DNA from: Kutzneria buriramensis
GTDB lineage: Bacteria > Actinomycetota > Actinomycetes > Mycobacteriales > Pseudonocardiaceae
Assembly (NCBI RefSeq): GCF_003387475.1
Contig: NZ_QUNO01000001.1
Span: 620,001 to 684,000 of the forward strand
DNA: 64,000 bases
Direction of reading: 5' to 3'
Part shown: piece by piece, positions 1 to 64,000 of the stretch
Layout: each line of letters opens with the position of its first letter
Numbering within the stretch: position 1 is the first letter of the stretch
The notes under the pieces: generated by a model
Seen by the model: only the letters and a program-made list of their open reading frames with translations
The model's database searches: none
What the model was told of the DNA's origin: nothing
Position numbers and translations under genes: made by a program

Positions 1-19
1 CCAGCGTGCTGCGCAAGAC

Positions 20-235
20 TCAGCTGTCCAACAGGTACGAGCTGTCCCGCTGGGCCACCGACCGCCGCTTGGTGTGACGGCCGTACGACTCCAGCTCCAG
101 CTCGAGGGTGTCGATCACGTGCGCGACGGTGTGCGTGCCCTCCGGGCCGCCGCCGCTGTGCACGCCCTTGCGGGGGTGCCAGAAGACCGCCAGCACGGCG
201 ACAACCGATGACCCGATGACCAGTGCCCACAACAT
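20..235 (-). CDS. small single-pass membrane protein, function unknown
   Basis: A 71-residue protein with one hydrophobic segment at its N terminus (about residues 2-19) followed by a short charged tail, so it is probably anchored in the membrane with the tail in the cytoplasm. The ATG at 235 is preferred over an in-frame GTG at 241 because a GGGGAG motif lies seven bases upstream of it. Nothing in the tail matches a family I recognise. It lies on the same strand as the EamA gene, 186 bp downstream of that gene's stop, with a palindromic repeat between them, so it is probably transcribed separately. Confidence 0.6.
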   Translation of the reverse strand: MLWALVIGSSVVAVLAVFWHPRKGVHSGGGPEGTHTVAHVIDTLELELESYGRHTKRRSVAQRDSSYLLDS

Positions 236-301
236 GCCCACGCTCCCCGTTCCGGTCCCATTCCAGCCAACGGATCCGGGGAGCGCCCGGTTCAGTGTTT
301 C

Positions 302-421
302 TGCCGCGCGTTCCGCGCGGGGCGGGTTCGCCTCTGAGCCGGTGCCTTCCCTCGGCTGAGCTCGATCGATGGACCGACTCGATCGAGCTCGGCCCGCGGT
401 CCGGGCACCGGCGCGAACCCG
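302..421 (-). repeat. gene-end palindromic repeat, copy 1 (divergent)
   Basis: Nested inverted repeat directly after the EamA stop codon. The outer arms are GGGTTCGC and CCGGTGCC pairing with GGCACCGG and GCGAACCC. The inner arms are GAGCTCGATCGA and TCGATCGAGCTC around 331-400. One end carries GCCGCGCGTTCCGCGCGGGGC, a block shared with the copies near 8.1 and 50.5 kb. The core differs from the other copies, so membership of the family is less certain. Confidence 0.55.
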
Positions 422-1363
422 CTACTGCACCGGCTGCCGGATTGCGCTCGGAACCGACTCCTCGAGCTCTTCGACCGCTGTCGGGGCCGGCGTGCGCTCC
501 TTGCGCTTGGTCAGGCCGACGCCGACCAGCACGATCGCCACGCCGGCGACCTCACGCAGGGTCAGCGCCTCGTGCAGGAAGAGCACGCCGAGCAGCACCG
601 ACACCACCGGCAGCAGGTAGGCGACCATCGCGGCGGCGGTCGGGCCCTCCTTGGCGATCTGCGCGTGCTGGATCAGGAAGGCCAGGCCGGTGCCGAACAC
701 GCCCAGCACGCCGACGGCCAGCAGGCCCGGCACGTCGAAGTGGATCGGCTGGAGGCCGTTGAACGGCAGCACCAGGGCGGCCATCGCGGTGGCGGTGAGC
801 ATCTGCGCGGCGGCCAGGCCGCCCGGCTCGACGCCCTTGTTGGCCAGGAACCGGCCGGCGTAGACCACGGCCGCGCCGTAGCTGGCCGCGGCGACCAGGC
901 AGACCGCCGCGCCGCCGAGGTTGATGCCGGTCGCCTGCCATGGGGAGAAGATCAGCAGCACGCCGGCGAAGCCCAGCAGCACGCCGAGGACCGTGTTGAG
1001 GCTCACTCGCCGGACGCCGCCGAACAGCAGTGTGCACGGCACCGCCCACAGCGGCATGGTCGAGTTGATGACGCCGGTGAGCCCGGAGTCGACCGTCTGC
1101 TCCCCGATGGCGAACAGGGTGAACGGCAGCACGTTGCCGAGGAAGACGTAGACGACGAGATGGCCCCACATCCGGGCGCCGCGTGGCAGCCGGCTGCGCC
1201 GGACCGCGGCGATGGCGCATAAGACGATCGCGCCGAGCGCGACGCGGGCGAAGACCATCTGGGACGGCGCCAGCGCGTCCAGGCCCAGCTTGATCCACAA
1301 GAAGCTCGAGCCCCAGATCAGGGCGAGTGAGATCAGTCGGAACAGGCTCCCCGGAGTTGTCAC
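422..1363 (-). CDS. EamA/DMT-superfamily transporter
   Basis: A 313-residue integral membrane protein with about ten hydrophobic segments arranged as two EamA repeats, the usual length and build of drug/metabolite exporters of the RhaT/YdcZ type. The first repeat opens with LALIWGSSFLWIKLGL, typical of the family. Substrates of these carriers (amino acids, nucleosides, other metabolites) cannot be read from sequence. Translation starts at a GTG. The gene is divergent from a LysR regulator with only 82 bp between the start codons, the usual arrangement when the regulator controls the exporter. The stop codon abuts a palindromic repeat that may end the transcript. Confidence 0.9.
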   Translation of the reverse strand: MTTPGSLFRLISLALIWGSSFLWIKLGLDALAPSQMVFARVALGAIVLCAIAAVRRSRLPRGARMWGHLVVYVFLGNVLPFTLFAIGEQTVDSGLTGVINSTMPLWAVPCTLLFGGVRRVSLNTVLGVLLGFAGVLLIFSPWQATGINLGGAAVCLVAAASYGAAVVYAGRFLANKGVEPGGLAAAQMLTATAMAALVLPFNGLQPIHFDVPGLLAVGVLGVFGTGLAFLIQHAQIAKEGPTAAAMVAYLLPVVSVLLGVLFLHEALTLREVAGVAIVLVGVGLTKRKERTPAPTAVEELEESVPSAIRQPVQ

Positions 1364-1445
1364 GGCAACAAGTCTGCGTCGGGCAAAGCATCAGAACAAG
1401 TGAATTAAACTTCAAAACCTTTAAGCCACGCTGTAAGATCTGAGC

Positions 1446-2360
1446 ATGCTCGACGTGCGCAGGATGCAGGTGCTCCGGGCCGTGGTGACCAGCGGATCCA
1501 TCACCGCGGCCGCGACCAATCTGGGCTACACGCCGTCCGCGATCAGCCAGCAGATCTCCGTGCTGGAGCGGGAGGCCGGGCTGCCGCTGCTGGAGAAGGT
1601 CGGCCGCGGCGTGCAGCCGACCGCCGCCGGCAAGCTGCTCACCGACCACGCCGGCACGATCGCCGACAACCTCGCCGAGGCCGAGCGGGCGCTGGCCGAC
1701 CTGCGCGAGGGGCGGACCGGGCGGTTGCGCGTGCGCTACTTCTCCACCGCCGGCGCGGCCCTGGTGCCGGGCGCGGTCGCCGAGTTCCGCAAGCAGCATC
1801 CGAGCGTGCAGCTGGACCTGGCCAATGTGGAGCCGCTGGACCCCATCCACGAGGCGGCGGCCGGCCGCGCCGACGTGTCCATTGTGGTCGTCGCCGACGG
1901 GAAAACCCCGCAGCTGAATGGAATCCAGCTCGTGCATCTGCTCGACGACCCGTACTCCGCGGTGCTGCCGGCCGGGCATCCGTTGGCCGACAAGGAGGTT
2001 CTCGACCTCGCCGACCTGGCCTACGAGCCGTGGGTGGACAACGAGTACTACCACGCGTCGAGCTGGACGTGCCGGCAGATCCTGTTGGACGCCTGCGCGT
2101 CGGCCGGCTTCAGCCCGAGCTTCTCCTTGCAGTGCAACGACTATCAGACCGCGCAGGGCTTCGTCGCCGCCGGCCTGGGCATCAGCATGGTGCCGAAGCT
2201 GGGGCTGGGCACCGTGGTGGCGGGGACGGTCGTGCGGCCGGTGCGCCATCCCGAGCCCGTGCGGCACATCTACGCCGCCGTGCCGGAGTTCACCGCCGAC
2301 CAGCCGGCCACCGCCAGCCTCATCCGCTGCCTGCGCGCCGCCGCCCGCCGCACCGCCTGA
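1446..2360 (+). CDS. LysR-family transcriptional regulator
   Basis: A 304-residue protein with the LysR winged helix-turn-helix at residues about 3-62 (GYTPSAISQQISVLERE is the recognition region) and a periplasmic-binding-protein-like effector domain from about residue 90 to 300. ATG start. It is divergent from the EamA exporter and probably regulates that gene and itself from the shared 82-bp intergenic region, which is inference from arrangement. The effector is unknown. Confidence 0.92.
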   Translation: MLDVRRMQVLRAVVTSGSITAAATNLGYTPSAISQQISVLEREAGLPLLEKVGRGVQPTAAGKLLTDHAGTIADNLAEAERALADLREGRTGRLRVRYFSTAGAALVPGAVAEFRKQHPSVQLDLANVEPLDPIHEAAAGRADVSIVVVADGKTPQLNGIQLVHLLDDPYSAVLPAGHPLADKEVLDLADLAYEPWVDNEYYHASSWTCRQILLDACASAGFSPSFSLQCNDYQTAQGFVAAGLGISMVPKLGLGTVVAGTVVRPVRHPEPVRHIYAAVPEFTADQPATASLIRCLRAAARRTA

Positions 2361-2389
2361 CCGCCCCCATCAGGCTGGTGCTGAGTCAT

Positions 2390-2545
2390 GCGAGGCCCCG
2401 CCGACGCTTCGCCCGGTTGGCGGATTTCGATCGGCCGCCACCCGGCGCACCCACCAAAAAGCCGATGCGGCGGATCGAAATCCGGCAAGGGCGAGGCGTC
2501 GGCCCCAAAGGGGCCGAGCCGCGACGCCGGAGGCGGCGCCAAAGA
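2390..2545 (+). repeat. gene-end palindromic repeat, copy 2
   Basis: A ~155-bp nested palindrome filling the space between the convergent LysR and kinase stop codons. Outer arms GCCGACGC / GCGTCGGC and CGCCC / GGGCG flank inner arms GGATTTCGATC / GATCGAAATCC. The loop contains CACCCGGCGCACCCACC. The same plan recurs at 8142-8292, 43331-43482 and 50549-50705. Confidence 0.85.
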
Positions 2546-2546
2546 C

Positions 2547-4208
2547 TCAGCTCAGCGGGCTGGACTGCTGGCTGTCGATGAGCAGCGAGTTGCTGCCGTC
2601 CTGCTGCACGAGCGTGAAGACGTCGGCTTCCTTGGCGGTGGAGCCGTCCTTCTTCTGGTACGTCAGCACCGCGGTGACCTTGTTCTTGCCGACGGCGGTC
2701 ACCTTGGTCGCCTTCACCGCGTCGATGCCCGACCAGAACTGCCGGTAGCCGTCCGGGCCGCCCGCGCTGTTCTGCATGTTCTGGCTGAGCCGCTGGAACG
2801 CCTCGTCGGTGTTCTCCGGCAGCAGCTCGAAGTAGCCCTGCACGGCCTTCACGAGGTCGTTCTGCGACGGCCCGCTCGTGGTCGTGGTCGTGGTGGTCGA
2901 GCTGGTGGTCGTCGTCGTGGTGGTGGGCGTCGTCGTGTCCGCGACCGGCGCCTGCGACGGCGTGATCTGCGTCGTCACCGTCGGCGGAGTGGTCTGCGTC
3001 TGGGTGTTGGTGGCGGCCCGGCTGTTGCTGTTGGCGATGGCGTTGGCGACCAGGATGCCCACCACGGCGGCGGCGACCACGGCCAGCGCGGCCAGCAGCA
3101 TGGGCCGCTTGGACGACTTGCGTGGCGTCGGCGGCATGGACTGCTCGCCGGGTCTGAGCCCGGGCGGCCGGGTGTTGGGGCCGGAGCCCATCATGCCGGG
3201 GCCGCCGGTCATCGTCCCCGGCGCGACGCGGGTGGACTGCCGGTCGAACGGCCGCGCGTCCAGGCGGGTCGGGGCGGGCCCGACCGGCTGCGGCGGGGCG
3301 ATCTGACGGGTGGTGCCCGGCGCGGGTGGCGGGTTGACCCGCCAGGTCTGCGCGGACGGCGACGCCAGCAGCGAGGGCGGCACGGGACGGCCGGCTGCGA
3401 CGGCGGCCAGGCCCTCGTGGGCCTGCCGCATGGTCGGCCGCTCCTTGGGGTCGGCGGCCAGCAGGCGCATCAGCAGCGCGTGCAGCGGACCGGCCTGCCG
3501 GGGCGGGTTGACCACGCCGGCGGCGACGAGGTGCAGCAGCGCCAGCGTGTTCTCGTTCAGACCGAACGGCGGCTCGCCCTCGACCGCGGCATACACCGTG
3601 GAGCCGAGCGAGAAGACGTCCGACGGCGGCCCGGGGTCGTAGCCCTTGGCCACCTCGGGCGCGAGGTAGGCGGGGGTGCCGGCGAGCATGCCGGTGGCCG
3701 TCACGGTCACGTCGCCGGTGGCCCGCGAGATGCCGAAGTCGGTGATCTTCACGACGCCGTCGTTGCCGATCAGGATGTTGCCGGGCTTGATGTCCCGGTG
3801 CACGATGCCGGCGGCGTGCGCGGCGTCGAGCGCCATCGCGGCCTGGGCCAGCACCCGGGCGGCCTCCTGCGGCGGCATGGTGCCCCGCTCGGCCAGGATG
3901 GCCGACAGGCTCCTGGACGGCAGGTACTCCATGATCAGCCAGGGGTTGCCGTCCTCCTCGGCCACGTCGTACACGGCGATCGCGTGCGGGTGCTGAAGGC
4001 GGGCGGCGATGCGGCCCTCGCGCATCGCGCGCTGCTTGGCCTCGTGCGACTCGGCCGCGCTCATGCTGCTGTTGAGCAACAGTTGCTTGACCGCGACCGT
4101 GCGCTGCAGCCGCTCGTCACGGGCGGTCCACACCACGCCCATCGCGCCGCTGCCGATCCGGTTGGTCAGCCGGTACCGGCCAGCGACCAGACGACCGTCG
4201 TCAGTCAC
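2547..4208 (-). CDS. PknB-type receptor Ser/Thr protein kinase
   Basis: A 553-residue eukaryotic-type kinase. The N-terminal catalytic domain has the glycine loop GSGAMGVVW (about 19-27), the ATP-binding lysine in VAVKQ, the catalytic loop HRDIKPGNIL (near 138), the metal-binding DFG and the activation segment ending in APE. A Pro-rich juxtamembrane stretch is followed by one membrane segment (about 370-392), a Thr/Ser/Pro-rich linker of mostly Thr codons, and a C-terminal domain of about 95 residues that looks NTF2-like rather than PASTA. It would sense an unknown signal outside the membrane. GTG start. It is the last of four minus-strand genes for single-pass membrane proteins, and its outer domain resembles those of two of them, suggesting a shared signalling role. 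Confidence 0.92.
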   Translation of the reverse strand: MTDDGRLVAGRYRLTNRIGSGAMGVVWTARDERLQRTVAVKQLLLNSSMSAAESHEAKQRAMREGRIAARLQHPHAIAVYDVAEEDGNPWLIMEYLPSRSLSAILAERGTMPPQEAARVLAQAAMALDAAHAAGIVHRDIKPGNILIGNDGVVKITDFGISRATGDVTVTATGMLAGTPAYLAPEVAKGYDPGPPSDVFSLGSTVYAAVEGEPPFGLNENTLALLHLVAAGVVNPPRQAGPLHALLMRLLAADPKERPTMRQAHEGLAAVAAGRPVPPSLLASPSAQTWRVNPPPAPGTTRQIAPPQPVGPAPTRLDARPFDRQSTRVAPGTMTGGPGMMGSGPNTRPPGLRPGEQSMPPTPRKSSKRPMLLAALAVVAAAVVGILVANAIANSNSRAATNTQTQTTPPTVTTQITPSQAPVADTTTPTTTTTTTSSTTTTTTTSGPSQNDLVKAVQGYFELLPENTDEAFQRLSQNMQNSAGGPDGYRQFWSGIDAVKATKVTAVGKNKVTAVLTYQKKDGSTAKEADVFTLVQQDGSNSLLIDSQQSSPLS

Positions 4209-4406
4209 GGATGCAGTCTCTCCTCGGTGCGCTGGTCGGCGGCTGGCGTGCTTGGCCCGCCGTCCATCCGGCAGGACAGGTACCCAGGTTAGGGGGTCAG
4301 CCTGTCAGTCCCCGGTCAATCCGACCGTGCGCTGTGACACGCCACTCAACTCGTCAGCCAGTATTCCATGGCTCGGCGGCTGTCACCCGTTTGGAGGATT
4401 TTCTGA

Positions 4407-5525
4407 TCAGCCGAGCAGGCCCGACACCGTGCCCACGATGCCGTCGAGCAGTCCGTTGTTGGAGGTCGACGGGGGCGGCGTGCTGTTGTTCGACGAGTGC
4501 CCGCCGTTGGTCGGCGTCGAGGGCGGCGTCGAATTGTTGTTGTTCACGCCGCTCGACGGCGGAGTCGACGACGGGGCGGTCGACGAGGCCGGCGGCGTGT
4601 CCGAGGAGCTCGGCGGCGGCGTGTCCGTCGTGGTGGTGGGCGGCGTCGTCGACGTGCCGCCGCTCTGCTGCTGCGCCTTCTGGTTGGCCTGCACGTACGG
4701 CGCCACCCGCGGCTTGGTCGTGGTGGTCGCGGCCGCGCCGCCGGCGCTGTTGTCCTGGGTGACGGCCTCGGTGCCGCGGGGCGCCAGCGGCGCGTCGAGG
4801 GCCTGCCCGTGCGGGCCGCCGCCGTCCACCACGGTCAGCGGCACGCCGCCACCGGCGTTGCTGCTCTGGGTGTCGGCGTTCTGGACGTGCACGATGCTCG
4901 CGGCCACGGCGCCGCACAGGGCGGCCACGCCGGCGGCCGCGGCGGCGATCTTCGGGGCCTGCTTGCGGCGCTGCTCGCGGGGCAGGCGGCCCTCGCGGCG
5001 CAGCAGCTCGCGGATGTAGATCTCGCGGCTGGGGGTGTCGTCGCAGGACGGCGTCTCGACGGTCTCGGCGTCGATCAACGCGGTCTCGGGCTGCGGGTCG
5101 GCGCCGCGCCGGATCTCGGTGTAGCCGGCCTCGGCGTCCATGGCCTCGACGTCGATCGGCGCGTACAGCGTCTGCTCCTCCGGCGCGTGCGGGTTGTCCA
5201 GCACGGGCAGCGGGAAGCGGTCGGTGTCGGGGCTGACGCCGGCGACGAAGGGGCGCACGTCGTCGGCGCGCTCCTCCACGTACTCGTAGGCCTCGGAATA
5301 GCCGGTGGCCGCGTACGGTTCGTCGAGGTAGTACTCGTCCTGGACGACGGGGATGACGTCCGTCGTCTCGCAGGCGGTGGGGGCGTCCCACTGCGGCTGG
5401 GAGACACGCTGCTCGCCGCGATGGCGAGCGAGGAGCTCGGAAACGGGGATCTGCCGGGTGGCAGTGGTCGTGCCCACCCTTGTCGCGTCCTCGTACACCG
5501 TCTCGTCACCTCTCCGTCGGATCAC
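4407..5525 (-). CDS. Pro/Ser/Thr-rich single-pass membrane protein
   Basis: About 372 residues. A hydrophilic cytoplasmic half contains the short motif IPVSELLARH near the start. One membrane segment (about 190-212, AAAAAGVAALCGAVAASIV) is followed by an extracytoplasmic Thr/Pro/Ser-rich, Asn-rich low-complexity tail ending in an amphipathic GLLDGIVGTVSGLLG. A GTG at 5498 with GGAGAGG ten bases upstream is an alternative start to the GTG at 5525. It is flanked by the kinase downstream and related membrane proteins upstream. Unlike the kinase and its other neighbours it lacks an NTF2-like outer domain. The Thr-rich tail could be a phosphorylation, glycosylation or wall-spanning region. Function unknown. 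Confidence 0.75.
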   Translation of the reverse strand: MIRRRGDETVYEDATRVGTTTATRQIPVSELLARHRGEQRVSQPQWDAPTACETTDVIPVVQDEYYLDEPYAATGYSEAYEYVEERADDVRPFVAGVSPDTDRFPLPVLDNPHAPEEQTLYAPIDVEAMDAEAGYTEIRRGADPQPETALIDAETVETPSCDDTPSREIYIRELLRREGRLPREQRRKQAPKIAAAAAGVAALCGAVAASIVHVQNADTQSSNAGGGVPLTVVDGGGPHGQALDAPLAPRGTEAVTQDNSAGGAAATTTTKPRVAPYVQANQKAQQQSGGTSTTPPTTTTDTPPPSSSDTPPASSTAPSSTPPSSGVNNNNSTPPSTPTNGGHSSNNSTPPPSTSNNGLLDGIVGTVSGLLG

Positions 5526-5756
5526 TGACCGTGGTTTTGATACCGGATCAGAGGAGAGGCGTCACCAGTTCGGGGTAGAAGGCGCACAGATTTGAGCTAC
5601 TTAGTGCAGCCTTGAGCGGCCAAATGGCCCAACGGTATGCCGGCAGTTGCCGATTCGATGCCCACCTGTGACCTGGGGGCTGAAACGCCCGTGCACGCGG
5701 CCGCGTGCGGGGCCCGGCGGCCCCCGGCGCTGCGAAGATCAACTGTCCGACGTGGA

Positions 5757-6539
5757 TCAACCCTGCTGGGCCGAGAGCACCTTGGCGTCGATGATCTTCG
5801 GCTGGCTGCCGCCGTCCACCCGCAGCAGCTGCTCCACATGCAGCCAGCTGCCGTCCGCCTGCTGGATGCCGATGACGCCGAGCACGGTGCCGTCCGGCAT
5901 CGTCTCCACGCGCTCCGGCCGCACCGCCCGCACCGACGACCAGGACCGGATGAATCCGGTCGGGTCCAGGTCGGCCAGCGAGCCGCCGATCATGGCCAGC
6001 GCGTCCCGCGGATTCTCCGCAACTGTGTTGTAGAAGTCGCGGACGACGTCGACCGGGCTCTGGGCCGGGCTCGCCGGCAGCGCCCGACCGGTGGCCGCGC
6101 CCGATGCCGTCGGGACGGAGGACTGGTCAGTGGTCGGGGACGCGCTCAGCGGCGCCACCGCCTTCTCGCCGGCGACCTCCGTGGCGAGGACGTCCGGGCG
6201 CAGCGCGTCTCCTCCGGACAGCGGCTGCGGCTGCGGGGCCAGCGCCTGGGCGGAGGCCCGGGTCGGCCGCGAGTCGTTGGTGATCAGCGACGCCGCGGCG
6301 ATCGTGCCGGCCAGCGTCACGGCGCCGACGAGCACGCCGAGCAGCTTCATCGCGGTGCTGGTGTGGGGCTCGCTGTCTTCGGGCAGGCCTTTGCCGCCGA
6401 GCAGGTCGGTGAGCAGACCGTCGGTGGCGGCCTCGTCCTCGGCCAGCACGCGCACAGAACCCGGCTGCCGCCGGATCAGGTCGGCCACGCTGACCGAACC
6501 GCCGCGGCTGTGCCGCCTGCCGCCAGCAGGACGCTCCAC
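5757..6539 (-). CDS. single-pass membrane protein with NTF2-like outer domain
   Basis: A 260-residue protein. The GTG at 6539 is chosen because GAGGAG sits six bases upstream; the longer reading frame from 6665 adds a basic stretch with no good ribosome site. A cytoplasmic N terminus with motif SVSVADLIRRQ is followed by a membrane segment at about 63-86, a Ser/Ala/Pro linker, and a C-terminal domain (about 160-255, VVRDFYNTVAENPRDALAM onwards) that resembles the outer domain of the nearby Ser/Thr kinase. The alpha-helical start followed by four beta strands fits the NTF2/SnoaL fold by eye. No enzymatic residues are evident, so a sensor or binding role is more likely. Part of the minus-strand kinase neighbourhood. 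Confidence 0.75.
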   Translation of the reverse strand: MERPAGGRRHSRGGSVSVADLIRRQPGSVRVLAEDEAATDGLLTDLLGGKGLPEDSEPHTSTAMKLLGVLVGAVTLAGTIAAASLITNDSRPTRASAQALAPQPQPLSGGDALRPDVLATEVAGEKAVAPLSASPTTDQSSVPTASGAATGRALPASPAQSPVDVVRDFYNTVAENPRDALAMIGGSLADLDPTGFIRSWSSVRAVRPERVETMPDGTVLGVIGIQQADGSWLHVEQLLRVDGGSQPKIIDAKVLSAQQG

Positions 6540-6704
6540 GGACGTCTCCTCGAGAAGCCGATGCCGAAGATGGGGACCGTGCACTCGTACCGGGCTCGAC
6601 CCGGTACCGGCCAGTTCTGGCGCAGAGTTCACCGCTTCGAGGCCCCCGTGACTAGACACCTTCACCCGAAGGAATGAACCTCGTTGCAGAGGTTTTCATT
6701 CCGG

Positions 6705-7598
6705 TCACCGGGTGACGGGGGTGTCCTGACTGATCAGCGGCAACGCCCCGGTGGTGAACGCCAGCACGTGCTGCTCGCTGGTGGTGGTGCCGTCCTTGTG
6801 CGTGACCAGCACCGTGTTGATGGTGATGCCCTTGGCCGGGTCGATGGTGATGCCCTGCACCTGCACCGACGCCACGTCCTGATAGCGCTGCTGCAACGCC
6901 GCCTGGCCGTCCGCCTTCAGCGCCCCCGAGGTCAGCTGGTAGGCCTCGCCGACGTCGGACGTGACGGCGGCGAAGAAGTGCTGGGTCTGCTGGGCGATCT
7001 TGCCCGGGTCCACCACCGGGTTGGTCGTGCCCGGCACCGTGGTGATCGTCGGCCGCGGGCCGTGCGTCGACGTGGCGCTGCCCGTGCCGGCGCCTCCGGC
7101 GGCCTGTGGCCGCCCGGCGGCGCTGCCCGTGGCCGCCACCTCGCTCGGGGCGCCCGGCGGCAGCTGCCGGTCCGGGGACACCGTCGTGGTCGTCGGCAGC
7201 GGAACCTGGAGGGCGTTGCCCGGGAACGACTCGATCTGGGTGCGCATCCGCGACGGGCCGACCAGCAGCGCGCCGACGATGAGCAGGGCGACCAGCGCCG
7301 CCACCGAGGAACCCACGGAGAACCAGGCCGCCCGGCGCCACTTGCGCGGCGGGGTGACCGACGCCGGCACCGTGCCGATGCCGAACTTGCGCAGCCCCAC
7401 CGGATCCGTGTCCACCATCGGGTCGATGTCGCCCGGCGGCACCGCCGGCAGCGGGATCGTCGGCTCGTCGCACGGGCGGACCACCACCGGTCGGGCGTGG
7501 GCGGCCCGCAGACCGGCGCGCGGCGACGGGAGCGCGCCCGACCCGGACGCCACCCGTCGGTGCCGGCCCCGGTCCTGTGCGCCCGCCTCGCTGCTCAT
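6705..7598 (-). CDS. single-pass membrane protein with NTF2-like outer domain
   Basis: A 297-residue protein from the ATG at 7598; a GGGAGGG motif lies upstream, and starts further 5' are possible. The cytoplasmic part is basic and Pro-rich. The membrane segment is at about 89-113 (VGSSVAALVALLIVGALLVG). A Pro/Thr/Gly linker leads to a C-terminal domain (about 200-290, starting QQTQHFFAAVTSDVGEAY) that again has the helix-then-strand pattern seen in the neighbouring protein and in the kinase. It probably heads this minus-strand set of membrane proteins. No catalytic motif is visible; a ligand-sensing or envelope-integrity role is inference only. Confidence 0.72.
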   Translation of the reverse strand: MSSEAGAQDRGRHRRVASGSGALPSPRAGLRAAHARPVVVRPCDEPTIPLPAVPPGDIDPMVDTDPVGLRKFGIGTVPASVTPPRKWRRAAWFSVGSSVAALVALLIVGALLVGPSRMRTQIESFPGNALQVPLPTTTTVSPDRQLPPGAPSEVAATGSAAGRPQAAGGAGTGSATSTHGPRPTITTVPGTTNPVVDPGKIAQQTQHFFAAVTSDVGEAYQLTSGALKADGQAALQQRYQDVASVQVQGITIDPAKGITINTVLVTHKDGTTTSEQHVLAFTTGALPLISQDTPVTR

Positions 7599-7764
7599 GC
7601 TCTTCAAGACCCTCCCGGGCGTCACGCCTGACGCGGAAATCCCGTCTGGACCGCTCCAGTGGGGATCAGCCGTCAGAAGACATCACAGTAGGGCGTGAAT
7701 CAGCGGCGGGCGTGCCGCGTCCCACTGCCGTGCCGGGTTACACCCGGTCGAGTGAGAGTGGTGA

Positions 7765-8073
7765 CTACTGGTCGCTTCCGCTGTTGAGCTGTCGCCGCGC
7801 GTCCTGGAGCCCGCGCAGGGCCGTGCCGCCCGCGCCGACCGCCACGATGATGGCGATGATCTCGAGGAACACGTTGCCGGTGGCCATCAGCAGCGCCAGC
7901 AGCGCCGCCACGGTGACGATGCCGGCCTGGGGCCAGCGGGCGCGCACCCACTGGGCGATCGGCGCGCCGCCCGCCCTGCGGCTGGCGGCCGACCCGAGCA
8001 CGAACAGGTATCCGTCGTAGCCGGCCGCGGCCACCAGGCTGGCCAGGGCGATGATGACGGCGATGAACTCCAT
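7765..8073 (-). CDS. small two-to-three-pass membrane protein
   Basis: A 102-residue hydrophobic protein starting MEFIAVIIALASLVAAAGYD, with membrane segments at about 2-26, 51-69 and 69-86. The reading frame is open further upstream, but that extension runs through a palindromic repeat and lacks a plausible start, so the ATG at 8073 is used. Function unknown. It sits between the kinase-associated set and the chorismate mutase gene. Confidence 0.7.
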   Translation of the reverse strand: MEFIAVIIALASLVAAAGYDGYLFVLGSAASRRAGGAPIAQWVRARWPQAGIVTVAALLALLMATGNVFLEIIAIIVAVGAGGTALRGLQDARRQLNSGSDQ

Positions 8074-8141
8074 GGCACCAGTGTGCGCGGTTCGGCGCCC
8101 GCGGGCATCGGTGACATCCCGGAGAACCCCCTGGCTCGTGC

Positions 8142-8292
8142 GCCGCGAGGCCCCGCCGGTGCCTGGAGCGGTTGCTGGATTTCGATCGTCCGCCACCCGA
8201 CGTGCACGCCGCACGAGCCGACGCGGGCGATCGAAATCCAGCAAGCGAAGGCACCGGGTCCGAGGGGCCTCGCCGCGCGCGGAACGCGCGCC
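8142..8292 (+). repeat. gene-end palindromic repeat, copy 3
   Basis: Nested palindrome ten bases after the chorismate mutase stop. Inner arms CTGGATTTCGATCG / CGATCGAAATCCAG and outer arms GGTGCC / GGCACC, with the family block GCGCGCGGAACGCGCGCC at the right end and GCGAGGCCCCGCCG at the left end. The outer arms differ from copies 2 and 4 on both sides in a compensatory way, which points to selection for, or inheritance of, the paired structure. Confidence 0.8.
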
Positions 8293-8301
8293 ATGTGACC
8301 G

Positions 8302-8589
8302 TCACCTCCCCAGTGGGCCCCGCCCCATGCGCAGCAGGATCAGCGCGATGTCCTTGCCCTCGGGGCCGAGCTCCCGGTAGCGGGCCAGGATGTCGATCTC
8401 CCGGTTGTGCACGATCTTCGTGCCGCCGTTGGCCATCCGGACCTTTCCGACGATGCCCGACACCTCGGCCCGTCGCCTGACCAACCTGATGATCTCCGCG
8501 TCCAGCTGGTCGATCTCCTGGCGCAGCGCCGGGATGTCCGGGGCGTCGGTGGTGTCCGGGGTCGGCTGCTCGCTGACTGGCGTGCTCAC
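8302..8589 (-). CDS. aroQ: chorismate mutase (AroQ class)
   Basis: A 95-residue all-helical AroQ-fold mutase converting chorismate to prephenate, the branch point to phenylalanine and tyrosine, in the cytoplasm. The core LRQEIDQLDAEIIRLVRRRA, then VRMANGG and VHNREIDILARYRELG, matches the intracellular actinobacterial enzyme (M. tuberculosis Rv0948c), which is similarly short and needs DAHP synthase for full activity. GTG start preceded by GGAGG. As in M. tuberculosis it is divergent from pcrA/uvrD1. A leader peptide rich in Phe and Tyr and a hairpin lie upstream and suggest attenuation control. Confidence 0.93.
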   Translation of the reverse strand: MSTPVSEQPTPDTTDAPDIPALRQEIDQLDAEIIRLVRRRAEVSGIVGKVRMANGGTKIVHNREIDILARYRELGPEGKDIALILLRMGRGPLGR

Positions 8590-8638
8590 GTTCGTTCCTC
8601 CGTGCTCGTTCTCGGAGTTCGGCGGCCCCGGCAGCGCG

Positions 8639-8670
8639 AAAGCCCCGGGTCCGAGGACTCCGGGGCTTCC
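8639..8670 (-). terminator. putative attenuator hairpin upstream of chorismate mutase
   Basis: Inverted repeat AAGCCCCGG / CCGGGGCTT with a short loop, between the leader peptide and the chorismate mutase start. There is no U-run, as is common in high-GC actinobacteria. It is read with the leader peptide and the GGGAACCGG / CCGGTTCCC hairpin as an attenuator. Confidence 0.6.
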
Positions 8671-8688
8671 GCGATGGTCGTGTCGGCG

Positions 8689-8751
8689 CTACGCGACCAC
8701 GGGAACCGGGGTCCGGTTCCCGTAGAAAAACTCGTAGTGACGCGTACGCAC
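8689..8751 (-). CDS. leader peptide of aromatic attenuator (20 aa)
   Basis: A 20-codon reading frame starting GTG and ending TAG that contains the run His-Tyr-Glu-Phe-Phe-Tyr. Its second half overlaps a perfect 9-bp hairpin (GGGAACCGG / CCGGTTCCC, 8701-8721). A second hairpin (8639-8670) follows before the chorismate mutase start at 8589. This is the layout of a transcription attenuator in which ribosomes stall at Phe/Tyr codons when charged tRNA is scarce. It is too short for routine gene calling. Attenuators for aromatic genes have been predicted in actinobacteria; this instance is inferred from sequence. Confidence 0.65.
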   Translation of the reverse strand: MRTRHYEFFYGNRTPVPVVA

Positions 8752-8833
8752 AGCGGGAGTCTTACACAGCGGGCGGCGCCGCGTCGACCCGGCGTGACGG
8801 AAGTGTCGGGGTGGCCGGGTAGCGTTGTGGGCG

Positions 8834-11155
8834 ATGAGCGCTCTGTTCGATCTGCCCACGAATCCCCCGGCGCGGGCGACCGGTTCCGACGCGTTGCTGG
8901 AGGGCCTCAACCCGCAGCAGCGCGACGCGGTCGTGCACGCGGGCTCGCCCCTGCTGGTCGTCGCGGGCGCCGGCTCCGGCAAGACCAAGGTGCTGACCAG
9001 CCGTATCGCCTATCTGCTGGCGGCGCGCGGGGTGCACCCCGGCGAGATCATGGCGATCACCTTCACCAACAAGGCCGCGGCCGAGATGAAGGAGCGGGTC
9101 TCCGGCCTGGTCGGGCGGCGCGCCAACGCGATGTGGGTGTCGACCTTCCACTCCATGTGCGTGCGGCTGCTGCGCCGCGAGGCCAAGACCCTGGGCATGT
9201 CGTCCAACTTCACCATCTACGACAGCGACGACTCGCGCCGGCTGGTCACCCTGGTCGCGCGCGATCTGGACCTGGACCCGAAGCGCTACCCGGCGCGCAC
9301 GCTGGCCGTGCACATCTCCAACCTCAAGAACGAGCTGATCGACGCCGAGACGGCCAAGGACCGCGCGGCCAACGACCTGGAGCGCCGGGTCGCCGAGGTG
9401 TACGAGTCCTACCAGCAGAGGCTGAAGCTGGCCAACGCGCTCGACTTCGACGACCTGATCATGCGCTCGGTCGAGCTGTTGCAGGTGTTCCCGGACGTGG
9501 CCGAGCACTACCGGCGGCGGTTCCGGCACGTGCTCGTCGACGAGTACCAGGACACCAACCACGCCCAGTACACGCTGGTGCGGGAGCTGGTCGGCACCGG
9601 CGAGGGCGGCGTCGCGCCGGGCGAGCTGTGTGTGGTCGGCGACGCCGACCAGTCCATCTACGCCTTCCGCGGCGCGACGATTCGCAACATCGTCGAGTTC
9701 GAGCGGGACTACCCGCAGGCGCGCACCATTCTGTTGGAGCAGAACTACCGCTCCACGCAGACGATCCTGAGCGCCGCGAACGCCGTGATCGCCCGCAACC
9801 CCAACCGCCGGGACAAGCGGCTGTGGACCGACTCCGGCGAGGGCGAGAAGATCGTCGGCTACGTCGGCGACAACGAGCACGACGAGGCCGGCTTCGTGGC
9901 CGGCGAGATCGACCGGCTGGTCGACGCCGGCACGTACACCAACGGCGACATCGCCGTGTTCTACCGGACCAACAACCAGTCCCGGGTGTTCGAAGAGATC
10001 TTCATCCGGCTGGGGCTGCCCTACAAGGTGGTCGGCGGCGTCCGGTTCTACGAGCGGCGCGAGGTCCGGGACGCGCTGGCGTACCTGCGGGTGCTGGCCA
10101 ATCCCGACGACGCGGTGAGCCTGCGGCGGATTCTCAACGTGCCCAAGCGCGGCATCGGGGACCGGGCCGAGGCCTGCGTGTCCGCGCACGCCGAGCAGCA
10201 GCGGATCGGGTTCGCCACCGCCCTGCGGGAGGCCGCCGCCGGCAAGGTCGCGCTGCTCAATCCGCGCTCCCGCAACGCCATTTCCGGCTTCGTGGCGTTG
10301 TTGGACGAGTTGCACCAGGGAGTGGAGCGCGGTGACGACGTCGGCGACATCCTGGAGCAGATCCTCGATCTCACCGGCTATCGGGCCGAGCTGGAGGCCA
10401 GCGACGACCCCCAGGACGCGTCGCGGCTGGACAACCTGACCGAGCTCGTCACCGTGGCCCGGGAGTTCACCCAGTTCAATCTGCCCGAGCCGGACGAGGC
10501 CGACCCCGAGCCGGCCAGCAGCCTGGACGCCTTCCTGGAGCGGGTGTCGCTGGTCGCCGACTCCGACTCGGTGCCCGAGTCCGACGACGGCGTGGTCACC
10601 CTGATGACCTTGCACACCGCCAAGGGCCTCGAGTTCCCGGTCGTGTTCTCCACCGGCTGGGAGGACGGCGTGTTCCCGCATTCCCGGGCGCTGGGCGACC
10701 CCGCCGAGCTGGCCGAGGAGCGGCGGCTCGCGTACGTCGGCATCACCCGCGCGCGTGAGCGGCTGTATCTGTCGCGGGCCCTCATCCGGTCCGCCTGGGG
10801 ACAGCCCGCCGCCAACCCCGAGTCACGGTTCCTCGGCGAGATCCCGTCCGACCTGCTCGAGTGGCGGCGGGTCGAGCCCGAGCGGGCCGCGCCCACCGTC
10901 ACCACCACCTGGGGCCGGCGGTCCTCCTTCGGCGAGAGCCCGTCCCGCGGCACGCCGGCGTTCGCCAAGGGCTGGCAGAACACGCCGACCCTGGAGCTCG
11001 AGGTCGGCGACCGGGTCAACCACGACAAGTACGGCCTGGGCACCGTTGTCGCCACCGACGGCTCCGGTCCCCGCGCCACCGCCACCATCGACTTCGGCTC
11101 CGCCGGCACCGTCCGCCTCATGCTCATCGGCGGCGTCCCCCTGGTGAAACTCTGA
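8834..11155 (+). CDS. pcrA: UvrD/PcrA-type ATP-dependent DNA helicase
   Basis: A 773-residue superfamily 1A 3'-5' helicase, the same length class as M. tuberculosis UvrD1, acting in nucleotide excision repair and replication-fork maintenance. Visible motifs in order: Q-motif GLNPQQRDAV, Walker A AGAGSGKTKVLTSRIAYL, motif II VDEYQDTN, motif III GDADQSIYAFRGA, motif IV QNYRSTQ, motif V TLHTAKGLEF and motif VI AYVGITRARERL. The C terminus (DRVNHDKYGLGTVV) is the small Tudor-like domain that in UvrD1/PcrA contacts RNA polymerase. The ATG at 8834 is preferred to a TTG three codons upstream. The gene starts close to a divergent chorismate mutase unit, as in mycobacteria. Confidence 0.97.
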   Translation: MSALFDLPTNPPARATGSDALLEGLNPQQRDAVVHAGSPLLVVAGAGSGKTKVLTSRIAYLLAARGVHPGEIMAITFTNKAAAEMKERVSGLVGRRANAMWVSTFHSMCVRLLRREAKTLGMSSNFTIYDSDDSRRLVTLVARDLDLDPKRYPARTLAVHISNLKNELIDAETAKDRAANDLERRVAEVYESYQQRLKLANALDFDDLIMRSVELLQVFPDVAEHYRRRFRHVLVDEYQDTNHAQYTLVRELVGTGEGGVAPGELCVVGDADQSIYAFRGATIRNIVEFERDYPQARTILLEQNYRSTQTILSAANAVIARNPNRRDKRLWTDSGEGEKIVGYVGDNEHDEAGFVAGEIDRLVDAGTYTNGDIAVFYRTNNQSRVFEEIFIRLGLPYKVVGGVRFYERREVRDALAYLRVLANPDDAVSLRRILNVPKRGIGDRAEACVSAHAEQQRIGFATALREAAAGKVALLNPRSRNAISGFVALLDELHQGVERGDDVGDILEQILDLTGYRAELEASDDPQDASRLDNLTELVTVAREFTQFNLPEPDEADPEPASSLDAFLERVSLVADSDSVPESDDGVVTLMTLHTAKGLEFPVVFSTGWEDGVFPHSRALGDPAELAEERRLAYVGITRARERLYLSRALIRSAWGQPAANPESRFLGEIPSDLLEWRRVEPERAAPTVTTTWGRRSSFGESPSRGTPAFAKGWQNTPTLELEVGDRVNHDKYGLGTVVATDGSGPRATATIDFGSAGTVRLMLIGGVPLVKL

Positions 11156-11165
11156 CGCTACGCTC

Positions 11166-11276
11166 CAGTGATACGGAAACCCTTTTCTAGTATCACGTGG
11201 CCCCGGCGGTGCTACGTAGGTATCACTGGATCGAGCGATGTGATACCTAACCGGGCTTCAGTACCATAGTGATACT
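11166..11276 (+). promoter_or_regulatory. five GTGATAC/GTATCAC heptamers upstream of fic
   Basis: Heptamers at 11168-11174 (GTGATAC), 11190-11196 (GTATCAC), 11220-11226 (GTATCAC), 11240-11246 (GTGATAC) and 11269-11275 (GTGATAC). They form an outward and an inward facing pair plus a single copy just before the Fic start. They probably bind a regulator; the C-terminal winged helix of the Fic protein itself is a candidate. Confidence 0.65.
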
Positions 11277-11295
11277 GAGTCGGGGGTGGGTATCG

Positions 11296-12441
11296 GTGCG
11301 TGTGGAGGCGTTCGCCGATCGTCAGCGGGACCATGTGGTCCGCAGCGACCGGGGCTATCCCGCGTTCGTGCCGCCGAAGCTGCCGCCCGAGGTCGACTTC
11401 GACGTCGCGATGGTCCGGCGGCTCTCCGCCGCGGACCGGGCGGTCGGACAACTCGCCGGCGTCGGGCGCACGTTGCCGAACCCCTACCTGCTCGCGCAGG
11501 CGATGGTGCGACGCGAGGCCGTCCTGTCCAGCCGGATCGAGGGCACGGTCGCCACGCTGTCCGACCTGGTGCGCTACGAGGTCGCGCCGGCCGCGGCGTC
11601 CGCCGGTGATGTCGCCGAGGTCTACAACTACGTGGCCGCCGTGGAGCACGTGCTGGCCCCGGACCGGCGGCTGCCGCTGAGCCTGCCGTTGCTGCGCGAG
11701 GCTCACGGGATCCTGCTGTCCGGAGTGCGCGGCGGTTACGCCACGCCCGGCGACTTCCGGCGCACCCAGAACTGGATCGGCCCGCCCGGCTGCGTGCTGG
11801 ACACGGCGACCTACGTTCCGCCGCCACCGGAACACATGTGGGAGTGCCTGGACGCGTTCGAGAAGCACCTGCACGCCGAGCACGAGCTGCCGCCGCTGAT
11901 CACGATCGCCTGCCTGCACTACCAGTTCGAGGCGATCCACCCGTTCATCGAAGGCAACGGCCGGGTCGGCCGGCTGCTGGTCGCGCTGCTGCTCGTCGAA
12001 TGGGGCCTGCTGCCGGCGCCGCTGCTCGATCTGTCCGCATACCTCGAGCCGCGCCGGGACGAGTACTACGAGCGGCTGCTGGCCGTGACCGTCGACGGCG
12101 ACTGGACCGGGTGGCTCTCTTTCTTCCTGGACGTCGTCGCGCACCAGGCCGCCGACGCGCTGCACCGTGCCCAGGCCCTCCAGAGCCTGCGGGAGGAGCT
12201 GCGCGGGCGCGTCACCAACGTCAGGTCCTCCAGCCTCGCCCCGCGCCTGGTCGACGCCCTGTTCGAGACGCCGGCCATGACCATCAACCGCGCCGCCGAG
12301 GTGCTCGGTGTGACTCATCGCGGCGCGATGCTCAACGTGCAGCGCCTGGTCGAGGCCAACGTGCTCACCGAGGTCGCCAGCACCGCCCGCGCCCGCCTGT
12401 TCCTCGCCGACGATGTTCTCCGCCTGCTCGGCGAGGACTGA
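11296..12441 (+). CDS. Fic-domain protein (class II, Fic_N + wHTH)
   Basis: A 381-residue Fic protein, a family that transfers AMP or related nucleotides to hydroxyl groups on target proteins. The N-terminal Fic_N region holds the inhibitory motif SSRIEG ([S/T]xxxE[G/N]), making it class II and self-inhibited. The catalytic core is HPFIEGNGRVGRL, matching HxFx(D/E)GNGRxxR with no missing residue. The last ~80 residues look like a winged helix-turn-helix (TINRAAEVLGVTHRGAMLNV). The GTG at 11296 is used because GGGGGTGGG precedes it. Five heptamers crowd the promoter, suggesting autoregulation. It is a single gene with no separate antitoxin. Confidence 0.9.
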   Translation: MRVEAFADRQRDHVVRSDRGYPAFVPPKLPPEVDFDVAMVRRLSAADRAVGQLAGVGRTLPNPYLLAQAMVRREAVLSSRIEGTVATLSDLVRYEVAPAAASAGDVAEVYNYVAAVEHVLAPDRRLPLSLPLLREAHGILLSGVRGGYATPGDFRRTQNWIGPPGCVLDTATYVPPPPEHMWECLDAFEKHLHAEHELPPLITIACLHYQFEAIHPFIEGNGRVGRLLVALLLVEWGLLPAPLLDLSAYLEPRRDEYYERLLAVTVDGDWTGWLSFFLDVVAHQAADALHRAQALQSLREELRGRVTNVRSSSLAPRLVDALFETPAMTINRAAEVLGVTHRGAMLNVQRLVEANVLTEVASTARARLFLADDVLRLLGED

Positions 12442-12448
12442 TCGGCTG

Positions 12449-15067
12449 TCAGCGCAGGGCCTGGCGGGCGTAGGCGCGGACGTCGGCGTCGGGGTCGGCC
12501 AGGGCCTCGGTGAGGACGGTGACGGACTCGGCGGAAGCGGGGAGTTGGCCGAGGGCGCGGACGGCGGCGCGGCGGACGTTGGGGTGAGGGTCGGCGACGG
12601 CGGCGAGCAGTTGGCCGGTGTCGGCGAGCGAGGTTGCGGCCTCGCGGACCTGCCAGGCGTCATCGGCCAGGGCTTCGGCGGCGTGGGGCAGCAACGTATC
12701 GGCGCCCGATGCGAGGGCGGCGGCGCGGACCAAGGGGTCGGGGTCGGTGGCCAGTGGTACGAGGGCCGCCTTCGCCGCGTCGGAGGCGATGGAACCCAGA
12801 CCTTGTGCCACGGCGATGCGGACCTCACGGGAGGAGTCGGCGGCAGCAGAGGCAAGGGGTTCGGCGGCCGAGAGGGACTCCAGGCCGTGCACGGCCTCGA
12901 TGCGCACCTCGGGAACGGCATCGGGGAGGGCGTCGGTGAAGGCGGCGAGGGAGCCGAGGCGCAGGGAACGCAGCAGGTAGAGGGCGGCGCAGCGGACGGC
13001 GGGCTCGGCGTTCTGGACGGCCCGGCGCAGGCGCGCGGCCAATGGATCTGGACTGGGAACGACCTCCACCAGCTCCCGCAGACCGGCTGCGGCGGCCAGG
13101 CGGACGGCGGGCTCCGGATCGTCGAAGGCCTCGGCGAGGGCGAGGGCGAAGCCGTCGGGGGTGGTCTCGGTCAGCGTCGTGACGGCGGTGAGGCGGACGG
13201 ACTCGGCGGGGCTGGCGAGGTAGGGGCGGAGGTCGTCCAAGGACGGGGAAGCCTCGGCGAGGGCCACCAGGGCGACGAGGTCGGCGGAGCCACCGACCGG
13301 GCGGGAGACGCTGACCTGCGCCGTCACGGTGGCGACGGAAGCGGGCAGGTGCCGGGCGATGACGGTGGGGGGACCGCCGACGGGAACGGGGAATTCGGGC
13401 ACGGGCACCAGGTACGGCGCGACGGGGCGGCGGATGAACTCCATGGCGCCGTCGGGGGCCTTGCGCAGGTTGAGGTGGGCGAACCACTCCGAGTCGTCAC
13501 GGCCTGGGTGGTCCATACGGTCGTGGTAGAGGCCCCAACGGCTCTCGGTGCGGACCAGGGAGGACCGGGCGGCCATCTCGGCGCAGTCACGGATGAAGGT
13601 GACCTCGGCGCATCGCATGAGCTCATGGGGAGTCCGAGCGCCCATGCCGGCGATCTCGGCCCGCATCCGGGAGAAGTGCTCGACGGCGATCTCGAGGCGG
13701 TTGGCGCTCTTGGGCGGCGCCACGTAGTCGTTGACGAGACGGCGGAGCTTGTACTCGACCTGGGGCTGCGGCGGACCGTCCGGATTGGACAGTGGGCGGT
13801 AGATGAGCTCGTGGGCGTCGGAGATCTGGTCCTCCGGCAAGGCGAGACGGTCCCACGAGAGCCCGGCGGCGTGGGAGCCGGCCAGGTCGCCGAAGACGAA
13901 GGCGCCGATCATGTAGTTGTGCGGCACGCAGGCCAGGTCGCCGGCGGCGTAGAGACCCGCAACGGTGGTCCGGCCGTGCTCGTCGACCCAGACGCCGGAG
14001 GCGGAATGGCCGCCGCACAAACCGATCTCGGAGATGTGCATCTCGACGTCATGCGTGCGGTAGTCGTGCCCGCGGCCGGCATGGAAGGTGCCGCGGGTGG
14101 GCCGCTCGGTGGTGTGCAGGATGCCTTCGAGTGCCCGCACGGACTCCTCGGGCAGGTGGGAAAGCTTCAGGTAGATGGGACCCCGTGCCGAATGGATCTC
14201 CCGCGCGACCTCGGCCATCATCTGCCCGGACCAGTAGTCGCAGTCGACGAACCGATCGCCGGCGGCGTTGGCCTGGTAGCCGCCGAACGGGTTGGCCACA
14301 TAGGCACAGGCGGGGCCGTTGTAGTCCTTGATCAACGGGTTGATCTGGAAGCACTCGATGCCGGACAGCTCGGCCCCGGCGTGGTAGGCCATGGAGTAGC
14401 CGTCGCCGGCGTTGGTCGGATTCTCATACGTGCCATAGAGATACCCGCTGGCTGGCAGGCCCAGCCGTCCACAGGGGCCGGTGGCCAGCACGACCGCGCG
14501 AGCCGACACGGTGACGAAGTCGCCGCTGCGGGTGTCGAAGCCGACGGCCCCGACGGCGCGGCCGTCGACGGTGAGCACCCGCACGGGCATGACCCGGTTG
14601 GTGATCGTCACCAGCGACCGCATCCGCTTCTCGCGCAGCACCCGGTACAGCACCTTCTTGACGTCCTTGCCCTCCGGCATCGGCAGGACGTAGCTGCCGG
14701 ACCGGTGCACCCGTCGCACGGCGTACTCGCCGTAGGAGTCCTTCTCGAACTTGACGCCGTAACCCTCCAGCCGTCGCACCATGTCGTGGCCACGGGTGGC
14801 GGTCTGCATGACGGTGCGCTGGTCGACGATCCCGTCGTTGGCCCTGGTGATCTCGGCGACGTAGTCCTCGGGGGTGGCCTTGCCGGGGATGACGGCGTTG
14901 TTCACGCCGTCCATGCCCATGGCCAGCGCCCCGGAATGCCGCACGTGCGCCTTCTCCATCAGCAGCACCGACGCCCCGCGCTCGGCGGCGGAGATCGCGG
15001 CCATGGTGCCGGCGGTGCCACCGCCGATCACCAGCACGTCACAGCTCAGGTCACGGCGTTCGGTCAC
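12449..15067 (-). CDS. AprA/FrdA-like flavoprotein with C-terminal HEAT repeats
   Basis: An 872-residue protein. The first ~560 residues are a flavoprotein of the fumarate reductase/adenylylsulfate reductase alpha family: the Rossmann start DVLVIGGGTAGTMAAISAAE, then RHSGALAMGMDGVNN, which resembles AprA (R-S-G-A-x-A-x-G) more than FrdA (S-H-T), and late FAD motif LYAAGDLACVP. The C-terminal ~250 residues are about eight HEAT/PBS-type repeats (for example AVRLAAAAGLRELVE), probably a docking scaffold. It is coupled by a GTGA overlap to the ABC ATPase gene and shares the operon with a 2x[4Fe-4S] ferredoxin like AprB. A role in oxidising or reducing the imported substrate, perhaps a sulfur compound, is inference. 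The HEAT fusion is unusual for AprA or FrdA. Confidence 0.82.
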   Translation of the reverse strand: MTERRDLSCDVLVIGGGTAGTMAAISAAERGASVLLMEKAHVRHSGALAMGMDGVNNAVIPGKATPEDYVAEITRANDGIVDQRTVMQTATRGHDMVRRLEGYGVKFEKDSYGEYAVRRVHRSGSYVLPMPEGKDVKKVLYRVLREKRMRSLVTITNRVMPVRVLTVDGRAVGAVGFDTRSGDFVTVSARAVVLATGPCGRLGLPASGYLYGTYENPTNAGDGYSMAYHAGAELSGIECFQINPLIKDYNGPACAYVANPFGGYQANAAGDRFVDCDYWSGQMMAEVAREIHSARGPIYLKLSHLPEESVRALEGILHTTERPTRGTFHAGRGHDYRTHDVEMHISEIGLCGGHSASGVWVDEHGRTTVAGLYAAGDLACVPHNYMIGAFVFGDLAGSHAAGLSWDRLALPEDQISDAHELIYRPLSNPDGPPQPQVEYKLRRLVNDYVAPPKSANRLEIAVEHFSRMRAEIAGMGARTPHELMRCAEVTFIRDCAEMAARSSLVRTESRWGLYHDRMDHPGRDDSEWFAHLNLRKAPDGAMEFIRRPVAPYLVPVPEFPVPVGGPPTVIARHLPASVATVTAQVSVSRPVGGSADLVALVALAEASPSLDDLRPYLASPAESVRLTAVTTLTETTPDGFALALAEAFDDPEPAVRLAAAAGLRELVEVVPSPDPLAARLRRAVQNAEPAVRCAALYLLRSLRLGSLAAFTDALPDAVPEVRIEAVHGLESLSAAEPLASAAADSSREVRIAVAQGLGSIASDAAKAALVPLATDPDPLVRAAALASGADTLLPHAAEALADDAWQVREAATSLADTGQLLAAVADPHPNVRRAAVRALGQLPASAESVTVLTEALADPDADVRAYARQALR

Positions 15068-15783
15068 TGCGTGCTCCCCAAAGCGGCCAGGATCTCGGCG
15101 CGGGCGGCGGAGTTGTCGCCGTCGCCGCGCGGGAACGGGACGTCCACGATGGACCTGATGCCGGTCGGCTTTCCGCCCAGCACGGCGACCCGGTCGCCGA
15201 GGAAGACGGCCTCGTCGACGTCGTGGGTGACGAACACGATGGTCGTCGGCTGCTGCGACCAGACGTCGACCAGCAGCAACTGCATTGCCCGCCGGGTCTG
15301 GGCGTCCAGAGCGCCGAACGGCTCGTCGGCGAGGATCACCCGCGGCCCGCTGGCCAACGTCCGAGCCAGTTGGACCCGTTGGCGCATGCCGCCGGACAGC
15401 TCGCGCGGCAGATGATCGGCGTAGCCGCCGAGCCCGACGCGCTCGATCCACGACAGCGCCTGGGAGCGGCGGGAGCTCTTTGACACGCCGCGGATCGCCA
15501 GCGGCAGCTCGACATTGCGCCGCACGCTGCGCCACGGCAGCAGCCCGTCCTCCTGGAACACCAGCGCCCGCTCGGCGGACGTCCGCGCGATCGGCTGGCC
15601 GTCCAACGAGATCGTGCCGCCGGACGGCCGGTGCAGGCCGGCCAGCGTCCGCAGCACGGTCGACTTGCCGCAGCCGGAGCCGCCGACCAGCACCAGGATC
15701 TCGCCGGCCTCGATCTTCAGGTCGATCCCGCGCAGCACCGGCGTCTCCCGGTAGCCGACGGACAGGTCCTCGATCAGCATCAT
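15064..15783 (-). CDS. ABC transporter ATPase, SsuB/TauB/NrtD type
   Basis: A 239-residue ATPase of the nitrate/sulfonate/taurine importer family. Walker A GGSGCGKST, Q-loop FQEDGLLPW, signature LSGGMRQRVQLARTL, Walker B VILADEPFGALD and switch histidine VTHDVDEAV are all present. The ATG at 15783 overlaps the permease stop by ATGA, and the GTGA at its own end couples it to the flavoprotein gene. It powers the permease encoded upstream. Gene order substrate-binding protein, permease, ATPase matches SsuABC-type importers. Confidence 0.93.
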   Translation of the reverse strand: MMLIEDLSVGYRETPVLRGIDLKIEAGEILVLVGGSGCGKSTVLRTLAGLHRPSGGTISLDGQPIARTSAERALVFQEDGLLPWRSVRRNVELPLAIRGVSKSSRRSQALSWIERVGLGGYADHLPRELSGGMRQRVQLARTLASGPRVILADEPFGALDAQTRRAMQLLLVDVWSQQPTTIVFVTHDVDEAVFLGDRVAVLGGKPTGIRSIVDVPFPRGDGDNSAARAEILAALGSTQ

Positions 15784-16553
15784 CGCGCGACCTCCGCTTC
15801 GCGAGGCAGCCAGCGGGTGACCCGCCGGCCGACCAGTTCCACCGCGGCCGCGCTGCCGAAGCCGAGCAGCCCGATGGTGAGCATGCCGACGATCACGCCG
15901 GGGTAGTCGACAACCGTGTACGCCTGCCAGGTGCGGTAGCCGACGCCGTACTGGCCGGAGATCATCTCCGCGGAGATCACGCAGATCCACGCCACGCCCA
16001 TGCCGACCGACAGCCCGGAGAACACGCCCGGCAGCGCGCCGGGCAGCACGACGCTCCACAGCACCCGCCGCCCGCTGCCGCCCATGGTGCGCACGGCCTC
16101 CTCCCACACCACCGGCAGAGCCGTGACGGCGTGCCGGGTCGACACCAGGATCGGGAAGAACGCGGCCAGGAACGTGATGAACACGATTCCCTGTTCGTTG
16201 CTGGGAAACAGCAGGATGGCGATCGGCACCATGGCGATCGCCGGGATGGGCCGCAGCACCTCCAGCGGCGGCGACACCAGGTCGCCGGTCAGCGCGGACC
16301 GCCCGACGGCCACGCCGATCGCCACGCCGGCGAACGCCGCCAGCGCGAAGCCGATCAGGATGCGGGCCAGGCTGTCGGCGAGATCGCGGTAGTACAGCGA
16401 GGTCTGCAGCTGGTAGCCGAAGTCGCGGGCCACGTCCACGACCGTCGGCAGCCGGTCGAAGTGCAGCCAGAAGTTGACGTGCAGGCTCGTCAGCAGTTGC
16501 CATAACAGCAGGGCGGCGAGCAGAGATCCGCCCCGCAGCAGGTGTTTTCTCAT
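15780..16553 (-). CDS. ABC transporter permease, SsuC/TauC type
   Basis: A 257-residue inner-membrane permease with about six membrane segments and the EAA loop EEAVRTMGGSGRRVLWSVVL followed by P-G-A-L-P, which docks the ATPase. Segment PPLEVLRPIPAIAMVPIAIL is typical of the SsuC/TauC/NrtB group. ATGA overlap at both ends with its operon neighbours. The specific substrate (sulfonate, taurine, nitrate or other) cannot be told from sequence. Confidence 0.92.
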   Translation of the reverse strand: MRKHLLRGGSLLAALLLWQLLTSLHVNFWLHFDRLPTVVDVARDFGYQLQTSLYYRDLADSLARILIGFALAAFAGVAIGVAVGRSALTGDLVSPPLEVLRPIPAIAMVPIAILLFPSNEQGIVFITFLAAFFPILVSTRHAVTALPVVWEEAVRTMGGSGRRVLWSVVLPGALPGVFSGLSVGMGVAWICVISAEMISGQYGVGYRTWQAYTVVDYPGVIVGMLTIGLLGFGSAAAVELVGRRVTRWLPREAEVAR

Positions 16554-17863
16554 GCCAGCCTCAAAGCGGTGGGATAGTCGACGACGCGGGAACCGGGATG
16601 TGCGGTGGCGTAGGCCCGCGCCTCGGACTCGGTGTCGAAGGGGTGCAGGCCGTTGCCCGAGACCCAGTACGACTTGTCGGCGAACCACCGGGTCCCGGTG
16701 TCGGTGTCGTCGACGTAGGCGGCGCGAACCTGCTTGCCGCTGTCCCGGATGAGCCGCAGCAACGCGTCCGGCGACGAAGCGGCCACAGTGGAGGAGGCCC
16801 CGGCGAACCACACCTCGCCGGCGTTCGAAGGCCGATGTACGGCCGGCACCGACAACCGTGACAGCGGTCCTGGGTCGACGAAGGAGGAAAGATCCAGACC
16901 CTTGACGCCGCCGATGGACCGCAGGAACGGAATGTCCTTCTGCAGGGCGGAGATCAGATCCGGCCGCAGCGTCGGGTCGAAGGTGACGAGACCGTCGGGC
17001 CCGTTGTAGAGGTAGACCACCTCCGGCGCCAGTCCGGTCGCCGCCGCCACCTTCTGTGCCGCCTCCATGGGGTGCGCGTTCAGGAAGGCCGTGGCGTCCA
17101 GCTGCGCCTGGAGAAACGCCTGCACCGCATCGGGATTCGCGGCGGCGTACTTCTGTCGTACGACAACTCCGTGCCAGGTGGGCAGGTTCAGGGCCGCGCC
17201 GTCGTACAGCAGCCTGGCCCGGCCGGCGAACACCAGCTGCCCGGGCCAGGCCACGAACTGCCCCAGCGCGTCCACCGCCCCGGCCCGCAGCGCCGAGGCC
17301 CCGACGGCCGGGTCCTGGTTGATGATCTGCACGTCGCTGTCGGGATCGATGCCGGCGGCCGAAAGCGCACGAACGGTCGTGCCGTGACCGGCCGATCCGA
17401 TGCTGGCCGAGATCCGCTTCCCGCGCAGGTCGGCCAGCGTGCCGGCGGAGGACCCCGCCGGCACCACCACCATGTTCAGCGCCCCGCGCAGGTTGTAGCC
17501 GGTGGCCGAGATCAGCGACGTCCGCCCGTCGCCGAACTCCTGCGTGCGGGAGGCGTTGATCAGCAGCGGGAAGTCGCCCATCGAGCCGATGTCGATCTTC
17601 CCGGCGACCATCTGCGCGGTGATCGGCGCGCCGGTGGAGTAGTCCTGCCACTCGACCCGGTACGTCCTGCCGGTGCGCTGGCCCAGCGCCGAGAGCCGCT
17701 GCTCCAGGTACCCCTGCGCCCGCAGCAGCGTGCCGGCGGTGACGGTGTTGATCGTCTTGGACTGGTAGCCGACCACCAGGGTGACGACGTTCGACGTCGC
17801 GCCGGAGGCCACCGAGCAGGCCGTCAGGAACGCCAGCAGCAGTGCCGGCCAGGCCCGTCTCAT
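16550..17863 (-). CDS. SsuA-like binding lipoprotein with C-terminal NosL-like domain
   Basis: A 437-residue lipoprotein. The signal peptide ends in the lipobox LTAC. The middle is a type II periplasmic-binding fold of the SsuA/NrtA group (VGYQSKTINTV at the start, IDIGSMGDFPLL, DLRGKRISASIGSAGHGTTV, AVDALGQFVAWPGQLV). About the last 90 residues do not belong to that fold: VRAAYVDDTDTGTRW, YWVSGNGLHPFDTESEARAY and TAHPGSRVVDY follow the pattern of NosL, the accessory lipoprotein of nitrous-oxide reductase clusters, although the Pro-Met-Gly segment is missing. SsuA-NosL fusion is odd and could link substrate capture to a metal or redox function. ATGA overlaps on both sides. Confidence 0.85.
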   Translation of the reverse strand: MRRAWPALLLAFLTACSVASGATSNVVTLVVGYQSKTINTVTAGTLLRAQGYLEQRLSALGQRTGRTYRVEWQDYSTGAPITAQMVAGKIDIGSMGDFPLLINASRTQEFGDGRTSLISATGYNLRGALNMVVVPAGSSAGTLADLRGKRISASIGSAGHGTTVRALSAAGIDPDSDVQIINQDPAVGASALRAGAVDALGQFVAWPGQLVFAGRARLLYDGAALNLPTWHGVVVRQKYAAANPDAVQAFLQAQLDATAFLNAHPMEAAQKVAAATGLAPEVVYLYNGPDGLVTFDPTLRPDLISALQKDIPFLRSIGGVKGLDLSSFVDPGPLSRLSVPAVHRPSNAGEVWFAGASSTVAASSPDALLRLIRDSGKQVRAAYVDDTDTGTRWFADKSYWVSGNGLHPFDTESEARAYATAHPGSRVVDYPTALRLA

Positions 17864-18087
17864 CGGATCAGGAACGGCATGTTGACGGTGACCGCGCCGG
17901 TCGGGCAGCGCGCGGCGCACGGGCCGCAGTACCAGCACTCGTCCACGTGCATGTAGGCCACGTCGGTCTCCGGGTTGATGGCCAGCGAGTCCAGCGGGCA
18001 CACGTCCACGCAGAGTCGGCAACCTTTCACGCACAGTGACTCATCGATCACGACCGGGACATCCGCCCGGTTGGGCGCCAAAGCCAT
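17860..18087 (-). CDS. 2x[4Fe-4S] ferredoxin (AprB-like)
   Basis: A 75-residue ferredoxin with two clusters: CVKGCRLCVDVCP (C-x3-C-x2-C-x3-CP) and CWYCGPCAARCP (C-x2-C-x2-C-x3-CP). The one-residue-longer first motif and position beside an AprA-like flavoprotein suggest it passes electrons to or from that enzyme, in the cytoplasm. The ATG at 18087 has GAGGGG upstream. It begins 14 bp after the GntR stop and overlaps the binding-protein gene by ATGA. Confidence 0.92.
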   Translation of the reverse strand: MALAPNRADVPVVIDESLCVKGCRLCVDVCPLDSLAINPETDVAYMHVDECWYCGPCAARCPTGAVTVNMPFLIR

Positions 18088-18101
18088 CGCCAACAGCCCC
18101 T

Positions 18102-18821
18102 CTATCGGTCCAGTACGGCGCGCATGGTGAGCCGGTCCCCACGGAACCGGATGAACTCCAGGTCGACGGGCCGGCCGTCGGCCAGGTGGGTCAGCCGCTC
18201 CACCAGCAGCAGCGCCCCGCCGCGCGGCAGGTCGAGCACGGCGGCCACGTGCGGATCGGCGTTGACGGCCTCCATGCCGACCTCGGCCCGCCCCAGTGGC
18301 TGCCCGCAGATGCGCTCCAGCAGCGTGAAGACGTCGTTGTTGACGAGGTCCTCGGCCAGCAGCGGCTCGCCGACGTCGGCCGGCAGGTACGTCAGGTCCA
18401 GCGACAGCGGCAGGTCGTTCAGCCGCCGCAGCCGCTCGATGCACACGATGTCGGCGCCGACCGGGAGCCCGAGCCGCTCGGCCAGCACGCCGGTGGCCGC
18501 GACCACCCCCGAGGTCCGCACCTCGTTGGTCACCACGCCGTGCTCGTGCAGCGTCTCGGCCAGCCCCATCAACCGGTTCAGCCCGTGCGGGTACTTCCGC
18601 GCCACGACCACCGTGCCGACGCCCGGCGACCGCTCGATCAAGCCGTCCGCGCGCAGCAGCTCCAGCGCCTCACGCACGGCGTTGCGGGTCGCCCCGAACT
18701 CCCGGCCGAGAAGTCGCTCGTCCGGCAGCACGCCGTTCGTGAAGTCGCCGTCGAGCACCTGCCGGCGCAGGGCGTCGGCGATCTGCCTGGCCCGGTCGGC
18801 CCGTCGCGGTTGCGGATTCAC
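18102..18821 (-). CDS. GntR/HutC-family transcriptional regulator
   Basis: A 239-residue regulator with an N-terminal GntR winged helix (about 10-75, RLLGREFGATRNAVREALE as recognition region) and a C-terminal UTRA ligand-binding domain (about 95-235). It is the first gene of the six-gene redox/transport operon and very probably its local regulator. The ligand is unknown but should be the transported substrate or a product. Confidence 0.9.
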   Translation of the reverse strand: MNPQPRRADRARQIADALRRQVLDGDFTNGVLPDERLLGREFGATRNAVREALELLRADGLIERSPGVGTVVVARKYPHGLNRLMGLAETLHEHGVVTNEVRTSGVVAATGVLAERLGLPVGADIVCIERLRRLNDLPLSLDLTYLPADVGEPLLAEDLVNNDVFTLLERICGQPLGRAEVGMEAVNADPHVAAVLDLPRGGALLLVERLTHLADGRPVDLEFIRFRGDRLTMRAVLDR

Positions 18822-19143
18822 GGTGCCGAAGGTCGGGACGAGCCATTTCCGGTGGATGACAGCGATGTTTCCCCGGTGTTACGCCACCTGGTCAGGGGCC
18901 CTGGCCCAGGTGGAACGCGCGTTTCGCCACCGGCGGCCGAACGGGCCCGGTTCAGATTCTGGGATTTCCCGTCGGGGTCCGACGTAATGTCGGGTCCGGT
19001 CGTTACACGGTGAAACCGCAGCTGGCAAGGGGGCAACGGGCAGCACTTCACGGCATGGAGTCACCGTGAAGAGTTCGAGAAGTGGAGCCGGACACACTCG
19101 GCTACAGGAGGGATCACGGGGGTTATCCCAAGGAGGAGCAACG
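18822..19143. other. 322-bp divergent intergenic region
   Basis: Gene-free space between the GntR operon (leftwards) and the first LuxR regulator (rightwards), so it must hold both promoters. An inverted repeat CCGAC-gtaat-GTCGG lies at 18979-18993 inside two near-identical TCGGGGTCCG / TCGGGTCCGG copies and may be an operator. A strong ribosome site AAGGAGGAG lies at 19130-19138 before the LuxR GTG. No coding frame is convincing. Confidence 0.5.
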
Positions 19144-19767
19144 GTGGAGCGAGTTCGGGTAGGGGTCCACGCGGGCGACCCGATCACCCTGGCGGGAGTG
19201 GCCAGTCACCTGCGCGCACGTCCGGAGTTCCAGCTGGTGGGGGAGCGCCAGTTCGGGGAGGCGGCCGTGCTCGTGGTGTGCGCCGACGTGGTGACCTCGG
19301 AGGTCATGTCGGCGTTGCGCAGGTTCACCGAGAACTCCTCGGCGCGCTGCGTGCTGGTGACCAACGAGCTGCGCCAGGCCGACCTGCTCGCCGCTGTGGA
19401 GTGCCGGGTGGTGAGCGTGCTGCCCAGGGCGGACGCGACCGGCGACCGCCTGGCCGGCGCGGTGGTCGCCGCGGCGAGGGGCCGCGGCGACCTCCCTCCG
19501 GATCTGCTGGGGGAGCTGCTGTCCCAGGTGGAGCGCTTGCAGCGGGACGTGCTCGGCCCGCGCGGCCTGACCACCTCGGGGCTGGCCCCGCGCGAGGTGG
19601 ACGTGCTGCGGCTGATGGCGGAGGGCTGGGACACCGCGGAGATCGCGGAGAAGCTGTCCTATTCGGAGCGCACCGTGAAGAATGTCGTGTATGCGGTGAT
19701 GAGCCGGCTGGGGCTGCGCAACCGTCCGCACGCGGTCGCCTACGCCCTGCGAGCTGGCGTTATCTAG
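19144..19767 (+). CDS. LuxR-family regulator with atypical receiver-like domain (paralogue A)
   Basis: A 207-residue protein. The N-terminal ~115 residues start VRVGVHAGDPITLAGVASHL, like a NarL/FixJ receiver, but the phospho-acceptor strand reads VLVVCAD and the usual surrounding acidic residues are not evident, so phosphorylation is doubtful. The C-terminal LuxR helix-turn-helix is canonical (LAPREVDVLRLMAEGWDTAE, SERTVKNVVYAVMSRL). The GTG at 19144 is used because AAGGAGGAG lies just upstream. A paralogue of the same length lies at 33694-34317; each sits close to an AfsR-type regulator. Targets are unknown. Confidence 0.88.
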   Translation: MERVRVGVHAGDPITLAGVASHLRARPEFQLVGERQFGEAAVLVVCADVVTSEVMSALRRFTENSSARCVLVTNELRQADLLAAVECRVVSVLPRADATGDRLAGAVVAAARGRGDLPPDLLGELLSQVERLQRDVLGPRGLTTSGLAPREVDVLRLMAEGWDTAEIAEKLSYSERTVKNVVYAVMSRLGLRNRPHAVAYALRAGVI

Positions 19768-19839
19768 GTACCGGCTTGGGCCGATCGGTGGGGACCTGAT
19801 CACGATGTTTGGCCCTCGGCCGGTCAGACGGCCACAATC

Positions 19840-22824
19840 GTGCCCGTGCCGAGTACCTCGACCACGAGCGAGCCCCTGCGGTTCACGCTGCTCGGACCGG
19901 TTCGGGTGTGGCGTGGTGAGCGCGAACTGACGCTGGGTCCGCCGCAGCGCAAGGCCGTTCTCGCGACCCTGCTGCTGCGGGCGGACCAGGTGGTCACAGC
20001 GTCCGAGCTGGTCGATGCGGTCTGGGGTGACTCCGCGCCGGCGAGCGTGCATGGGGTCGTGCAGACGCACGTGTCGATGCTCAGGAGTGTGCTCGAGCCC
20101 GAGCGGCCGCGCCGCGGGCAGGCGAGCGTGCTGATGTCGGTCGGCAACGGCTACTCGCTGGCCGTCGGATCCGCGACGGTCGACCTCCGCGAGTTCGAGA
20201 AGACGCTGGAGCGGGCGCGGCAGCTGCGTGAAGAGGGCAACGCCCGCGACTCCGTCGATTGGTACGCCCGGGCGCTGGCGATGTGGCAGGGCGAGCCGCT
20301 GTCCGCCATCCCGGGTCCGGGGGCCGTGATCGAGCGGGCCCGGCTGAACGAGATCGTGCTCGGCGTCCAGGAGGAGCGCCTGGAGCTGATGGTCGCGCTC
20401 GGCCGGCACACCGCCGCCGTCACCGAGCTGTCGGCGCTGACCGGCGCCCATCCCGTCCGCGAACGGCTGCGGGCGTTGCACATGAAGGCGCTTTCCAGAT
20501 CGGGTCGCCGGGCCGACGCGCTGGCCGTCTACACGGACACGCGGCGCGTGATGGTGGACGAGCTGGGCATCGAACCCGGCTCCGAACTTCGTGATCTGCA
20601 CCGTCGCCTGCTGGCGGTCGACGAGCCGCCGGTTCAGCAGCAGCCGGCCGCCCCGCCGCCGGTCCAGCCGAGCCGCCGACCGGTCGTGCCCTTCATGGAC
20701 GAACCGTTGCCGGCCCTCATAGCGCCCGCACAGCTGCCGGCCGACGTCGCCGACTTCACGGGGCGCACCGCGCTCGTGAAGAAGCTCACGGCGATGCTGA
20801 CGCCCCGCACGCACCGGACCGCCCCGCCGCGCGCGTTGGTCGCCGGCATCGGCGGCGTGGGCAAGACGGCGCTGGCCGTGCACGCGGCGCACCAGGTGCG
20901 TCAGGACTACCCCGACGGCCAGCTCTACGTGGACCTTCGCGGTGCCGGCCCGGACGCCGCCGACCCGCTCAACGTGTTGAGTGCCTTCCTGCGGGCGTTC
21001 GGCGTGTCCCCCAACTCCACGCCGGCCGACCTCGACGAGCGGGCCGCGATGTACCGCTCGGTGCTGGCCACCCGCCGCGTCCTGGTGGTGCTGGACGACG
21101 CCGCCGACGCGGCCCAGATCCAGCACCTGCTGCCGGGTTCGGCGACCTGTGGCGTGCTGGTCACCAGCCGTCGCCGGCTGCCCGAGATGCAGTGGGACGA
21201 GCAGGCCGAGCTGGAGGGCATGTCCCGGGACGAGGCCCTGACCCTGTTCAGCCGCACCATCGGCGCGGAGCGGGCCGGCAAGGAGCCGGACGCCGTCGCC
21301 GAGGTGGTGGACGCCTGCGGGCGGCTGCCGCTGGCGCTGCGCATCACCGCCGCCAAGCTGGTCGACCGGCCGCAGTGGACGGTCCGCTCGATGGCCGACA
21401 AGCTCGCACGGGAAAGGGGCAGGCTGTCGGAGTTACGGGTGGGGAGCCTCGAAGTCGAGGCCACGTTTCACCTGGGCTACGGACAGCTCGACGCCACCTC
21501 CGCCCGCGCCTTCCGGCTGATGTCGCTGGCCGACGGCCCCGGCCTGTCGCTGCCGGCCGCCGCGGCCGTGGTCGGTGAGCCCGAGCGCGAGGCGGAGCCG
21601 GTGGCGGAGCGGTTGGTGGACCTGAACATGGTCGCCAGCCCCGCGCCGGATCACTACGCGTACCACGACCTGCTGCGGCTGTTCGCCCGCCAGCGGGCCG
21701 CGCAGACCGACAGCAAGCAGGACCGGATCGACGCGATGGTCCGCCTCGGCGACCACTACCTGGGCACGGCGGCGACGGCCGGCTGGCTGATCCAGGCGCC
21801 GGCCCAGCCGCGCGAGAAGTTCTCCGTGAAGCCGGGCGGGGTGAAGCTGCCCGACCTGAAGTCGGCGTTCGCCTGGTTCGAGGACGAGCAGCCGGCGCTG
21901 CTGGCGTCCGCGCGGCAGTTCCTCACCGACCCGGACCTGCCCTCGGAGTACGTGGTCGACCTGATCACGTTCCTGGAGCTGTATCTGGCCAACGGCACGC
22001 ACTTCGGCGAGATCGGGCAGATCGGCGAGCTGGCCGTGCGGGACGCTGAGCGGACCGGCGACCTGCGCGTCGAGGCGTGGGGACGGCGCAAGGTCGGCGA
22101 GGCCCACCTGCGGCGGTTCCAGCTGCCCGAGGCCGAGAACCAGCTGACCCGGTCCATCGCCGCCGCCGAGAAGGCCGGCGACCCCGGGGCCCTGGCCACC
22201 GCCATGGACCTGCTGGGCAGCGCCGAGTTCCGGATGGGACGGGTCGAGCAGTCGCTGGCCCACCTCGAGCGGGCCCTGGCCATCGCGCACGACGCCGGCG
22301 ACCTGGTGCGCGAGGCGTACGTGCTCGGCACGATCGGGCGCACCCAGTCCGAGCGCGGCGAGTTCGAGCTGGCCATGGGCGCCTGCGAGCAGAGCCGCGG
22401 CCTGCACGAGCAGCTCGGCAACGAGACCGGGCTGGCCCGCACCCTGTTCATGATGGGCCTGGTCTACCAGCGCTTCCGCCGGCTGGTGGAGTCGATCGAC
22501 CCGCTCGAGGAGTCGCTGGCCGTCTGCCTGGGCATCGAGCAGACCTTCGGCGAGGGACACAACCTGGTGATGCTGTCCAGGGGCTATCTGGCTGACGGCC
22601 GGGCCGAGCAGGCCGCGGCCGCCGCGTCCCGGGCCAAGGAGCTCGGCGAGGCCATCGGCGACGCCCACATGCACGCGATGGCCGTCGCCGAACTGGGGAA
22701 GGCCCTGCACGCGCTGGGCAAGCACGAGGCCGGCGACGAGCATCTGCACAGCGCCCAGGCGCTGCTGACCCAGCTGAACTCGCCGCAGGCGGCGGCCGTC
22801 ACTGCCCTCCTGAACCGAAAGTGA
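19840..22824 (+). CDS. AfsR/SARP-type STAND regulator (copy 1)
   Basis: A 994-residue multidomain regulator. Residues about 8-105 are an OmpR-type winged helix (LRFTLLGPVRVWRGERELTL) and about 110-255 the bacterial transcriptional activation domain, together the SARP module. NB-ARC follows: P-loop GIGGVGKTALAVH (near 335) and Walker B RRVLVVLDDA (near 410). About residues 720-985 are TPR repeats. AfsR proteins integrate signals for antibiotic production and development in streptomycetes. GTG start at 19840 or six bases later; no Shine-Dalgarno sequence is seen, so it may be leaderless. It lies 72 bp after the LuxR gene and overlaps the next gene by GTGA. Confidence 0.92.
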   Translation: MPVPSTSTTSEPLRFTLLGPVRVWRGERELTLGPPQRKAVLATLLLRADQVVTASELVDAVWGDSAPASVHGVVQTHVSMLRSVLEPERPRRGQASVLMSVGNGYSLAVGSATVDLREFEKTLERARQLREEGNARDSVDWYARALAMWQGEPLSAIPGPGAVIERARLNEIVLGVQEERLELMVALGRHTAAVTELSALTGAHPVRERLRALHMKALSRSGRRADALAVYTDTRRVMVDELGIEPGSELRDLHRRLLAVDEPPVQQQPAAPPPVQPSRRPVVPFMDEPLPALIAPAQLPADVADFTGRTALVKKLTAMLTPRTHRTAPPRALVAGIGGVGKTALAVHAAHQVRQDYPDGQLYVDLRGAGPDAADPLNVLSAFLRAFGVSPNSTPADLDERAAMYRSVLATRRVLVVLDDAADAAQIQHLLPGSATCGVLVTSRRRLPEMQWDEQAELEGMSRDEALTLFSRTIGAERAGKEPDAVAEVVDACGRLPLALRITAAKLVDRPQWTVRSMADKLARERGRLSELRVGSLEVEATFHLGYGQLDATSARAFRLMSLADGPGLSLPAAAAVVGEPEREAEPVAERLVDLNMVASPAPDHYAYHDLLRLFARQRAAQTDSKQDRIDAMVRLGDHYLGTAATAGWLIQAPAQPREKFSVKPGGVKLPDLKSAFAWFEDEQPALLASARQFLTDPDLPSEYVVDLITFLELYLANGTHFGEIGQIGELAVRDAERTGDLRVEAWGRRKVGEAHLRRFQLPEAENQLTRSIAAAEKAGDPGALATAMDLLGSAEFRMGRVEQSLAHLERALAIAHDAGDLVREAYVLGTIGRTQSERGEFELAMGACEQSRGLHEQLGNETGLARTLFMMGLVYQRFRRLVESIDPLEESLAVCLGIEQTFGEGHNLVMLSRGYLADGRAEQAAAAASRAKELGEAIGDAHMHAMAVAELGKALHALGKHEAGDEHLHSAQALLTQLNSPQAAAVTALLNRK

Positions 22825-25169
22825 TGTACCGCAAGCCACCCAATGGGGTGCCAGATTCCCTCGGATGCGGCAGTGTGCACGGTGTGCCGATCAGCGACGG
22901 GCCCGATGCGGGGGGCGAGGTCATCGAGTTCGACTGCCGTCAGGTGGGGTCCGCGCTTGTCGTGTGCTCGCCGAACGGGGCGAGCAAGGCGGCGAGGGTG
23001 CTGGCCATGGCCTTACCGGCCGACGCCGACCGCACGGTCGTCGTCGCCGACTTCCCGCCCGATTCCGGCCCCGAGGTCTGGACCGCGCTGGTCGCCGCGC
23101 TGCGCAAGCGCGGCCCGATCCGGCTCGCGGTGTCCCGGGCCGGCAGCGGGGAGCTGGGGTCGCCCGCGCAGTGGCTCTGCGACCAGCTGAACGTCGAGGT
23201 CGTCGCGCCGGACGGCGTGCTGCTGCCGGTGCCCGGCGGCTCCGCGTTCGTCATCGACTCGCACGGCGCCGGCTGCTGGTACCGCTTCCGGCCCGGGCAC
23301 CCGCCGGACCCGATGGGCAGCCGGTTCCCGGCTCCCGAGTGGGAGCCGATGACCCCGGGCAAGCCGTGGGCGTCCGGACGGGTCGGCGTCGCCGAGCCCA
23401 TCCCGGCCGGCCTGTGGATGCACGCCATGCCGTCGGTGACCGAGGGGCCGAGCCGCGAGCACGCCCGCCCCGTGTTCGCGCTGCCGTGCCGGCCCGAGGT
23501 GCTGACCATCGTGCTCGGAGGCCCGGAGGAGAAGCCGGTGCCGCCGGAGGAGATCCGGGCGCTGCTGACCGCGCTGCCCATGCCGGCGCGGACCAAGGTG
23601 CGGATCGCGCCGTACGGGGTGACGCCGCTGGGCACCGCCTACGCCGGCGAGCCGATCGGCCAGATCATCGCCGACCTGGTGGGCGAGCGCATCGCCGTCT
23701 ACTCCGGGCTGCCGGTGCTCGGCGCGGACGGCATCGACGTCGTCGCCTACGACGCGCAGGGCCAGCCGTCCTGGCGGCCGTTCACCACCGAGCTCGGCTA
23801 CTGGCCGCGGACCACGCCCAACGCCATGCCGCCCAGCATCATCGAGCACCGGCCGCCGGTCGGCGGCCTGGTGACCATCAGACCGGGCGTGTACCAGCTG
23901 TCCGAGGGCGCGGTGGTGGAGCTGGTCAACAGCGGCCTGTGGATCCGCGACCCCGCCGACCCGCCGCTGGACATCCACGTCCGCGGGCTGCCGATGGACC
24001 CGCTGTGGGCCCGGATCACCGTTGGCGTGCCGGGCATGCCGACCTCCCCGGAGCTGTTCGCGGCGGCCACGGAGCTGTACTCCCGGCTCGACCCGGACAC
24101 CCAGCGGGCGGTGCGCTTCGTGTTCAGCGACGCCTCGCAGCTCGTCGAGGAGAAGCCCGCCGAGCCGGTTCCCGCGCGGCCGCTGGCCGTGGTGGCGTCC
24201 GCGAAGACGGTGCCGCCTCCGACGATCGAGGACACCGACGTCGAGATGGAGCCCGTGCCCGTCGACGAGGACGACGACTTCGCGCACGGCAAGCACTCCG
24301 ACGACGGGCCGACGGCGATCGTGCCGCAGCACCTCGTGCAGTCGGCCACGCCGCCGCCACCGGCGCCCGAGGAGACCACCGCCGTCATCGAGGAGCACTT
24401 CGACACGGAAGGCACTGCTGGGGAGCCCTTCGAGGAGGTCGACCCCGAGCTCGACCTGTCCGCGCCGGAACCGGAACCCGAGCCGGAGCCCGAACCCGAG
24501 CCGACGATCTGGCACCAGCGCAGCACCCAGGCCGAGCGGGACTGGGTGCGGCACACGCTGGGCGAGAACTACGAGGGGCACGCGGCCGCGGTGCTCCGGC
24601 TCATCGCCAAGCACCCCGGCCTGCGCACGTCCGAGGACGCCACGCTGGAGGCGGTGGTCACCGACCTCGTCGCGGCGCAGATGTACCTGATCGCCAGCGA
24701 GCAGATGGTCAACTCGGCGCTGCGCGCCGGCGGCGATCTGGGCCAGCTCATGCCGTTCGTCCGCTGCGTGGTCTCCGGGCTGCGCCGGATGCCCCCGTTC
24801 GAGGGCGCGGTTCTCTGCTACGGCAAGGAAACCCTGGACATCGGGGACGTCATCACGGAGAAGGCGTTCCTGAACACGGCGTCCGCGCTGGACGCCGAGC
24901 TGCCCGGGCCGGTGGAGTACGTGGTGTGGTCGGTCAACGGCCGCAAGGCGGACGGGCTCGGCAACGCGGTGGACCGCGTGGTCTTCCTGCCGGACACCAG
25001 GTTCCGTGTGGTGTACGCCAGCAAGACGCGGCTGCTGCTGGTCGAGGACGACGTGGCCGAGCAGTCGCTGGGCCGGCTGGAGCGCGCCGTCGCGGACCGG
25101 GAAAGCATGTCCACAGTGGAGTACGCGGCGGTGAAGTCGCTGGAGTGGCCGCTAGGCATCGGCGCGTAG
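22821..25169 (+). CDS. large cytoplasmic protein, possible degenerate ART fold at C terminus
   Basis: A 782-residue protein with no transmembrane segment. The N-terminal ~430 residues are alpha/beta and match no family I recognise. A Pro/Glu-rich linker with an (EP)n tract lies at about 440-570. In the last ~200 residues, GAVLCYGKETL, then ITEKAFLNTASAL, then DRVVFLPDTRFRVVY follow the order of the three strands of ADP-ribosyltransferases (R, STS, ExE), but the arginine and catalytic glutamate are missing, so it would be inactive. The start overlaps the AfsR stop by GTGA; a GTG at 22884 is an alternative. Coupling to the AfsR gene suggests a shared pathway. Confidence 0.7.
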   Translation: MMYRKPPNGVPDSLGCGSVHGVPISDGPDAGGEVIEFDCRQVGSALVVCSPNGASKAARVLAMALPADADRTVVVADFPPDSGPEVWTALVAALRKRGPIRLAVSRAGSGELGSPAQWLCDQLNVEVVAPDGVLLPVPGGSAFVIDSHGAGCWYRFRPGHPPDPMGSRFPAPEWEPMTPGKPWASGRVGVAEPIPAGLWMHAMPSVTEGPSREHARPVFALPCRPEVLTIVLGGPEEKPVPPEEIRALLTALPMPARTKVRIAPYGVTPLGTAYAGEPIGQIIADLVGERIAVYSGLPVLGADGIDVVAYDAQGQPSWRPFTTELGYWPRTTPNAMPPSIIEHRPPVGGLVTIRPGVYQLSEGAVVELVNSGLWIRDPADPPLDIHVRGLPMDPLWARITVGVPGMPTSPELFAAATELYSRLDPDTQRAVRFVFSDASQLVEEKPAEPVPARPLAVVASAKTVPPPTIEDTDVEMEPVPVDEDDDFAHGKHSDDGPTAIVPQHLVQSATPPPPAPEETTAVIEEHFDTEGTAGEPFEEVDPELDLSAPEPEPEPEPEPEPTIWHQRSTQAERDWVRHTLGENYEGHAAAVLRLIAKHPGLRTSEDATLEAVVTDLVAAQMYLIASEQMVNSALRAGGDLGQLMPFVRCVVSGLRRMPPFEGAVLCYGKETLDIGDVITEKAFLNTASALDAELPGPVEYVVWSVNGRKADGLGNAVDRVVFLPDTRFRVVYASKTRLLLVEDDVAEQSLGRLERAVADRESMSTVEYAAVKSLEWPLGIGA

Positions 25170-26258
25170 CCGGGCGAAGTTCCTGAACGCCTCGGCGGCG
25201 GCGGCCCGTCCGGTGGCGGCGTTCTCGCACATCGTCTTCTCGTACGCGGCGAGGGCTTCGAGCTTGTCGGTGGCGCCGATCAGCTTGTCCGCCAACACTT
25301 GTGCGTCGATCATGGCCAGGTTGGCGCCGAGGCCGCCGGGCGGCGCTGGATGCCCGGCGTCGCCGAGCAGCGTGACGGCCCTGGTGGGCCACGGCTCGAT
25401 GGCGTCGCCTTCCTTGATCGGGGAGACGCCGCTGTTGTTGGTGTCGGCCTTGGCGATCAGGGCCTTGAGGTCGGGGTGCCAGTCCGCCATCAGGTCCAGA
25501 ACCGGTTGCAGGTCAAGGGTTTTCGGGGTACCCGGCAGCAGGAGGACCCAGCGGATGTAGCTGGGGGTGTCGGGGAGGGTGACGTCCGGGGCGAGCTCCT
25601 TCGCGGCCTGCACCGGCGGCCGTTGGAAGACCATCCTGCCCAGCATCAGCTGCACGTTCTTGGCGCTGACCACCGTGCTCCAGCCCGGGATCAGGTGCTC
25701 GAAGCCGGCGATCGGGGTGCGGCCGATCGCGCCGTAGACCGGCATGTCGTGCACGGCGATGTCCGGCAGCAGTTGGCGGCGGACCGCGGAGCCCATACCG
25801 TCCGCGCCGACCAGGACGTCCGCGTCGACGGTGGAGCCGTCCGCGAAGTGCGCGCGGACACTGCCGTCGGCGAGTTCCTCGTAGCGGTCGAGTTTCCGGT
25901 CGAAGCGGAGCCGGTCGCCGAGGCCGGCGATCAGCAGGTGCCGCAGCACGTTCCGGTCGTACAGGCGGCCCTCGTCGTCGTCCCGCTCCTTCTCGCCGAG
26001 CACGTTCAGCTGCGGGTCGACCGCGCGCCCGGACCCCTCGACCAGGCCGCTCACCGCCTCCAGCAACGGATGCAGGCGTTCCGGAACCGCGCCTTGCAGC
26101 GCCCTCATGCCCTCGGGGGCGAAGCCGATCCGGTAGCCCTGGAAGCGCGCCTCCACGGCGCTGTCCCGCTCGTGCACCTCGACGTCGACGCCGGCCTTGA
26201 CCAGGCGCTGCGCCAGCGCCAGGCCGCCCAGCCCGGCTCCGATGACCACGACCTTCAT
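25152..26258 (-). CDS. FAD-dependent monooxygenase (PHBH/TetX class)
   Basis: A 368-residue group A flavoprotein hydroxylase. It shows the FAD dinucleotide fold VVIGAGLGGLALAQRL, the DG motif LVGADGMGSAVRR and the second FAD motif GDAGHPAPPGGLGAN. No membrane or C-terminal extension. It would hydroxylate an aromatic or polyketide-type small molecule, possibly a toxic one. It is divergent from a TetR regulator across a perfect 32-bp palindrome, so it is probably induced by the regulator's ligand. Its end overlaps the convergent gene before it by 18 bp. TetX-like antibiotic modification is possible but not shown. Confidence 0.9.
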   Translation of the reverse strand: MKVVVIGAGLGGLALAQRLVKAGVDVEVHERDSAVEARFQGYRIGFAPEGMRALQGAVPERLHPLLEAVSGLVEGSGRAVDPQLNVLGEKERDDDEGRLYDRNVLRHLLIAGLGDRLRFDRKLDRYEELADGSVRAHFADGSTVDADVLVGADGMGSAVRRQLLPDIAVHDMPVYGAIGRTPIAGFEHLIPGWSTVVSAKNVQLMLGRMVFQRPPVQAAKELAPDVTLPDTPSYIRWVLLLPGTPKTLDLQPVLDLMADWHPDLKALIAKADTNNSGVSPIKEGDAIEPWPTRAVTLLGDAGHPAPPGGLGANLAMIDAQVLADKLIGATDKLEALAAYEKTMCENAATGRAAAAEAFRNFARLRADA

Positions 26259-26276
26259 GGCTCGCCCCCCACCGTG

Positions 26277-26308
26277 TGTGAACTAAGTTCACGTGAACTT
26301 AGTTCACA
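26277..26308. promoter_or_regulatory. perfect 32-bp palindromic operator
   Basis: Positions 26277-26308 are self-complementary over all 32 bases, centred on CACGTG, with half-site TGTGAACTAAGTTCAC. Each half is itself nearly palindromic (TGAACT-A-AGTTCA), so two TetR dimers could bind. It lies between the monooxygenase and TetR starts. Confidence 0.85.
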
Positions 26309-26334
26309 TCGACGCGGATGGCAAGCTGTCCCCC

Positions 26335-26886
26335 GTGACATCGCGACGGGACGAGGTGCTGGCGGCCGCGCTGGACCTGCTGGACGAGGTGGGTCTGGAC
26401 GCGCTGACCACGCGCAAGCTGGCCGAGAAGCTCGGCGTGCAGCCCGGCGCGCTGTACCGGCACTTCGACAGCAAGCGCTCGCTGCTGGGCGCGATGGTCG
26501 CACGGCTGACCGTGGACGCCCCCGCCGACGGCGAGCCGCCGGAGGACTGGGCCGGGCTGCTCCGGTACGCCGCGATGGGGGCGCGGGCCACCATGCTCAC
26601 CCGGCGCGACGGCGCCCGGCTGATGGCGACCTACCTGGTGCCCGCCGACGAGACCGCGCAACTGTTCTGGCACCGCATGATCGACGCCTTGGTCGGCGGG
26701 GGAATCCCGGCGGAGGACGCCGTCGTCGCCGTCGACACGGTTTTCGCGTACGTGAACGGCTTCGCCATCGAAGAGCAGGCGCGGGACGGGTTTCCGGCCG
26801 AGCCGGAGCAGAGAGCCTTGCGGGACAAGACGTTTCAGGCCGGGTTGGACCTGATCATCGCCGGAGTCACAGCCACCCGGAGCTGA
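26335..26886 (+). CDS. TetR-family transcriptional regulator
   Basis: A 183-residue repressor with an N-terminal TetR helix-turn-helix (EVLAAALDLLDEVG, LTTRKLAEKLGVQPGALYRH) and a C-terminal ligand domain of the TetR_C type (GARLMATYLVPADE). The GTG at 26335 is chosen because an upstream in-frame GTG at 26293 lies in the middle of the operator palindrome. It probably represses itself and the divergent monooxygenase from that palindrome. Its last 20 bases overlap the convergent next gene. Confidence 0.9.
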   Translation: MTSRRDEVLAAALDLLDEVGLDALTTRKLAEKLGVQPGALYRHFDSKRSLLGAMVARLTVDAPADGEPPEDWAGLLRYAAMGARATMLTRRDGARLMATYLVPADETAQLFWHRMIDALVGGGIPAEDAVVAVDTVFAYVNGFAIEEQARDGFPAEPEQRALRDKTFQAGLDLIIAGVTATRS

Positions 26887-27256
26887 CCGACGACGTGCGG
26901 CGCACCGCCGCCACGACCGCCTGCCACGGCGGCAGCGGCCGACCCGGCACCGGGTGGTTGATCCAGCGCGCCGTCTCGATGTTTTCCGTGCAGGGCAAGG
27001 CGATCAGCGAGCCCATCGGGAACAGGCTCACGCCGAGCCGGACCAGATCGGCCAGCACCGTGTTGGACGTGGAGGTGGCCGGTGCCGTGAGGAAGATCCA
27101 GCGGTCCGGGTGGCCGCTGTAGGCCACCACCGGGCCCGACAGCATGGCCATCGACAACATCGAATTGACCTCGGCGCCCAGGCCGGCCCGCATCCCGATC
27201 GCCTCGATCGGATCTCCCACGGTCAGCACGGGCGTCGACCAGTCAACCAAAGTCAT
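26867..27256 (-). CDS. hypothetical protein, 129 aa
   Basis: A soluble 129-residue protein. It contains PDRWIFLTAPA and then TARWINHPVPGRPLPPWQAV, a pattern I associate with small uncharacterised actinobacterial proteins, some similar to the N-terminal part of primase/polymerase-like proteins; the match is too weak to assign a function. The ATG at 27256 gives MTLVDWSTPVL. It is convergent with and overlaps the TetR gene by 20 bp. No catalytic motif is seen. Confidence 0.6.
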   Translation of the reverse strand: MTLVDWSTPVLTVGDPIEAIGMRAGLGAEVNSMLSMAMLSGPVVAYSGHPDRWIFLTAPATSTSNTVLADLVRLGVSLFPMGSLIALPCTENIETARWINHPVPGRPLPPWQAVVAAVRRTSSVSSGWL

Positions 27257-27420
27257 GGGGGTGCGTCCTTCCGCCGAGGCGGTACGAGGGCCGGGCAGCG
27301 CGGTGGGGGGCGTGGAGGAGTCGCACCACCCGGCCGTCGTACCGGCGGTGGATTACCACCGCCCGATCACCACGACGCGTCCCGGTGCCCCACCGGTTCA
27401 GCGGACTTTTTTGACAGCGG

Positions 27421-27538
27421 AACCCCCGCGAGTCGCGCTCTCGGGCACACCGAAACACGCTGTCGGGCAGCGGCCGCCTCGGTTGCGTGTGCCCGAGAAC
27501 TACATTCGGGGTGTCTGAGAGCGCGACTCGCCGGGGTT
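27421..27538. repeat. long inverted repeat overlapping the AfsR copy 2 stop codon
   Basis: Arms 27421-27454 and 27505-27538 are 34 bases each and complementary with about five mismatches (core GCGAGTCGCGCTCTC). A third related segment, GTGTGCCCGAGAA, lies at 27488-27500. The right arm encodes the last ten residues of the AfsR-type protein (GESRSQTPRM), so the repeat has entered or formed the gene's 3' end. Likely a mobile palindromic repeat or terminator. Confidence 0.8.
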
Positions 27539-30349
27539 CAGGCGGGTGCGGATCTCGTCGGCTCTCGGGTCGCCGATCTCGGCGTAGAGGGTGGCGGCGG
27601 CCTGGAGGGTTTCCCGGGATCGGGCCTGGTCGCCGAGGGCCTCGTACGCCGTGCCGCAGACGTGCAGGGCGCACGCCTCGCCGTGGCGGTCGCCGAGCTC
27701 GCGGAACACCTCGCGGGCCCACTGGGCGTTGTCCAGGGTGTCGCCGAAGTCGCCCAGGTCCATGTGGATCCGGGCCAGCTCGAGCCGGCCGAACGCCTCG
27801 CAGCGCCGGTCGCCGAGCTCGTGCACGATCTCCAGCGACTGCCGCAGATGCTTGAGGGCCTCGTCGACCTCGCCGCGGCTGCGGTGGGTCCGGGCCAGCT
27901 TGCACAGGGTCAGGCCCTCGTACCGCCGGTCGCCGAGCTCGCTGAAGATCCGGAACGCCTCGCGCAGGTGGCGCAGCGACTCGTCGCCGAGCCGGCTGGC
28001 CGCGCCGATGTCGTACAGCAGCGTCGCGGTGCCCTGCTGGTCGCCGAGCCGCTGGGTGATGCCCAACCCCTGCTGGAAGCAGTCCAGCGCGTCGTCGTAC
28101 CGGCTGCGCCGCCAGTACGCGTTGCCGAGGCTGCGCAGCGCCAGCGCCTCGATCTCGGCCACGCCCAAGGCCCGCGCGGCGTCCACCGCCACCTGCTGGG
28201 TGGCGATCCAGTCCTCCCAGTACGACCGGAGCTCCAGGAAGTACACGAGCGCGGCCGGCAGCTTCCAGGCGGTCTCGTGGTCACCGAGCCGGCCGGCGGC
28301 CTGGCACGCGGCGACCAGGTTGCAGCGCTCCTGCTCCAGCCACGCCAGCGCCTGGTGGTACGTCTCGAACGCCAGCGGCTCGCAGTTCGGCAGCACCGGC
28401 TCCAGCGGCACGGGCCGGTTCTGCGGCATCAGCATGTGGTCGGCGGCGGCCGCGGTGTGCAGGTGCCAGGACATCAGCCGGCGGCAGGCGGCGGCCCGCT
28501 CGTCGGGCGGCTCCTCGGCCAGCGCCCGCTCGCCGGCGTACACCCGGAGCAGGTCGTGCAGCCGGTAGCGGTCGCGGCCGATCACCTCGACCAGGTGGCA
28601 GCTGCTCAGGCCGTCCAGCATGCGGCGGGTGGCGGTCAGCGGCGCGTCGGTGAGCGCCGCGGCGGCCGCGGTGCCGATTTCCGGCCCCGGGTGCAGCCCC
28701 AGCAGCCGGAACATCCGGGCCGCCTCGGGCTTCAACGCGTGGTACGACCACGAGAACACCGCCCGCACGGCGGTGGTCTCGTCGTCGGGGGAGGCCAGCA
28801 CGTCCAGCCGGTCCTGCTCGTGGCTCAACGCCTCGGTGAGGTCGTTCACGGTCATGTGCGGCCGGGCGGCCAGGTTGGCGGCGATGATCCGCAGCGCCAG
28901 CGGCAGGTGCCCGCAGCGCTCGGCCAGCGTGGCCAGCGAGCCGGGGCAGCCGGTCAGCCGCTCCTCGCCGACGCTGCGCACCAGCAGCTCGCGCGACTCG
29001 CCGGCGGACAGCACGTCCAGCGTGATCCGGTACGCCCCGTCCCGCGCGACCAGCCCGCCGAGCCGGTTGCGGCTGGTGACCAGCACCATGCACGTCTGCG
29101 AGCCGGGCAGCAGCGAGCGCAGCTGGTCGGTGCTGGCGGCGTTGTCCAGCACCACGAGAATGCGCTTACCGGCCACCAGACTGCGGTACATGCTGGCCTG
29201 CTCGTCGGCGGCGCTGGGCACCTGGTGCGCCTCCACGCCGAGACCGCGCAGCAGCTGTCCCAACGCGTCGATGGCCGACAGGGCCGGCTGGTTCGGGTCG
29301 AAGCCGCGCAGGTTCACGTAGAGCTGGCCGTCCGGGAAGCGGTCGGCGATCTGGTGCGCGAAGTGCACCGCCAGCGCGGTCTTGCCGATGCCGGCGATGC
29401 CGTCGATCGCGGCGATCAGCACGCCGCGCTCGGTGGTGTCCAGATATTGGCGCAGCAGCGCGATTTCCGTCTCGCGGCCGGTGAACGTGTTGATGTCGTG
29501 CGGCAACTGTGCCGGCACCACGTGCGCGGCCCGCGCGGCGGGCACGGTGCGGGGTGCGCGGTCGGCCAGGTCCGGGTCGTTGGCGAGGATCCGCTCGTGC
29601 AGGCTGCGCAGTTCCGGACCCGGCTGCACGCCGAGTTCCGCGACCAGCATCCGCCGCGTCTCCGCGTACACCTCCAGTGCCTCGGCCTGCCGGCCGCACT
29701 GGTACAGACCGCTCATCAACAGCCCGCGCAGCCGCTCGCGGAGCGGATGTTCGTGAACCACCCGGGAAAGTTCGGCCACCACGTCGGTCGCGCGGCCGGC
29801 CCGCAACATGAGCGAGGCTCGGTGCTCGACCGCGGTCAGGTACAGCTCGGCCAGCCGCGTCCGCTCCAGTTCGGAGAACGGGCCGGGAATGCCCGAAAGC
29901 GGGGTGCCGCGCCACAGCGAGATGGCGCTTTCCACGTGTGCGAGCGCGGATTGCGGGTCGGCGCCGGCCTCGCGCATGGCCACCAGGTGGTTCTCGAATG
30001 CCGTCAGGTCGACCTGGCTCTCGGGCAGCCGCAGCAGATAGCCCGAGCCGACGCTGGCCAGCACCTGGGACGGCGCCCGGTTGGTACGCTCCGGTTCCAG
30101 CGCGCGCCGCAGGCCGGCGACGTAGGTGTGCACGCTGCCCTCCGCGCTGGCCGGCGCGGACTCGCCCCACAGGGAGTCGATCAGCTCGCTGCGCGACACC
30201 GCGCGACCCGCGTTGCTGGCCAACACGGCCAGCACTGCCCGCTGCCGGGGCGCGCCGAGGTCGATCTCCACGTCCCCGCGCCACGCGCGCACCGGCCCGA
30301 GCACCTCGACCCTGATGGTCGAGCCGGGGTCGGTCTCGGGGACGGGCAT
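27500..30349 (-). CDS. AfsR/SARP-type STAND regulator (copy 2)
   Basis: A 949-residue protein with the same build as copy 1: winged helix (IRVEVLGPVRAWRGDVEIDL), activation domain to about residue 255, NB-ARC with P-loop GIAGIGKTALAVHF near 313 and Walker B KRILVVLDNAASTDQ, and TPR repeats from about residue 680 to 940. It is much closer to copy 3 (35359-38091) than to copy 1; for example both read LRGLGV, MYRS and RNRL in the same places. ATG/GTG start at 30349 with GGAGGCGAG upstream. The last ten residues come from a palindromic repeat. Targets unknown. Confidence 0.92.
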   Translation of the reverse strand: MPVPETDPGSTIRVEVLGPVRAWRGDVEIDLGAPRQRAVLAVLASNAGRAVSRSELIDSLWGESAPASAEGSVHTYVAGLRRALEPERTNRAPSQVLASVGSGYLLRLPESQVDLTAFENHLVAMREAGADPQSALAHVESAISLWRGTPLSGIPGPFSELERTRLAELYLTAVEHRASLMLRAGRATDVVAELSRVVHEHPLRERLRGLLMSGLYQCGRQAEALEVYAETRRMLVAELGVQPGPELRSLHERILANDPDLADRAPRTVPAARAAHVVPAQLPHDINTFTGRETEIALLRQYLDTTERGVLIAAIDGIAGIGKTALAVHFAHQIADRFPDGQLYVNLRGFDPNQPALSAIDALGQLLRGLGVEAHQVPSAADEQASMYRSLVAGKRILVVLDNAASTDQLRSLLPGSQTCMVLVTSRNRLGGLVARDGAYRITLDVLSAGESRELLVRSVGEERLTGCPGSLATLAERCGHLPLALRIIAANLAARPHMTVNDLTEALSHEQDRLDVLASPDDETTAVRAVFSWSYHALKPEAARMFRLLGLHPGPEIGTAAAAALTDAPLTATRRMLDGLSSCHLVEVIGRDRYRLHDLLRVYAGERALAEEPPDERAAACRRLMSWHLHTAAAADHMLMPQNRPVPLEPVLPNCEPLAFETYHQALAWLEQERCNLVAACQAAGRLGDHETAWKLPAALVYFLELRSYWEDWIATQQVAVDAARALGVAEIEALALRSLGNAYWRRSRYDDALDCFQQGLGITQRLGDQQGTATLLYDIGAASRLGDESLRHLREAFRIFSELGDRRYEGLTLCKLARTHRSRGEVDEALKHLRQSLEIVHELGDRRCEAFGRLELARIHMDLGDFGDTLDNAQWAREVFRELGDRHGEACALHVCGTAYEALGDQARSRETLQAAATLYAEIGDPRADEIRTRLNPGESRSQTPRM

Positions 30350-30578
30350 CTCGCCTCCTGTTCGCGCCTCCAGTGTGGGGTCGGCCGCCCCCTACGGCCA
30401 GTCCCGGGGCGAACAACGCGACCAACGGGCCGAGTTGTTCCCGCCTCCTGCGCGCCGACTCCGCTCGTCGTATCACAAGCGGACGTCCGGGGGTACGGGT
30501 CGATCGTAGCCATGACGAGATCCACACATCCAGAACCGGTGCGCCCCAAGCGAAGATGAAGAAGATTCAGGCATGCGA

Positions 30579-30617
30579 AAGGGGCTTTCCCGGCGCTCGA
30601 CGCCGGGAAAGCCCCTT
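30579..30617. terminator. perfect 17-bp hairpin terminator
   Basis: AAGGGGCTTTCCCGGCG pairs perfectly with its complement across a CTCGA loop, 22 bp after the glyA stop. No U-run. It belongs to the same style of hairpin as those at 46664, 50729 and 53671, and probably ends the gcvT-gcvH-glyA transcript. Confidence 0.8.
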
Positions 30618-30639
30618 CCGATCAAACTCTGAGCCTTGG

Positions 30640-31904
<1,265 letters not shown>

Positions 31905-31908
<4 letters not shown>

Positions 31909-32288
31909 TCGCCCTCCTTGATCAACGCGGCGTACTCGTCGGCGTCCAGCAGGCCGTCGGGGTCTCCGTCGACGCGGACGGTGAACAGCCACCCCTCGCC
32001 GAACGGGTCGTCGTTGATCGCGGCCGGGTTGTCGGCGGCGGCCGGGTTGACGTCCACGACCTCGCCGGTGACCGGCGAGAACAGGTCGCTGACGGACTTG
32101 GTCGACTCCAGCTCGCCGCAGGGCTCGCCGGCGGTGACCGACTCGCCCTCCTCCGGCAGCTGCACGTACACGATGTCGCCGAGCGACTCGGCGGCGAACT
32201 CGGTGATGCCGATGCGGGCGATGCCGTCGGTGACCGCCACCCACTCGTGCTCGGCGCTGTACCTCAGGTTGTCGGGGATGGTGCTCAT
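31905..32288 (-). CDS. gcvH: glycine cleavage system H protein
   Basis: A 127-residue lipoyl carrier protein that shuttles the aminomethyl group between GcvP, GcvT and GcvL. The lipoylated lysine is in [18 protein letters not shown] at 32288. It lies 13 bp after gcvT and overlaps glyA by GTGA. No gcvP is present in this window, so the P protein must be encoded elsewhere. Confidence 0.97.
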
Positions 32289-32301
32289 GCTCGCGGGCCT
32301 C

Positions 32302-33402
32302 TCAGGAAGAACGACGGTAGAACGGCAGCTCGACGACGTCGACCGGGGTGATGGTGCCCCGGATGTCGACGGCGAGCGCGGAACCGGGCACGGCGCGGTC
32401 GGCGTCGACGTAGGCCATCGCGACCGGATGGCCCAGCGTCGGCGACGGCGCGCCGCTGGTGATCTCGCCGATCCTCGCACCGTCGGCCGGGTCCACCACC
32501 GGGTACCCGTGCCGCGGCGACCGGCGGCTCTCGGTGACCAGGCCGACCAGCTTGCGGGCGGGCGTCTCGGCGGAGGCCTTGGCCAGGGCCGCGCGGCCGA
32601 CGAAGTCGCTGGGCTTGTCCAGCTTGACGACCCGGCCCAGGCCCGCCGCGTACGGCGTCAGCTCGGCGGTCAGCTCGTTGCCGTAGAGCGGCATGCCGGC
32701 CTCCAGGCGCAGCGTGTCGCGGCAGGACAGTCCACAAGGGATGATGTCGTCGGACGCGGCGACCGCCGCCCACACCGCCTCGGCGTCGCCGGGCGCGACG
32801 AACAGCTCGAAGCCGTCCTCGCCGGTGTAGCCGGTGCGGGCCAGCAGCGCCGGGCGGCCGGCCACGGTGGTCGGGTAGGAGGCGTAGTACTTGACGGTCG
32901 CCAGGTCGGTCGGCGTCAGCGGGGCGAGGATGCCGGTGGCCTTCGGGCCCTGCACGGCGATCAGCGCGTAGTCGGCGGAGGCGTCGCGCACCTCGGTGTC
33001 GAAGTCCTCGGCCCGGTCCACCAGCTCGCCGGCCACCAGCGCGGCGTTGCTGGCGTTGGCCACCACCAGGTACTCCTGCTCGCCGGTGCGGTAGACGATC
33101 AGGTCGTCGAGGATGCCGCCGTCGTCGGCGCAGATCATGGTGTACCGGGCGCGGCCCACGCCGATCGCGGAGGCGTGCCCGACCAGCGCGTAGTCCAGCG
33201 CCTGGCCCGCCTGCGGGCCGGAGAGCACGATCTCGCCCATGTGCGTGAGGTCGAACAGGCCCGCGCAGCTGCGGACGGCGGTGTGTTCGGCCACGTCACC
33301 GGTGTAGCGCAGCGGCATCTGCCAGCCGGCGAAGTCGGTGAACTTGGCGCCGAGCCGCGTGTGCACGTCGTGCAGCGGCGTGTGGCGGATGTCGGTGCCC
33401 AT
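32302..33402 (-). CDS. gcvT: aminomethyltransferase (glycine cleavage T protein)
   Basis: A 366-residue T protein transferring the methylene carbon from the H-protein-bound intermediate to tetrahydrofolate. Features: [10 protein letters not shown] near the start, [26 protein letters not shown] and [23 protein letters not shown] at 33402, first gene behind a tandem glycine riboswitch. It forms an operon with gcvH and glyA. Confidence 0.96.
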
Positions 33403-33429
33403 CAGGAGACCCCTCGTGTGGTGGAGTGA

Positions 33430-33612
33430 GCCTCCCCCTCTGTCATGGGCCTGAGAGTTTCACCGGCGAGCCGGCTTTCCCCTTGGGCGAGGCGCGATGG
33501 GCACGCCTGCTTTTCAGAGTCGCCTGTCCCGGGCGGTAGGGGTGCCTGAGAGATTCCGGGGAGGATTTGCTCCTTCGGCGCCTGCCCGAGATCGACAGGA
33601 CTCTCCCGCTCG
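33430..33612 (-). promoter_or_regulatory. tandem glycine riboswitch
   Basis: Two glycine aptamers on the minus strand just upstream of gcvT. The first (about 33612-33517) reads GGGAGAG, GCGCCGAAGGAGCAA, CTCTCAGGCACC and GGGACAG; the second (about 33515-33430) has CCCAAGGGGAAAG, AACTCTCAGGCCC and ATGACAGAGG. These are the conserved blocks of the gcvT-type riboswitch, which binds glycine and turns on its degradation genes. The second aptamer ends ~28 bases before the gcvT ATG, so translation or termination control are both possible. Confidence 0.95.
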
Positions 33613-33693
33613 GTGTGAACAGCGAGAATGTACTTGTGGCGGCCACCGTATGAGAGGTGGCCGCCACGGTCAAGAATCCAGGGCTGTGCCCCT

Positions 33694-34317
33694 TCAGATC
33701 ACACCCGACCGCATGGCGTACGCGACCGCGTGCGGCCGGTTGCGCAGGCCCAGCCGGTTCATCACCGCGTAGACGACGTTCTTCACGGTGCGCTCCGAGT
33801 AGGAGAGCTTGGTGGCGATCTGGGCGGTGTCCCAGCCCTCGGCCATCAGCCGCAGCACGTCGATCTCGCGCGGCGCCAGGCCGGACGCGGTGAGGCCGTT
33901 GGGCCGCAGCACGTCCTTGTGCAGCCGCTCCACCTGCGCGAGCAGCGAGCCGAGCAGCGTGGGCGGCATGTCCCCCATGCCGCGCTTGGCCGCCAGCACC
34001 GCGTGCACGAGCCGCTCCCCACTGGCGGCCGCCTTCGGCAGCACCGCGACCACCCCGCACTCCACGGCCGCCAACAGGTCGGCGTCGTGGAACCGGTCGG
34101 TGACCAGCACGATCTTCACGGGCGTCGATTCCGCCGTCCGCCGCAGCAGCCCCATCACATCAGCGTTGACCGAGTCCGCGCACACCACGAACACCTGAGC
34201 CTCGGACAGTCTGCGTTCCGGGACCACCTGGAGCTCGGCCCGAGCCCGTAGGCAGCTGATCGCCCCGGCCAGGGTGATCGGATCCCCTGCATGGACGGCT
34301 ACCCACACTCTGTCCAT
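33694..34317 (-). CDS. LuxR-family regulator with atypical receiver-like domain (paralogue B)
   Basis: A 207-residue paralogue of the protein at 19144-19767, identical in length and with the same plan: VWVAVHAGDPITLAGAISCL at the start, VFVVCAD in place of a normal phospho-acceptor strand, and the LuxR helix-turn-helix LAPREIDVLRLMAEGWDTAQ / SERTVKNVVYAVMNRLGLRN. The ATG at 34317 has AGGAGG six bases upstream; a longer reading frame from 34359 lacks support. It lies upstream of the glycine riboswitch and is divergent from an unknown gene that precedes AfsR copy 3. Confidence 0.9.
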   Translation of the reverse strand: MDRVWVAVHAGDPITLAGAISCLRARAELQVVPERRLSEAQVFVVCADSVNADVMGLLRRTAESTPVKIVLVTDRFHDADLLAAVECGVVAVLPKAAASGERLVHAVLAAKRGMGDMPPTLLGSLLAQVERLHKDVLRPNGLTASGLAPREIDVLRLMAEGWDTAQIATKLSYSERTVKNVVYAVMNRLGLRNRPHAVAYAMRSGVI

Positions 34318-34587
34318 GGTGTCCTCCTCGCTGTGTACCCCCAGGAACACACTGTGCAACGACCTTCTTCAGAGGATCTTCACGACGCCTCCATGTCGTA
34401 GAGAAAGTCCTGACCAGCGGTTTTGTCGAAGTCCACCCGATCGGGCGAGCTGAACAAGGTAAGAACGGGCACCAGTTCTCTATTTCCGGACACCATCTCG
34501 GCCGCGGGGCCTGGGAAGTTCCTGGTTGACCTGGGATCGTCTCCAGTAGGCTGGCCCGCAGTCCCCCGCGCGAGCAGGAGGAGCCTG

Positions 34588-35256
34588 TTGGTCGTCGAGG
34601 ATGCCGCCGCCACGCACTCCCGGACCACCGCCGAAAGGGCAAGACTGCCCGAACTCGCCGATGTTCTTGCCGCGTGTGCCGGCCATCTGTCCGACGAACT
34701 GCTCACCGCCGCCCGCTTCTGGCTCGCCGAGGGCCGCTGCCTCGACGTCGCGAGGGCAGTTTCCTTCGCAGTTGTCCATCTACACGTTCCGGTGACGGCC
34801 CAGCATCACCGCGCATTGGTCGACGCGTTGGTGACGGGCGGTCATGATCCTGTCGCAATCCGTGGCATCGAGCCGGCCCGCTGGCCGCCGACGCTGCCGT
34901 TCACCTTCGTGGACGGCGGCTGGTCCGGCGACGACCGTGTGGACGAGGCGGCGGTGTCGGCCGCCGGCGGCTATCCCGGCGTGCACGGCGTCTGGCGAGC
35001 CTGGCGGATGCCGATCGACGGCTCGCCCTGGCCCACGCCGAAGCGGGTCTACCTGGTCCAGGCCGGCGAGCAGGTCGATGTGGTGGCGCTGACCGCCCGC
35101 ACGCAGCAGGCGCTGGCCGCGGTGGGCGAGCCGGCGCCTCAGGTCGAGGCCTATCCGGTCGGGGCGCGGCTGGCTGCATATCAGCTGACGGTCAGGCGGA
35201 ACGGCACGCTGTTGTGGACCTGCCAGACGTCAAATGTGGACCAAATCACACCTTGA
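34588..35256 (+). CDS. hypothetical protein, 222 aa
   Basis: A soluble 222-residue protein starting at the TTG at 34588, chosen because AGGAGGAG lies directly upstream; the longer open frame from 34423 crosses the divergent promoter. The N-terminal half is helical (ELADVLAACAGHLSDELL, FWLAEGRCLDVARAVSFAVV) and the C-terminal half, with several Trp residues (VHGVWRAWRMPIDGSPWP), looks like mixed alpha/beta. No known domain recognised. It lies 102 bp before AfsR copy 3, in the same direction, and divergent from LuxR paralogue B. Confidence 0.65.
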   Translation: MVVEDAAATHSRTTAERARLPELADVLAACAGHLSDELLTAARFWLAEGRCLDVARAVSFAVVHLHVPVTAQHHRALVDALVTGGHDPVAIRGIEPARWPPTLPFTFVDGGWSGDDRVDEAAVSAAGGYPGVHGVWRAWRMPIDGSPWPTPKRVYLVQAGEQVDVVALTARTQQALAAVGEPAPQVEAYPVGARLAAYQLTVRRNGTLLWTCQTSNVDQITP

Positions 35257-35358
35257 CGCGCTGCGTCTGTTCCCTCTCGCCCGTGTACCAGGAAGAATGA
35301 CGCCGGGGGTACGACCCCGGTCAGCCCAAGGGCCCGGCCGGGCTGGGGAGGAAGCTGG

Positions 35359-38091
35359 ATGTCCGACAACGATGTCTTCGGTTCCGCCCTCCGGGTCGCC
35401 CTGCTGGGCCCGGTGCGGGGATGGGTCGGGGACCGCGAGTTGGAGCTGGGCGCGCCGATGCAACGTGCGCTGTTCGGCCTGCTCGCGCTCAGCCCGAACC
35501 GGATGGTCGGCCGGTCGGAGCTGATCACGGCGCTGTGGGGCGACCAGGCGCCGGCCAGCGCCGAGGGCAGCGTGCACACCTACGTGGCGGGCCTGCGCCG
35601 CGCCCTGGAGCCGAACCGGACGCATCGGGCGCCGTCCACCCTGCTGGTCAACGCCGGCCCCGGCTACCTGCTCCGGATGGAGCCCGAGAACCTCGACGTC
35701 ACCGCGTTGAACACGCACCGGGACCGGGCCCGCCGGCTGCGCGGCGAGGGCCGCCTCGACCAGGCCGCCGGCGAGCTGGACGCGGCGCTGGGCCTGTTCC
35801 GCGGCACCCCGTTCGACGGCCTGTCCTGCCCGTACGTGGAGCAGGAGCGGCCCCGGCTGAACGAGCTGCGGCTGCTGGTGATCGAGGAGCGGGCCAGCCT
35901 GATGCTGGACCTCGGCCGGCACCACGACCTGGCCGCGGAGCTCCCGGCGCTGGTGCGCGAGCACCCGCTGTGGGAGCGGCTGCGCGGGCTGCTGATGATC
36001 ACCCTCTACCGCTGCGGCCGGCAGGCCGACGCCCTGGAGGCCTACCAGGACGCGCGCCGGGTGCTGGCCGAGGAGCTGGCCATCGAGCCGTCCCCGGAGC
36101 TGCGCCGGCTGCACGGCAAGATCCTGCGCAACGACCCGGAGCTGGCCGCGCCGCAGCCGGCCGCGCCAGCCGCCGAGCCGGCCGCCGGCCCCGTGCCGGC
36201 CCAGCTGCCGCACGACGTGCCCGGCTTCACCGGCCGCGCCGCGGAGATCGCCGAGCTCGATCGTTTCCTCGACGAGACGTCCAACTCGGTGCTGATCTCT
36301 GCGATCGACGGCGCCGGTGGCATCGGCAAGACGGCCCTGGCCGTGCACTACGCGCACCGCATCACCGACCGGTTCCCGGACGGGCAGCTCTACGTCAACC
36401 TCCGCGGCTTCGACCCGAAGCTGCCGCCGCTGATGCCGGTGGACGCCCTGGGCTATCTGTTGCGGGGCCTCGGCGTGCCGGCCCGGCAGGTGCCCGCCGA
36501 CCTCGACGACCAGGCCGGCATGTACCGCAGCATGGTCGCCGGCAAGCGCATTCTGGTCGTGCTGGACAACGCCGCGAGCACCGACCAGGTGCGGCCGCTG
36601 CTGCCCGGCTCGCCGTCCTGCGCGGTGATCGTCACCAGCCGGAACCGGCTGTCCGGCCTGGTCGCCCGCGACGGCGCCCGCCGGATCACGCTGGACGTGC
36701 TCAGCACCGACGACTCCGTCCGCCTGATGGTCGGAATGCTCGGCCGCCGACGGGTGGACGCCGAGCCCCAGGCCGTCGCCGACCTGGTGCGGCTGTGCGG
36801 CAACCTGCCGCTGGCGCTGCGCATCGCCGGCGACCGGGCCGCGACCCACCCGCACCTGATGATGTCCGACCTGGCCGGCGACCTGTCCAACGAGCGGGAC
36901 CGGCTGGACGTGCTCGCCCCCGACGACGATGAGTCGACCGCCGTCCGAGCGGTGTTCTCGTGGTCGTACCACGCGCTGAAGCCGGACGCCGCCCGCGTGT
37001 TCCGCCTGCTGGGGTTGCACCCCGGCGCGGAGTTCAGCACGCCGGCCGCCGCCGCGCTGACCGGGCTGCCGGTGCCGATGACCCGTCGGGTGCTCACCGA
37101 CCTGACCGACCGGCACCTGCTCGGCGAGGTCGATCGCGACCGGTACCGGCTGCACGACCTGCTCCGGGTGTACGCCGCCGAGGAGGTCGAGCAGGGCGAG
37201 GACGAGCGCGACCGGTCGCAGGCGGTGGCGCGGATGACCGACTGGTACGTCTACACGGCCAGCAACGCCGACAACGGGCTGCGCGGGCAGGCCAACGACA
37301 TGCCCATCGGCAACCCGCCCCGGGACTGCGCGCCGCTGCCGTTCGCCGGCTATCTCCAGGCGCTGCAATGGTTCGACACCGAGAACGAGAACCTCGGCGC
37401 GCTGGACCGGCTGGCCGGGGAGACCGGCCGGCACCTCGCGGCGTGGCGGCTCGGCGTGGTGGCGTGGGAGTACCACCGGCTGCGCCGCGACTTCGACCAG
37501 CTCATCGCCTTCTCCCGGGTGTCGGCCGCCGCCGCTCGCGCCATGGGCGACCCCATCGGCGAGGCGCTGGCCCAGAGCTGCATCGCCGCCGCCAGCGCGC
37601 ACCTGGGCCGGCCGGCCGACGCCACCGCCGCGCTCAAGCGGATGCCGGTCGTCGAGTACGGGCCGGAGGACACCCACCGGGAGATGAGCACCCTGAGCAA
37701 TCTCGCCGAGGCGTACCGCGGCAGCGGCATGATCGGCGACGCGCTGGCCCACTACCGGCGGGCGCTGGGGCTGGCCCGGATCGCCGGAAGTCGTTGGCAC
37801 GAGGGCGATCTGCTGCGCGGCCTGGGCGAGACGTACCTGGAACTGGGCGAGTTGCAGCACGCCCTGGACTGCTGCCGCTCGGCGCTGACGATCTTCCGTC
37901 AGCTCGGGGATCTCTACGCGCAGAACACGGTGTTGCAGGATCTCGGCGGCACGCTGCTGGCGTTGGGCCGGCACGACGAGTCCGTCGCCGCCTTCGCCGA
38001 CGCGGTGGCGATCGCCCGCCGGATCGGCCACCGCCACGCCGTCGATCAGGGCCTGCTGGGACTGGCCGCCGCGAAGGCGGAGGCCAGTTAG
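35359..38091 (+). CDS. AfsR/SARP-type STAND regulator (copy 3)
   Basis: A 910-residue protein: winged helix (LRVALLGPVRGWVGDRELEL), activation domain to about residue 255, NB-ARC with P-loop GAGGIGKTALAVHYAHR near 318 and Walker B KRILVVLDNAASTDQ, then a shorter TPR region. It is a close relative of copy 2. GGGAGGAAG precedes the ATG at 35359. It overlaps the convergent MerR gene by four bases. As with the other copies its target is unknown, but LuxR plus AfsR pairs suggest control of secondary metabolism or development. Confidence 0.93.
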   Translation: MSDNDVFGSALRVALLGPVRGWVGDRELELGAPMQRALFGLLALSPNRMVGRSELITALWGDQAPASAEGSVHTYVAGLRRALEPNRTHRAPSTLLVNAGPGYLLRMEPENLDVTALNTHRDRARRLRGEGRLDQAAGELDAALGLFRGTPFDGLSCPYVEQERPRLNELRLLVIEERASLMLDLGRHHDLAAELPALVREHPLWERLRGLLMITLYRCGRQADALEAYQDARRVLAEELAIEPSPELRRLHGKILRNDPELAAPQPAAPAAEPAAGPVPAQLPHDVPGFTGRAAEIAELDRFLDETSNSVLISAIDGAGGIGKTALAVHYAHRITDRFPDGQLYVNLRGFDPKLPPLMPVDALGYLLRGLGVPARQVPADLDDQAGMYRSMVAGKRILVVLDNAASTDQVRPLLPGSPSCAVIVTSRNRLSGLVARDGARRITLDVLSTDDSVRLMVGMLGRRRVDAEPQAVADLVRLCGNLPLALRIAGDRAATHPHLMMSDLAGDLSNERDRLDVLAPDDDESTAVRAVFSWSYHALKPDAARVFRLLGLHPGAEFSTPAAAALTGLPVPMTRRVLTDLTDRHLLGEVDRDRYRLHDLLRVYAAEEVEQGEDERDRSQAVARMTDWYVYTASNADNGLRGQANDMPIGNPPRDCAPLPFAGYLQALQWFDTENENLGALDRLAGETGRHLAAWRLGVVAWEYHRLRRDFDQLIAFSRVSAAAARAMGDPIGEALAQSCIAAASAHLGRPADATAALKRMPVVEYGPEDTHREMSTLSNLAEAYRGSGMIGDALAHYRRALGLARIAGSRWHEGDLLRGLGETYLELGELQHALDCCRSALTIFRQLGDLYAQNTVLQDLGGTLLALGRHDESVAAFADAVAIARRIGHRHAVDQGLLGLAAAKAEAS

Positions 38092-38852
38092 TCCACTGTG
38101 GACCGGTGTCGCTCGGCATTGGCGACGATGGCGTCGTGCACGTACCGGGACAGGCCCGGCGCCATGTCGTCGTAGTTGCGGCCGCTGCGGCGATTCTCCT
38201 TGTAGTGCACGGCGAGTCCGCGATGGGTGTCGTGGTCGCAGTCGTGGAACCAGCGGTCGGTGTGCAGCCGGAGTTCCTCGGCCAGGTCCATGGCTTTGAT
38301 GTCGGTCGCCGGCGTGCCGTCGCCCACGGCCTCGGCCAGTTTCCCATTGATGGCAGCGAGTTCCTCGCGCAGCCGCTGCCAGTCGTCCTGGGTGTAGGTG
38401 GCGGTGCGCTGCTGCCGTTGCACGAATTCCTTGCTGTCGCCCCATTCCCGGCGGGCCTGCTCGGCATGCGCGACGAAGTCCTGCCCGAACACCTCCCGCC
38501 GCTCCCTCGGTGTGAGCGCGATGCCGGCGGCCCGCGCGGCCAGTTCGCGGTCGATCACCGTCAACATGGCTTCGTAGTGGGAGATCCGTGCCACGAGCAG
38601 CTCCCGCTGCCGGCCGAGGTGGTCCACGTCCCGGTCGGCCAGGATCTCCGCGATCTCGCCGAGCTCCAGGCCCAGCTCGCGGTAGAACACCACCCGGTGC
38701 AAGCGCCGGAGATCGGCGTCGGAGTAGAGCCGGTAGCCGGCGTTGCTCCGGTTGCCCGGCCGGACCAGGCCGATCTGGTCGTAGTGGTGCAGCGTGCGCA
38801 CCGACACCCCAACCAGCTCGGCCGCCGCGCTCACGGTGTAGTCGTCTGCCAT
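38088..38852 (-). CDS. MerR-family regulator, TipA-like
   Basis: A 254-residue regulator: N-terminal MerR helix-turn-helix (VSVRTLHHYDQIGLVRPG, AGYRLYSDADLRRL), a coiled-coil dimer helix, and a C-terminal domain of about 140 residues like TipAS, which in Streptomyces TipAL captures thiopeptide antibiotics (FHDCDHDTHRGLAVHYKENR). It is divergent from a LysE-type exporter. A palindrome with the ACGTCACGT core resembling the TipAL site lies between them, so drug-triggered export is plausible but not proven. Confidence 0.9.
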   Translation of the reverse strand: MADDYTVSAAAELVGVSVRTLHHYDQIGLVRPGNRSNAGYRLYSDADLRRLHRVVFYRELGLELGEIAEILADRDVDHLGRQRELLVARISHYEAMLTVIDRELAARAAGIALTPRERREVFGQDFVAHAEQARREWGDSKEFVQRQQRTATYTQDDWQRLREELAAINGKLAEAVGDGTPATDIKAMDLAEELRLHTDRWFHDCDHDTHRGLAVHYKENRRSGRNYDDMAPGLSRYVHDAIVANAERHRSTVD

Positions 38853-38865
38853 GCCGACACTGTGA

Positions 38866-38886
38866 ACCCTGACGTCACGTCGGGGT
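38866..38886. promoter_or_regulatory. MerR/TipA-like operator
   Basis: A 21-bp near-perfect palindrome, ACCCTGACGTCACGTCGGGG plus T, lies between likely -35 and -10 boxes on both strands (TTGACC on the minus strand, TGAACC and CAAATT on the plus). This overlapping position is typical of MerR sites that activate a promoter with an over-long spacer. Confidence 0.7.
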
Positions 38887-38920
38887 CAAATTCGTTTGCC
38901 TCGCCATCGACACTGGGCCC

Positions 38921-39019
38921 ATGACCACTCGCGCCGCGCTGACGACCCCCTACTCTGCTGTCGCGGGGCGGGGTCGGCAGCAGCGCCGTCCGGGAGGGGC
39001 GAGCCCGCTCGGCACGTGA
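38921..39019 (+). CDS. 32-aa upstream reading frame coupled to LysE gene
   Basis: An ATG-initiated 32-codon frame (MTTRAALTTPYS at the start, Arg/Gly-rich after) whose TGA overlaps the GTG of the LysE-type gene as GTGA. It is the only start-stop unit in this transcript leader and could couple translation, or be the remnant of a lost gene. Its translation is unproven. Confidence 0.4.
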   Translation: MTTRAALTTPYSAVAGRGRQQRRPGGASPLGT

Positions 39020-39612
39020 GCGCCGCGCTGGTCGCCGGGCTCGTCGCCGGCTATGGCATCGCCATGCCGGTCGGCGCCGTCGCGACCTATCTGGTGGCCC
39101 TCACTGCGCGGACCTCGCTCAGGGTCGGCCTGACCGCCGCCCTGGGCGTCGCCACCGCAGACGGCCTGTACGCGCTGATCTCCACCCTCGGCGGCTCGGC
39201 CCTCGCGCCGCTCATCGCGCCGATCACGGTCCCACTGCACTGGATCTCGGCCGGCGCGCTGGTCGTCCTGGCGGTCCGCGGCGCGATCAGGGCGTGGCGA
39301 CGGCCGGACGCGGTCGACCGGGACCTCACGAACCCGGCGCGGGCCTATCTCGTGCTGCTGGGCGTCACGATGCTCAACCCGATCACGCTGATCTACTTCA
39401 CCGCGCTGGTCCTGGCCGGCCCGAGCAGCGACGACGGCGTCGTGTTCGTGCTGGCAGCGTTCGCCGCCTCGGCGAGCTGGCAAGCCCTGCTGGCCGGCGG
39501 CGGCGCGCTGCTGGGCCGCGTGCTCACGGGTCCACGCGGCCGGCTGGCCACCTCGCTGGCGTCCAGCGGCGTGATCACCGCGCTGGCGGTCACCCTCCTG
39601 CTCAGAGGGTGA
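39016..39612 (+). CDS. LysE/RhtB-family exporter
   Basis: A 198-residue membrane protein with about six hydrophobic segments and the family start GIAMPVGAVATYLVAL (the conserved G-P-x-G near the first segment) and LNPITLIYFTAL in the fourth. LysE/RhtB proteins export amino acids or related compounds. The GTG at 39016 overlaps the stop of a short upstream frame. The gene is divergent from a TipA-like MerR regulator and its 3' end overlaps the M23 peptidase by 11 bp. The substrate may be an antibiotic or amino acid. Confidence 0.85.
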   Translation: MSAALVAGLVAGYGIAMPVGAVATYLVALTARTSLRVGLTAALGVATADGLYALISTLGGSALAPLIAPITVPLHWISAGALVVLAVRGAIRAWRRPDAVDRDLTNPARAYLVLLGVTMLNPITLIYFTALVLAGPSSDDGVVFVLAAFAASASWQALLAGGGALLGRVLTGPRGRLATSLASSGVITALAVTLLLRG

Positions 39613-40405
39613 TTCCCCTGGCGTTGAGCCACGGGAGCGGGTTGATCTTCTTGCCGGACGGGTCCCAGACCTCGAAGTGCAGGTGCACGCCGGTGGACTC
39701 GCCGCGGTCGCCCATCTTGGCGATCTGCTCGCCGGCCTGCACGTGCTGGCCGACGTGCACGGAGAAGGTGTCCATGTGGCCGTACACGTTGATGGTGCCG
39801 TCGGCCAGCCGGACGCGGACCCACAGGCCGAAGCCGGAGGCCGGGCCGGCGTCGATGACCACGCCGTCGGCGGCGGCCACGATCGGGGTGTCCATCACGT
39901 TGGCGATGTCCACGCCGTAGTGGAACGCGCCCCAGCGGCCGCCGAAGCCGGACGTGAACACGCCCTCGGCGGGCCTGACGAACAGCGGGCGGTGCGCCTC
40001 GGCGTCGGCGGCCGCCTGGGCCGCGGCCATGTCGGCGCTGACCTTCTCGGTGGCGGTCAGCTTCTGCGCCTCGCTGGCGGCGTCCACGCCGCGCACGATC
40101 GGCAGCACCTCGGGGGCGCCGCCGACGGTGTCGCCGCCGATGCCGAAGGCGGCATTGGCCTCGCGGGCGTCGGCAAGGGGCTTGACGCCGTCGGTGGAGT
40201 GCGCGGGGGTCAGCGTGCCGCCGTAGGCGGCGGCGGTGAAGGCGCCGATCGCGACAGCGGCGACGGCGACGCGGCCACGCAGGGCCGACGGGGGCGGGGG
40301 AAGCCGGTGGGAGCCACGGGCACGCGTGGTCTCGCCTTGCTCGGTGCGCCTCGGGGTTGGCGCGGTCGTGCGTTTCGAGCCGCCGGGGGAGCGGTACTGC
40401 GTCAA
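39602..40405 (-). CDS. M23-family metallopeptidase (Rv0950c-like)
   Basis: A 267-residue exported LytM-type zinc peptidase acting on peptidoglycan. A basic N terminus and one hydrophobic segment (about 45-63) serve as signal or anchor. The M23 core is near the C terminus: HYGVDIAN supplies the first zinc ligands (HxxxD) near 162 and HLHFEVWDP the HxH near 242. TTG at 40405 with GGAAGGGCAGG upstream is the likely start. In M. tuberculosis the same gene follows uvrD1; here ~28 kb separates them. Confidence 0.92.
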   Translation of the reverse strand: MTQYRSPGGSKRTTAPTPRRTEQGETTRARGSHRLPPPPSALRGRVAVAAVAIGAFTAAAYGGTLTPAHSTDGVKPLADAREANAAFGIGGDTVGGAPEVLPIVRGVDAASEAQKLTATEKVSADMAAAQAAADAEAHRPLFVRPAEGVFTSGFGGRWGAFHYGVDIANVMDTPIVAAADGVVIDAGPASGFGLWVRVRLADGTINVYGHMDTFSVHVGQHVQAGEQIAKMGDRGESTGVHLHFEVWDPSGKKINPLPWLNARGITL

Positions 40406-40589
40406 AGCCTGCCCTTCCGCCTCGGGGAGCCTGCGTCACTGCGAGCCGGGCGGGGTTCCCGGGCGGCCACTTTCGGGGTGGCGGCCGCGTGTCGCGTACG
40501 TGATCAGACCGTGACAACGGACCGCGAGAAGGTAACGAAGTCGATCCCCTAGGGGCAAGCCCTGACTGGGGGCCTCGCTCGAACGGGTT

Positions 40590-41489
40590 TCAGCTCGACA
40601 GCTCCGAGGAGGCGCTATGACCGTGAGTGATCGGCAATGTGCGCAGGGGGGTGTACTCGCTGGTAGCCCGTTCGGGCGGATTGCCGTGCACGCGAACGAG
40701 GCAGTCGGCGACGAGTCGTGATGCACGGGAATCCACCGGCAGCGCCCAGTGACCGACATCACGTAGGCAGTGTTCCTCGATCGCCAGGTCCGGGTGGGTC
40801 AGCCGGGCATTGGACTGCGGCAGCACGATCTGGTCGCTCGGCGTCCAGACCGACACGAACCTCGTACCGCAGTCCGGCGCCGGCTCGTCCAGCTCCGCCA
40901 GCAGCTGCGACCCCGGCCGCAACTGCCGCGCCAGCCCGGTCGGCAGCAGGTACGCCGCCACCGTGCCCCGATGCGGCGTGCCCAGCGTGACCAGCGTGTC
41001 CACCCGCTCGTCCCCGCCCCGGCGCTGGACGTAGTAGCGGGCGATCAGGCCGCCGAGCGAGTGCCCCACCACATGCACCCGGTCCGACCCGGTCAGCTGG
41101 CAGACCTGCTCGACTTGTTCCCCGAACATCGAGGCGGCGGTCCGCACGTCGCCTGTTACGGCCGTGAGCACGCTGTAGTTCACCGCGTGCACCACCCCGA
41201 AACCCCGTCGGCGCAGCGCGGCTCCCAACACGGCGAACACGGACCGGTTGTCACCTATTCCGTGCAGCAGCAGGATCGGGGTGCCCGCCGCGTCCATCGC
41301 CGAAACCAGCAACCCGCGCGCCCGCGGCGACAGTGCGTCGGTCCGGTAGTGGAAGTAGGGCCCGTCCGGGTGGAGGCGTTCCGCCATCGCGCCCCAGGGG
41401 TAGAGTGCGGCGTGCGCGGCCAGCCATGCCGATTCGACGGCAACACCCCGTAGGGTGCTGGCCAGTCGACCGAGCACACCGTTACCCAT
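40590..41489 (-). CDS. alpha/beta-hydrolase, lipase-like
   Basis: A 299-residue alpha/beta-hydrolase of the triacylglycerol lipase/PGAP1-like group. LLLHGIGDNRSVFAVLG forms the oxyanion region and GHSLGGLIARYYVQ carries the nucleophilic serine. A likely catalytic aspartate is in WTPSDQIVLP and histidine in RDVGHWALP. The N terminus is only weakly hydrophobic, so it may be cytoplasmic or loosely membrane-associated. Divergent from the next membrane protein gene. Confidence 0.88.
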   Translation of the reverse strand: MGNGVLGRLASTLRGVAVESAWLAAHAALYPWGAMAERLHPDGPYFHYRTDALSPRARGLLVSAMDAAGTPILLLHGIGDNRSVFAVLGAALRRRGFGVVHAVNYSVLTAVTGDVRTAASMFGEQVEQVCQLTGSDRVHVVGHSLGGLIARYYVQRRGGDERVDTLVTLGTPHRGTVAAYLLPTGLARQLRPGSQLLAELDEPAPDCGTRFVSVWTPSDQIVLPQSNARLTHPDLAIEEHCLRDVGHWALPVDSRASRLVADCLVRVHGNPPERATSEYTPLRTLPITHGHSASSELSS

Positions 41490-41598
41490 ACGTGTGACGG
41501 TAAATTAACTGTGCAACTTTTGCGATACATACCAGTTCACGATTAGTCATCTCCTCGCTACACCGTGCCCCTTCGTGCCACGTTGTAGGGTCGCCCCC

Positions 41599-43320
41599 GT
41601 GAGTGAGCGGCCGAGGTCCCTGCGCCCACGACTCGCGGACCGGCGGAATGCCCGTTCCGCCGAGCCGGAAAACGAACCGGAGCCGCTGGATCTGGGCCTA
41701 CGCCCGGCGATCGCCGTGGCCGCCGCCGGCGCCGTGCTCCAGATCGTCGGCCTGGTCATGGGTGTGGTCAGTGCCCCCGCCGGCTACACCTCCTGGCCGC
41801 TGGCGGCCGTGCTGGCGCTGCTGCCGCCCATCGCCGCCGCGATCTTCGTCGGCAACCGGCGTCCCGCCGCCGCGAGCGCGCTGCTGGCGGTGTTCGCCGC
41901 CGTGTCCGTTGGCCGCGCGGTCGCCGCCGTGCAGCTGGCCGTCGACGCCAGCCGGGTGTCCCGGCCGGACCTCGTCGTCGTGTCCGGCACGGTGCCGCCG
42001 AGCGCGTCGATCGGGTTGTGGCTGCTCATCACGGGTTTCGCCGTCACGGTGGTGGCCGGCGTGCTGGCCCTGGACCGCGACCGCCCGGCCGACGAGGAGC
42101 CGCGCCGCGGCCTGGTCGTCGGCGCGGCCGGGCTCGGCCTGCTGGTGGCGATCGGCCTGGTGATGGCCCCGTTCTCGTCCACCGACCCGCTGCTGCCGGC
42201 CGACGGCGTGTTCGACTCGCCGACGCTGACCCTGGTCGGCGGCCTGCTGGTGGCGCTGGCCATGCCGGTCGGCGCGGCCGTCGCGGCCAGCTCCGGCGAC
42301 GCCGACACGGTCCGCGGCGGCATCGTCGGCATCGGGCTGGCCGCGCTGGTGGTCGGGCTGCCGCCGGCCGTCGCCGGCTACGTGATCCCCGTGCTGCACC
42401 CGTCGGCCGGGCCGTGGATCGCCCTGGTCGGTATCGCGCTGCTGGTGCCGTTCGCGTTCGTGTCGGTCGGACGGCAGGAACCGTCCCTCGACGAGGACGT
42501 CGACCTGCCCAGCCGCCGCAATCTGCACCTGGTGGCCGGCATCGTCGGCCTGGTCGCGGCCGTGTCAGGGCTGATCGCGGTGGCGCTGCCGCTGCTGTCC
42601 CTGCCCGACGGCGCCGCGGTCCCCGAGAACTACGGCATCCGCCTGCTGCTGCCGGCGAGCGTGCTGGTCGGCGTGCTTGCCGTCGGCCTGGTGGTGCCCG
42701 GCTGGGCGGCCCGCCTGCGGCCCGCGTTCTCCGTCGCCTGTGCCGGCATCGCGCTGGCCGTAGCCAGCGGTTTCGACACCGTGCTGTCGGCGACCGGCGT
42801 GATCACCAGCAAGGCCACGCCCGGCCCCGGCGTCTGGTTCGGGGCGCTGGCGCTGCTGCTGGCCCTGGTCGCCGTGATCGTCGCGACGCTGGCCGGCGCG
42901 CTGGAGCGGGAGGACGTCGACCTGTCCGAACTGGAGAGTCGGCCGGTGCTCGGCTGGCTCGCGCTGGTGGTCGCGCTGCTGGCCGTCGGCGCCTTCGGCT
43001 TCCCGACCGTGACCGGTCCGGACTACGAGTCGGCCGGCCTGTGGACGTTCCGGATCGCCTCGACCGGCTCGGTCGTCGCGCTGGTGGCCGTGATCGTCGC
43101 CGCCGTGCTGGCCGCCCGGTCCCGGCCGTCCCGGGGCGCCGCGCTGCTGTTCGGCGCTGCCGGGGTGGCTGTCGTCCGGGCGCTGGAGTTCGTCGTCGCC
43201 GGCGGCCGCGTCGCCGGCTCGGGCCCCGCGCTCGGCACGTGGCTGGCCATCGCCTGCGCCGTGGTCCTGGTCGTGGCCGCCGTGCTGGCAATGTCCGGAA
43301 AGCCCGATTCGACCACCTGA
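41599..43320 (+). CDS. polytopic membrane protein, function unknown
   Basis: A 573-residue protein with roughly a dozen or more hydrophobic segments after a hydrophilic 30-residue Glu/Arg-rich N terminus (ENEPEPLDLGLRPAIA). The GTG at 41599 follows a TAGGGT -10 box by eight bases, suggesting a leaderless transcript. No transporter signature recognised. A palindromic repeat lies ten bases after the stop, and sucC follows. Many Pseudonocardiaceae carry a similar large membrane protein beside sucCD, which I offer as recollection rather than evidence. Confidence 0.8.
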   Translation: MSERPRSLRPRLADRRNARSAEPENEPEPLDLGLRPAIAVAAAGAVLQIVGLVMGVVSAPAGYTSWPLAAVLALLPPIAAAIFVGNRRPAAASALLAVFAAVSVGRAVAAVQLAVDASRVSRPDLVVVSGTVPPSASIGLWLLITGFAVTVVAGVLALDRDRPADEEPRRGLVVGAAGLGLLVAIGLVMAPFSSTDPLLPADGVFDSPTLTLVGGLLVALAMPVGAAVAASSGDADTVRGGIVGIGLAALVVGLPPAVAGYVIPVLHPSAGPWIALVGIALLVPFAFVSVGRQEPSLDEDVDLPSRRNLHLVAGIVGLVAAVSGLIAVALPLLSLPDGAAVPENYGIRLLLPASVLVGVLAVGLVVPGWAARLRPAFSVACAGIALAVASGFDTVLSATGVITSKATPGPGVWFGALALLLALVAVIVATLAGALEREDVDLSELESRPVLGWLALVVALLAVGAFGFPTVTGPDYESAGLWTFRIASTGSVVALVAVIVAAVLAARSRPSRGAALLFGAAGVAVVRALEFVVAGGRVAGSGPALGTWLAIACAVVLVVAAVLAMSGKPDSTT

Positions 43321-43665
43321 CCCCGAGCCTTCGCGAGGCCCCGCCGACGCTTCGCCCGGTAGCTGGATTTCGATCGGCCACCACCCACCGCACCACCCAC
43401 GAAGCCGATGTGGCCGATCGAAATCCAGCAAGGGCGAGGCGTCGGCTACCCGGGGGCCGAGCCGCGCGAGCGAAGCGAGCGCCATCCAACACCGTGACTG
43501 ACCTCACGGTCGTTGTAAGCGACCTCACCGCTCCCGCGTGCGCGCGTGGTTCCGCAGGCCGATAGGGTCGGGCGAGGCCGTTGTCCAGTGGTTTTCCTCG
43601 GGTGTTGATCGCCCCATTGACCTAGCGCGCGGCCACGTCCGACACCGACGTCGCAGGAGACCCGA
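43321..43665. other. 345-bp intergenic region before sucC
   Basis: The first half is palindromic repeat copy 4 (43331-43482). The second half must hold the sucCD promoter: candidate elements near 43560-43620, and a ribosome site GGAG six bases before the sucC GTG. No coding frame is convincing. Confidence 0.6.
43331..43482 (+). repeat. gene-end palindromic repeat, copy 4
   Basis: Nested palindrome ten bases after the membrane-protein stop. Arms GCCGACGCTTCGCCC / GGGCGAGGCGTCGGC and GCTGGATTTCGATCGGCC / GGCCGATCGAAATCCAGC. Closest to copy 2 in the outer arm and to copy 3 in the inner arm. The flank GGGGGCCGAGCCGCG is the shared right-end block. Confidence 0.85.
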
Positions 43666-44835
43666 GTGGACCTGTACGAGTACCAGGCGAAGGACCTCTT
43701 CGCCGCCCACGGAGTACCGGTGCTGCCGGGCTCCGTGGCTGCCACCCCCGCGGAAGCCCGTGCGATCGCCGAGCAGCTGGGTCAGACCGTCGTCGTCAAG
43801 GCGCAGGTCAAGACCGGCGGCCGCGGCAAGGCCGGCGGCGTCAAGCTGGCCGACACCGCCGACGACGCGCAGGCCAAGGCCGAGGCCATCCTCGGGCTGG
43901 ACATCAAGGGCCACATCACCCGCAAGGTGCTGGTGACCCCCGCCTCGGACATCGCCGAGGAGTACTACGTCTCCTTCCTGCTCGACCGGGCCAACCGCAC
44001 CTTCCTGGCGATGGCCTCCGCCGAGGGCGGCATGGAGATCGAGCAGCTGGCCGTGGAGCGCCCCGAGGCGCTGGCCAAGATCCCCGTCGACGCCATCACG
44101 GGCGTGGACCGGGCCAAGGCCGACGAGATCGTCGCCGCCGGCAAGTTCCCGGCCGAGGTCGCCGACCAGGTGGCCGACGTGCTGGTGAAGCTGTGGGAGA
44201 CGTTCGTCAGCGAGGACGCCACGCTGGTCGAGGTCAACCCGCTGGTCCGGGACCCGCAGGGCAAGATCGTCGCGCTGGACGGCAAGGTCACCCTCGACGA
44301 GAACGCGGCGTTCCGCCACGGCACCCACGCCGAGCTGGTCGACCACGAGGCCGAGGACCCGCTGGAGGCCAAGGCCAAGGCCAAGCACCTCAACTACGTG
44401 AAGCTGGACGGCCAGGTCGGCATCATCGGCAACGGCGCCGGTCTGGTCATGTCCACGCTGGACGTCGTCGCCTACGCCGGCGAGAAGCACAAGGGCGTCA
44501 AGCCGGCCAACTTCCTGGACATCGGCGGCGGCGCGTCCGCCGAGGTGATGGCCAACGGCCTGGACATCATCCTGCACGACCCCGACGTGAAGTCGGTCTT
44601 CGTGAACGTGTTCGGCGGCATCACCGCGTGCGACGCGGTCGCCACCGGCATCGTCAAGGCGCTGGAGATCCTCGGCGACGAGGCCACCAAGCCGCTGGTC
44701 GTCCGGCTGGACGGCAACAACGTCGACGAGGGTCGCCGCATCCTCGCCGAGGCGAACCACCCGCTGGTGACCGTGGTGGACACGATGGACAACGCGGCCG
44801 ACAAGGCCGCCGAGCTCGCAGCTGCGGGGGTGTGA
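43666..44835 (+). CDS. sucC: succinyl-CoA synthetase beta subunit
   Basis: A 389-residue ATP-grasp subunit of the TCA-cycle enzyme interconverting succinyl-CoA and succinate with ADP or [15 protein letters not shown] is the family start; [10 protein letters not shown] is the nucleotide-binding loop; [11 protein letters not shown] and [12 protein letters not shown] are in the C-terminal CoA-ligase domain. GTG start with GGAG six bases upstream. It is followed by sucD after three bases. Orthologue of M. tuberculosis Rv0951. Confidence 0.98.
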
Positions 44836-44838
44836 CCG

Positions 44839-45726
44839 GTGGCGATCTTCCTCACCGCGGACAGCAAGGTCATCGTCCAGGGCATGACCGGCTCCGAGGG
44901 CATGAAGCACACCAAGCGCATGCTCGCCTCGGGCACCAACATCGTCGGCGGCGTGAACCCGCGCAAGGCCGGCGAGAAGGTCGACTTCGACGGCCAGGTC
45001 GTGCCGGTGTTCGGCACGGTCGCGGAGGCCATCGAGGCCACCGGCGCCGACGTCACCGTCGTGTTCGTGCCGCCGGCCTTCACCAAGGCGGCCGTGATCG
45101 AGGCCATCGACTCGGGCATCGGCCTGGCCGTGGTGATCACCGAGGGCATCCCGGTGCACGACACCGCCGCGTTCTGGGCGCACGCCGTGGCCACCGGCAA
45201 CAAGACCCGGATCATCGGCCCGAACTGCCCCGGCATCATCAGCCCCGGCAAGTCCAACGCCGGCATCATCCCGGCCGACATCGCCGGCCCGGGCAAGATC
45301 GGCCTGGTCTCCAAGTCCGGCACGCTGACGTACCAGATGATGTACGAGCTGCGGGAGTTCGGCTTCTCCAGCGCCATCGGCATCGGCGGCGACCCGGTCA
45401 TCGGCACCACCCACATCGACGCGCTCGAGGCGTTCCAGAACGACCCCGAGACCGCCGCGATCGTGATGATCGGCGAGATCGGCGGCGACGCCGAGGAGCG
45501 GGCCGCGGCCTACATCAAGGCCAACGTCACCAAGCCGGTCGTCGGCTACGTCGCCGGCTTCACCGCGCCCGAGGGCAAGACCATGGGCCACGCGGGCGCG
45601 ATCGTGTCCGGCTCCGCCGGCACCGCGGCCGCCAAGAAGGAGGCCCTGGAGGCCGCGGGCGTCAAGGTCGGCAAGACGCCGAGCGAGACCGCCCAGCTCA
45701 TGCGGGAGATCATCGCCGCGCTCTGA
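44839..45726 (+). CDS. sucD: succinyl-CoA synthetase alpha subunit
   Basis: A 295-residue CoA-binding subunit with the phospho-histidine in GHAGAIVSG and the N-terminal CoA site [10 protein letters not shown]. Features [15 protein letters not shown] and [16 protein letters not shown] are typical. GTG at 44839, three bases after the sucC stop, so the two are co-translated. Orthologue of Rv0952. Confidence 0.98.
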
Positions 45727-45887
45727 GTTTCTGTGGTGTGGTTGTGGGGCGGTCCGCTGCTGCGGGCCGCCCCACAGCTGTTTCTCAGCCGATCCGTCAG
45801 AACCCGTCGTGGTCGGAGTACGTCCTACCGAGTGAATCCGATAGCGTTTTCACCGACGCGCTGTCCAGACCAAGGGAGAGCACCCTC

Positions 45888-46652
45888 ATGACCTTCCCCA
45901 CCGGTGGTCCCGCACCGACCCCGGCCAAGCCGGCGGCGACCCAGGAGCTCGACAAGCTCCTGCACATGGCCGCCGCGGGGCTGTCGGTGCTCGTGCTCGT
46001 GGCCGGCTTCTTCTCGTTCAACCCGCTGGTGTCGACGTACTCCGGCGGCCTGGGCTGGATCCCCGCGCTGTACCTGCTGGCCGGCGGCCTGTCCGCGCAG
46101 GTCCTGCTGCCCAAGCCGGTCAAGCCCGGCATCCAGCCCGGCCTCGTCGCCGTCGCCGTCACGCTGGCGTTGCTGTTCACGGTGTTCACCACCTCGTCCA
46201 CGTCGTGGGGCGCGTGGCTGCTGCTGGTGCTCGGCGTGCTGACCGCCGCTGCCGCCGTCGGCGGCTACCTCGTCGAGACCGGCATCGTCACCGCGCCGGC
46301 GCCCAAGCCGTTCCAGCCGCCGCAGCCCGGCCAGTGGAGCCCGCAGACCGGCGGCTTCCCGCAGCCGCAGCCCGGCCAGCCCGGCGGCCCCTTCGCCGGC
46401 TTCGGTCAGCCCGGCCAGACCACCCAGGTCGTGCCGCAGCCGGGTCAGGGCCAGCAGGGGCAGCCGGGCCAGGGGCAGTTCGGCGCTCCCCAGCAGCCGC
46501 AGCAGCCGCCCGCGCCGCAGCCGACCCAGTTCATGTCCCACCCCGGCCAGTTCAGCGGCCCGGTCCAGCCGGGTCAGGGCCAGGGCGGCCAGCAGCAGGG
46601 CCAGCAGCCCGGCACCCCGCCCAGCGGCTTCACCGCCCCGCCCCAGAGCTGA
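45888..46652 (+). CDS. Rv0954-like membrane protein with Pro/Gln/Gly tail
   Basis: A 254-residue protein. A short cytoplasmic N terminus is followed by four membrane segments (about 25-140) and a ~110-residue low-complexity tail built from PGQ, PQQ and GQP repeats. Rv0954 of M. tuberculosis, with the same location after sucD, has the same layout and has been linked to the cell-division zone; the function here is by analogy. ATG at 45888 with AAGGGAGAG upstream. A hairpin terminator follows. Confidence 0.88.
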   Translation: MTFPTGGPAPTPAKPAATQELDKLLHMAAAGLSVLVLVAGFFSFNPLVSTYSGGLGWIPALYLLAGGLSAQVLLPKPVKPGIQPGLVAVAVTLALLFTVFTTSSTSWGAWLLLVLGVLTAAAAVGGYLVETGIVTAPAPKPFQPPQPGQWSPQTGGFPQPQPGQPGGPFAGFGQPGQTTQVVPQPGQGQQGQPGQGQFGAPQQPQQPPAPQPTQFMSHPGQFSGPVQPGQGQGGQQQGQQPGTPPSGFTAPPQS

Positions 46653-46663
46653 GTGCGTGTCAG

Positions 46664-46707
46664 GAAGGGCCCCATCCTCACGTTCAACGTCCAGGTTGGG
46701 GCCCTTC
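46664..46707. terminator. hairpin terminator
   Basis: GAAGGGCCCCA pairs with TGGGGCCCTTC (11 bp) around an inner ACGT-tca-ACGT, 12 bases after the Rv0954-like stop. Same style as the hairpins at 30579, 50729 and 53671. Confidence 0.75.
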
Positions 46708-46757
46708 ACTGCGTGGCGATCACTCTGACGACACGGCGTTGATGCGAGAGTGAGATC

Positions 46758-48278
46758 GTGCCGGTCATCCAGTCCACCGAACACCGGCCCGCCGCGCCGC
46801 CCGCGAGGCGTACGTCGCGGTCCCGCCCCGGCCGGGTGCGCGTGCTGGCGTACGCCGCGGTCGCGCCGATCGTCGGCGGTTACGCGGCGGTCGCGTCGCT
46901 GATCGCGGTGGTGGTCGCGACGGCGTCCAGCACCCAGCTGTCCGTGCCGGCGGTGCTGCTCGCGGCGATCCCGGGCTGGCTGGCGGCGCACCACGTGCCG
47001 CTGGGCCTCGGCGCGCATTCGCTCGCGGTGCTGCCGCTGCTGCCGACGGCGCTGCTGATGCTGATGGTCGCCCGTGCGGCCGGGCGAGGTGCGGCGCGGC
47101 TGCACCTGCACGAGCCGACGCAGGCTCGCCTGATCGTCTTCCCGATCGCGGGGGCGCACGCGGTCGTCGGCATGACGATCGCGCTGGTGCTGGGTAACAG
47201 CGGCCCCGTGACGGCCAGTCCGCCGGCGGCGTTCTTCGGCTGCGGCGCGCTGTCGGCGTTGGCGGCGACGGTCGGCGTGGCGCGACGCTGCTGCCTGCTG
47301 GACGCGGCGCTGTCGCGGGTGGACGCGGTGGTCGTCCGAGGCCTGCGCGCCGGCGTGATCGGCGTCGCGGCGATGGCCGCGGCCGGCGCGCTGGTGCTGG
47401 CGCTCGGCCTGGGCCTGCACTGGACGACGGCGACCGCGATGTTCGAGCAGAGCGGCGCCGACCCGGGCAGCCAGTTCGGCATGCTGCTGCTGACGATCGG
47501 ATACCTGCCCAACGCCATCGTCGCGGCGCTGGCTTTCGCCATGGGCCCCGGCTTCACCATGGGCGCCTTCTCGATCGCACCGCTGCACCTGACCGCCGCC
47601 AAGGTGCCGGCGGTGCCGCTGTTCGCCGCGCTGCCGACACACCAGAGCCGGCTGCTGCTCGGCCTGATGCTCGCGCCGCTCGCGGTGGGCGTGTTCCTGG
47701 GCTGGGCATGCCGACGGATCGCGCCGCGGCCGGCGGCCCGGCTCCGTGGCGTCCTGGTCGCGGCGGCGGTGGTCGGCGCGGTGGCGTTCCTGCTGGCGGC
47801 GCTGTCCGGTGGACGGCTCGGCGGCGCCGTCTACAGCCCCCTCACGGTGCCGGCGGGCCTGGTCGGGGCGGTCGCGCTGGGCTGGGTGCTGGTACCGGCC
47901 GGGTTGGTGGCCTGGCTGGCCGGTCCCAAGCCCTCGCCGAACCGACGTCCGGTGCCGACGGCCGAACCGGCGCCCGAGCCGGAACCGGAGCCCGAGGTCG
48001 AGGCCGTCGTGGCGGCCGAGCCCGCGGCCGAGGAACCGGAATCCGAGCCGGAGGAGCCCGAGGAACTCGACGACGAGTACGTCGAGGAAGAGGACGACGA
48101 GCTCGTCGAGGAAGAGAGCTACGAATACGACCCCGGCGAGTACGAGGACGAGGACGAGTACGACGAGGACGACATCGTCGCCGAGCTGGAGGCCGAGGCG
48201 GACGCGGAGCTCGCGGCCGAGGACGCCGAGGCCGACGGCGATGAGGATCACTCGCCGGGCGAGGCCGACGACAAGTAG
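46758..48278 (+). CDS. DUF6350/PerM-like polytopic membrane protein
   Basis: A 506-residue protein with about nine or ten membrane segments, followed by a ~115-residue cytoplasmic tail that is almost only Glu, Asp, Ala, Pro and Tyr (runs such as EEEDDELVEEE). It sits where M. tuberculosis has Rv0955 (PerM), reported to be needed for persistence and cell division, between the Rv0954-like gene and purN. GTG start. The long acidic tail is unusual and could be a protein-binding or phase-separating region. Confidence 0.85.
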   Translation: MPVIQSTEHRPAAPPARRTSRSRPGRVRVLAYAAVAPIVGGYAAVASLIAVVVATASSTQLSVPAVLLAAIPGWLAAHHVPLGLGAHSLAVLPLLPTALLMLMVARAAGRGAARLHLHEPTQARLIVFPIAGAHAVVGMTIALVLGNSGPVTASPPAAFFGCGALSALAATVGVARRCCLLDAALSRVDAVVVRGLRAGVIGVAAMAAAGALVLALGLGLHWTTATAMFEQSGADPGSQFGMLLLTIGYLPNAIVAALAFAMGPGFTMGAFSIAPLHLTAAKVPAVPLFAALPTHQSRLLLGLMLAPLAVGVFLGWACRRIAPRPAARLRGVLVAAAVVGAVAFLLAALSGGRLGGAVYSPLTVPAGLVGAVALGWVLVPAGLVAWLAGPKPSPNRRPVPTAEPAPEPEPEPEVEAVVAAEPAAEEPESEPEEPEELDDEYVEEEDDELVEEESYEYDPGEYEDEDEYDEDDIVAELEAEADAELAAEDAEADGDEDHSPGEADDK

Positions 48279-48349
48279 CCGGACCTGGGCGTGAGCCCCC
48301 GGAGCCGACCACTTACGCTGGCAGCGACCGTGACCCGGCTCGCCAGGAG

Positions 48350-48969
48350 TTGACCCTGAGCACTCTGCACCGCGCCCGCGTCGTCGTGTTCGTCTCCGGT
48401 TCCGGCACCCTGTTGCAGGCCCTGCTGGACGCCGCCGCGACCGACGACTACCCGGCGGACATCGTCGCCGTCGTCGCCGACCGGGACGGCATCGAAGGCC
48501 TGGCCCGCGCCGAGCGCGCCGGCGTGCCGACGCACGTCGTGAAGCTGCGCGACCACGCCGACCGGGCCGCCTGGGACAAGGCGCTGGCCGACCTGGTCGA
48601 CGGGCTGCGCCCGGACCTGATCGTGCTGGCCGGCTTCATGAAGCTGCTGGGCGCGGAGTTCATGGACCGGTTCGACGACCGGGTGATCAACTCGCACCCG
48701 GCGCTGTCGCCGGCCTTCCCCGGCGCGCACGCGGTGCGCGACGCGCTGGCCTACGGCGTGCGGGTCACCGGCTGCACCGTGTTCCTGGTGGACCGGGGTG
48801 TGGACACCGGGCCGATCCTGGTCCAGGAGGCCGTGCCGGTCGACGTCGGCGACGACGAGGCCGCGCTGCACGAACGCATCAAAAAGGTGGAGCGGCGACT
48901 GCTGGTCGACGTGGTCGCCCGACTGGCCCGCGAGGGCTGGACCCTTCACGGACGAAAGGTGAGCATCCC

Positions 48970-48973
<4 letters not shown>
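48350..48973 (+). CDS. purN: phosphoribosylglycinamide formyltransferase
   Basis: A 207-residue GAR transformylase using 10-formyl-THF in purine synthesis. [16 protein letters not shown] is the ribose-phosphate loop, [16 protein letters not shown] holds the catalytic His, and [17 protein letters not shown] carries the catalytic Asp. The start is uncertain: a TTG at 48350 overlaps the AGGAG motif, and no better start is visible. The stop overlaps purH by GTGA. Orthologue of Rv0956. Confidence 0.95.
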
Positions 48974-50544
<1,571 letters not shown>

Positions 50545-50548
50545 ATCT

Positions 50549-50705
50549 TTGCCGCGCGTTCCGCGCGGGGCTCGGCCCCTTCGGGGGCCGATGCCTCGCC
50601 CTGGCCGGATTTCGATCGGCCGCGTCGGCTTCCGCGTGGGTGCGTCGGGTGGCGGCCGATCGAAATCCGGCGTGCGGGCGAAGCATCGGCGGGGCCTCGC
50701 GACCC
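50549..50705 (-). repeat. gene-end palindromic repeat, copy 5 (minus orientation)
   Basis: Nested palindrome five bases after the purH stop. Inner arms GGATTTCGATCGGCCG / CGGCCGATCGAAATCC, outer arms GCCGATGCCTCGCCC / GGGCGAAGCATCGGC. When reverse complemented, its loop aligns with copy 2 (CCACCCGACGCACCCACG against CCACCCGGCGCACCCACC), showing that the family has a direction. Confidence 0.85.
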
Positions 50706-50728
50706 CCTGTGCCAGCGGTCCGGTGCTT

Positions 50729-50773
50729 TGAAGGGGCCTTTCCTGACGTTCGACGTCGGGAAAGGTCCCTTCA
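50729..50773. terminator. hairpin terminator after purH
   Basis: TGAAGGGGCCTTTCC pairs with GGGAAAGGTCCCTTCA around ACGT-tcg-ACGT. It lies between convergent purH and the Cys-rich small gene, so it can serve both strands. Confidence 0.75.
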
Positions 50774-50789
50774 CTGCATCAGGTATCGG

Positions 50790-50984
50790 TTACTGCATTT
50801 CCCGCAGCTCCAACACGAACTCGGCCGCGCAGGCGGCCGTGCAGGGCCACTGCTGGCCGCAGACGGCGCAGTTGGTGTCGGTGCACTGGTGCGTCGTGAG
50901 CACTTCCGCCGCGTGGCGCCGGTAGCGCGCCAATGAGTCGTTCCAGGTGTCCCTCGGAGTCATCGGTGTGGGCTCCATTGCCAT
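50790..50984 (-). CDS. small Cys-rich protein, 64 aa
   Basis: A 64-residue soluble protein whose second half contains five Cys: HQCTDTNCAVCGQQWPCTAAC, shown in part as C-x4-C-x2-C-x5-C-x3-C. The spacing could hold a zinc or Fe-S cluster, but it is not a WhiB pattern. The ATG at 50984 has GGGAGG seven bases upstream. It is divergent from the imuA' gene across the SOS box region, so it might share regulation. Function unknown. Confidence 0.65.
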   Translation of the reverse strand: MAMEPTPMTPRDTWNDSLARYRRHAAEVLTTHQCTDTNCAVCGQQWPCTAACAAEFVLELREMQ

Positions 50985-51117
50985 CACGACCTCCCCACTC
51001 GGTGGTGCTGATCCCAGTGTGCTCCCGATCACTCGCGGGTGTCTGGATGATCACCCCATAGGCGTGTCCTCGCGGCTTGACGGCCCCGCCGCGGTGGTGT
51101 TGACTTAGCCCATCGGT

Positions 51118-51133
51118 TCGAACGTGAGTTCGA
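51118..51133. promoter_or_regulatory. LexA (SOS) box upstream of imuA'-imuB
   Basis: TCGAAC-GTGA-GTTCGA, a perfect match to the actinobacterial LexA consensus, 13 bases after a TTGACT -35 box (51100-51105). It predicts DNA-damage induction of imuA'-imuB. Confidence 0.93.
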
Positions 51134-51251
51134 ACCGGGAGGTGGTCGGGATATCGGGGTCCGGCCAGCTCCGAGACCGCCGTCTTCCCCACGGCGGGCC
51201 GTGAGTGCAGGGGTGCGCACGCGGCCGTGGCAGTGGGTGAGGAGGTGGCTG

Positions 51252-51917
51252 GTGTCCGGATCGGCAACGGCGTCGTTGGCCGCGCTCAACGGGGTGAGCG
51301 CAGCCAACGAGCTGGTCCAGGCACCACTGGGAAAGGCGCTGCCGGTCCTGGACGGACTGGCCGGCCTGTTGCCGTGGGGCGGCCTGCGGCGCGGGAGCAC
51401 CGTGGTGGTGCGCGGGTCCACCACGCTGTTGCTCGCGCTGCTGGCCGCCGCCACGAACGAGGGTTCCTGGGCGGCCGTGGTGGGCATGCCCGATCTCGGC
51501 CTGCTGGCCGCGCACGAGCTGGGTGTGGTGGTGCACCGGCTGGCGCTGGTGCCCAGGCCCGGCTCCGAACTCGTCGCGGTGACCGCGGCTCTGCTGGACG
51601 GCCTCGACCTGGTGGCGGTGGCCAAGCAGCCGCCGGCGGCCGAGGCGCGCCGGCTGTCGGCACGGGCCCGCAACCGCGGCTCGGTGCTCATCCCCGTCGG
51701 CGGCTGGCCCGGCGCGGATCTCGAACTCGACGGCAGCGGCGGCGGCTGGACGGGCCTGTCGAACGGCCACGGCCGGCTCCGTGAGCGGGAACTGGTCGTG
51801 CGGTCGCGGGGGCGCGGCGCGGCGGCCCGCGGCAGCCAGGTGCGGCTGACCCTGCCCGGCGGCCGGGCGATCGACCTGCCGACGGACAAGCCGAGGCTGC
51901 GGCAGGTGGTCCCGTGA
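51252..51917 (+). CDS. imuA': ImuA'-like protein
   Basis: A 221-residue RecA-like protein of the actinobacterial mutasome. LAGLLPWGGLRRGSTVVVRG is the degenerate P-loop region: the strict GxxxxGK[ST] lysine is absent. The C terminus is Arg-rich. In mycobacteria ImuA' works with ImuB and the polymerase DnaE2 in error-prone repair. The GTG at 51252 is chosen because AGGAGG lies six bases upstream; a GTG at 51201 is less supported. It lies behind a LexA box and overlaps imuB by GTGA. Confidence 0.85.
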   Translation: MSGSATASLAALNGVSAANELVQAPLGKALPVLDGLAGLLPWGGLRRGSTVVVRGSTTLLLALLAAATNEGSWAAVVGMPDLGLLAAHELGVVVHRLALVPRPGSELVAVTAALLDGLDLVAVAKQPPAAEARRLSARARNRGSVLIPVGGWPGADLELDGSGGGWTGLSNGHGRLRERELVVRSRGRGAAARGSQVRLTLPGGRAIDLPTDKPRLRQVVP

Positions 51918-53488
51918 CGGCCGTGCGCACGCTCGTGGTCTGGTGCCCGGACTGGCCGGTGCTGGCCGCGACCAAGGCCGCCGGCCTGGCCCCGGACGTG
52001 CCGGCGGCGGTGCTGGCCAACAACCGGGTCGTCGCCAGCTCGGCGCTGGCCCGGGCGGAGGGCATCCGGCGCGGCGACCGCAAGCGCGGCGCCCAGAGTC
52101 GCTGCCCGGACCTGGCCGTGTTCGAGGAGGACCCGGCGCGCGACGCCCGGATGTTCGAGCCGGTCGCGGCGGCCGTGGAGCGGCTGGCGACCGGCATCGA
52201 GGTGGTGCGTCCCGGCATCGTGGCCCTGCCGGTGCGCGGTCCGGCCCGCTATTACGGCTCCGAGGAGGCAGTCGCCGAGCGGCTGATCGACCAGGTGGCG
52301 ACCGAGTGCGACCTGGAGTGCCAGATCGGCGTGGCGGACGGGCTGTTCGCGGCGACGCTGGCGGCCCGGCGCGGGCTGGTGGTGCCGGTCAGTGGCAGCG
52401 CGGCGTTCCTGGCGCCGCTGACCGTCGCCGAGCTGAGTCCGCCCGGCGGCCCGGATCGGGCCGACTTCGTCGACCTGCTGCGCCGCCTGGGCCTGCGCAC
52501 GCTCGGCGCGTACGCGGCGCTGAGCGAGCGGGACGTGGCCTCGCGGTTCGGCGCGGACGCGGTCGCCACCCACCGGCTGGCCCGCGGTCTGGAGGAACGG
52601 CCGCCGGCCAGGAGACGAACGCCGCCGGACCTGTCGGTAACGCATTCGCCCGATCCACCGCTAGACCGCGTGGACGCAGCTGCGTTCGCGGGCCGCGCGC
52701 TCGCCGAGCAGCTGCACGAGAAACTCGCAGCTCGGGGGCTGGCCTGCACCAGGCTCGGCGTCCACGCGAGCACGGACAACGGTGAGGAGCTGGGCAGGGT
52801 GTGGCGTTGCGCCGAGCCGCTCACGCCTGCCGGCATCGCGGATCGGGTGCGCTGGCAGCTGGACGGCTGGCTGCGCGCCGCGCCCGGGACCCGGCCCAGC
52901 GCCGGCATCACCCGGCTGTGGCTGGAGCCCGTCGAGGTGGTGGACGCCACCGCGTTGCAGCTGGGGCTGTGGCACGGGGGCAGTGAGGATCCGGGAACCG
53001 GGGCGGAACGCGCCAGCCGGGCCCTGGTCAGGGTGCAGGGGCTGCTCGGGCCCGATGGCGTCGTCACCGGCGTGCTCGGTGGCGGACGCGGGCCATCGGA
53101 CCGGGTCCGGCTGGTGCCGTGGGGCGAGGAACGCCTGCCCGGCGCCGATCCGGATGCACCGTGGCCGGGCCGGCTGCCCGCGCCGTCCCCGGCGACCGTG
53201 CCGGCCGTACCGGTGGCCGCCGAGGTGCTCGACGCCTCGGCGGCCCCGGTCGGCGTCAGTGGGCGGCAGCGGCTCACCGGCGTGCCGGCGGCCGTGTCGG
53301 TGGCCGGCGGCGCGCCGCGGCCCGTGCTGGCGTGGGCCGGGCCGTGGGCGGCCGCGGAGACGTGGTGGGAGCCGGCCGGCGCGCGTCGCCGGGCCCGGCT
53401 CCAGGTTCTGCTGGATGGAGTCGAACAGACCGCCCTGCTGCTGGTCCGCGAGGACCGGGCGTGGGCGGTGGAAGGGGTGTACGACTAG
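51914..53488 (+). CDS. imuB: ImuB, inactive Y-family polymerase-like mutasome hub
   Basis: A 524-residue protein resembling Y-family polymerases (LVVWCPDWPVLAATKAAGL at the start, FVDLLRRLGLRTLGAYAAL in the HhH region) but lacking the catalytic carboxylates, as in all ImuB proteins. Residues 349-353, QLGLW, match the beta-clamp motif of mycobacterial ImuB (QLPLW), so it probably carries DnaE2 to the clamp. The C terminus (ETWWEPAGARR) resembles the region that contacts partners. GTG start in a GTGA overlap with imuA'. It is followed at zero distance by a 56-aa reading frame. Confidence 0.93.
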   Translation: MTAVRTLVVWCPDWPVLAATKAAGLAPDVPAAVLANNRVVASSALARAEGIRRGDRKRGAQSRCPDLAVFEEDPARDARMFEPVAAAVERLATGIEVVRPGIVALPVRGPARYYGSEEAVAERLIDQVATECDLECQIGVADGLFAATLAARRGLVVPVSGSAAFLAPLTVAELSPPGGPDRADFVDLLRRLGLRTLGAYAALSERDVASRFGADAVATHRLARGLEERPPARRRTPPDLSVTHSPDPPLDRVDAAAFAGRALAEQLHEKLAARGLACTRLGVHASTDNGEELGRVWRCAEPLTPAGIADRVRWQLDGWLRAAPGTRPSAGITRLWLEPVEVVDATALQLGLWHGGSEDPGTGAERASRALVRVQGLLGPDGVVTGVLGGGRGPSDRVRLVPWGEERLPGADPDAPWPGRLPAPSPATVPAVPVAAEVLDASAAPVGVSGRQRLTGVPAAVSVAGGAPRPVLAWAGPWAAAETWWEPAGARRRARLQVLLDGVEQTALLLVREDRAWAVEGVYD

Positions 53489-53659
53489 ATGAGCGACGAC
53501 CAGTGGGAGACGACGGCCTGGGAGTCCCGGCGGGACCCGTGGTTCAGCGAGCCGGTGGAGTGGCCGACCCGGCAGCCCGCGCTGCCGGCGTGGTCGGCCC
53601 GCGACTTCGAGCAGCAGCTCCTGATCCCCCTGCCCCGCCGCTCCACCGAGTGGCTCTGA
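53489..53659 (+). CDS. 56-aa Trp-rich protein encoded directly after imuB
   Basis: An ATG immediately follows the imuB TAG and opens a 56-codon frame ending TGA at 53659. The product has six Trp (MSDDQWETTAWESRRDPWFS, EPVEWPTRQPALPAW) and ends EQQLLIPLPRRSTEWL. It is probably translated by coupling from imuB and therefore SOS-induced. The QQLLIPLP segment only loosely resembles a beta-clamp motif (QL-x-L-F). I know of no named family; it was short enough to be missed by usual gene calls. The frame uses high-GC third positions like its neighbours, which supports real coding. Confidence 0.65.
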   Translation: MSDDQWETTAWESRRDPWFSEPVEWPTRQPALPAWSARDFEQQLLIPLPRRSTEWL

Positions 53660-53670
53660 ACCCTCACGTG

Positions 53671-53727
53671 ATGCAGGGAAGGACGCCTTACCCGCACTCA
53701 ATGCGGGTAAGGCGTCCTTCCCTGCAT
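53671..53727. terminator. perfect 26-bp hairpin, bidirectional terminator
   Basis: Positions 53671-53696 and 53702-53727 are perfectly complementary over 26 bases (ends ATGCAGGGAAGG / CCTTCCCTGCAT) around a five-base loop. It lies between the convergent imuB unit and the HD gene (stop at 53736) and could terminate both. Confidence 0.85.
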
Positions 53728-53735
53728 GAGGGCCG

Positions 53736-54302
53736 TCAGATCGGATAGGCGGATTGGAAGGCCAGGCGGTGGTCGGCGGTGGCGGCGATGCGGGTGAGCT
53801 CGTCGTCCAGGTCGAGGAAGGCCTGCCAGGGCTCGCCGGCGAGACGGGCGATGACCAGTTGCTCGAGGTCGGGGACGCGCTTGGCCTTCCAGATCTTGTC
53901 GGCGAGGCTGACCACCAGCTCCTCGGCGGTGATGCCGGGCTCGGTCCACGAGGCGTGGCTGGCGGCGAAGCGAGCCAGCTCCGGCGGGACGCCGTGGGCG
54001 AGCAGGAGATCCCGCCCGGCGGGCTCGTGTCGGTGGCCGGGGCCGGAGAGCTCCTCGACATGAACGATCTTGCCGATGTCGTGGGTGGCCGCCCCGAACA
54101 GAACGGCGTCGGTGTCGAGCGTGAGCCGGTCGGCGAACCACTCGGTCAGCTGCGCGGCGACGTCGTGCACGGCGCGCAGATGGGCGGCCAGTCGCGGCGG
54201 GGCCGAGAGCCGGGCCAGCAGTTCTGAGGCGGCGGCGGGCAGCGGGCGGAGATCGGACTCGGTCAGGGCACGGCGCAACACATCGGACGGCACCCCGTCC
54301 AC
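53736..54302 (-). CDS. HD-domain phosphohydrolase
   Basis: A 188-residue HD-superfamily protein. The metal ligands are in AVHDVAAQL (H), GAATHDIGKIVH (HD) and a later Asp in SLADKIWKAKR. The family includes nucleotide and phosphate hydrolases; the short length and lone domain resemble small actinobacterial HD proteins of unknown substrate. ATG at 54302. It is convergent with the imuB unit, next to an S15 peptidase. Confidence 0.85.
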   Translation of the reverse strand: MDGVPSDVLRRALTESDLRPLPAAASELLARLSAPPRLAAHLRAVHDVAAQLTEWFADRLTLDTDAVLFGAATHDIGKIVHVEELSGPGHRHEPAGRDLLLAHGVPPELARFAASHASWTEPGITAEELVVSLADKIWKAKRVPDLEQLVIARLAGEPWQAFLDLDDELTRIAATADHRLAFQSAYPI

Positions 54303-54339
54303 GATAACCGTCCTTTGTGCTCGTTAGGCCGGACTTGAG

Positions 54340-56133
54340 TCACCGCGCCACCGGCAGCGTCACCGAGGTGCCGGACAGCTCCACGGTGATCGTCGGGTGC
54401 GGGGTGGGTGCGCTGAACCAGTTGCCGTCGGTGCCGCCGATGACCAGTCCGATCCGGTGCCCGGCCGGCGTGATGTGGTCGAGCGCGCCGAGCGAGAACG
54501 TCATCGTGTAGGCGCGGCCGGGCGTCAGCGGCGAGCCGTGTACCAACGACCGCCAGTGGCCGATGTCGGCCCAGCTGGTGGCGATCACCTGATGGTCCAC
54601 CGTGGCCAGGTCGGCGGCGGTGTCGAGGAAGCAGGCGCTGTCGTACGAAGTGCTGTCGCCCCAACAGGATCGGGTGGTGAGGTTCTTGATACCCGGCGCG
54701 AAGTCGGCGGTCTGGCGGACGGTCGCCGGCCCGTAGTCGACGAGCAGCACGCCGATGCGAGCGGCGGCCCGGGACGACCGGACGGTGACCGTCACCGAGG
54801 AGGAGCCGGCCAACCGTAAGGGATTCCGCAGCGGTGGGGTCTGGAACGCGACCCGGATGTCCGACGGTGTGGAGGGACCGAGGGCCCAGTCGGTGCCGGG
54901 CACCTCGGGATGGCTGTCGGTGAACTGGACGCTGCCGTGCGCGGGGCCTGAACCCAGCGAGCCGCCGGAGTTCGCCCACACCGTCTCCATATGGCCGGCC
55001 GGCGGCCAGACGGCGTCGTCGGTCCACCGGTCCGGCGCATACTCGACGTGGGCCACCGGCGTGAACTCGATACCGTTGTGCACGCCCAGAAGCCAGCGGT
55101 CGAGCCACCGGTGCAGGGTGTCCACGAACTCGCCGCGCTGAAGGTCGAACGGATCCACGTGGCCGGCCTGGTCGAGCCAGACCTTGCGGGTGACTCCGTT
55201 ACGGGCCAAGGCATTCCACCAGGCGTCGAAATGTTCCGGCCGCACGACCCAGTCGTTGAGGCCCTGCACCGCGAACACGCTGGCCCGCACCTTGTCGGCA
55301 TGGGCGGCGTAGTCGAACTGCCGCCAGAACGGCGTGTAGTCGCCGCTGGTGCCGGCGAGCGCTGCCTGCTCGTCCTCCCACGGCTTGCACAGCACCTGGG
55401 CGCGGGCGTTGTAGAACATGAAGTCGGGGTTGGTGCCGTCGCCGGGCCCGAACCACGCGCCGTTGGAGTTGCTCACCTTGTACCCCGAGCTGATCGCCTC
55501 GATGGGCACGATCGTGCGAAGCCCGGCCACACCGGTCGCGGCCATGCCGTTGGCGGTGGAACCGTCCTGCGACTTGCCCACCGCCGCGACCGCGCCGGTG
55601 CTCCACGAGGCGTCCACGCGCTGCTGCCCGTCCACGGTCCGATACCCGCGAGCCTTGCCGTTGAGCCAGTTCACCACGGCCAGCCCGGAGGCCACGTCGT
55701 CGAAGCAGCCGGTCGAGCGGCTGGTGCCGCCGACATCCACCAGCACCACCGCATATCCCCGTGGCACGAAGTAGTTGTCGTAGAACAGCGGGAACTGCTG
55801 CGGCGTGCCGTCCGGGGCGTACGTCTTGAGCTGGTGCTCGTTGCCCCGGCCGGCCGTCTGGAAGTACGGGCTGACGTCCATGATCACCGGCACGCGCTGG
55901 CCGCGCGCCGCCGGCTCGGCCGGTCGGACGATGTCGGCGGCGACGCGGTCGACCACGCCGTCCCGGTCCAGGTCCTGCCCGGTCTCCACCCACACCGTCT
56001 CGCGGATCGCGTTGGCATAGGAGAAAACCGGCTGGCTGACGCCGTCGGCCAGCGAGAACGGTTCCGTCGCCTGTGCCACCGGCGCACCGGCGATCAGCAG
56101 CGCCAGCGCGCCGACAACAGCCCACAGCCTCAT
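54340..56133 (-). CDS. secreted S15-family peptidase / X-Pro dipeptidyl-peptidase-like
   Basis: A 597-residue secreted alpha/beta-hydrolase of the S15/CocE group. A signal peptide (MRLWAVVGALALLIAGAPVAQA) precedes the mature protein. The serine is in GKSQDGS near 190, Asp in GLNDWVVRPEHF and His in DQAGHVDPFD; the C-terminal ~180 residues are a jelly-roll domain (PLRNPLRLAGSSSVTV). Such enzymes remove X-Pro dipeptides or hydrolyse ester bonds. ATG start. Confidence 0.9.
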   Translation of the reverse strand: MRLWAVVGALALLIAGAPVAQATEPFSLADGVSQPVFSYANAIRETVWVETGQDLDRDGVVDRVAADIVRPAEPAARGQRVPVIMDVSPYFQTAGRGNEHQLKTYAPDGTPQQFPLFYDNYFVPRGYAVVLVDVGGTSRSTGCFDDVASGLAVVNWLNGKARGYRTVDGQQRVDASWSTGAVAAVGKSQDGSTANGMAATGVAGLRTIVPIEAISSGYKVSNSNGAWFGPGDGTNPDFMFYNARAQVLCKPWEDEQAALAGTSGDYTPFWRQFDYAAHADKVRASVFAVQGLNDWVVRPEHFDAWWNALARNGVTRKVWLDQAGHVDPFDLQRGEFVDTLHRWLDRWLLGVHNGIEFTPVAHVEYAPDRWTDDAVWPPAGHMETVWANSGGSLGSGPAHGSVQFTDSHPEVPGTDWALGPSTPSDIRVAFQTPPLRNPLRLAGSSSVTVTVRSSRAAARIGVLLVDYGPATVRQTADFAPGIKNLTTRSCWGDSTSYDSACFLDTAADLATVDHQVIATSWADIGHWRSLVHGSPLTPGRAYTMTFSLGALDHITPAGHRIGLVIGGTDGNWFSAPTPHPTITVELSGTSVTLPVAR

Positions 56134-56166
56134 GCACCGAGTATGTGCTGTGGCGTAACCGTTTCC

Positions 56167-56508
56167 CTACGACTCAGCCCCTTCGGGCAGCGCGGCGGCC
56201 TGCCAGCCGTAGTCGCGGGGCCAGTCCTCGCCGCGGGCCCAGGCCACGAACATCGCCGCCACCTCAGCGGATTCGTCCAGCTCGGTCCACACGTCCTCGC
56301 CGTCGCGGCGCTCCACCAGGTACGGGCTGTCGGCCTCGCGCCAGGTCTGGAGGTACGCGCCGGGCGCGCGCTCGGCGACCGCGTACCGGTCGCCGGCGCC
56401 GCCGATCCGGTCCAGCAGCGCGTGCAGATCGGACTCGGTGGGGCCGGTCAGCAGGGTTCCGTCCTCGGTGGCCACGGTGATCGGCAGGGGGTCGTTCGCT
56501 CGTTCCAC
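56167..56508 (-). CDS. hypothetical protein, 113 aa
   Basis: A 113-residue soluble acidic protein (ITVATEDGTLLTGPTESDLH, YLQTWREADSPYLVERRDGE). It looks like one of the small beta-rich actinobacterial proteins that occur singly; no known function recognised. ATG at 56508. It is divergent from the GrpB gene. Confidence 0.7.
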   Translation of the reverse strand: MERANDPLPITVATEDGTLLTGPTESDLHALLDRIGGAGDRYAVAERAPGAYLQTWREADSPYLVERRDGEDVWTELDESAEVAAMFVAWARGEDWPRDYGWQAAALPEGAES

Positions 56509-56584
56509 GGACCCATTTTCCCAGGTGAAGGCGGAAAATCGCGCCCATACCGGGAAAAAGCCGCTGACCTGCGATGATCACCGC

Positions 56585-57142
56585 ATGGGTGCAGTAGTGA
56601 TCACCACCGCCGACCCGGGCTGGGCGGACGAGTACCGGGCGGTCGCCGACCGGGTGCGGGAGGTCCTGGGTGCGACGCTGAGCCGGGTCGACCACATCGG
56701 CTCGACCTCGGTGCCTGGCCTGGACGCCAAGAACATCCTGGACGTGCAGGCCAGCGTCGCCGCGGAACCGTTGCTGGCCAAGGCCTTCGACGCGCTGGTC
56801 GCGGCCGGCTGGCAGCCGGGCGGGGCGAACCGCGACCATCCGGTGCCGGGCCTGCCGGCCGATGCCGGTCAGTGGGTGAAGCGCCTGGTCCGCGAGCCGG
56901 CCGGGGAACGCCGGGTGAATCTGCACATCCGCGTCGACGGCCGCGCCAATCAGCGCTACGCGCTGCTGTTCCGTGACTACCTGCGCGCGCACCCGGCGAC
57001 CGCGCAGGCGTACGGCCAGTTCAAGCGGCTCGCGTCCGAGCTGCCGTTCGACAGCGTCGGGGCGTACGCGGACCTGAAGGATCCGGTGTGCGACCTGGTC
57101 TACCTGCCGGCCGAGGAGTGGGCCGCGCGCACCGGCTGGTAG
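56585..57142 (+). CDS. GrpB-family protein
   Basis: A 185-residue GrpB/UPF0157 protein of the nucleotidyltransferase superfamily. The hallmark is DHIGSTSVPGLDAKNILDVQ near the N terminus; later GANRDHPVPG and VNLHIRVDG are conserved in the family. Substrates are unknown; some members are fused to dephospho-CoA kinase. The ATG at 56585 is used; a longer frame from 56438 has no support. It lies directly upstream of the dnaE2 promoter. Confidence 0.9.
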   Translation: MGAVVITTADPGWADEYRAVADRVREVLGATLSRVDHIGSTSVPGLDAKNILDVQASVAAEPLLAKAFDALVAAGWQPGGANRDHPVPGLPADAGQWVKRLVREPAGERRVNLHIRVDGRANQRYALLFRDYLRAHPATAQAYGQFKRLASELPFDSVGAYADLKDPVCDLVYLPAEEWAARTGW

Positions 57143-57193
57143 GCCCGCTACCTGCGCAGACGGGCTTGACACTGCGAGCTCAACCCCGCATAG

Positions 57194-57209
57194 TCGAACG
57201 TGAGTTCGG
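57194..57209. promoter_or_regulatory. LexA (SOS) box upstream of dnaE2
   Basis: TCGAAC-GTGA-GTTCGG, one mismatch from the consensus and with the same spacer as the imuA' box, about 24 bases downstream of a TTGACA -35 box at 57164-57169. It supports co-induction of dnaE2 with imuA'-imuB. Confidence 0.9.
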
Positions 57210-57223
57210 AAGGGGTGTGCCAC

Positions 57224-60200
57224 ATGGGCTGGAACAATCCACCGGTCCGGTGGCGCGATCTCGAACGTACCCTCTCCGGCCGGCCGGGCGTCATTCCGGA
57301 CGGCGGCGATGCTCCCGGCTTCAGCCGCAAGCGGGACGGCTACGAGAAACCGGGGGACGTGCCCTCGCAGCTGTCGCCGGAAACCACGGTGTACGGCGAT
57401 GTCGCGCGGGTGCCGTACGCGGAACTGCACTGCCACTCCAACTTCAGCTTCCTGGACGGGGCGAGCCACCCCGAGGAGCTGATCGAGGCGGCCGGGCGGA
57501 TGCGGCTGGACGCGATCGCGATCACCGACCACGACGGCATGTACGGCGTGATCCGGTTCGCGGAGGCGGCCAAGGAGATCGGCATCCGGACCGTGTTCGG
57601 CTCAGAGCTCAGCATCGGGCTTTCCATGCCGCAGAACGGGATCGCCGACCCGGAGGGCAACCACCTGCTGGTGCTGGCCCGCAATCCCGACGGCTACGCC
57701 GCGCTGTGCCGGTCGATCACCAAGGCGCAGCTCGCCGGCGGGGAGAAGGGTCGACCCGTCTACGACCTGGACGACTTGGCAGCGGAGGCGAACGACAACT
57801 GGGCGGTGCTCACCGGCTGCCGCAAGGGAACCGTCCGCACCGCGCTCGAACTGGAGGGCGCCGAGGGCGCGGAGCGCGAGCTCCGCCGGCTGATCTCCTT
57901 GTTCGGCAAGGCGAACGTGTACGTGGAGCTGATCGACCACGGGCTGCCGGAGGACACCGACCGCAACGACGTGCTCGTCGAGCTGGCGCGCAAGTGCGGG
58001 GTGAAGTACCTGGCCACGAACAACGTGCACTTCGCCACGCCGGACCGCGGCCGGCTGGCCGGCGCGCTGGCGGCGGTGCGGGCGCGGCGCAGCCTGGACG
58101 AGATGGCCGGCTGGCTGCCGGCGTCCAGCGCCGCGCACCTGCGCACCGGCGAGGAGATGCTGGTGCGCTTCCACCGGTATCCGGAGGCCGTGCACAACGC
58201 GGCGATCCTGGGCGTGCAGTGCGCCATCGACCTCAAGCTGATGGCGCCGAAGCTGCCGCCGTACCCGGTGCCGCCGGGGCACAGCGAGAACAGCTACCTG
58301 CGCTTCCTGACCATGCGGCAGGCCCGGAAGAAGTACGGCACGCGCGCGGAGAACCCCAAGGCGTACAACCAGATCGAGCACGAGCTCAAGGTGATCGGCG
58401 ACCTGGGCTTCCCCGGCTACTTCCTGATCGTCTGGAATATCGTGCAGTTCTGCGTGGAGAGCGACATCCTGTGCCAGGGCCGGGGATCCGCCGCCAACTC
58501 GGCGGTCTGCTACGCGCTGGGCATCACCAATGTCGACGCCGTCGAGAACAACCTGCTGTTCGAGCGGTTCCTCGCGCCGGCCCGGGACGGGCCCCCGGAC
58601 ATCGACCTGGACATCGAGTCCGACCGCCGCGAGGAGGTCATCCAGTACGTCTACAAGGAATACGGGCGCACCTGCGCGGCGCAGGTGGCGAACGTGATCT
58701 CCTACCGGGCCAAGTTCGCCGTCCGCGACATGGCCCGCGCGCTGGGCTACTCCGCCGGGCAGCAGGACGCGTGGACCAAGCAGATCGACCGCTGGGGTCC
58801 GCTGCGCTCCTCGACCGAGGAGCAGGAGCACGACATCCCGGACCTGGTGGTGGAGCTGGCCGACCAGCTCGAGGGTTTCCCGCGGCACCTGGGCATCCAC
58901 TCCGGCGGCATGGTGATCTGCGATCGGCCGGTGAGCGAGATCTGCCCGGTGGAGTGGGCGCGCATGGAGAACCGGTCGGTGCTCCAGTGGGACAAGGATG
59001 ACTGCGCGCTGGCCGGGCTGGTCAAGTTCGACCTGCTCGGGCTGGGCATGCTCTCCGCGCTGCACTACGCCGTGGACCTGGTGCGGGACTTCGAGGGCGA
59101 GACCGTCGATCTGTCCAAACTGGACCTGAAGGACCAGAAGGTCTACGACATGCTGTGCGCGGCCGACACCGTGGGCGTGTTCCAGGTGGAGAGCCGGGCG
59201 CAGATGGCGACGCTGCCCCGGCTGAAGCCGCGGAAGTTCTACGACCTGGTGGTGGAGGTGGCGCTGATCCGGCCCGGTCCGATCCAGGGCGGCTCGGTGC
59301 ACCCCTACATCCGCCGGCGCAACGGCCAGGAGGACGTCAAGATCGACCATCCGCTGCTGGTGCCCGCGCTGGAACGGACCCTGGGCGTGCCGCTGTTCCA
59401 GGAGCAGCTGATGCAGATGGCGGTGGACGTCGCCGACTTCACCGCGGCCGAGGCCGACGAGCTGCGCCGGGCCATGGGGGCCAAGCGGTCCACGGAGCGG
59501 ATGGAGAAGCTGCGCGAGCGGTTCTACGCGGGCGCGGCGGCCAACGAGGTCACCGGCGAGCTGGCCGACGACATCTTCCGGAAGCTGTTGGCGTTCGCCA
59601 ACTTCGGCTTCCCGGAGAGCCACGCGTTCAGCTTCGCGCACCTGGTGTTCTGCTCGGCGTACCTCAAGCTCAACCACCCGGCGGCGTTCTGCGCGGCGCT
59701 GCTGCGGGCCCAGCCGATGGGCTTCTACTCGCCGCAGTCGCTGGTCGCCGACGCTCGGCGGCACGGCGTCACCGTGCACGGGCCGGACATCAACGTCAGC
59801 CTTTCGCACGCCACCCTGGAGCTGCCCGGCCCGTCGGTCCGGCTGGGCATCGGTGCCGTCCGCACCATCGGCGACAAGCTGGCCGAGCGGATCGTCGAGG
59901 AACGGGAGGAGCACGGGCCGTACCGGACCATGGTCGACCTGGCCGGCCGGATCGGGCTGACCACGCCGCAGCTGGAGGCGCTGGCCACCGCCGGCGCCTT
60001 CGCCGGCCTCGGTCTGGAGCGCCGCGAGGCGCTGTGGGCGGCCGGCGCCGCGGCGCGGGAACGCGAGGGCCGGCTGCCCGGCACCGTCACCGGCACGGAC
60101 GCGCCGATGCTGCCCGGCATGGACGAGGTGGAGACCGCCGCCGCCGACGTGTGGGCGACCGGCGTCTCGCCGGACAGCTATCCCATCCAGTTCGTCCGCG

Positions 60201-60532
60201 GCAAGCTGCGGCAGATGGGCGCGCTGGCCGTGTCCGAACTGTCCACTGTGGAGGACAAGACCCGGGTGCTGGTCGGCGGCGCGATCACCCACCGGCAGCG
60301 CCCGGCGACCGCCGGCGGCGTCACGTTCCTCAACGTGGAGGACGAGACCGGCATGGTGAACGTGGTGTGCAGCGAGGGGCTGTGGCGGCGGTACCGGCGG
60401 ATCGCCCGCACCAGCTCGGCGGTGTTGGTGCGGGGCGTGCTGGAGAAGGCGGAGGGCGTGCTCAGCCTGCAGGCCGATCAGTTGCGGCATCTGGACATCC
60501 GCGTGCCCTCCACGTCACGAGACTTCCGTTGA
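57224..60532 (+). CDS. dnaE2: error-prone DNA polymerase III alpha subunit DnaE2
   Basis: A 1102-residue C-family polymerase for damage tolerance and mutagenesis with ImuA'/ImuB. The PHP domain starts AELHCHSNFSFLDGASHP. The palm has the PDIDLDIESDRRE active-site motif and CQGRGSAANSAVCYALGIT. An OB-fold domain is near the C terminus (NVEDETGMVNVV). The ATG at 57224 follows GGAAGGGG; an earlier GTG at 57200 lies inside the SOS box. The last codons lie in an 11-bp hairpin (60505-60542), and a partial copy of the same 3' end lies 829 bp downstream, evidence that the end of this gene was rebuilt by a rearrangement. Confidence 0.96.
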   Translation: MGWNNPPVRWRDLERTLSGRPGVIPDGGDAPGFSRKRDGYEKPGDVPSQLSPETTVYGDVARVPYAELHCHSNFSFLDGASHPEELIEAAGRMRLDAIAITDHDGMYGVIRFAEAAKEIGIRTVFGSELSIGLSMPQNGIADPEGNHLLVLARNPDGYAALCRSITKAQLAGGEKGRPVYDLDDLAAEANDNWAVLTGCRKGTVRTALELEGAEGAERELRRLISLFGKANVYVELIDHGLPEDTDRNDVLVELARKCGVKYLATNNVHFATPDRGRLAGALAAVRARRSLDEMAGWLPASSAAHLRTGEEMLVRFHRYPEAVHNAAILGVQCAIDLKLMAPKLPPYPVPPGHSENSYLRFLTMRQARKKYGTRAENPKAYNQIEHELKVIGDLGFPGYFLIVWNIVQFCVESDILCQGRGSAANSAVCYALGITNVDAVENNLLFERFLAPARDGPPDIDLDIESDRREEVIQYVYKEYGRTCAAQVANVISYRAKFAVRDMARALGYSAGQQDAWTKQIDRWGPLRSSTEEQEHDIPDLVVELADQLEGFPRHLGIHSGGMVICDRPVSEICPVEWARMENRSVLQWDKDDCALAGLVKFDLLGLGMLSALHYAVDLVRDFEGETVDLSKLDLKDQKVYDMLCAADTVGVFQVESRAQMATLPRLKPRKFYDLVVEVALIRPGPIQGGSVHPYIRRRNGQEDVKIDHPLLVPALERTLGVPLFQEQLMQMAVDVADFTAAEADELRRAMGAKRSTERMEKLRERFYAGAAANEVTGELADDIFRKLLAFANFGFPESHAFSFAHLVFCSAYLKLNHPAAFCAALLRAQPMGFYSPQSLVADARRHGVTVHGPDINVSLSHATLELPGPSVRLGIGAVRTIGDKLAERIVEEREEHGPYRTMVDLAGRIGLTTPQLEALATAGAFAGLGLERREALWAAGAAAREREGRLPGTVTGTDAPMLPGMDEVETAAADVWATGVSPDSYPIQFVRGKLRQMGALAVSELSTVEDKTRVLVGGAITHRQRPATAGGVTFLNVEDETGMVNVVCSEGLWRRYRRIARTSSAVLVRGVLEKAEGVLSLQADQLRHLDIRVPSTSRDFR

Positions 60533-60542
60533 CGTGGAGGGC
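60505..60542. terminator. hairpin spanning the dnaE2 stop codon
   Basis: GCCCTCCACGT (60505-60515) pairs perfectly with ACGTGGAGGGC (60532-60542); the TGA at 60530-60532 falls in the structure. It may end dnaE2 transcription. Confidence 0.6.
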
Positions 60543-60719
60543 AGACGCCGATCGTCAGGTGCCGGTCCGGATGCCGGGTGACGACAGGTAGACCAGGACG
60601 TCAGGGTAGTTGCCGAGATTTCCGCCATTGCCAGGAGACCAGTGCTCGAGGGATCCCCAGCCGAGCCGCGGCGACGGCGCCGACCAGCACGATGGCGAGC
60701 CTTCGGTTGATTGACGCTC

Positions 60720-61205
60720 CTAGCAGTTGATCGGCGCGCTTTCGACGTCCGACAGAAGGGGGATGCTGCCGTCGACGGCCCATGACCTGGCCCAGTAGTA
60801 CCGACTGTCGCCGGTGTAGTCGGGGCCGTTCAGCGGTGCGATGCGCACCCAGTTCGAGTCGGGGCCGACGACCTGGCTCACGACCACACCACTCCAGTTG
60901 ATCGTCGACGTGCGGCTCGCCGACGTCCCCACCTGCAGGTAGAACCGGACGTCGGTCTGCGGCGCCAACACATCGGCCTGGGCCTCCCAGATCCGCGGGC
61001 CTCCGTCGGGTCGCGTGGTGGTGGCGTCGAAGCACGGCCGGACGGCGACCCCCATGCTGCTGGCGTAGGCCGGGAACTGGCGGCAGGCCTCGGTGGTAAA
61101 GGCCTGTGCGGCGGGCGCGGTCGCCGCGGCCACGCCGACGAACCCGGCGACACAGGCCAGGGCGGCAGTGATGCGGGTGGTGGTGATCCGGTTACGCGGT
61201 TTCAC
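60720..61205 (-). CDS. secreted small protein, 161 aa
   Basis: A 161-residue exported protein. The signal peptide has the hydrophobic core ALACVAGFVGVAAATAPA and an AQA-F cleavage site. The mature part has three Cys (ACRQFP, RPCFDA and a C-terminal NC), possibly one disulfide plus one free residue, and beta-rich stretches (RFYLQVGTSASRTSTINWSG). No family recognised. GTG at 61205. It lies in the segment inserted between dnaE2 and its displaced 3' remnant, so it was probably acquired with that event. Confidence 0.75.
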   Translation of the reverse strand: MKPRNRITTTRITAALACVAGFVGVAAATAPAAQAFTTEACRQFPAYASSMGVAVRPCFDATTTRPDGGPRIWEAQADVLAPQTDVRFYLQVGTSASRTSTINWSGVVVSQVVGPDSNWVRIAPLNGPDYTGDSRYYWARSWAVDGSIPLLSDVESAPINC

Positions 61206-61295
61206 GGTGAGTGCCGGCCTTCCTGCCGCCGACCTGTGGGGCCCTCACCATGGCGCGGCCGACTGAAGCAATGCGGAAATCCAACTGCAGCGCTT

Positions 61296-61361
61296 CCGCA
61301 GCGGTCGGCGTTGCGGCACCTGGACATCCGCGTGCCGCCCGCGTCCAGGGATTTCCGCTGA
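61296..61361 (+). pseudogene. dnaE2: duplicated remnant of the dnaE2 3' end
   Basis: Positions 61310-61336 match the functional dnaE2 at 60481-60507 in 26 of 27 bases (shared core CTGGACATCCGCGTGCC). Reading on, it encodes LRHLDIRVPPASRDFR and stop, against LRHLDIRVPSTSRDFR in the intact gene. There is no start or upstream coding, so it is a leftover tail. It is 33 bp from the DUF402 gene, the probable original neighbour of dnaE2. Confidence 0.85.
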
Positions 61362-61394
61362 CCGGGAGTCGTCGAGGCGCTACCGTCCGAGTCC

Positions 61395-61910
61395 GTGAGA
61401 CACGACGCCCCGGAGCGGGTGACGGTGCTGCGCGGCGGCCTGCGGTGCCCGGGAGTCCGGGTCGGCCGCGTGGCCGCCTACGAGTTCGACATTCCGGACG
61501 GGATGTACGTCCGCCCGGGCGCCGGCCGCCGGCAGCGGGCCTTCCTGCTGCTGGACGAGTCGGCCCAACTCGACCAGCCGGTGGTGTTCGAGCCGGAGCA
61601 GGCCGGCTGGTGGTACGTCGACCTGGTCGAGATCCGGGAGGACGGCGACACGATCCACGTCGTCGACCACTACGTCGACTTCGTCGTCGGCCCGCCGGGA
61701 CTGCCCTACCGGGTGCTGGACCTGCATGAACTGGGTGAGGCGCTGACAACGGGCGCGCTCACCGCGCCGCAGGTCGCCCATGTGCTGGCCGCCACCCAGG
61801 CTTTCGCGGACCGCCACCTGCAGGGCGAGCACCACCGCGGGCCGGACTGGCCGGACTTCCCGCCGGCCGCGCTGGCGCCGGTGCGTGCGGTCGAGATTCC
61901 CGGCCACTGA
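61395..61910 (+). CDS. DUF402-family protein
   Basis: A 171-residue DUF402 (FomD-like) protein. The family features VVDHYVDFVVG and YRVLDLHELGEAL are visible; some members are nucleotide or CMP-phosphonate hydrolases. GTG at 61395. The remnant dnaE2 tail 33 bp upstream suggests it once followed dnaE2 directly, possibly as a co-transcribed gene. Convergent with the large secreted protein. Confidence 0.85.
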   Translation: MRHDAPERVTVLRGGLRCPGVRVGRVAAYEFDIPDGMYVRPGAGRRQRAFLLLDESAQLDQPVVFEPEQAGWWYVDLVEIREDGDTIHVVDHYVDFVVGPPGLPYRVLDLHELGEALTTGALTAPQVAHVLAATQAFADRHLQGEHHRGPDWPDFPPAALAPVRAVEIPGH

Positions 61911-61944
61911 CCGCCCCGAATCCCGGGGCGGTCAGTGGTCCCGG

Positions 61945-64000
61945 TCAGGGGTAGCTGACGACGTTGCTCGGGGTGGTGCCGGACGGGGTCACCGCGCCGG
62001 TGTCGTTGATGACGTGCGTGATGGTTCCCTGGTAGTTCAGGGACACCGTCAGCAGGTCGTGGAACTTCACTCCGGCGTTGGTGGGGACCTCGAACGCGTG
62101 GTACGCGTTCACGGACGGATTGACGTTGAAGTAGTTGTAGCTGCCCAGGCCCCACGCCTCGTGCGAGGTGACGCTCGCGCCGACCTTGTAGGCGGCGTAG
62201 CCGTTCACGCCGCTCGGGGCCATCCACGCGGCCTGGTTGGGCACGTCGTAGGGCATCTCGTTCTGGAAGAAGATGGTCCGGCCGCCCTGGCCGTTCCACG
62301 TCACCTCGTACTTCTGGTAGTGCTCCACGAACAGCCCCGTCGCGAGCACGTTGTTGCCGTTGACGATCAGGCCGTTGTCGGCCGTGTTGGTGCCCCAGCC
62401 GACGGTGCCGGCGTTGCCGTGGTCGGCCCGCCACGCCCAGATGTGGTCGATCAGCGTGTTGCTGCTGTTGACGATCAGGCTCGCGGTGGCCTTGCCGGCG
62501 ACCTCGCCGCCGACCCGGAAGAACACGTCCTGGATGGACGTCGGGTTGGACGCGTGGCTCGCCGACGAGCCGGACGGGCCGACGGTGAGCAGCGCGGCGG
62601 AGTTGGTGGTGCCGGCGTCGAGCAGCAGGCCCTTGAGCCGCACACCGTCCACATCGGACACCTGCATGGCGTTGACGCCGTTGTCGGGCACCAGGGTCGG
62701 GTAGCCGATGCCCAGCACCACGGTGTTCGCCTTGGTGACGTTGAGCGTCTGGTTCAGGTGGTACACGCCCGGCGTGAAGAACAGGTTGCAGCCGGAGCTC
62801 AGCGCGGCGTTGATGGTGGACGCGGTGTCACCGGCCTTGACCACGTAGAACTGGCTCATCGGCGCCGAGCTGCCGGGGGTGCTGCCGTTGGCCCAGCTCG
62901 GCCCGGAGGCGTTGGTGCGCAGCGAGGGCAGGAACACCCGGTACTTGCCGGTGCCGTCGATGTACAGGTACGGCACGTCCCGCGACACCGGCGTGGTGCC
63001 CAGAGTCGTCTCCGGCGGGTTCGGGAAGGTGTTGGCGGGCGCGCCGTTCACGCCGGAGAACACCATGTTCCACACGCCGCCGGACCAGCTGCCGAAGTTG
63101 GAGTCCCGGGTGTACCACTGCTGCTGGGAGATGGACGCGGTCTGGCCGGAGACCTTGGTGTCGGCGACGTAGCCGCCGCTGGCCCAGCCGTAGCTCGCCG
63201 GGTACAGCTGGAGGTCGCCGCGGATGTCCATGCGACGGAACGGCGCGGCCTGCGCGACGGCCCAGCGGTCGCCGCCGGTGGCGTTGACGGCCATGTTCTC
63301 CGCGGAGCGCCAGAAGTTCTGGGTGGCGTTGCCGGCGTCGGAGGCGTTGAACGCGTCCACGGTGACGTGCCCGTTGATGGTCACGTCGTCGGGGTTCTGG
63401 CCGAGGCCGGCGACGGAGGTGTAGAAGCCGACGTTGTCGTTGACGGTGTAGGTGCCGGGCTTGAACAGCTCGGCCACCCGCCGCTCGGCGAACTGCGCGG
63501 TCTGGGTGTCCTTCTGCGCGTTGAAGTCGGCGTCGAGCTGCGACTGGATGCTCGCCGCGGACATGCTCGGGTCGAACACGTGCACGTTCGGGCCGAGGTT
63601 GGGAGTGTCGGACTGCGTCGGGCAGCTGGTGGAGGTGCCGCCGATGGTGTAGGCGGCGCTGCCCACGGGCGAGTTGGACAGGCCCGACGCGATGCCGATC
63701 GCGTTGATGGTCTGGGTGGACGACACCGTGATCGGGCCCGTGTACTGCGGCGAGTCCGCGGTTGGCGTCGAACCGTCCACTGTGTACCGAATGGTCGCGC
63801 CGGCGGTGGCGTCGGAGATCGTCACCGTCTGGGCGGTGGTGTAGCTGCCGCCGGGCGGGGAGAACGTGGGCGTGGCGGCGGCCTGCGTGCTGCTGCCGCC
63901 CTGGGTGTAGCTGAAGTGCGGGGTGTCGTACTGGGGCCCGTTCTTCTCGTACGTGAACCAGTAGTCCAGCGTGGTGCCGGTGACCAGGCTGCCGACGGTC
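61945..64000 (-). CDS. large secreted beta-helix protein, 3' part only
   Basis: The frame is open to the right-hand end of the window, so the N terminus and signal peptide are missing; at least 685 residues are visible. The first ~35 (LDYWFTYEKNGPQYDTPHFS) resemble the end of a beta-1,3-glucan-binding module of the CBM56 type. A ~75-residue CHB_HEX_C-type repeat follows (ATIRYTVDGSTPTADSPQYT), then a right-handed beta-helix region (GDTASTINAALSSGCNLFF, GVYHLNQTLNVTKANTVVLG, DVDGVRLKGLLLDAG) like pectate-lyase-3/GH55 proteins. It is probably an extracellular glucanase or related polysaccharide-active enzyme; catalytic residues could not be assigned. Confidence 0.82.
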   Translation of the reverse strand, partial: TVGSLVTGTTLDYWFTYEKNGPQYDTPHFSYTQGGSSTQAAATPTFSPPGGSYTTAQTVTISDATAGATIRYTVDGSTPTADSPQYTGPITVSSTQTINAIGIASGLSNSPVGSAAYTIGGTSTSCPTQSDTPNLGPNVHVFDPSMSAASIQSQLDADFNAQKDTQTAQFAERRVAELFKPGTYTVNDNVGFYTSVAGLGQNPDDVTINGHVTVDAFNASDAGNATQNFWRSAENMAVNATGGDRWAVAQAAPFRRMDIRGDLQLYPASYGWASGGYVADTKVSGQTASISQQQWYTRDSNFGSWSGGVWNMVFSGVNGAPANTFPNPPETTLGTTPVSRDVPYLYIDGTGKYRVFLPSLRTNASGPSWANGSTPGSSAPMSQFYVVKAGDTASTINAALSSGCNLFFTPGVYHLNQTLNVTKANTVVLGIGYPTLVPDNGVNAMQVSDVDGVRLKGLLLDAGTTNSAALLTVGPSGSSASHASNPTSIQDVFFRVGGEVAGKATASLIVNSSNTLIDHIWAWRADHGNAGTVGWGTNTADNGLIVNGNNVLATGLFVEHYQKYEVTWNGQGGRTIFFQNEMPYDVPNQAAWMAPSGVNGYAAYKVGASVTSHEAWGLGSYNYFNVNPSVNAYHAFEVPTNAGVKFHDLLTVSLNYQGTITHVINDTGAVTPSGTTPSNVVSYP

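Follow-up and report, generated by a model that had tools for sequence, protein, structure and literature searches.

A conserved six-gene operon of Kutzneria buriramensis joins an AprA-related flavoprotein to an SsuA-like importer and may serve sulfur scavenging

What reaction would be served by a flavoprotein and a ferredoxin that are encoded together with a sulfonate-type importer, when the flavoprotein bears the NCBI name fumarate reductase/succinate dehydrogenase? The question is raised by a locus in the window, the whole stretch of 64,000 nucleotides analysed from Kutzneria buriramensis (NZ_QUNO01000001.1), in whose numbering all positions are given. The sequence-only reading had proposed a six-gene operon, and all six genes were confirmed in one minus-strand operon (18821-12449), in the order GntR/UTRA regulator, eight-cysteine ferredoxin, SsuA-like lipoprotein, permease, ATPase and 872-aa flavoprotein, as shown in Table 1. 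The 4-base overlaps that it had assigned to five genes were observed as four overlaps linking the ferredoxin, binding protein (SBP), permease, ATPase and flavoprotein genes, with gntR outside this set, its end (18102) lying 14 nt from the ferredoxin ATG (18087). The nearest NCBIfam model of the regulator is PhnF-type (107.5 bits, under the cut-off of 156.8), and a HutC-type operator upstream of gntR is unsupported, since such a site occurs in 1 of 76 regions, when shuffled sequence would give 4.6. The genes flanking the operon within the window are unrelated to it. No functional study of the operon was found in the open-access literature, and the available parts of PMC8557817, PMC7661421, PMC8305402 and PMC10708946 do not mention it.

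Table 1. Features of the operon and its upstream region, in window coordinates.
Feature	Position	Strand	Basis
gntR, HutC/UTRA-type GntR regulator, 239 aa, GTG start	18102..18821	-	Pfam UTRA 2.5e-35, GntR 2.3e-14
2x[4Fe-4S] ferredoxin, 75 aa, ATG start	17860..18087	-	cysteine pattern, conservation
Substrate-binding lipoprotein (SBP), 437 aa	16550..17863	-	SsuA/TauA-like lobes and extra C-terminal domain
ABC permease, 257 aa	15780..16553	-	BPD_transp_1 5.3e-20
ABC ATPase, 239 aa, TauB/SsuB-like	15064..15783	-	ABC_tran 1e-33
Flavoprotein core, residues 1-560 of 872, GTG start 15067	13388..15067	-	FAD_binding_2 6.5e-35, Succ_DH_flav_C 9.2e-13
Flavoprotein linker and HEAT-repeat C-terminus, residues 561-872	12449..13387	-	HEAT_2 (PF13646) 1.7e-25
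Intergenic region 5' of operon, presumed promoter/operator	18822..19065	.	position alone

All six genes were observed in the same order in 75 of the 80 nearest loci fetched, which excludes chance; the operon is thus conserved, and the transporter and redox genes, taken as one unit by the sequence-only reading, do not come apart in most of these loci. The transporter is absent between the ferredoxin and flavoprotein genes in two of the 80 loci (L078 and L098, both MAG contigs); permease and ATPase are both missing from L009, and no transporter set lies near the module in L018. Proteobacterial and cyanobacterial plasmids, the only records sampled from those phyla, harbor these parts too, HEAT there being encoded by a gene of its own. 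At least 588 relatives were found, and of 200 genomes drawn from the bacterial family of the host, 18 carry the flavoprotein family, the window's own genome included. On viral contigs, 51 pattern matches yielded no relative. Around the actinobacterial loci no neighbor cluster beyond the operon occurred in more than 10 of 80, except antisense frames of operon genes, and no conserved sulfur-gene neighbor was seen in these 80 loci, both results resting on a home-made gene caller of limited sensitivity, as it recovered the permease from 57 loci and the ATPase from no more than 29.

In the flavoprotein, roughly 560 residues of FAD/Succ_DH_flav_C type precede the HEAT-repeat C-terminus. The protein passed two curated models, NF010374 (PRK13800; 1468.8 bits against a cut-off of 1196, residues 2-871) and NF006131 (PRK08275; 864.8 against 587), which describe its family. 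The cut-offs of TIGR02061 for AprA (127.5 against 641.75 bits), PRK06854 for PAPS reductase of the MtPAPSR type (NF005331; 271.8 against 557) and TIGR01812 for Sdh/Frd (136.1 against 567.3) were not reached, and a PRK06854-passing protein occurs in 2 of 296 Actinomycetota genomes. The family resembles AprA in sequence: among solved structures, archaeal PAPS reductase alpha matches best (E = 1.4e-56), followed by AprA (2.1e-28) and then Sdh (7.4e-22). The HSGALAMGMDG segment, which had been read as AprA-like and not Frd/Sdh-like, is present with S45, G46, G51, M52, D53 and G54 invariant in 13 of 13 sequences. In a tree built by a quick method, with long outgroup branches flagged, the family came out as a single clade with SH-aLRT 99, its sister group (99) consisting of AprA and archaeal-type PAPS reductase, and stood apart from Sdh/NadB-type proteins; the position inside Frd or NadB clades that would have spoken against the earlier reading was not observed. 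The leaf L067, labelled cyanobacterial in that tree, belongs to a Rhodococcus record. The structure model of the flavoprotein exhibited a mean pLDDT of 69.2 with long stretches below 50 (39-53, 197-221 and 238-357 among others) and was therefore used only for ranking relatives, the pocket being read from sequence; its top Foldseek match was MtPAPSR (PDB 8a8o). For the HEAT C-terminus the model shows helical repeats at high pLDDT, and this part resembles the HEAT genes that stand alone in other phyla (best E = 1.2e-15).

MtPAPSR alpha/beta of Methanothermococcus thermolithotrophicus, to which the flavoprotein core aligned over its full length (284 bits by profile), likewise pairs its FAD-bearing subunit with a small protein of 2x[4Fe-4S] type and has both the Asn and the His that hold the sulfate, but has Arg237 and Trp206 where the operon's family has Leu and Tyr; it acts on PAPS and has no HEAT part, and the available part of PMC10322725 mentions no importer. 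In AprA (PDB 1jnr/2fja), according to the accessible part of PMC2211403, Asn-A74 and His-A398 make direct contact with sulfate oxygens, the third oxygen is reached via water by Arg-A265 and Trp-A234, and Arg-A265, Val-A273, Gly-A274, Tyr-A95 and His-A446 form the phosphate/ribose side. The flavoprotein belongs to the AprA fold family and retains the equivalents of Asn74 and His398 (Asn56 and His354) as well as His446, each in 95 of 95 sequences, whereas Arg265 is replaced by Leu245 and Trp234 by Tyr214 in all 95, Tyr95 and Gly274 are also swapped for invariant residues (95/95), Leu-A278 is replaced and there is no Arg at 317. The 95 sequences stem from 78 of the 80 fetched loci with an ORF, 16 plasmid loci (L015 and L136 excluded) and the window, and their diversity comes mainly from the 15 non-actinobacterial sequences, as the 80 loci are nearest relatives. 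Both Arg265 and Trp234 are retained in six AprA-type and three PAPSR-type sequences. The Arg and Trp of the APS site, singled out by the sequence-only reading as a check, are therefore both lost by alignment with the Asn and His kept. Invariant replacements (Glu72, Tyr126, Tyr214, Gln241, Leu245 and Cys254) cover most of the AprA nucleotide-binding part, so the substrate is probably neither APS nor PAPS, with the nucleotide side not wholly lost in view of the kept His446. Arg286 and His242 of E. coli SdhA, which we take to be its catalytic residues, align with Gln282 (92/95) and Asn243 (95/95), as counted by hand along the alignment; on these residues the fumarate reductase label of the family, carried as fumarate reductase/succinate dehydrogenase by NF010374 and NF006131, is unsupported.

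The partner proteins exhibit their own patterns. The clusters of the ferredoxin, C19-x3-C23-x2-C26-x3-C30P and C51-W-Y-C54-x2-C57-x3-C61P, are fully conserved, none of the 18 sequences compared differing at any of the eight cysteines or at Trp52; the AprB-like C-terminal tail is absent (75 aa, against 150 and 166 aa in solved AprB chains and 104 aa in PAPS reductase beta), TIGR02060 for AprB was not reached (27.6 against 135.65 bits), and the nearest solved relatives by whole-protein score are polyferredoxins and not AprB, so the ferredoxin alone is no pointer to AprAB. The SBP contains SsuA/TauA-like lobes (about 24-340) and an extra C-terminal domain (about 345-437) and is closest to SsuA/TauA by sequence and by fold, these two ranking first in a fold comparison whose VIA-align rows hardly cover the extra domain. 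None of the transporter proteins reaches its curated Ssu/Tau cut-off (SBP 133.6 against 163.5 bits; permease 103-110.9 against 342-347; ATPase 228.9 against 357 for TauB, its best NCBIfam model), and, unlike SsuABC/TauABC systems, the operon has the extra domain on its SBP and no SsuD/TauD oxygenase.

Neighborhoods were counted over 17 plasmid loci, after L135 and L129 (unannotated) and L008 (actinobacterial) were dropped. TauE/SafE or sulfate-exporter-family genes adjoin the module in four of them (L014, L015, L017 and L136), and sulfur-related product names are borne by 18 of the 197 remaining features, compared with 0 of 243 in a background of six 50-kb stretches from six of the same plasmids (Fisher 3e-7), or 9 of 197 against 0 of 243 (Fisher 7e-4) under strict names (sulfite, sulfate, sulfonate, mercapto or sulfurtransferase; the loose set includes LLM or FMN monooxygenase, SsuA-type SBP, TSUP and YeiH), values that are indicative only, because the set includes closely related loci (two Pseudanabaena, two Mesorhizobium). 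The names were picked after viewing the loci and counted by hand, module genes being removed by hand, and 7 of the 17 loci have no sulfur-named neighbor. Electron-supply genes stand in only two of the 17, FdxA with ferredoxin-NADP reductase in L131 and FdxA with a FAD oxidoreductase in L130, and point to the reduction direction. For pAca1.1-family plasmids of 'F. caldus', PMC12375680 predicts two operons that would take up and assimilate organosulfonates, an account that, in its available part, stays at annotation level with no family definition, site analysis, HEAT partner or breadth.

That the operon encodes a sulfur-scavenging import-and-reduction system, for which we infer both substrate and direction, is a proposal evenly balanced between right and wrong. 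A small sulfonate or another sulfo-compound would enter through the lipoprotein and ABC transporter; by homology, electrons would reach the FAD of the AprA-like flavoprotein through the dedicated 2x[4Fe-4S] ferredoxin, and flavin N5 might react with the sulfonyl sulfur held by Asn56 and His354, with release of sulfite and a desulfo compound; the HEAT part may act as a fused scaffold or partner, and the gntR product may sense substrate or product. Cleavage of a sulfonate C-S bond is not known to us for any flavoenzyme of this superfamily. More tentative, and falling somewhat short of even chances, is the fuller proposal of a widespread O2-independent reductive desulfonation, in which sulfite would be freed from an imported organosulfur anion by a flavin-N5/iron-sulfur reductase whose lineage is sister to AprA, unlike SsuD/TauD, with a HEAT partner and often an SBP bearing a NosL-like domain. 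If true, sulfur would be released from organosulfur compounds independently of oxygen, beside the known oxygenases, a third lineage would stand on the AprA/PAPS reductase branch of flavoenzymes, and the fumarate reductase/succinate dehydrogenase name would be corrected in many genomes. As the operon is compact and self-contained, substrate screening of the lipoprotein is directly feasible.

The other readings differ in what is imported and in where the electrons go. Import of a sulfur-free carboxylate, other anion or vitamin precursor, on which the enzyme would act by hydride transfer, is rather unlikely: bicarbonate, nitrate, pyrimidines and PQQ are ligands of proteins related in fold to the SBP, the SBP stays below the Ssu/Tau cut-offs and the flavoprotein superfamily includes C=C reductases, but the clade lies next to AprA/PAPS reductase with both direct sulfate-oxygen contacts kept, sulfur-named genes are enriched nearby and SsuA/TauA come first by fold. 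Less likely again is the same architecture run as an oxidation of the imported sulfur compound or derived sulfite, with electrons leaving through the ferredoxin. Most hosts listed are aerobes, which would suit it, yet the sulfite/sulfate exporter genes in the cluster suggest that sulfite leaves and is not consumed, the FdxA and ferredoxin-NADP reductase of L131 fit electron delivery, and the operon has no electron-accepting membrane partner. AprA itself works in both directions, according to the available part of PMC2211403, which also favors this oxidation.

Two enzyme identities were rejected. APS or PAPS reductase (AprAB) in new company is very improbable, although no solved protein is closer than AprA and PAPS reductase, given the replaced Arg265 and Trp234, the missed AprA and PRK06854 cut-offs and the lack of need of a cytosolic nucleotide for an importer. 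Fumarate reductase, succinate dehydrogenase or NadB is scarcely credible; the database name and the shared FAD and C-terminal domains speak for Frd/Sdh, against the missed TIGR01812 cut-off, the separate clade, the replaced SdhA catalytic residues and the absence of a membrane-anchor or SdhB gene among the six.

The sequence-only reading, which had inferred the import and redox conversion of an organosulfur or related anion, is thus supported in part, and the six genes lie at the positions it gave, the HEAT C-terminus of the flavoprotein and putative NosL-like SBP ends having been overlooked. A putative NosL-like domain ends many related binding proteins: the window's own SBP gave no match to the NosL model PF05573, and at E<=1 such matches were obtained in 7 of 30 proteins of set A4 and in 12 of 16 of set A3 (best 1.3e-6).

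The six genes that the sequence-only reading had listed on the minus strand are all present in the window, and Pfam and NCBIfam assign them to a UTRA-type GntR regulator, an eight-cysteine ferredoxin, an NMT1/SsuA-type lipoprotein, a permease, an ATPase and an 872-residue flavoprotein, in which FAD_binding_2/Succ_DH_flav_C domains precede C-terminal HEAT repeats. The four junctions after the ferredoxin each overlap by 4 bases, as reported for five of the genes, and 14 nt separate gntR from the ferredoxin start. Against NF010374, a curated NCBIfam model that bears the name fumarate reductase/succinate dehydrogenase flavoprotein subunit, the flavoprotein reaches 1468.8 bits (cut-off 1196); no characterised member of NF010374 was found in the literature searched, and the single paper in which the term PRK13800 was found deals with mycorrhizal fungi. 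The window has a G+C content of 71.6%, its nearest relatives among the fetched loci are from Pseudonocardiaceae, and no sulfur-related gene was observed among the operon's tabulated neighbours.

A quick-search tree of 42 rows (29 family members, six AprA-type, three PAPS reductase-type and four other host-genome flavoproteins; 3-ketosteroid dehydrogenase left out, long outgroup branches flagged) united the family in one clade (SH-aLRT 99), sister to the AprA- and PAPS reductase-type rows (99), and separated both from the four host-genome flavoproteins (100), which we read as Sdh/NadB-type. Site residues were mapped by alignment on A. fulgidus AprA for 95 sequences (the window, 78 fetched actinobacterial loci and 16 plasmid loci). 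The proposed AprA-likeness stands in part: Asn74, His398 and His446 are kept in 95/95, but Trp234 and Arg265 are replaced by Tyr and Leu in all of them, as are Tyr95 by Glu, Trp144 by Tyr, Phe261 by Gln and Gly274 by Cys; the six AprA-type and three PAPS reductase-type sequences all retain Trp234 and Arg265. According to PMC2211403, Asn-A74 and His-A398 contact sulfate oxygens directly, Arg-A265 and Trp-A234 reach the third oxygen via water, and Arg-A265, Val-A273, Gly-A274, Tyr-A95 and His-A446 lie near the phosphate/ribose. On this contact map, the family appears to retain the direct sulfonyl contacts and to have exchanged most of the nucleotide side, except His446, for a fixed set of its own. 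The predicted flavoprotein model is poor around the pocket, and Foldseek with it still ranks PAPS reductase first. In 2/296 Actinomycetota genomes (L137, L138) there is a PAPS reductase-type alpha subunit that scores above the cut-off of PRK06854 and retains both Arg265 and Trp234.

The genome_contigs scan gave at least 597 pattern matches, at least 588 of them relatives, and the best 80, all actinobacterial according to their record titles, were fetched. The order GntR-ferredoxin-binding protein-permease-ATPase-flavoprotein-HEAT is identical in 75 of these 80; two of the 75 (L034, L043) keep all parts around inserts of ~1.5 and ~5 kb, respectively. A contig end cuts the operon in L030, L065 and L095, and L078 and L098, both MAG contigs, have no transporter between ferredoxin and flavoprotein. 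The distribution of the flavoprotein is patchy, with 12/396 Actinomycetota genomes (E<=1e-100) and 18/200 genomes of the host family (above the NF006131 cut-off), the window's own genome counted in both, and 0/14 control genomes.

Positions of the operon and of features observed within or beside it and its relatives
Sequence	Positions	Strand	Feature
Window	11269-12441		Fic/DOC protein adjoining the operon
Window	12449-18821	minus	Six-gene operon
Window	12449-13387	minus	HEAT-repeat C-terminus fused to the flavoprotein
Window	16550-17863		Binding lipoprotein with added C-terminal domain, as in its A3/A4 relatives
Window	19066-22824		Divergent LuxR-type and BTAD/NB-ARC (AfsR-like) regulators
L034	7765-9201	minus	Permease/ATPase insert resembling IS605-type OrfB/TnpB (judged by eye)
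L043 (Antrihabitans)	~1900-6880		Between ferredoxin and binding protein: second SsuABC-like transporter, asparaginase-like and M20-type genes (frame reading)
L014 (cyanobacterial cluster)	9559-11574	minus	LysR protein of ~670 aa
L130 (A. caldus plasmid)	10574-14035		1153-aa FAD oxidoreductase after flavoprotein, ferredoxin, HEAT and FdxA genes; sole domain match Pyr_redox_2

The module also occurs on plasmids of other phyla. Among the cargo of 'F. caldus' plasmids including pTcM1, PMC12375680 names a 'ferredoxin/APS reductase/GntR' module together with a sulfonate transporter, and it predicts organosulfonate assimilation; no functional study of the operon was found in the open-access literature. 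The Cupriavidus flavoprotein matched 51 plasmid records (E<=1e-100), 48 over at least 80% of its length, and 17 annotated proteobacterial and cyanobacterial loci were read for neighbours. Here HEAT is a gene of its own, mostly beside those for flavoprotein and ferredoxin, whereas in actinobacteria it is fused to the flavoprotein, a fusion that hints at joint action of the two proteins; fused and separate parts are alike (best E 1.2e-15, a score that repeats may inflate). An annotated binding protein-permease-ATPase set lies within 12 kb in 15/17 loci, that of L130 being broken by an IS element and its binding protein short; the exceptions are L018 and L009, the latter with binding-protein genes only. 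A DUF971/GBBH-like (nine loci) or Mrp/NBP35 iron-sulfur carrier gene (four) is near the module in 13/17. Adjoining regulators are GntR/UTRA (six), Crp/Fnr (six) and LysR (three, one also with Crp), with none evident in L009 and L013. LysR genes similar in size to that of L014 occur in L015 and L136; for the part of the L014 protein past ~residue 280, Pfam gave no match at 1e-5.

The ferredoxin keeps its eight cysteines and the Trp of CWxC in 18/18, the motif in which we take the electron-wire Trp of AprB and the PAPS reductase beta subunit to lie. Such a Trp is mentioned in PMC2211403 and PMC10322725. Sequence searches put the ferredoxin closer to polyferredoxins than to AprB, so that taken alone it gives no pointer to AprAB. 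FdxA accompanies a ferredoxin-NADP reductase in L131 and the 1153-aa FAD oxidoreductase, possibly the electron donor, in L130; these two of the 17 plasmid loci suggest electron flow toward the flavoprotein.

Sulfur-related product names were carried by 18/197 non-module features of the 17 plasmid loci (strict names 9/197), as against 0/243 in six 50-kb stretches from six of the same plasmids (Fisher 3e-7 for all names, 7e-4 for strict). At least one such neighbour exists in 10/17 loci and none in 7/17; TauE/SafE sulfite exporter or sulfate-exporter-family genes flank the module in four (L014, L015, L017, L136), and others carry LLM/FMN monooxygenases, sulfonate-binding proteins, rhodanese and mercaptopropionate dioxygenase. 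Among the fetched actinobacterial loci no sulfur gene was a conserved neighbour; L078 has a sulfatase upstream and TauD downstream.

Judged from the binding-protein fold and these neighbours, a sulfo-anion would be imported; by homology, the ferredoxin would hand two electrons to FAD, and N5 of the reduced flavin might then attack the sulfur, a mechanism proposed for AprA and the Methanothermococcus thermolithotrophicus PAPS reductase (PMC10322725). The exporter genes near the module point to release of sulfite, which would leave a desulfo compound. To judge from the AprA mechanism, a leaving group linked through O, N or S should be released more readily than one held by a simple C-S bond, so candidate substrates include sulfate esters, sulfamates and S-sulfo compounds as well as sulfonates. 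In many relatives the added domain of the binding protein gives NosL-like matches; NosL proteins are copper chaperones for nitrous oxide reductase.
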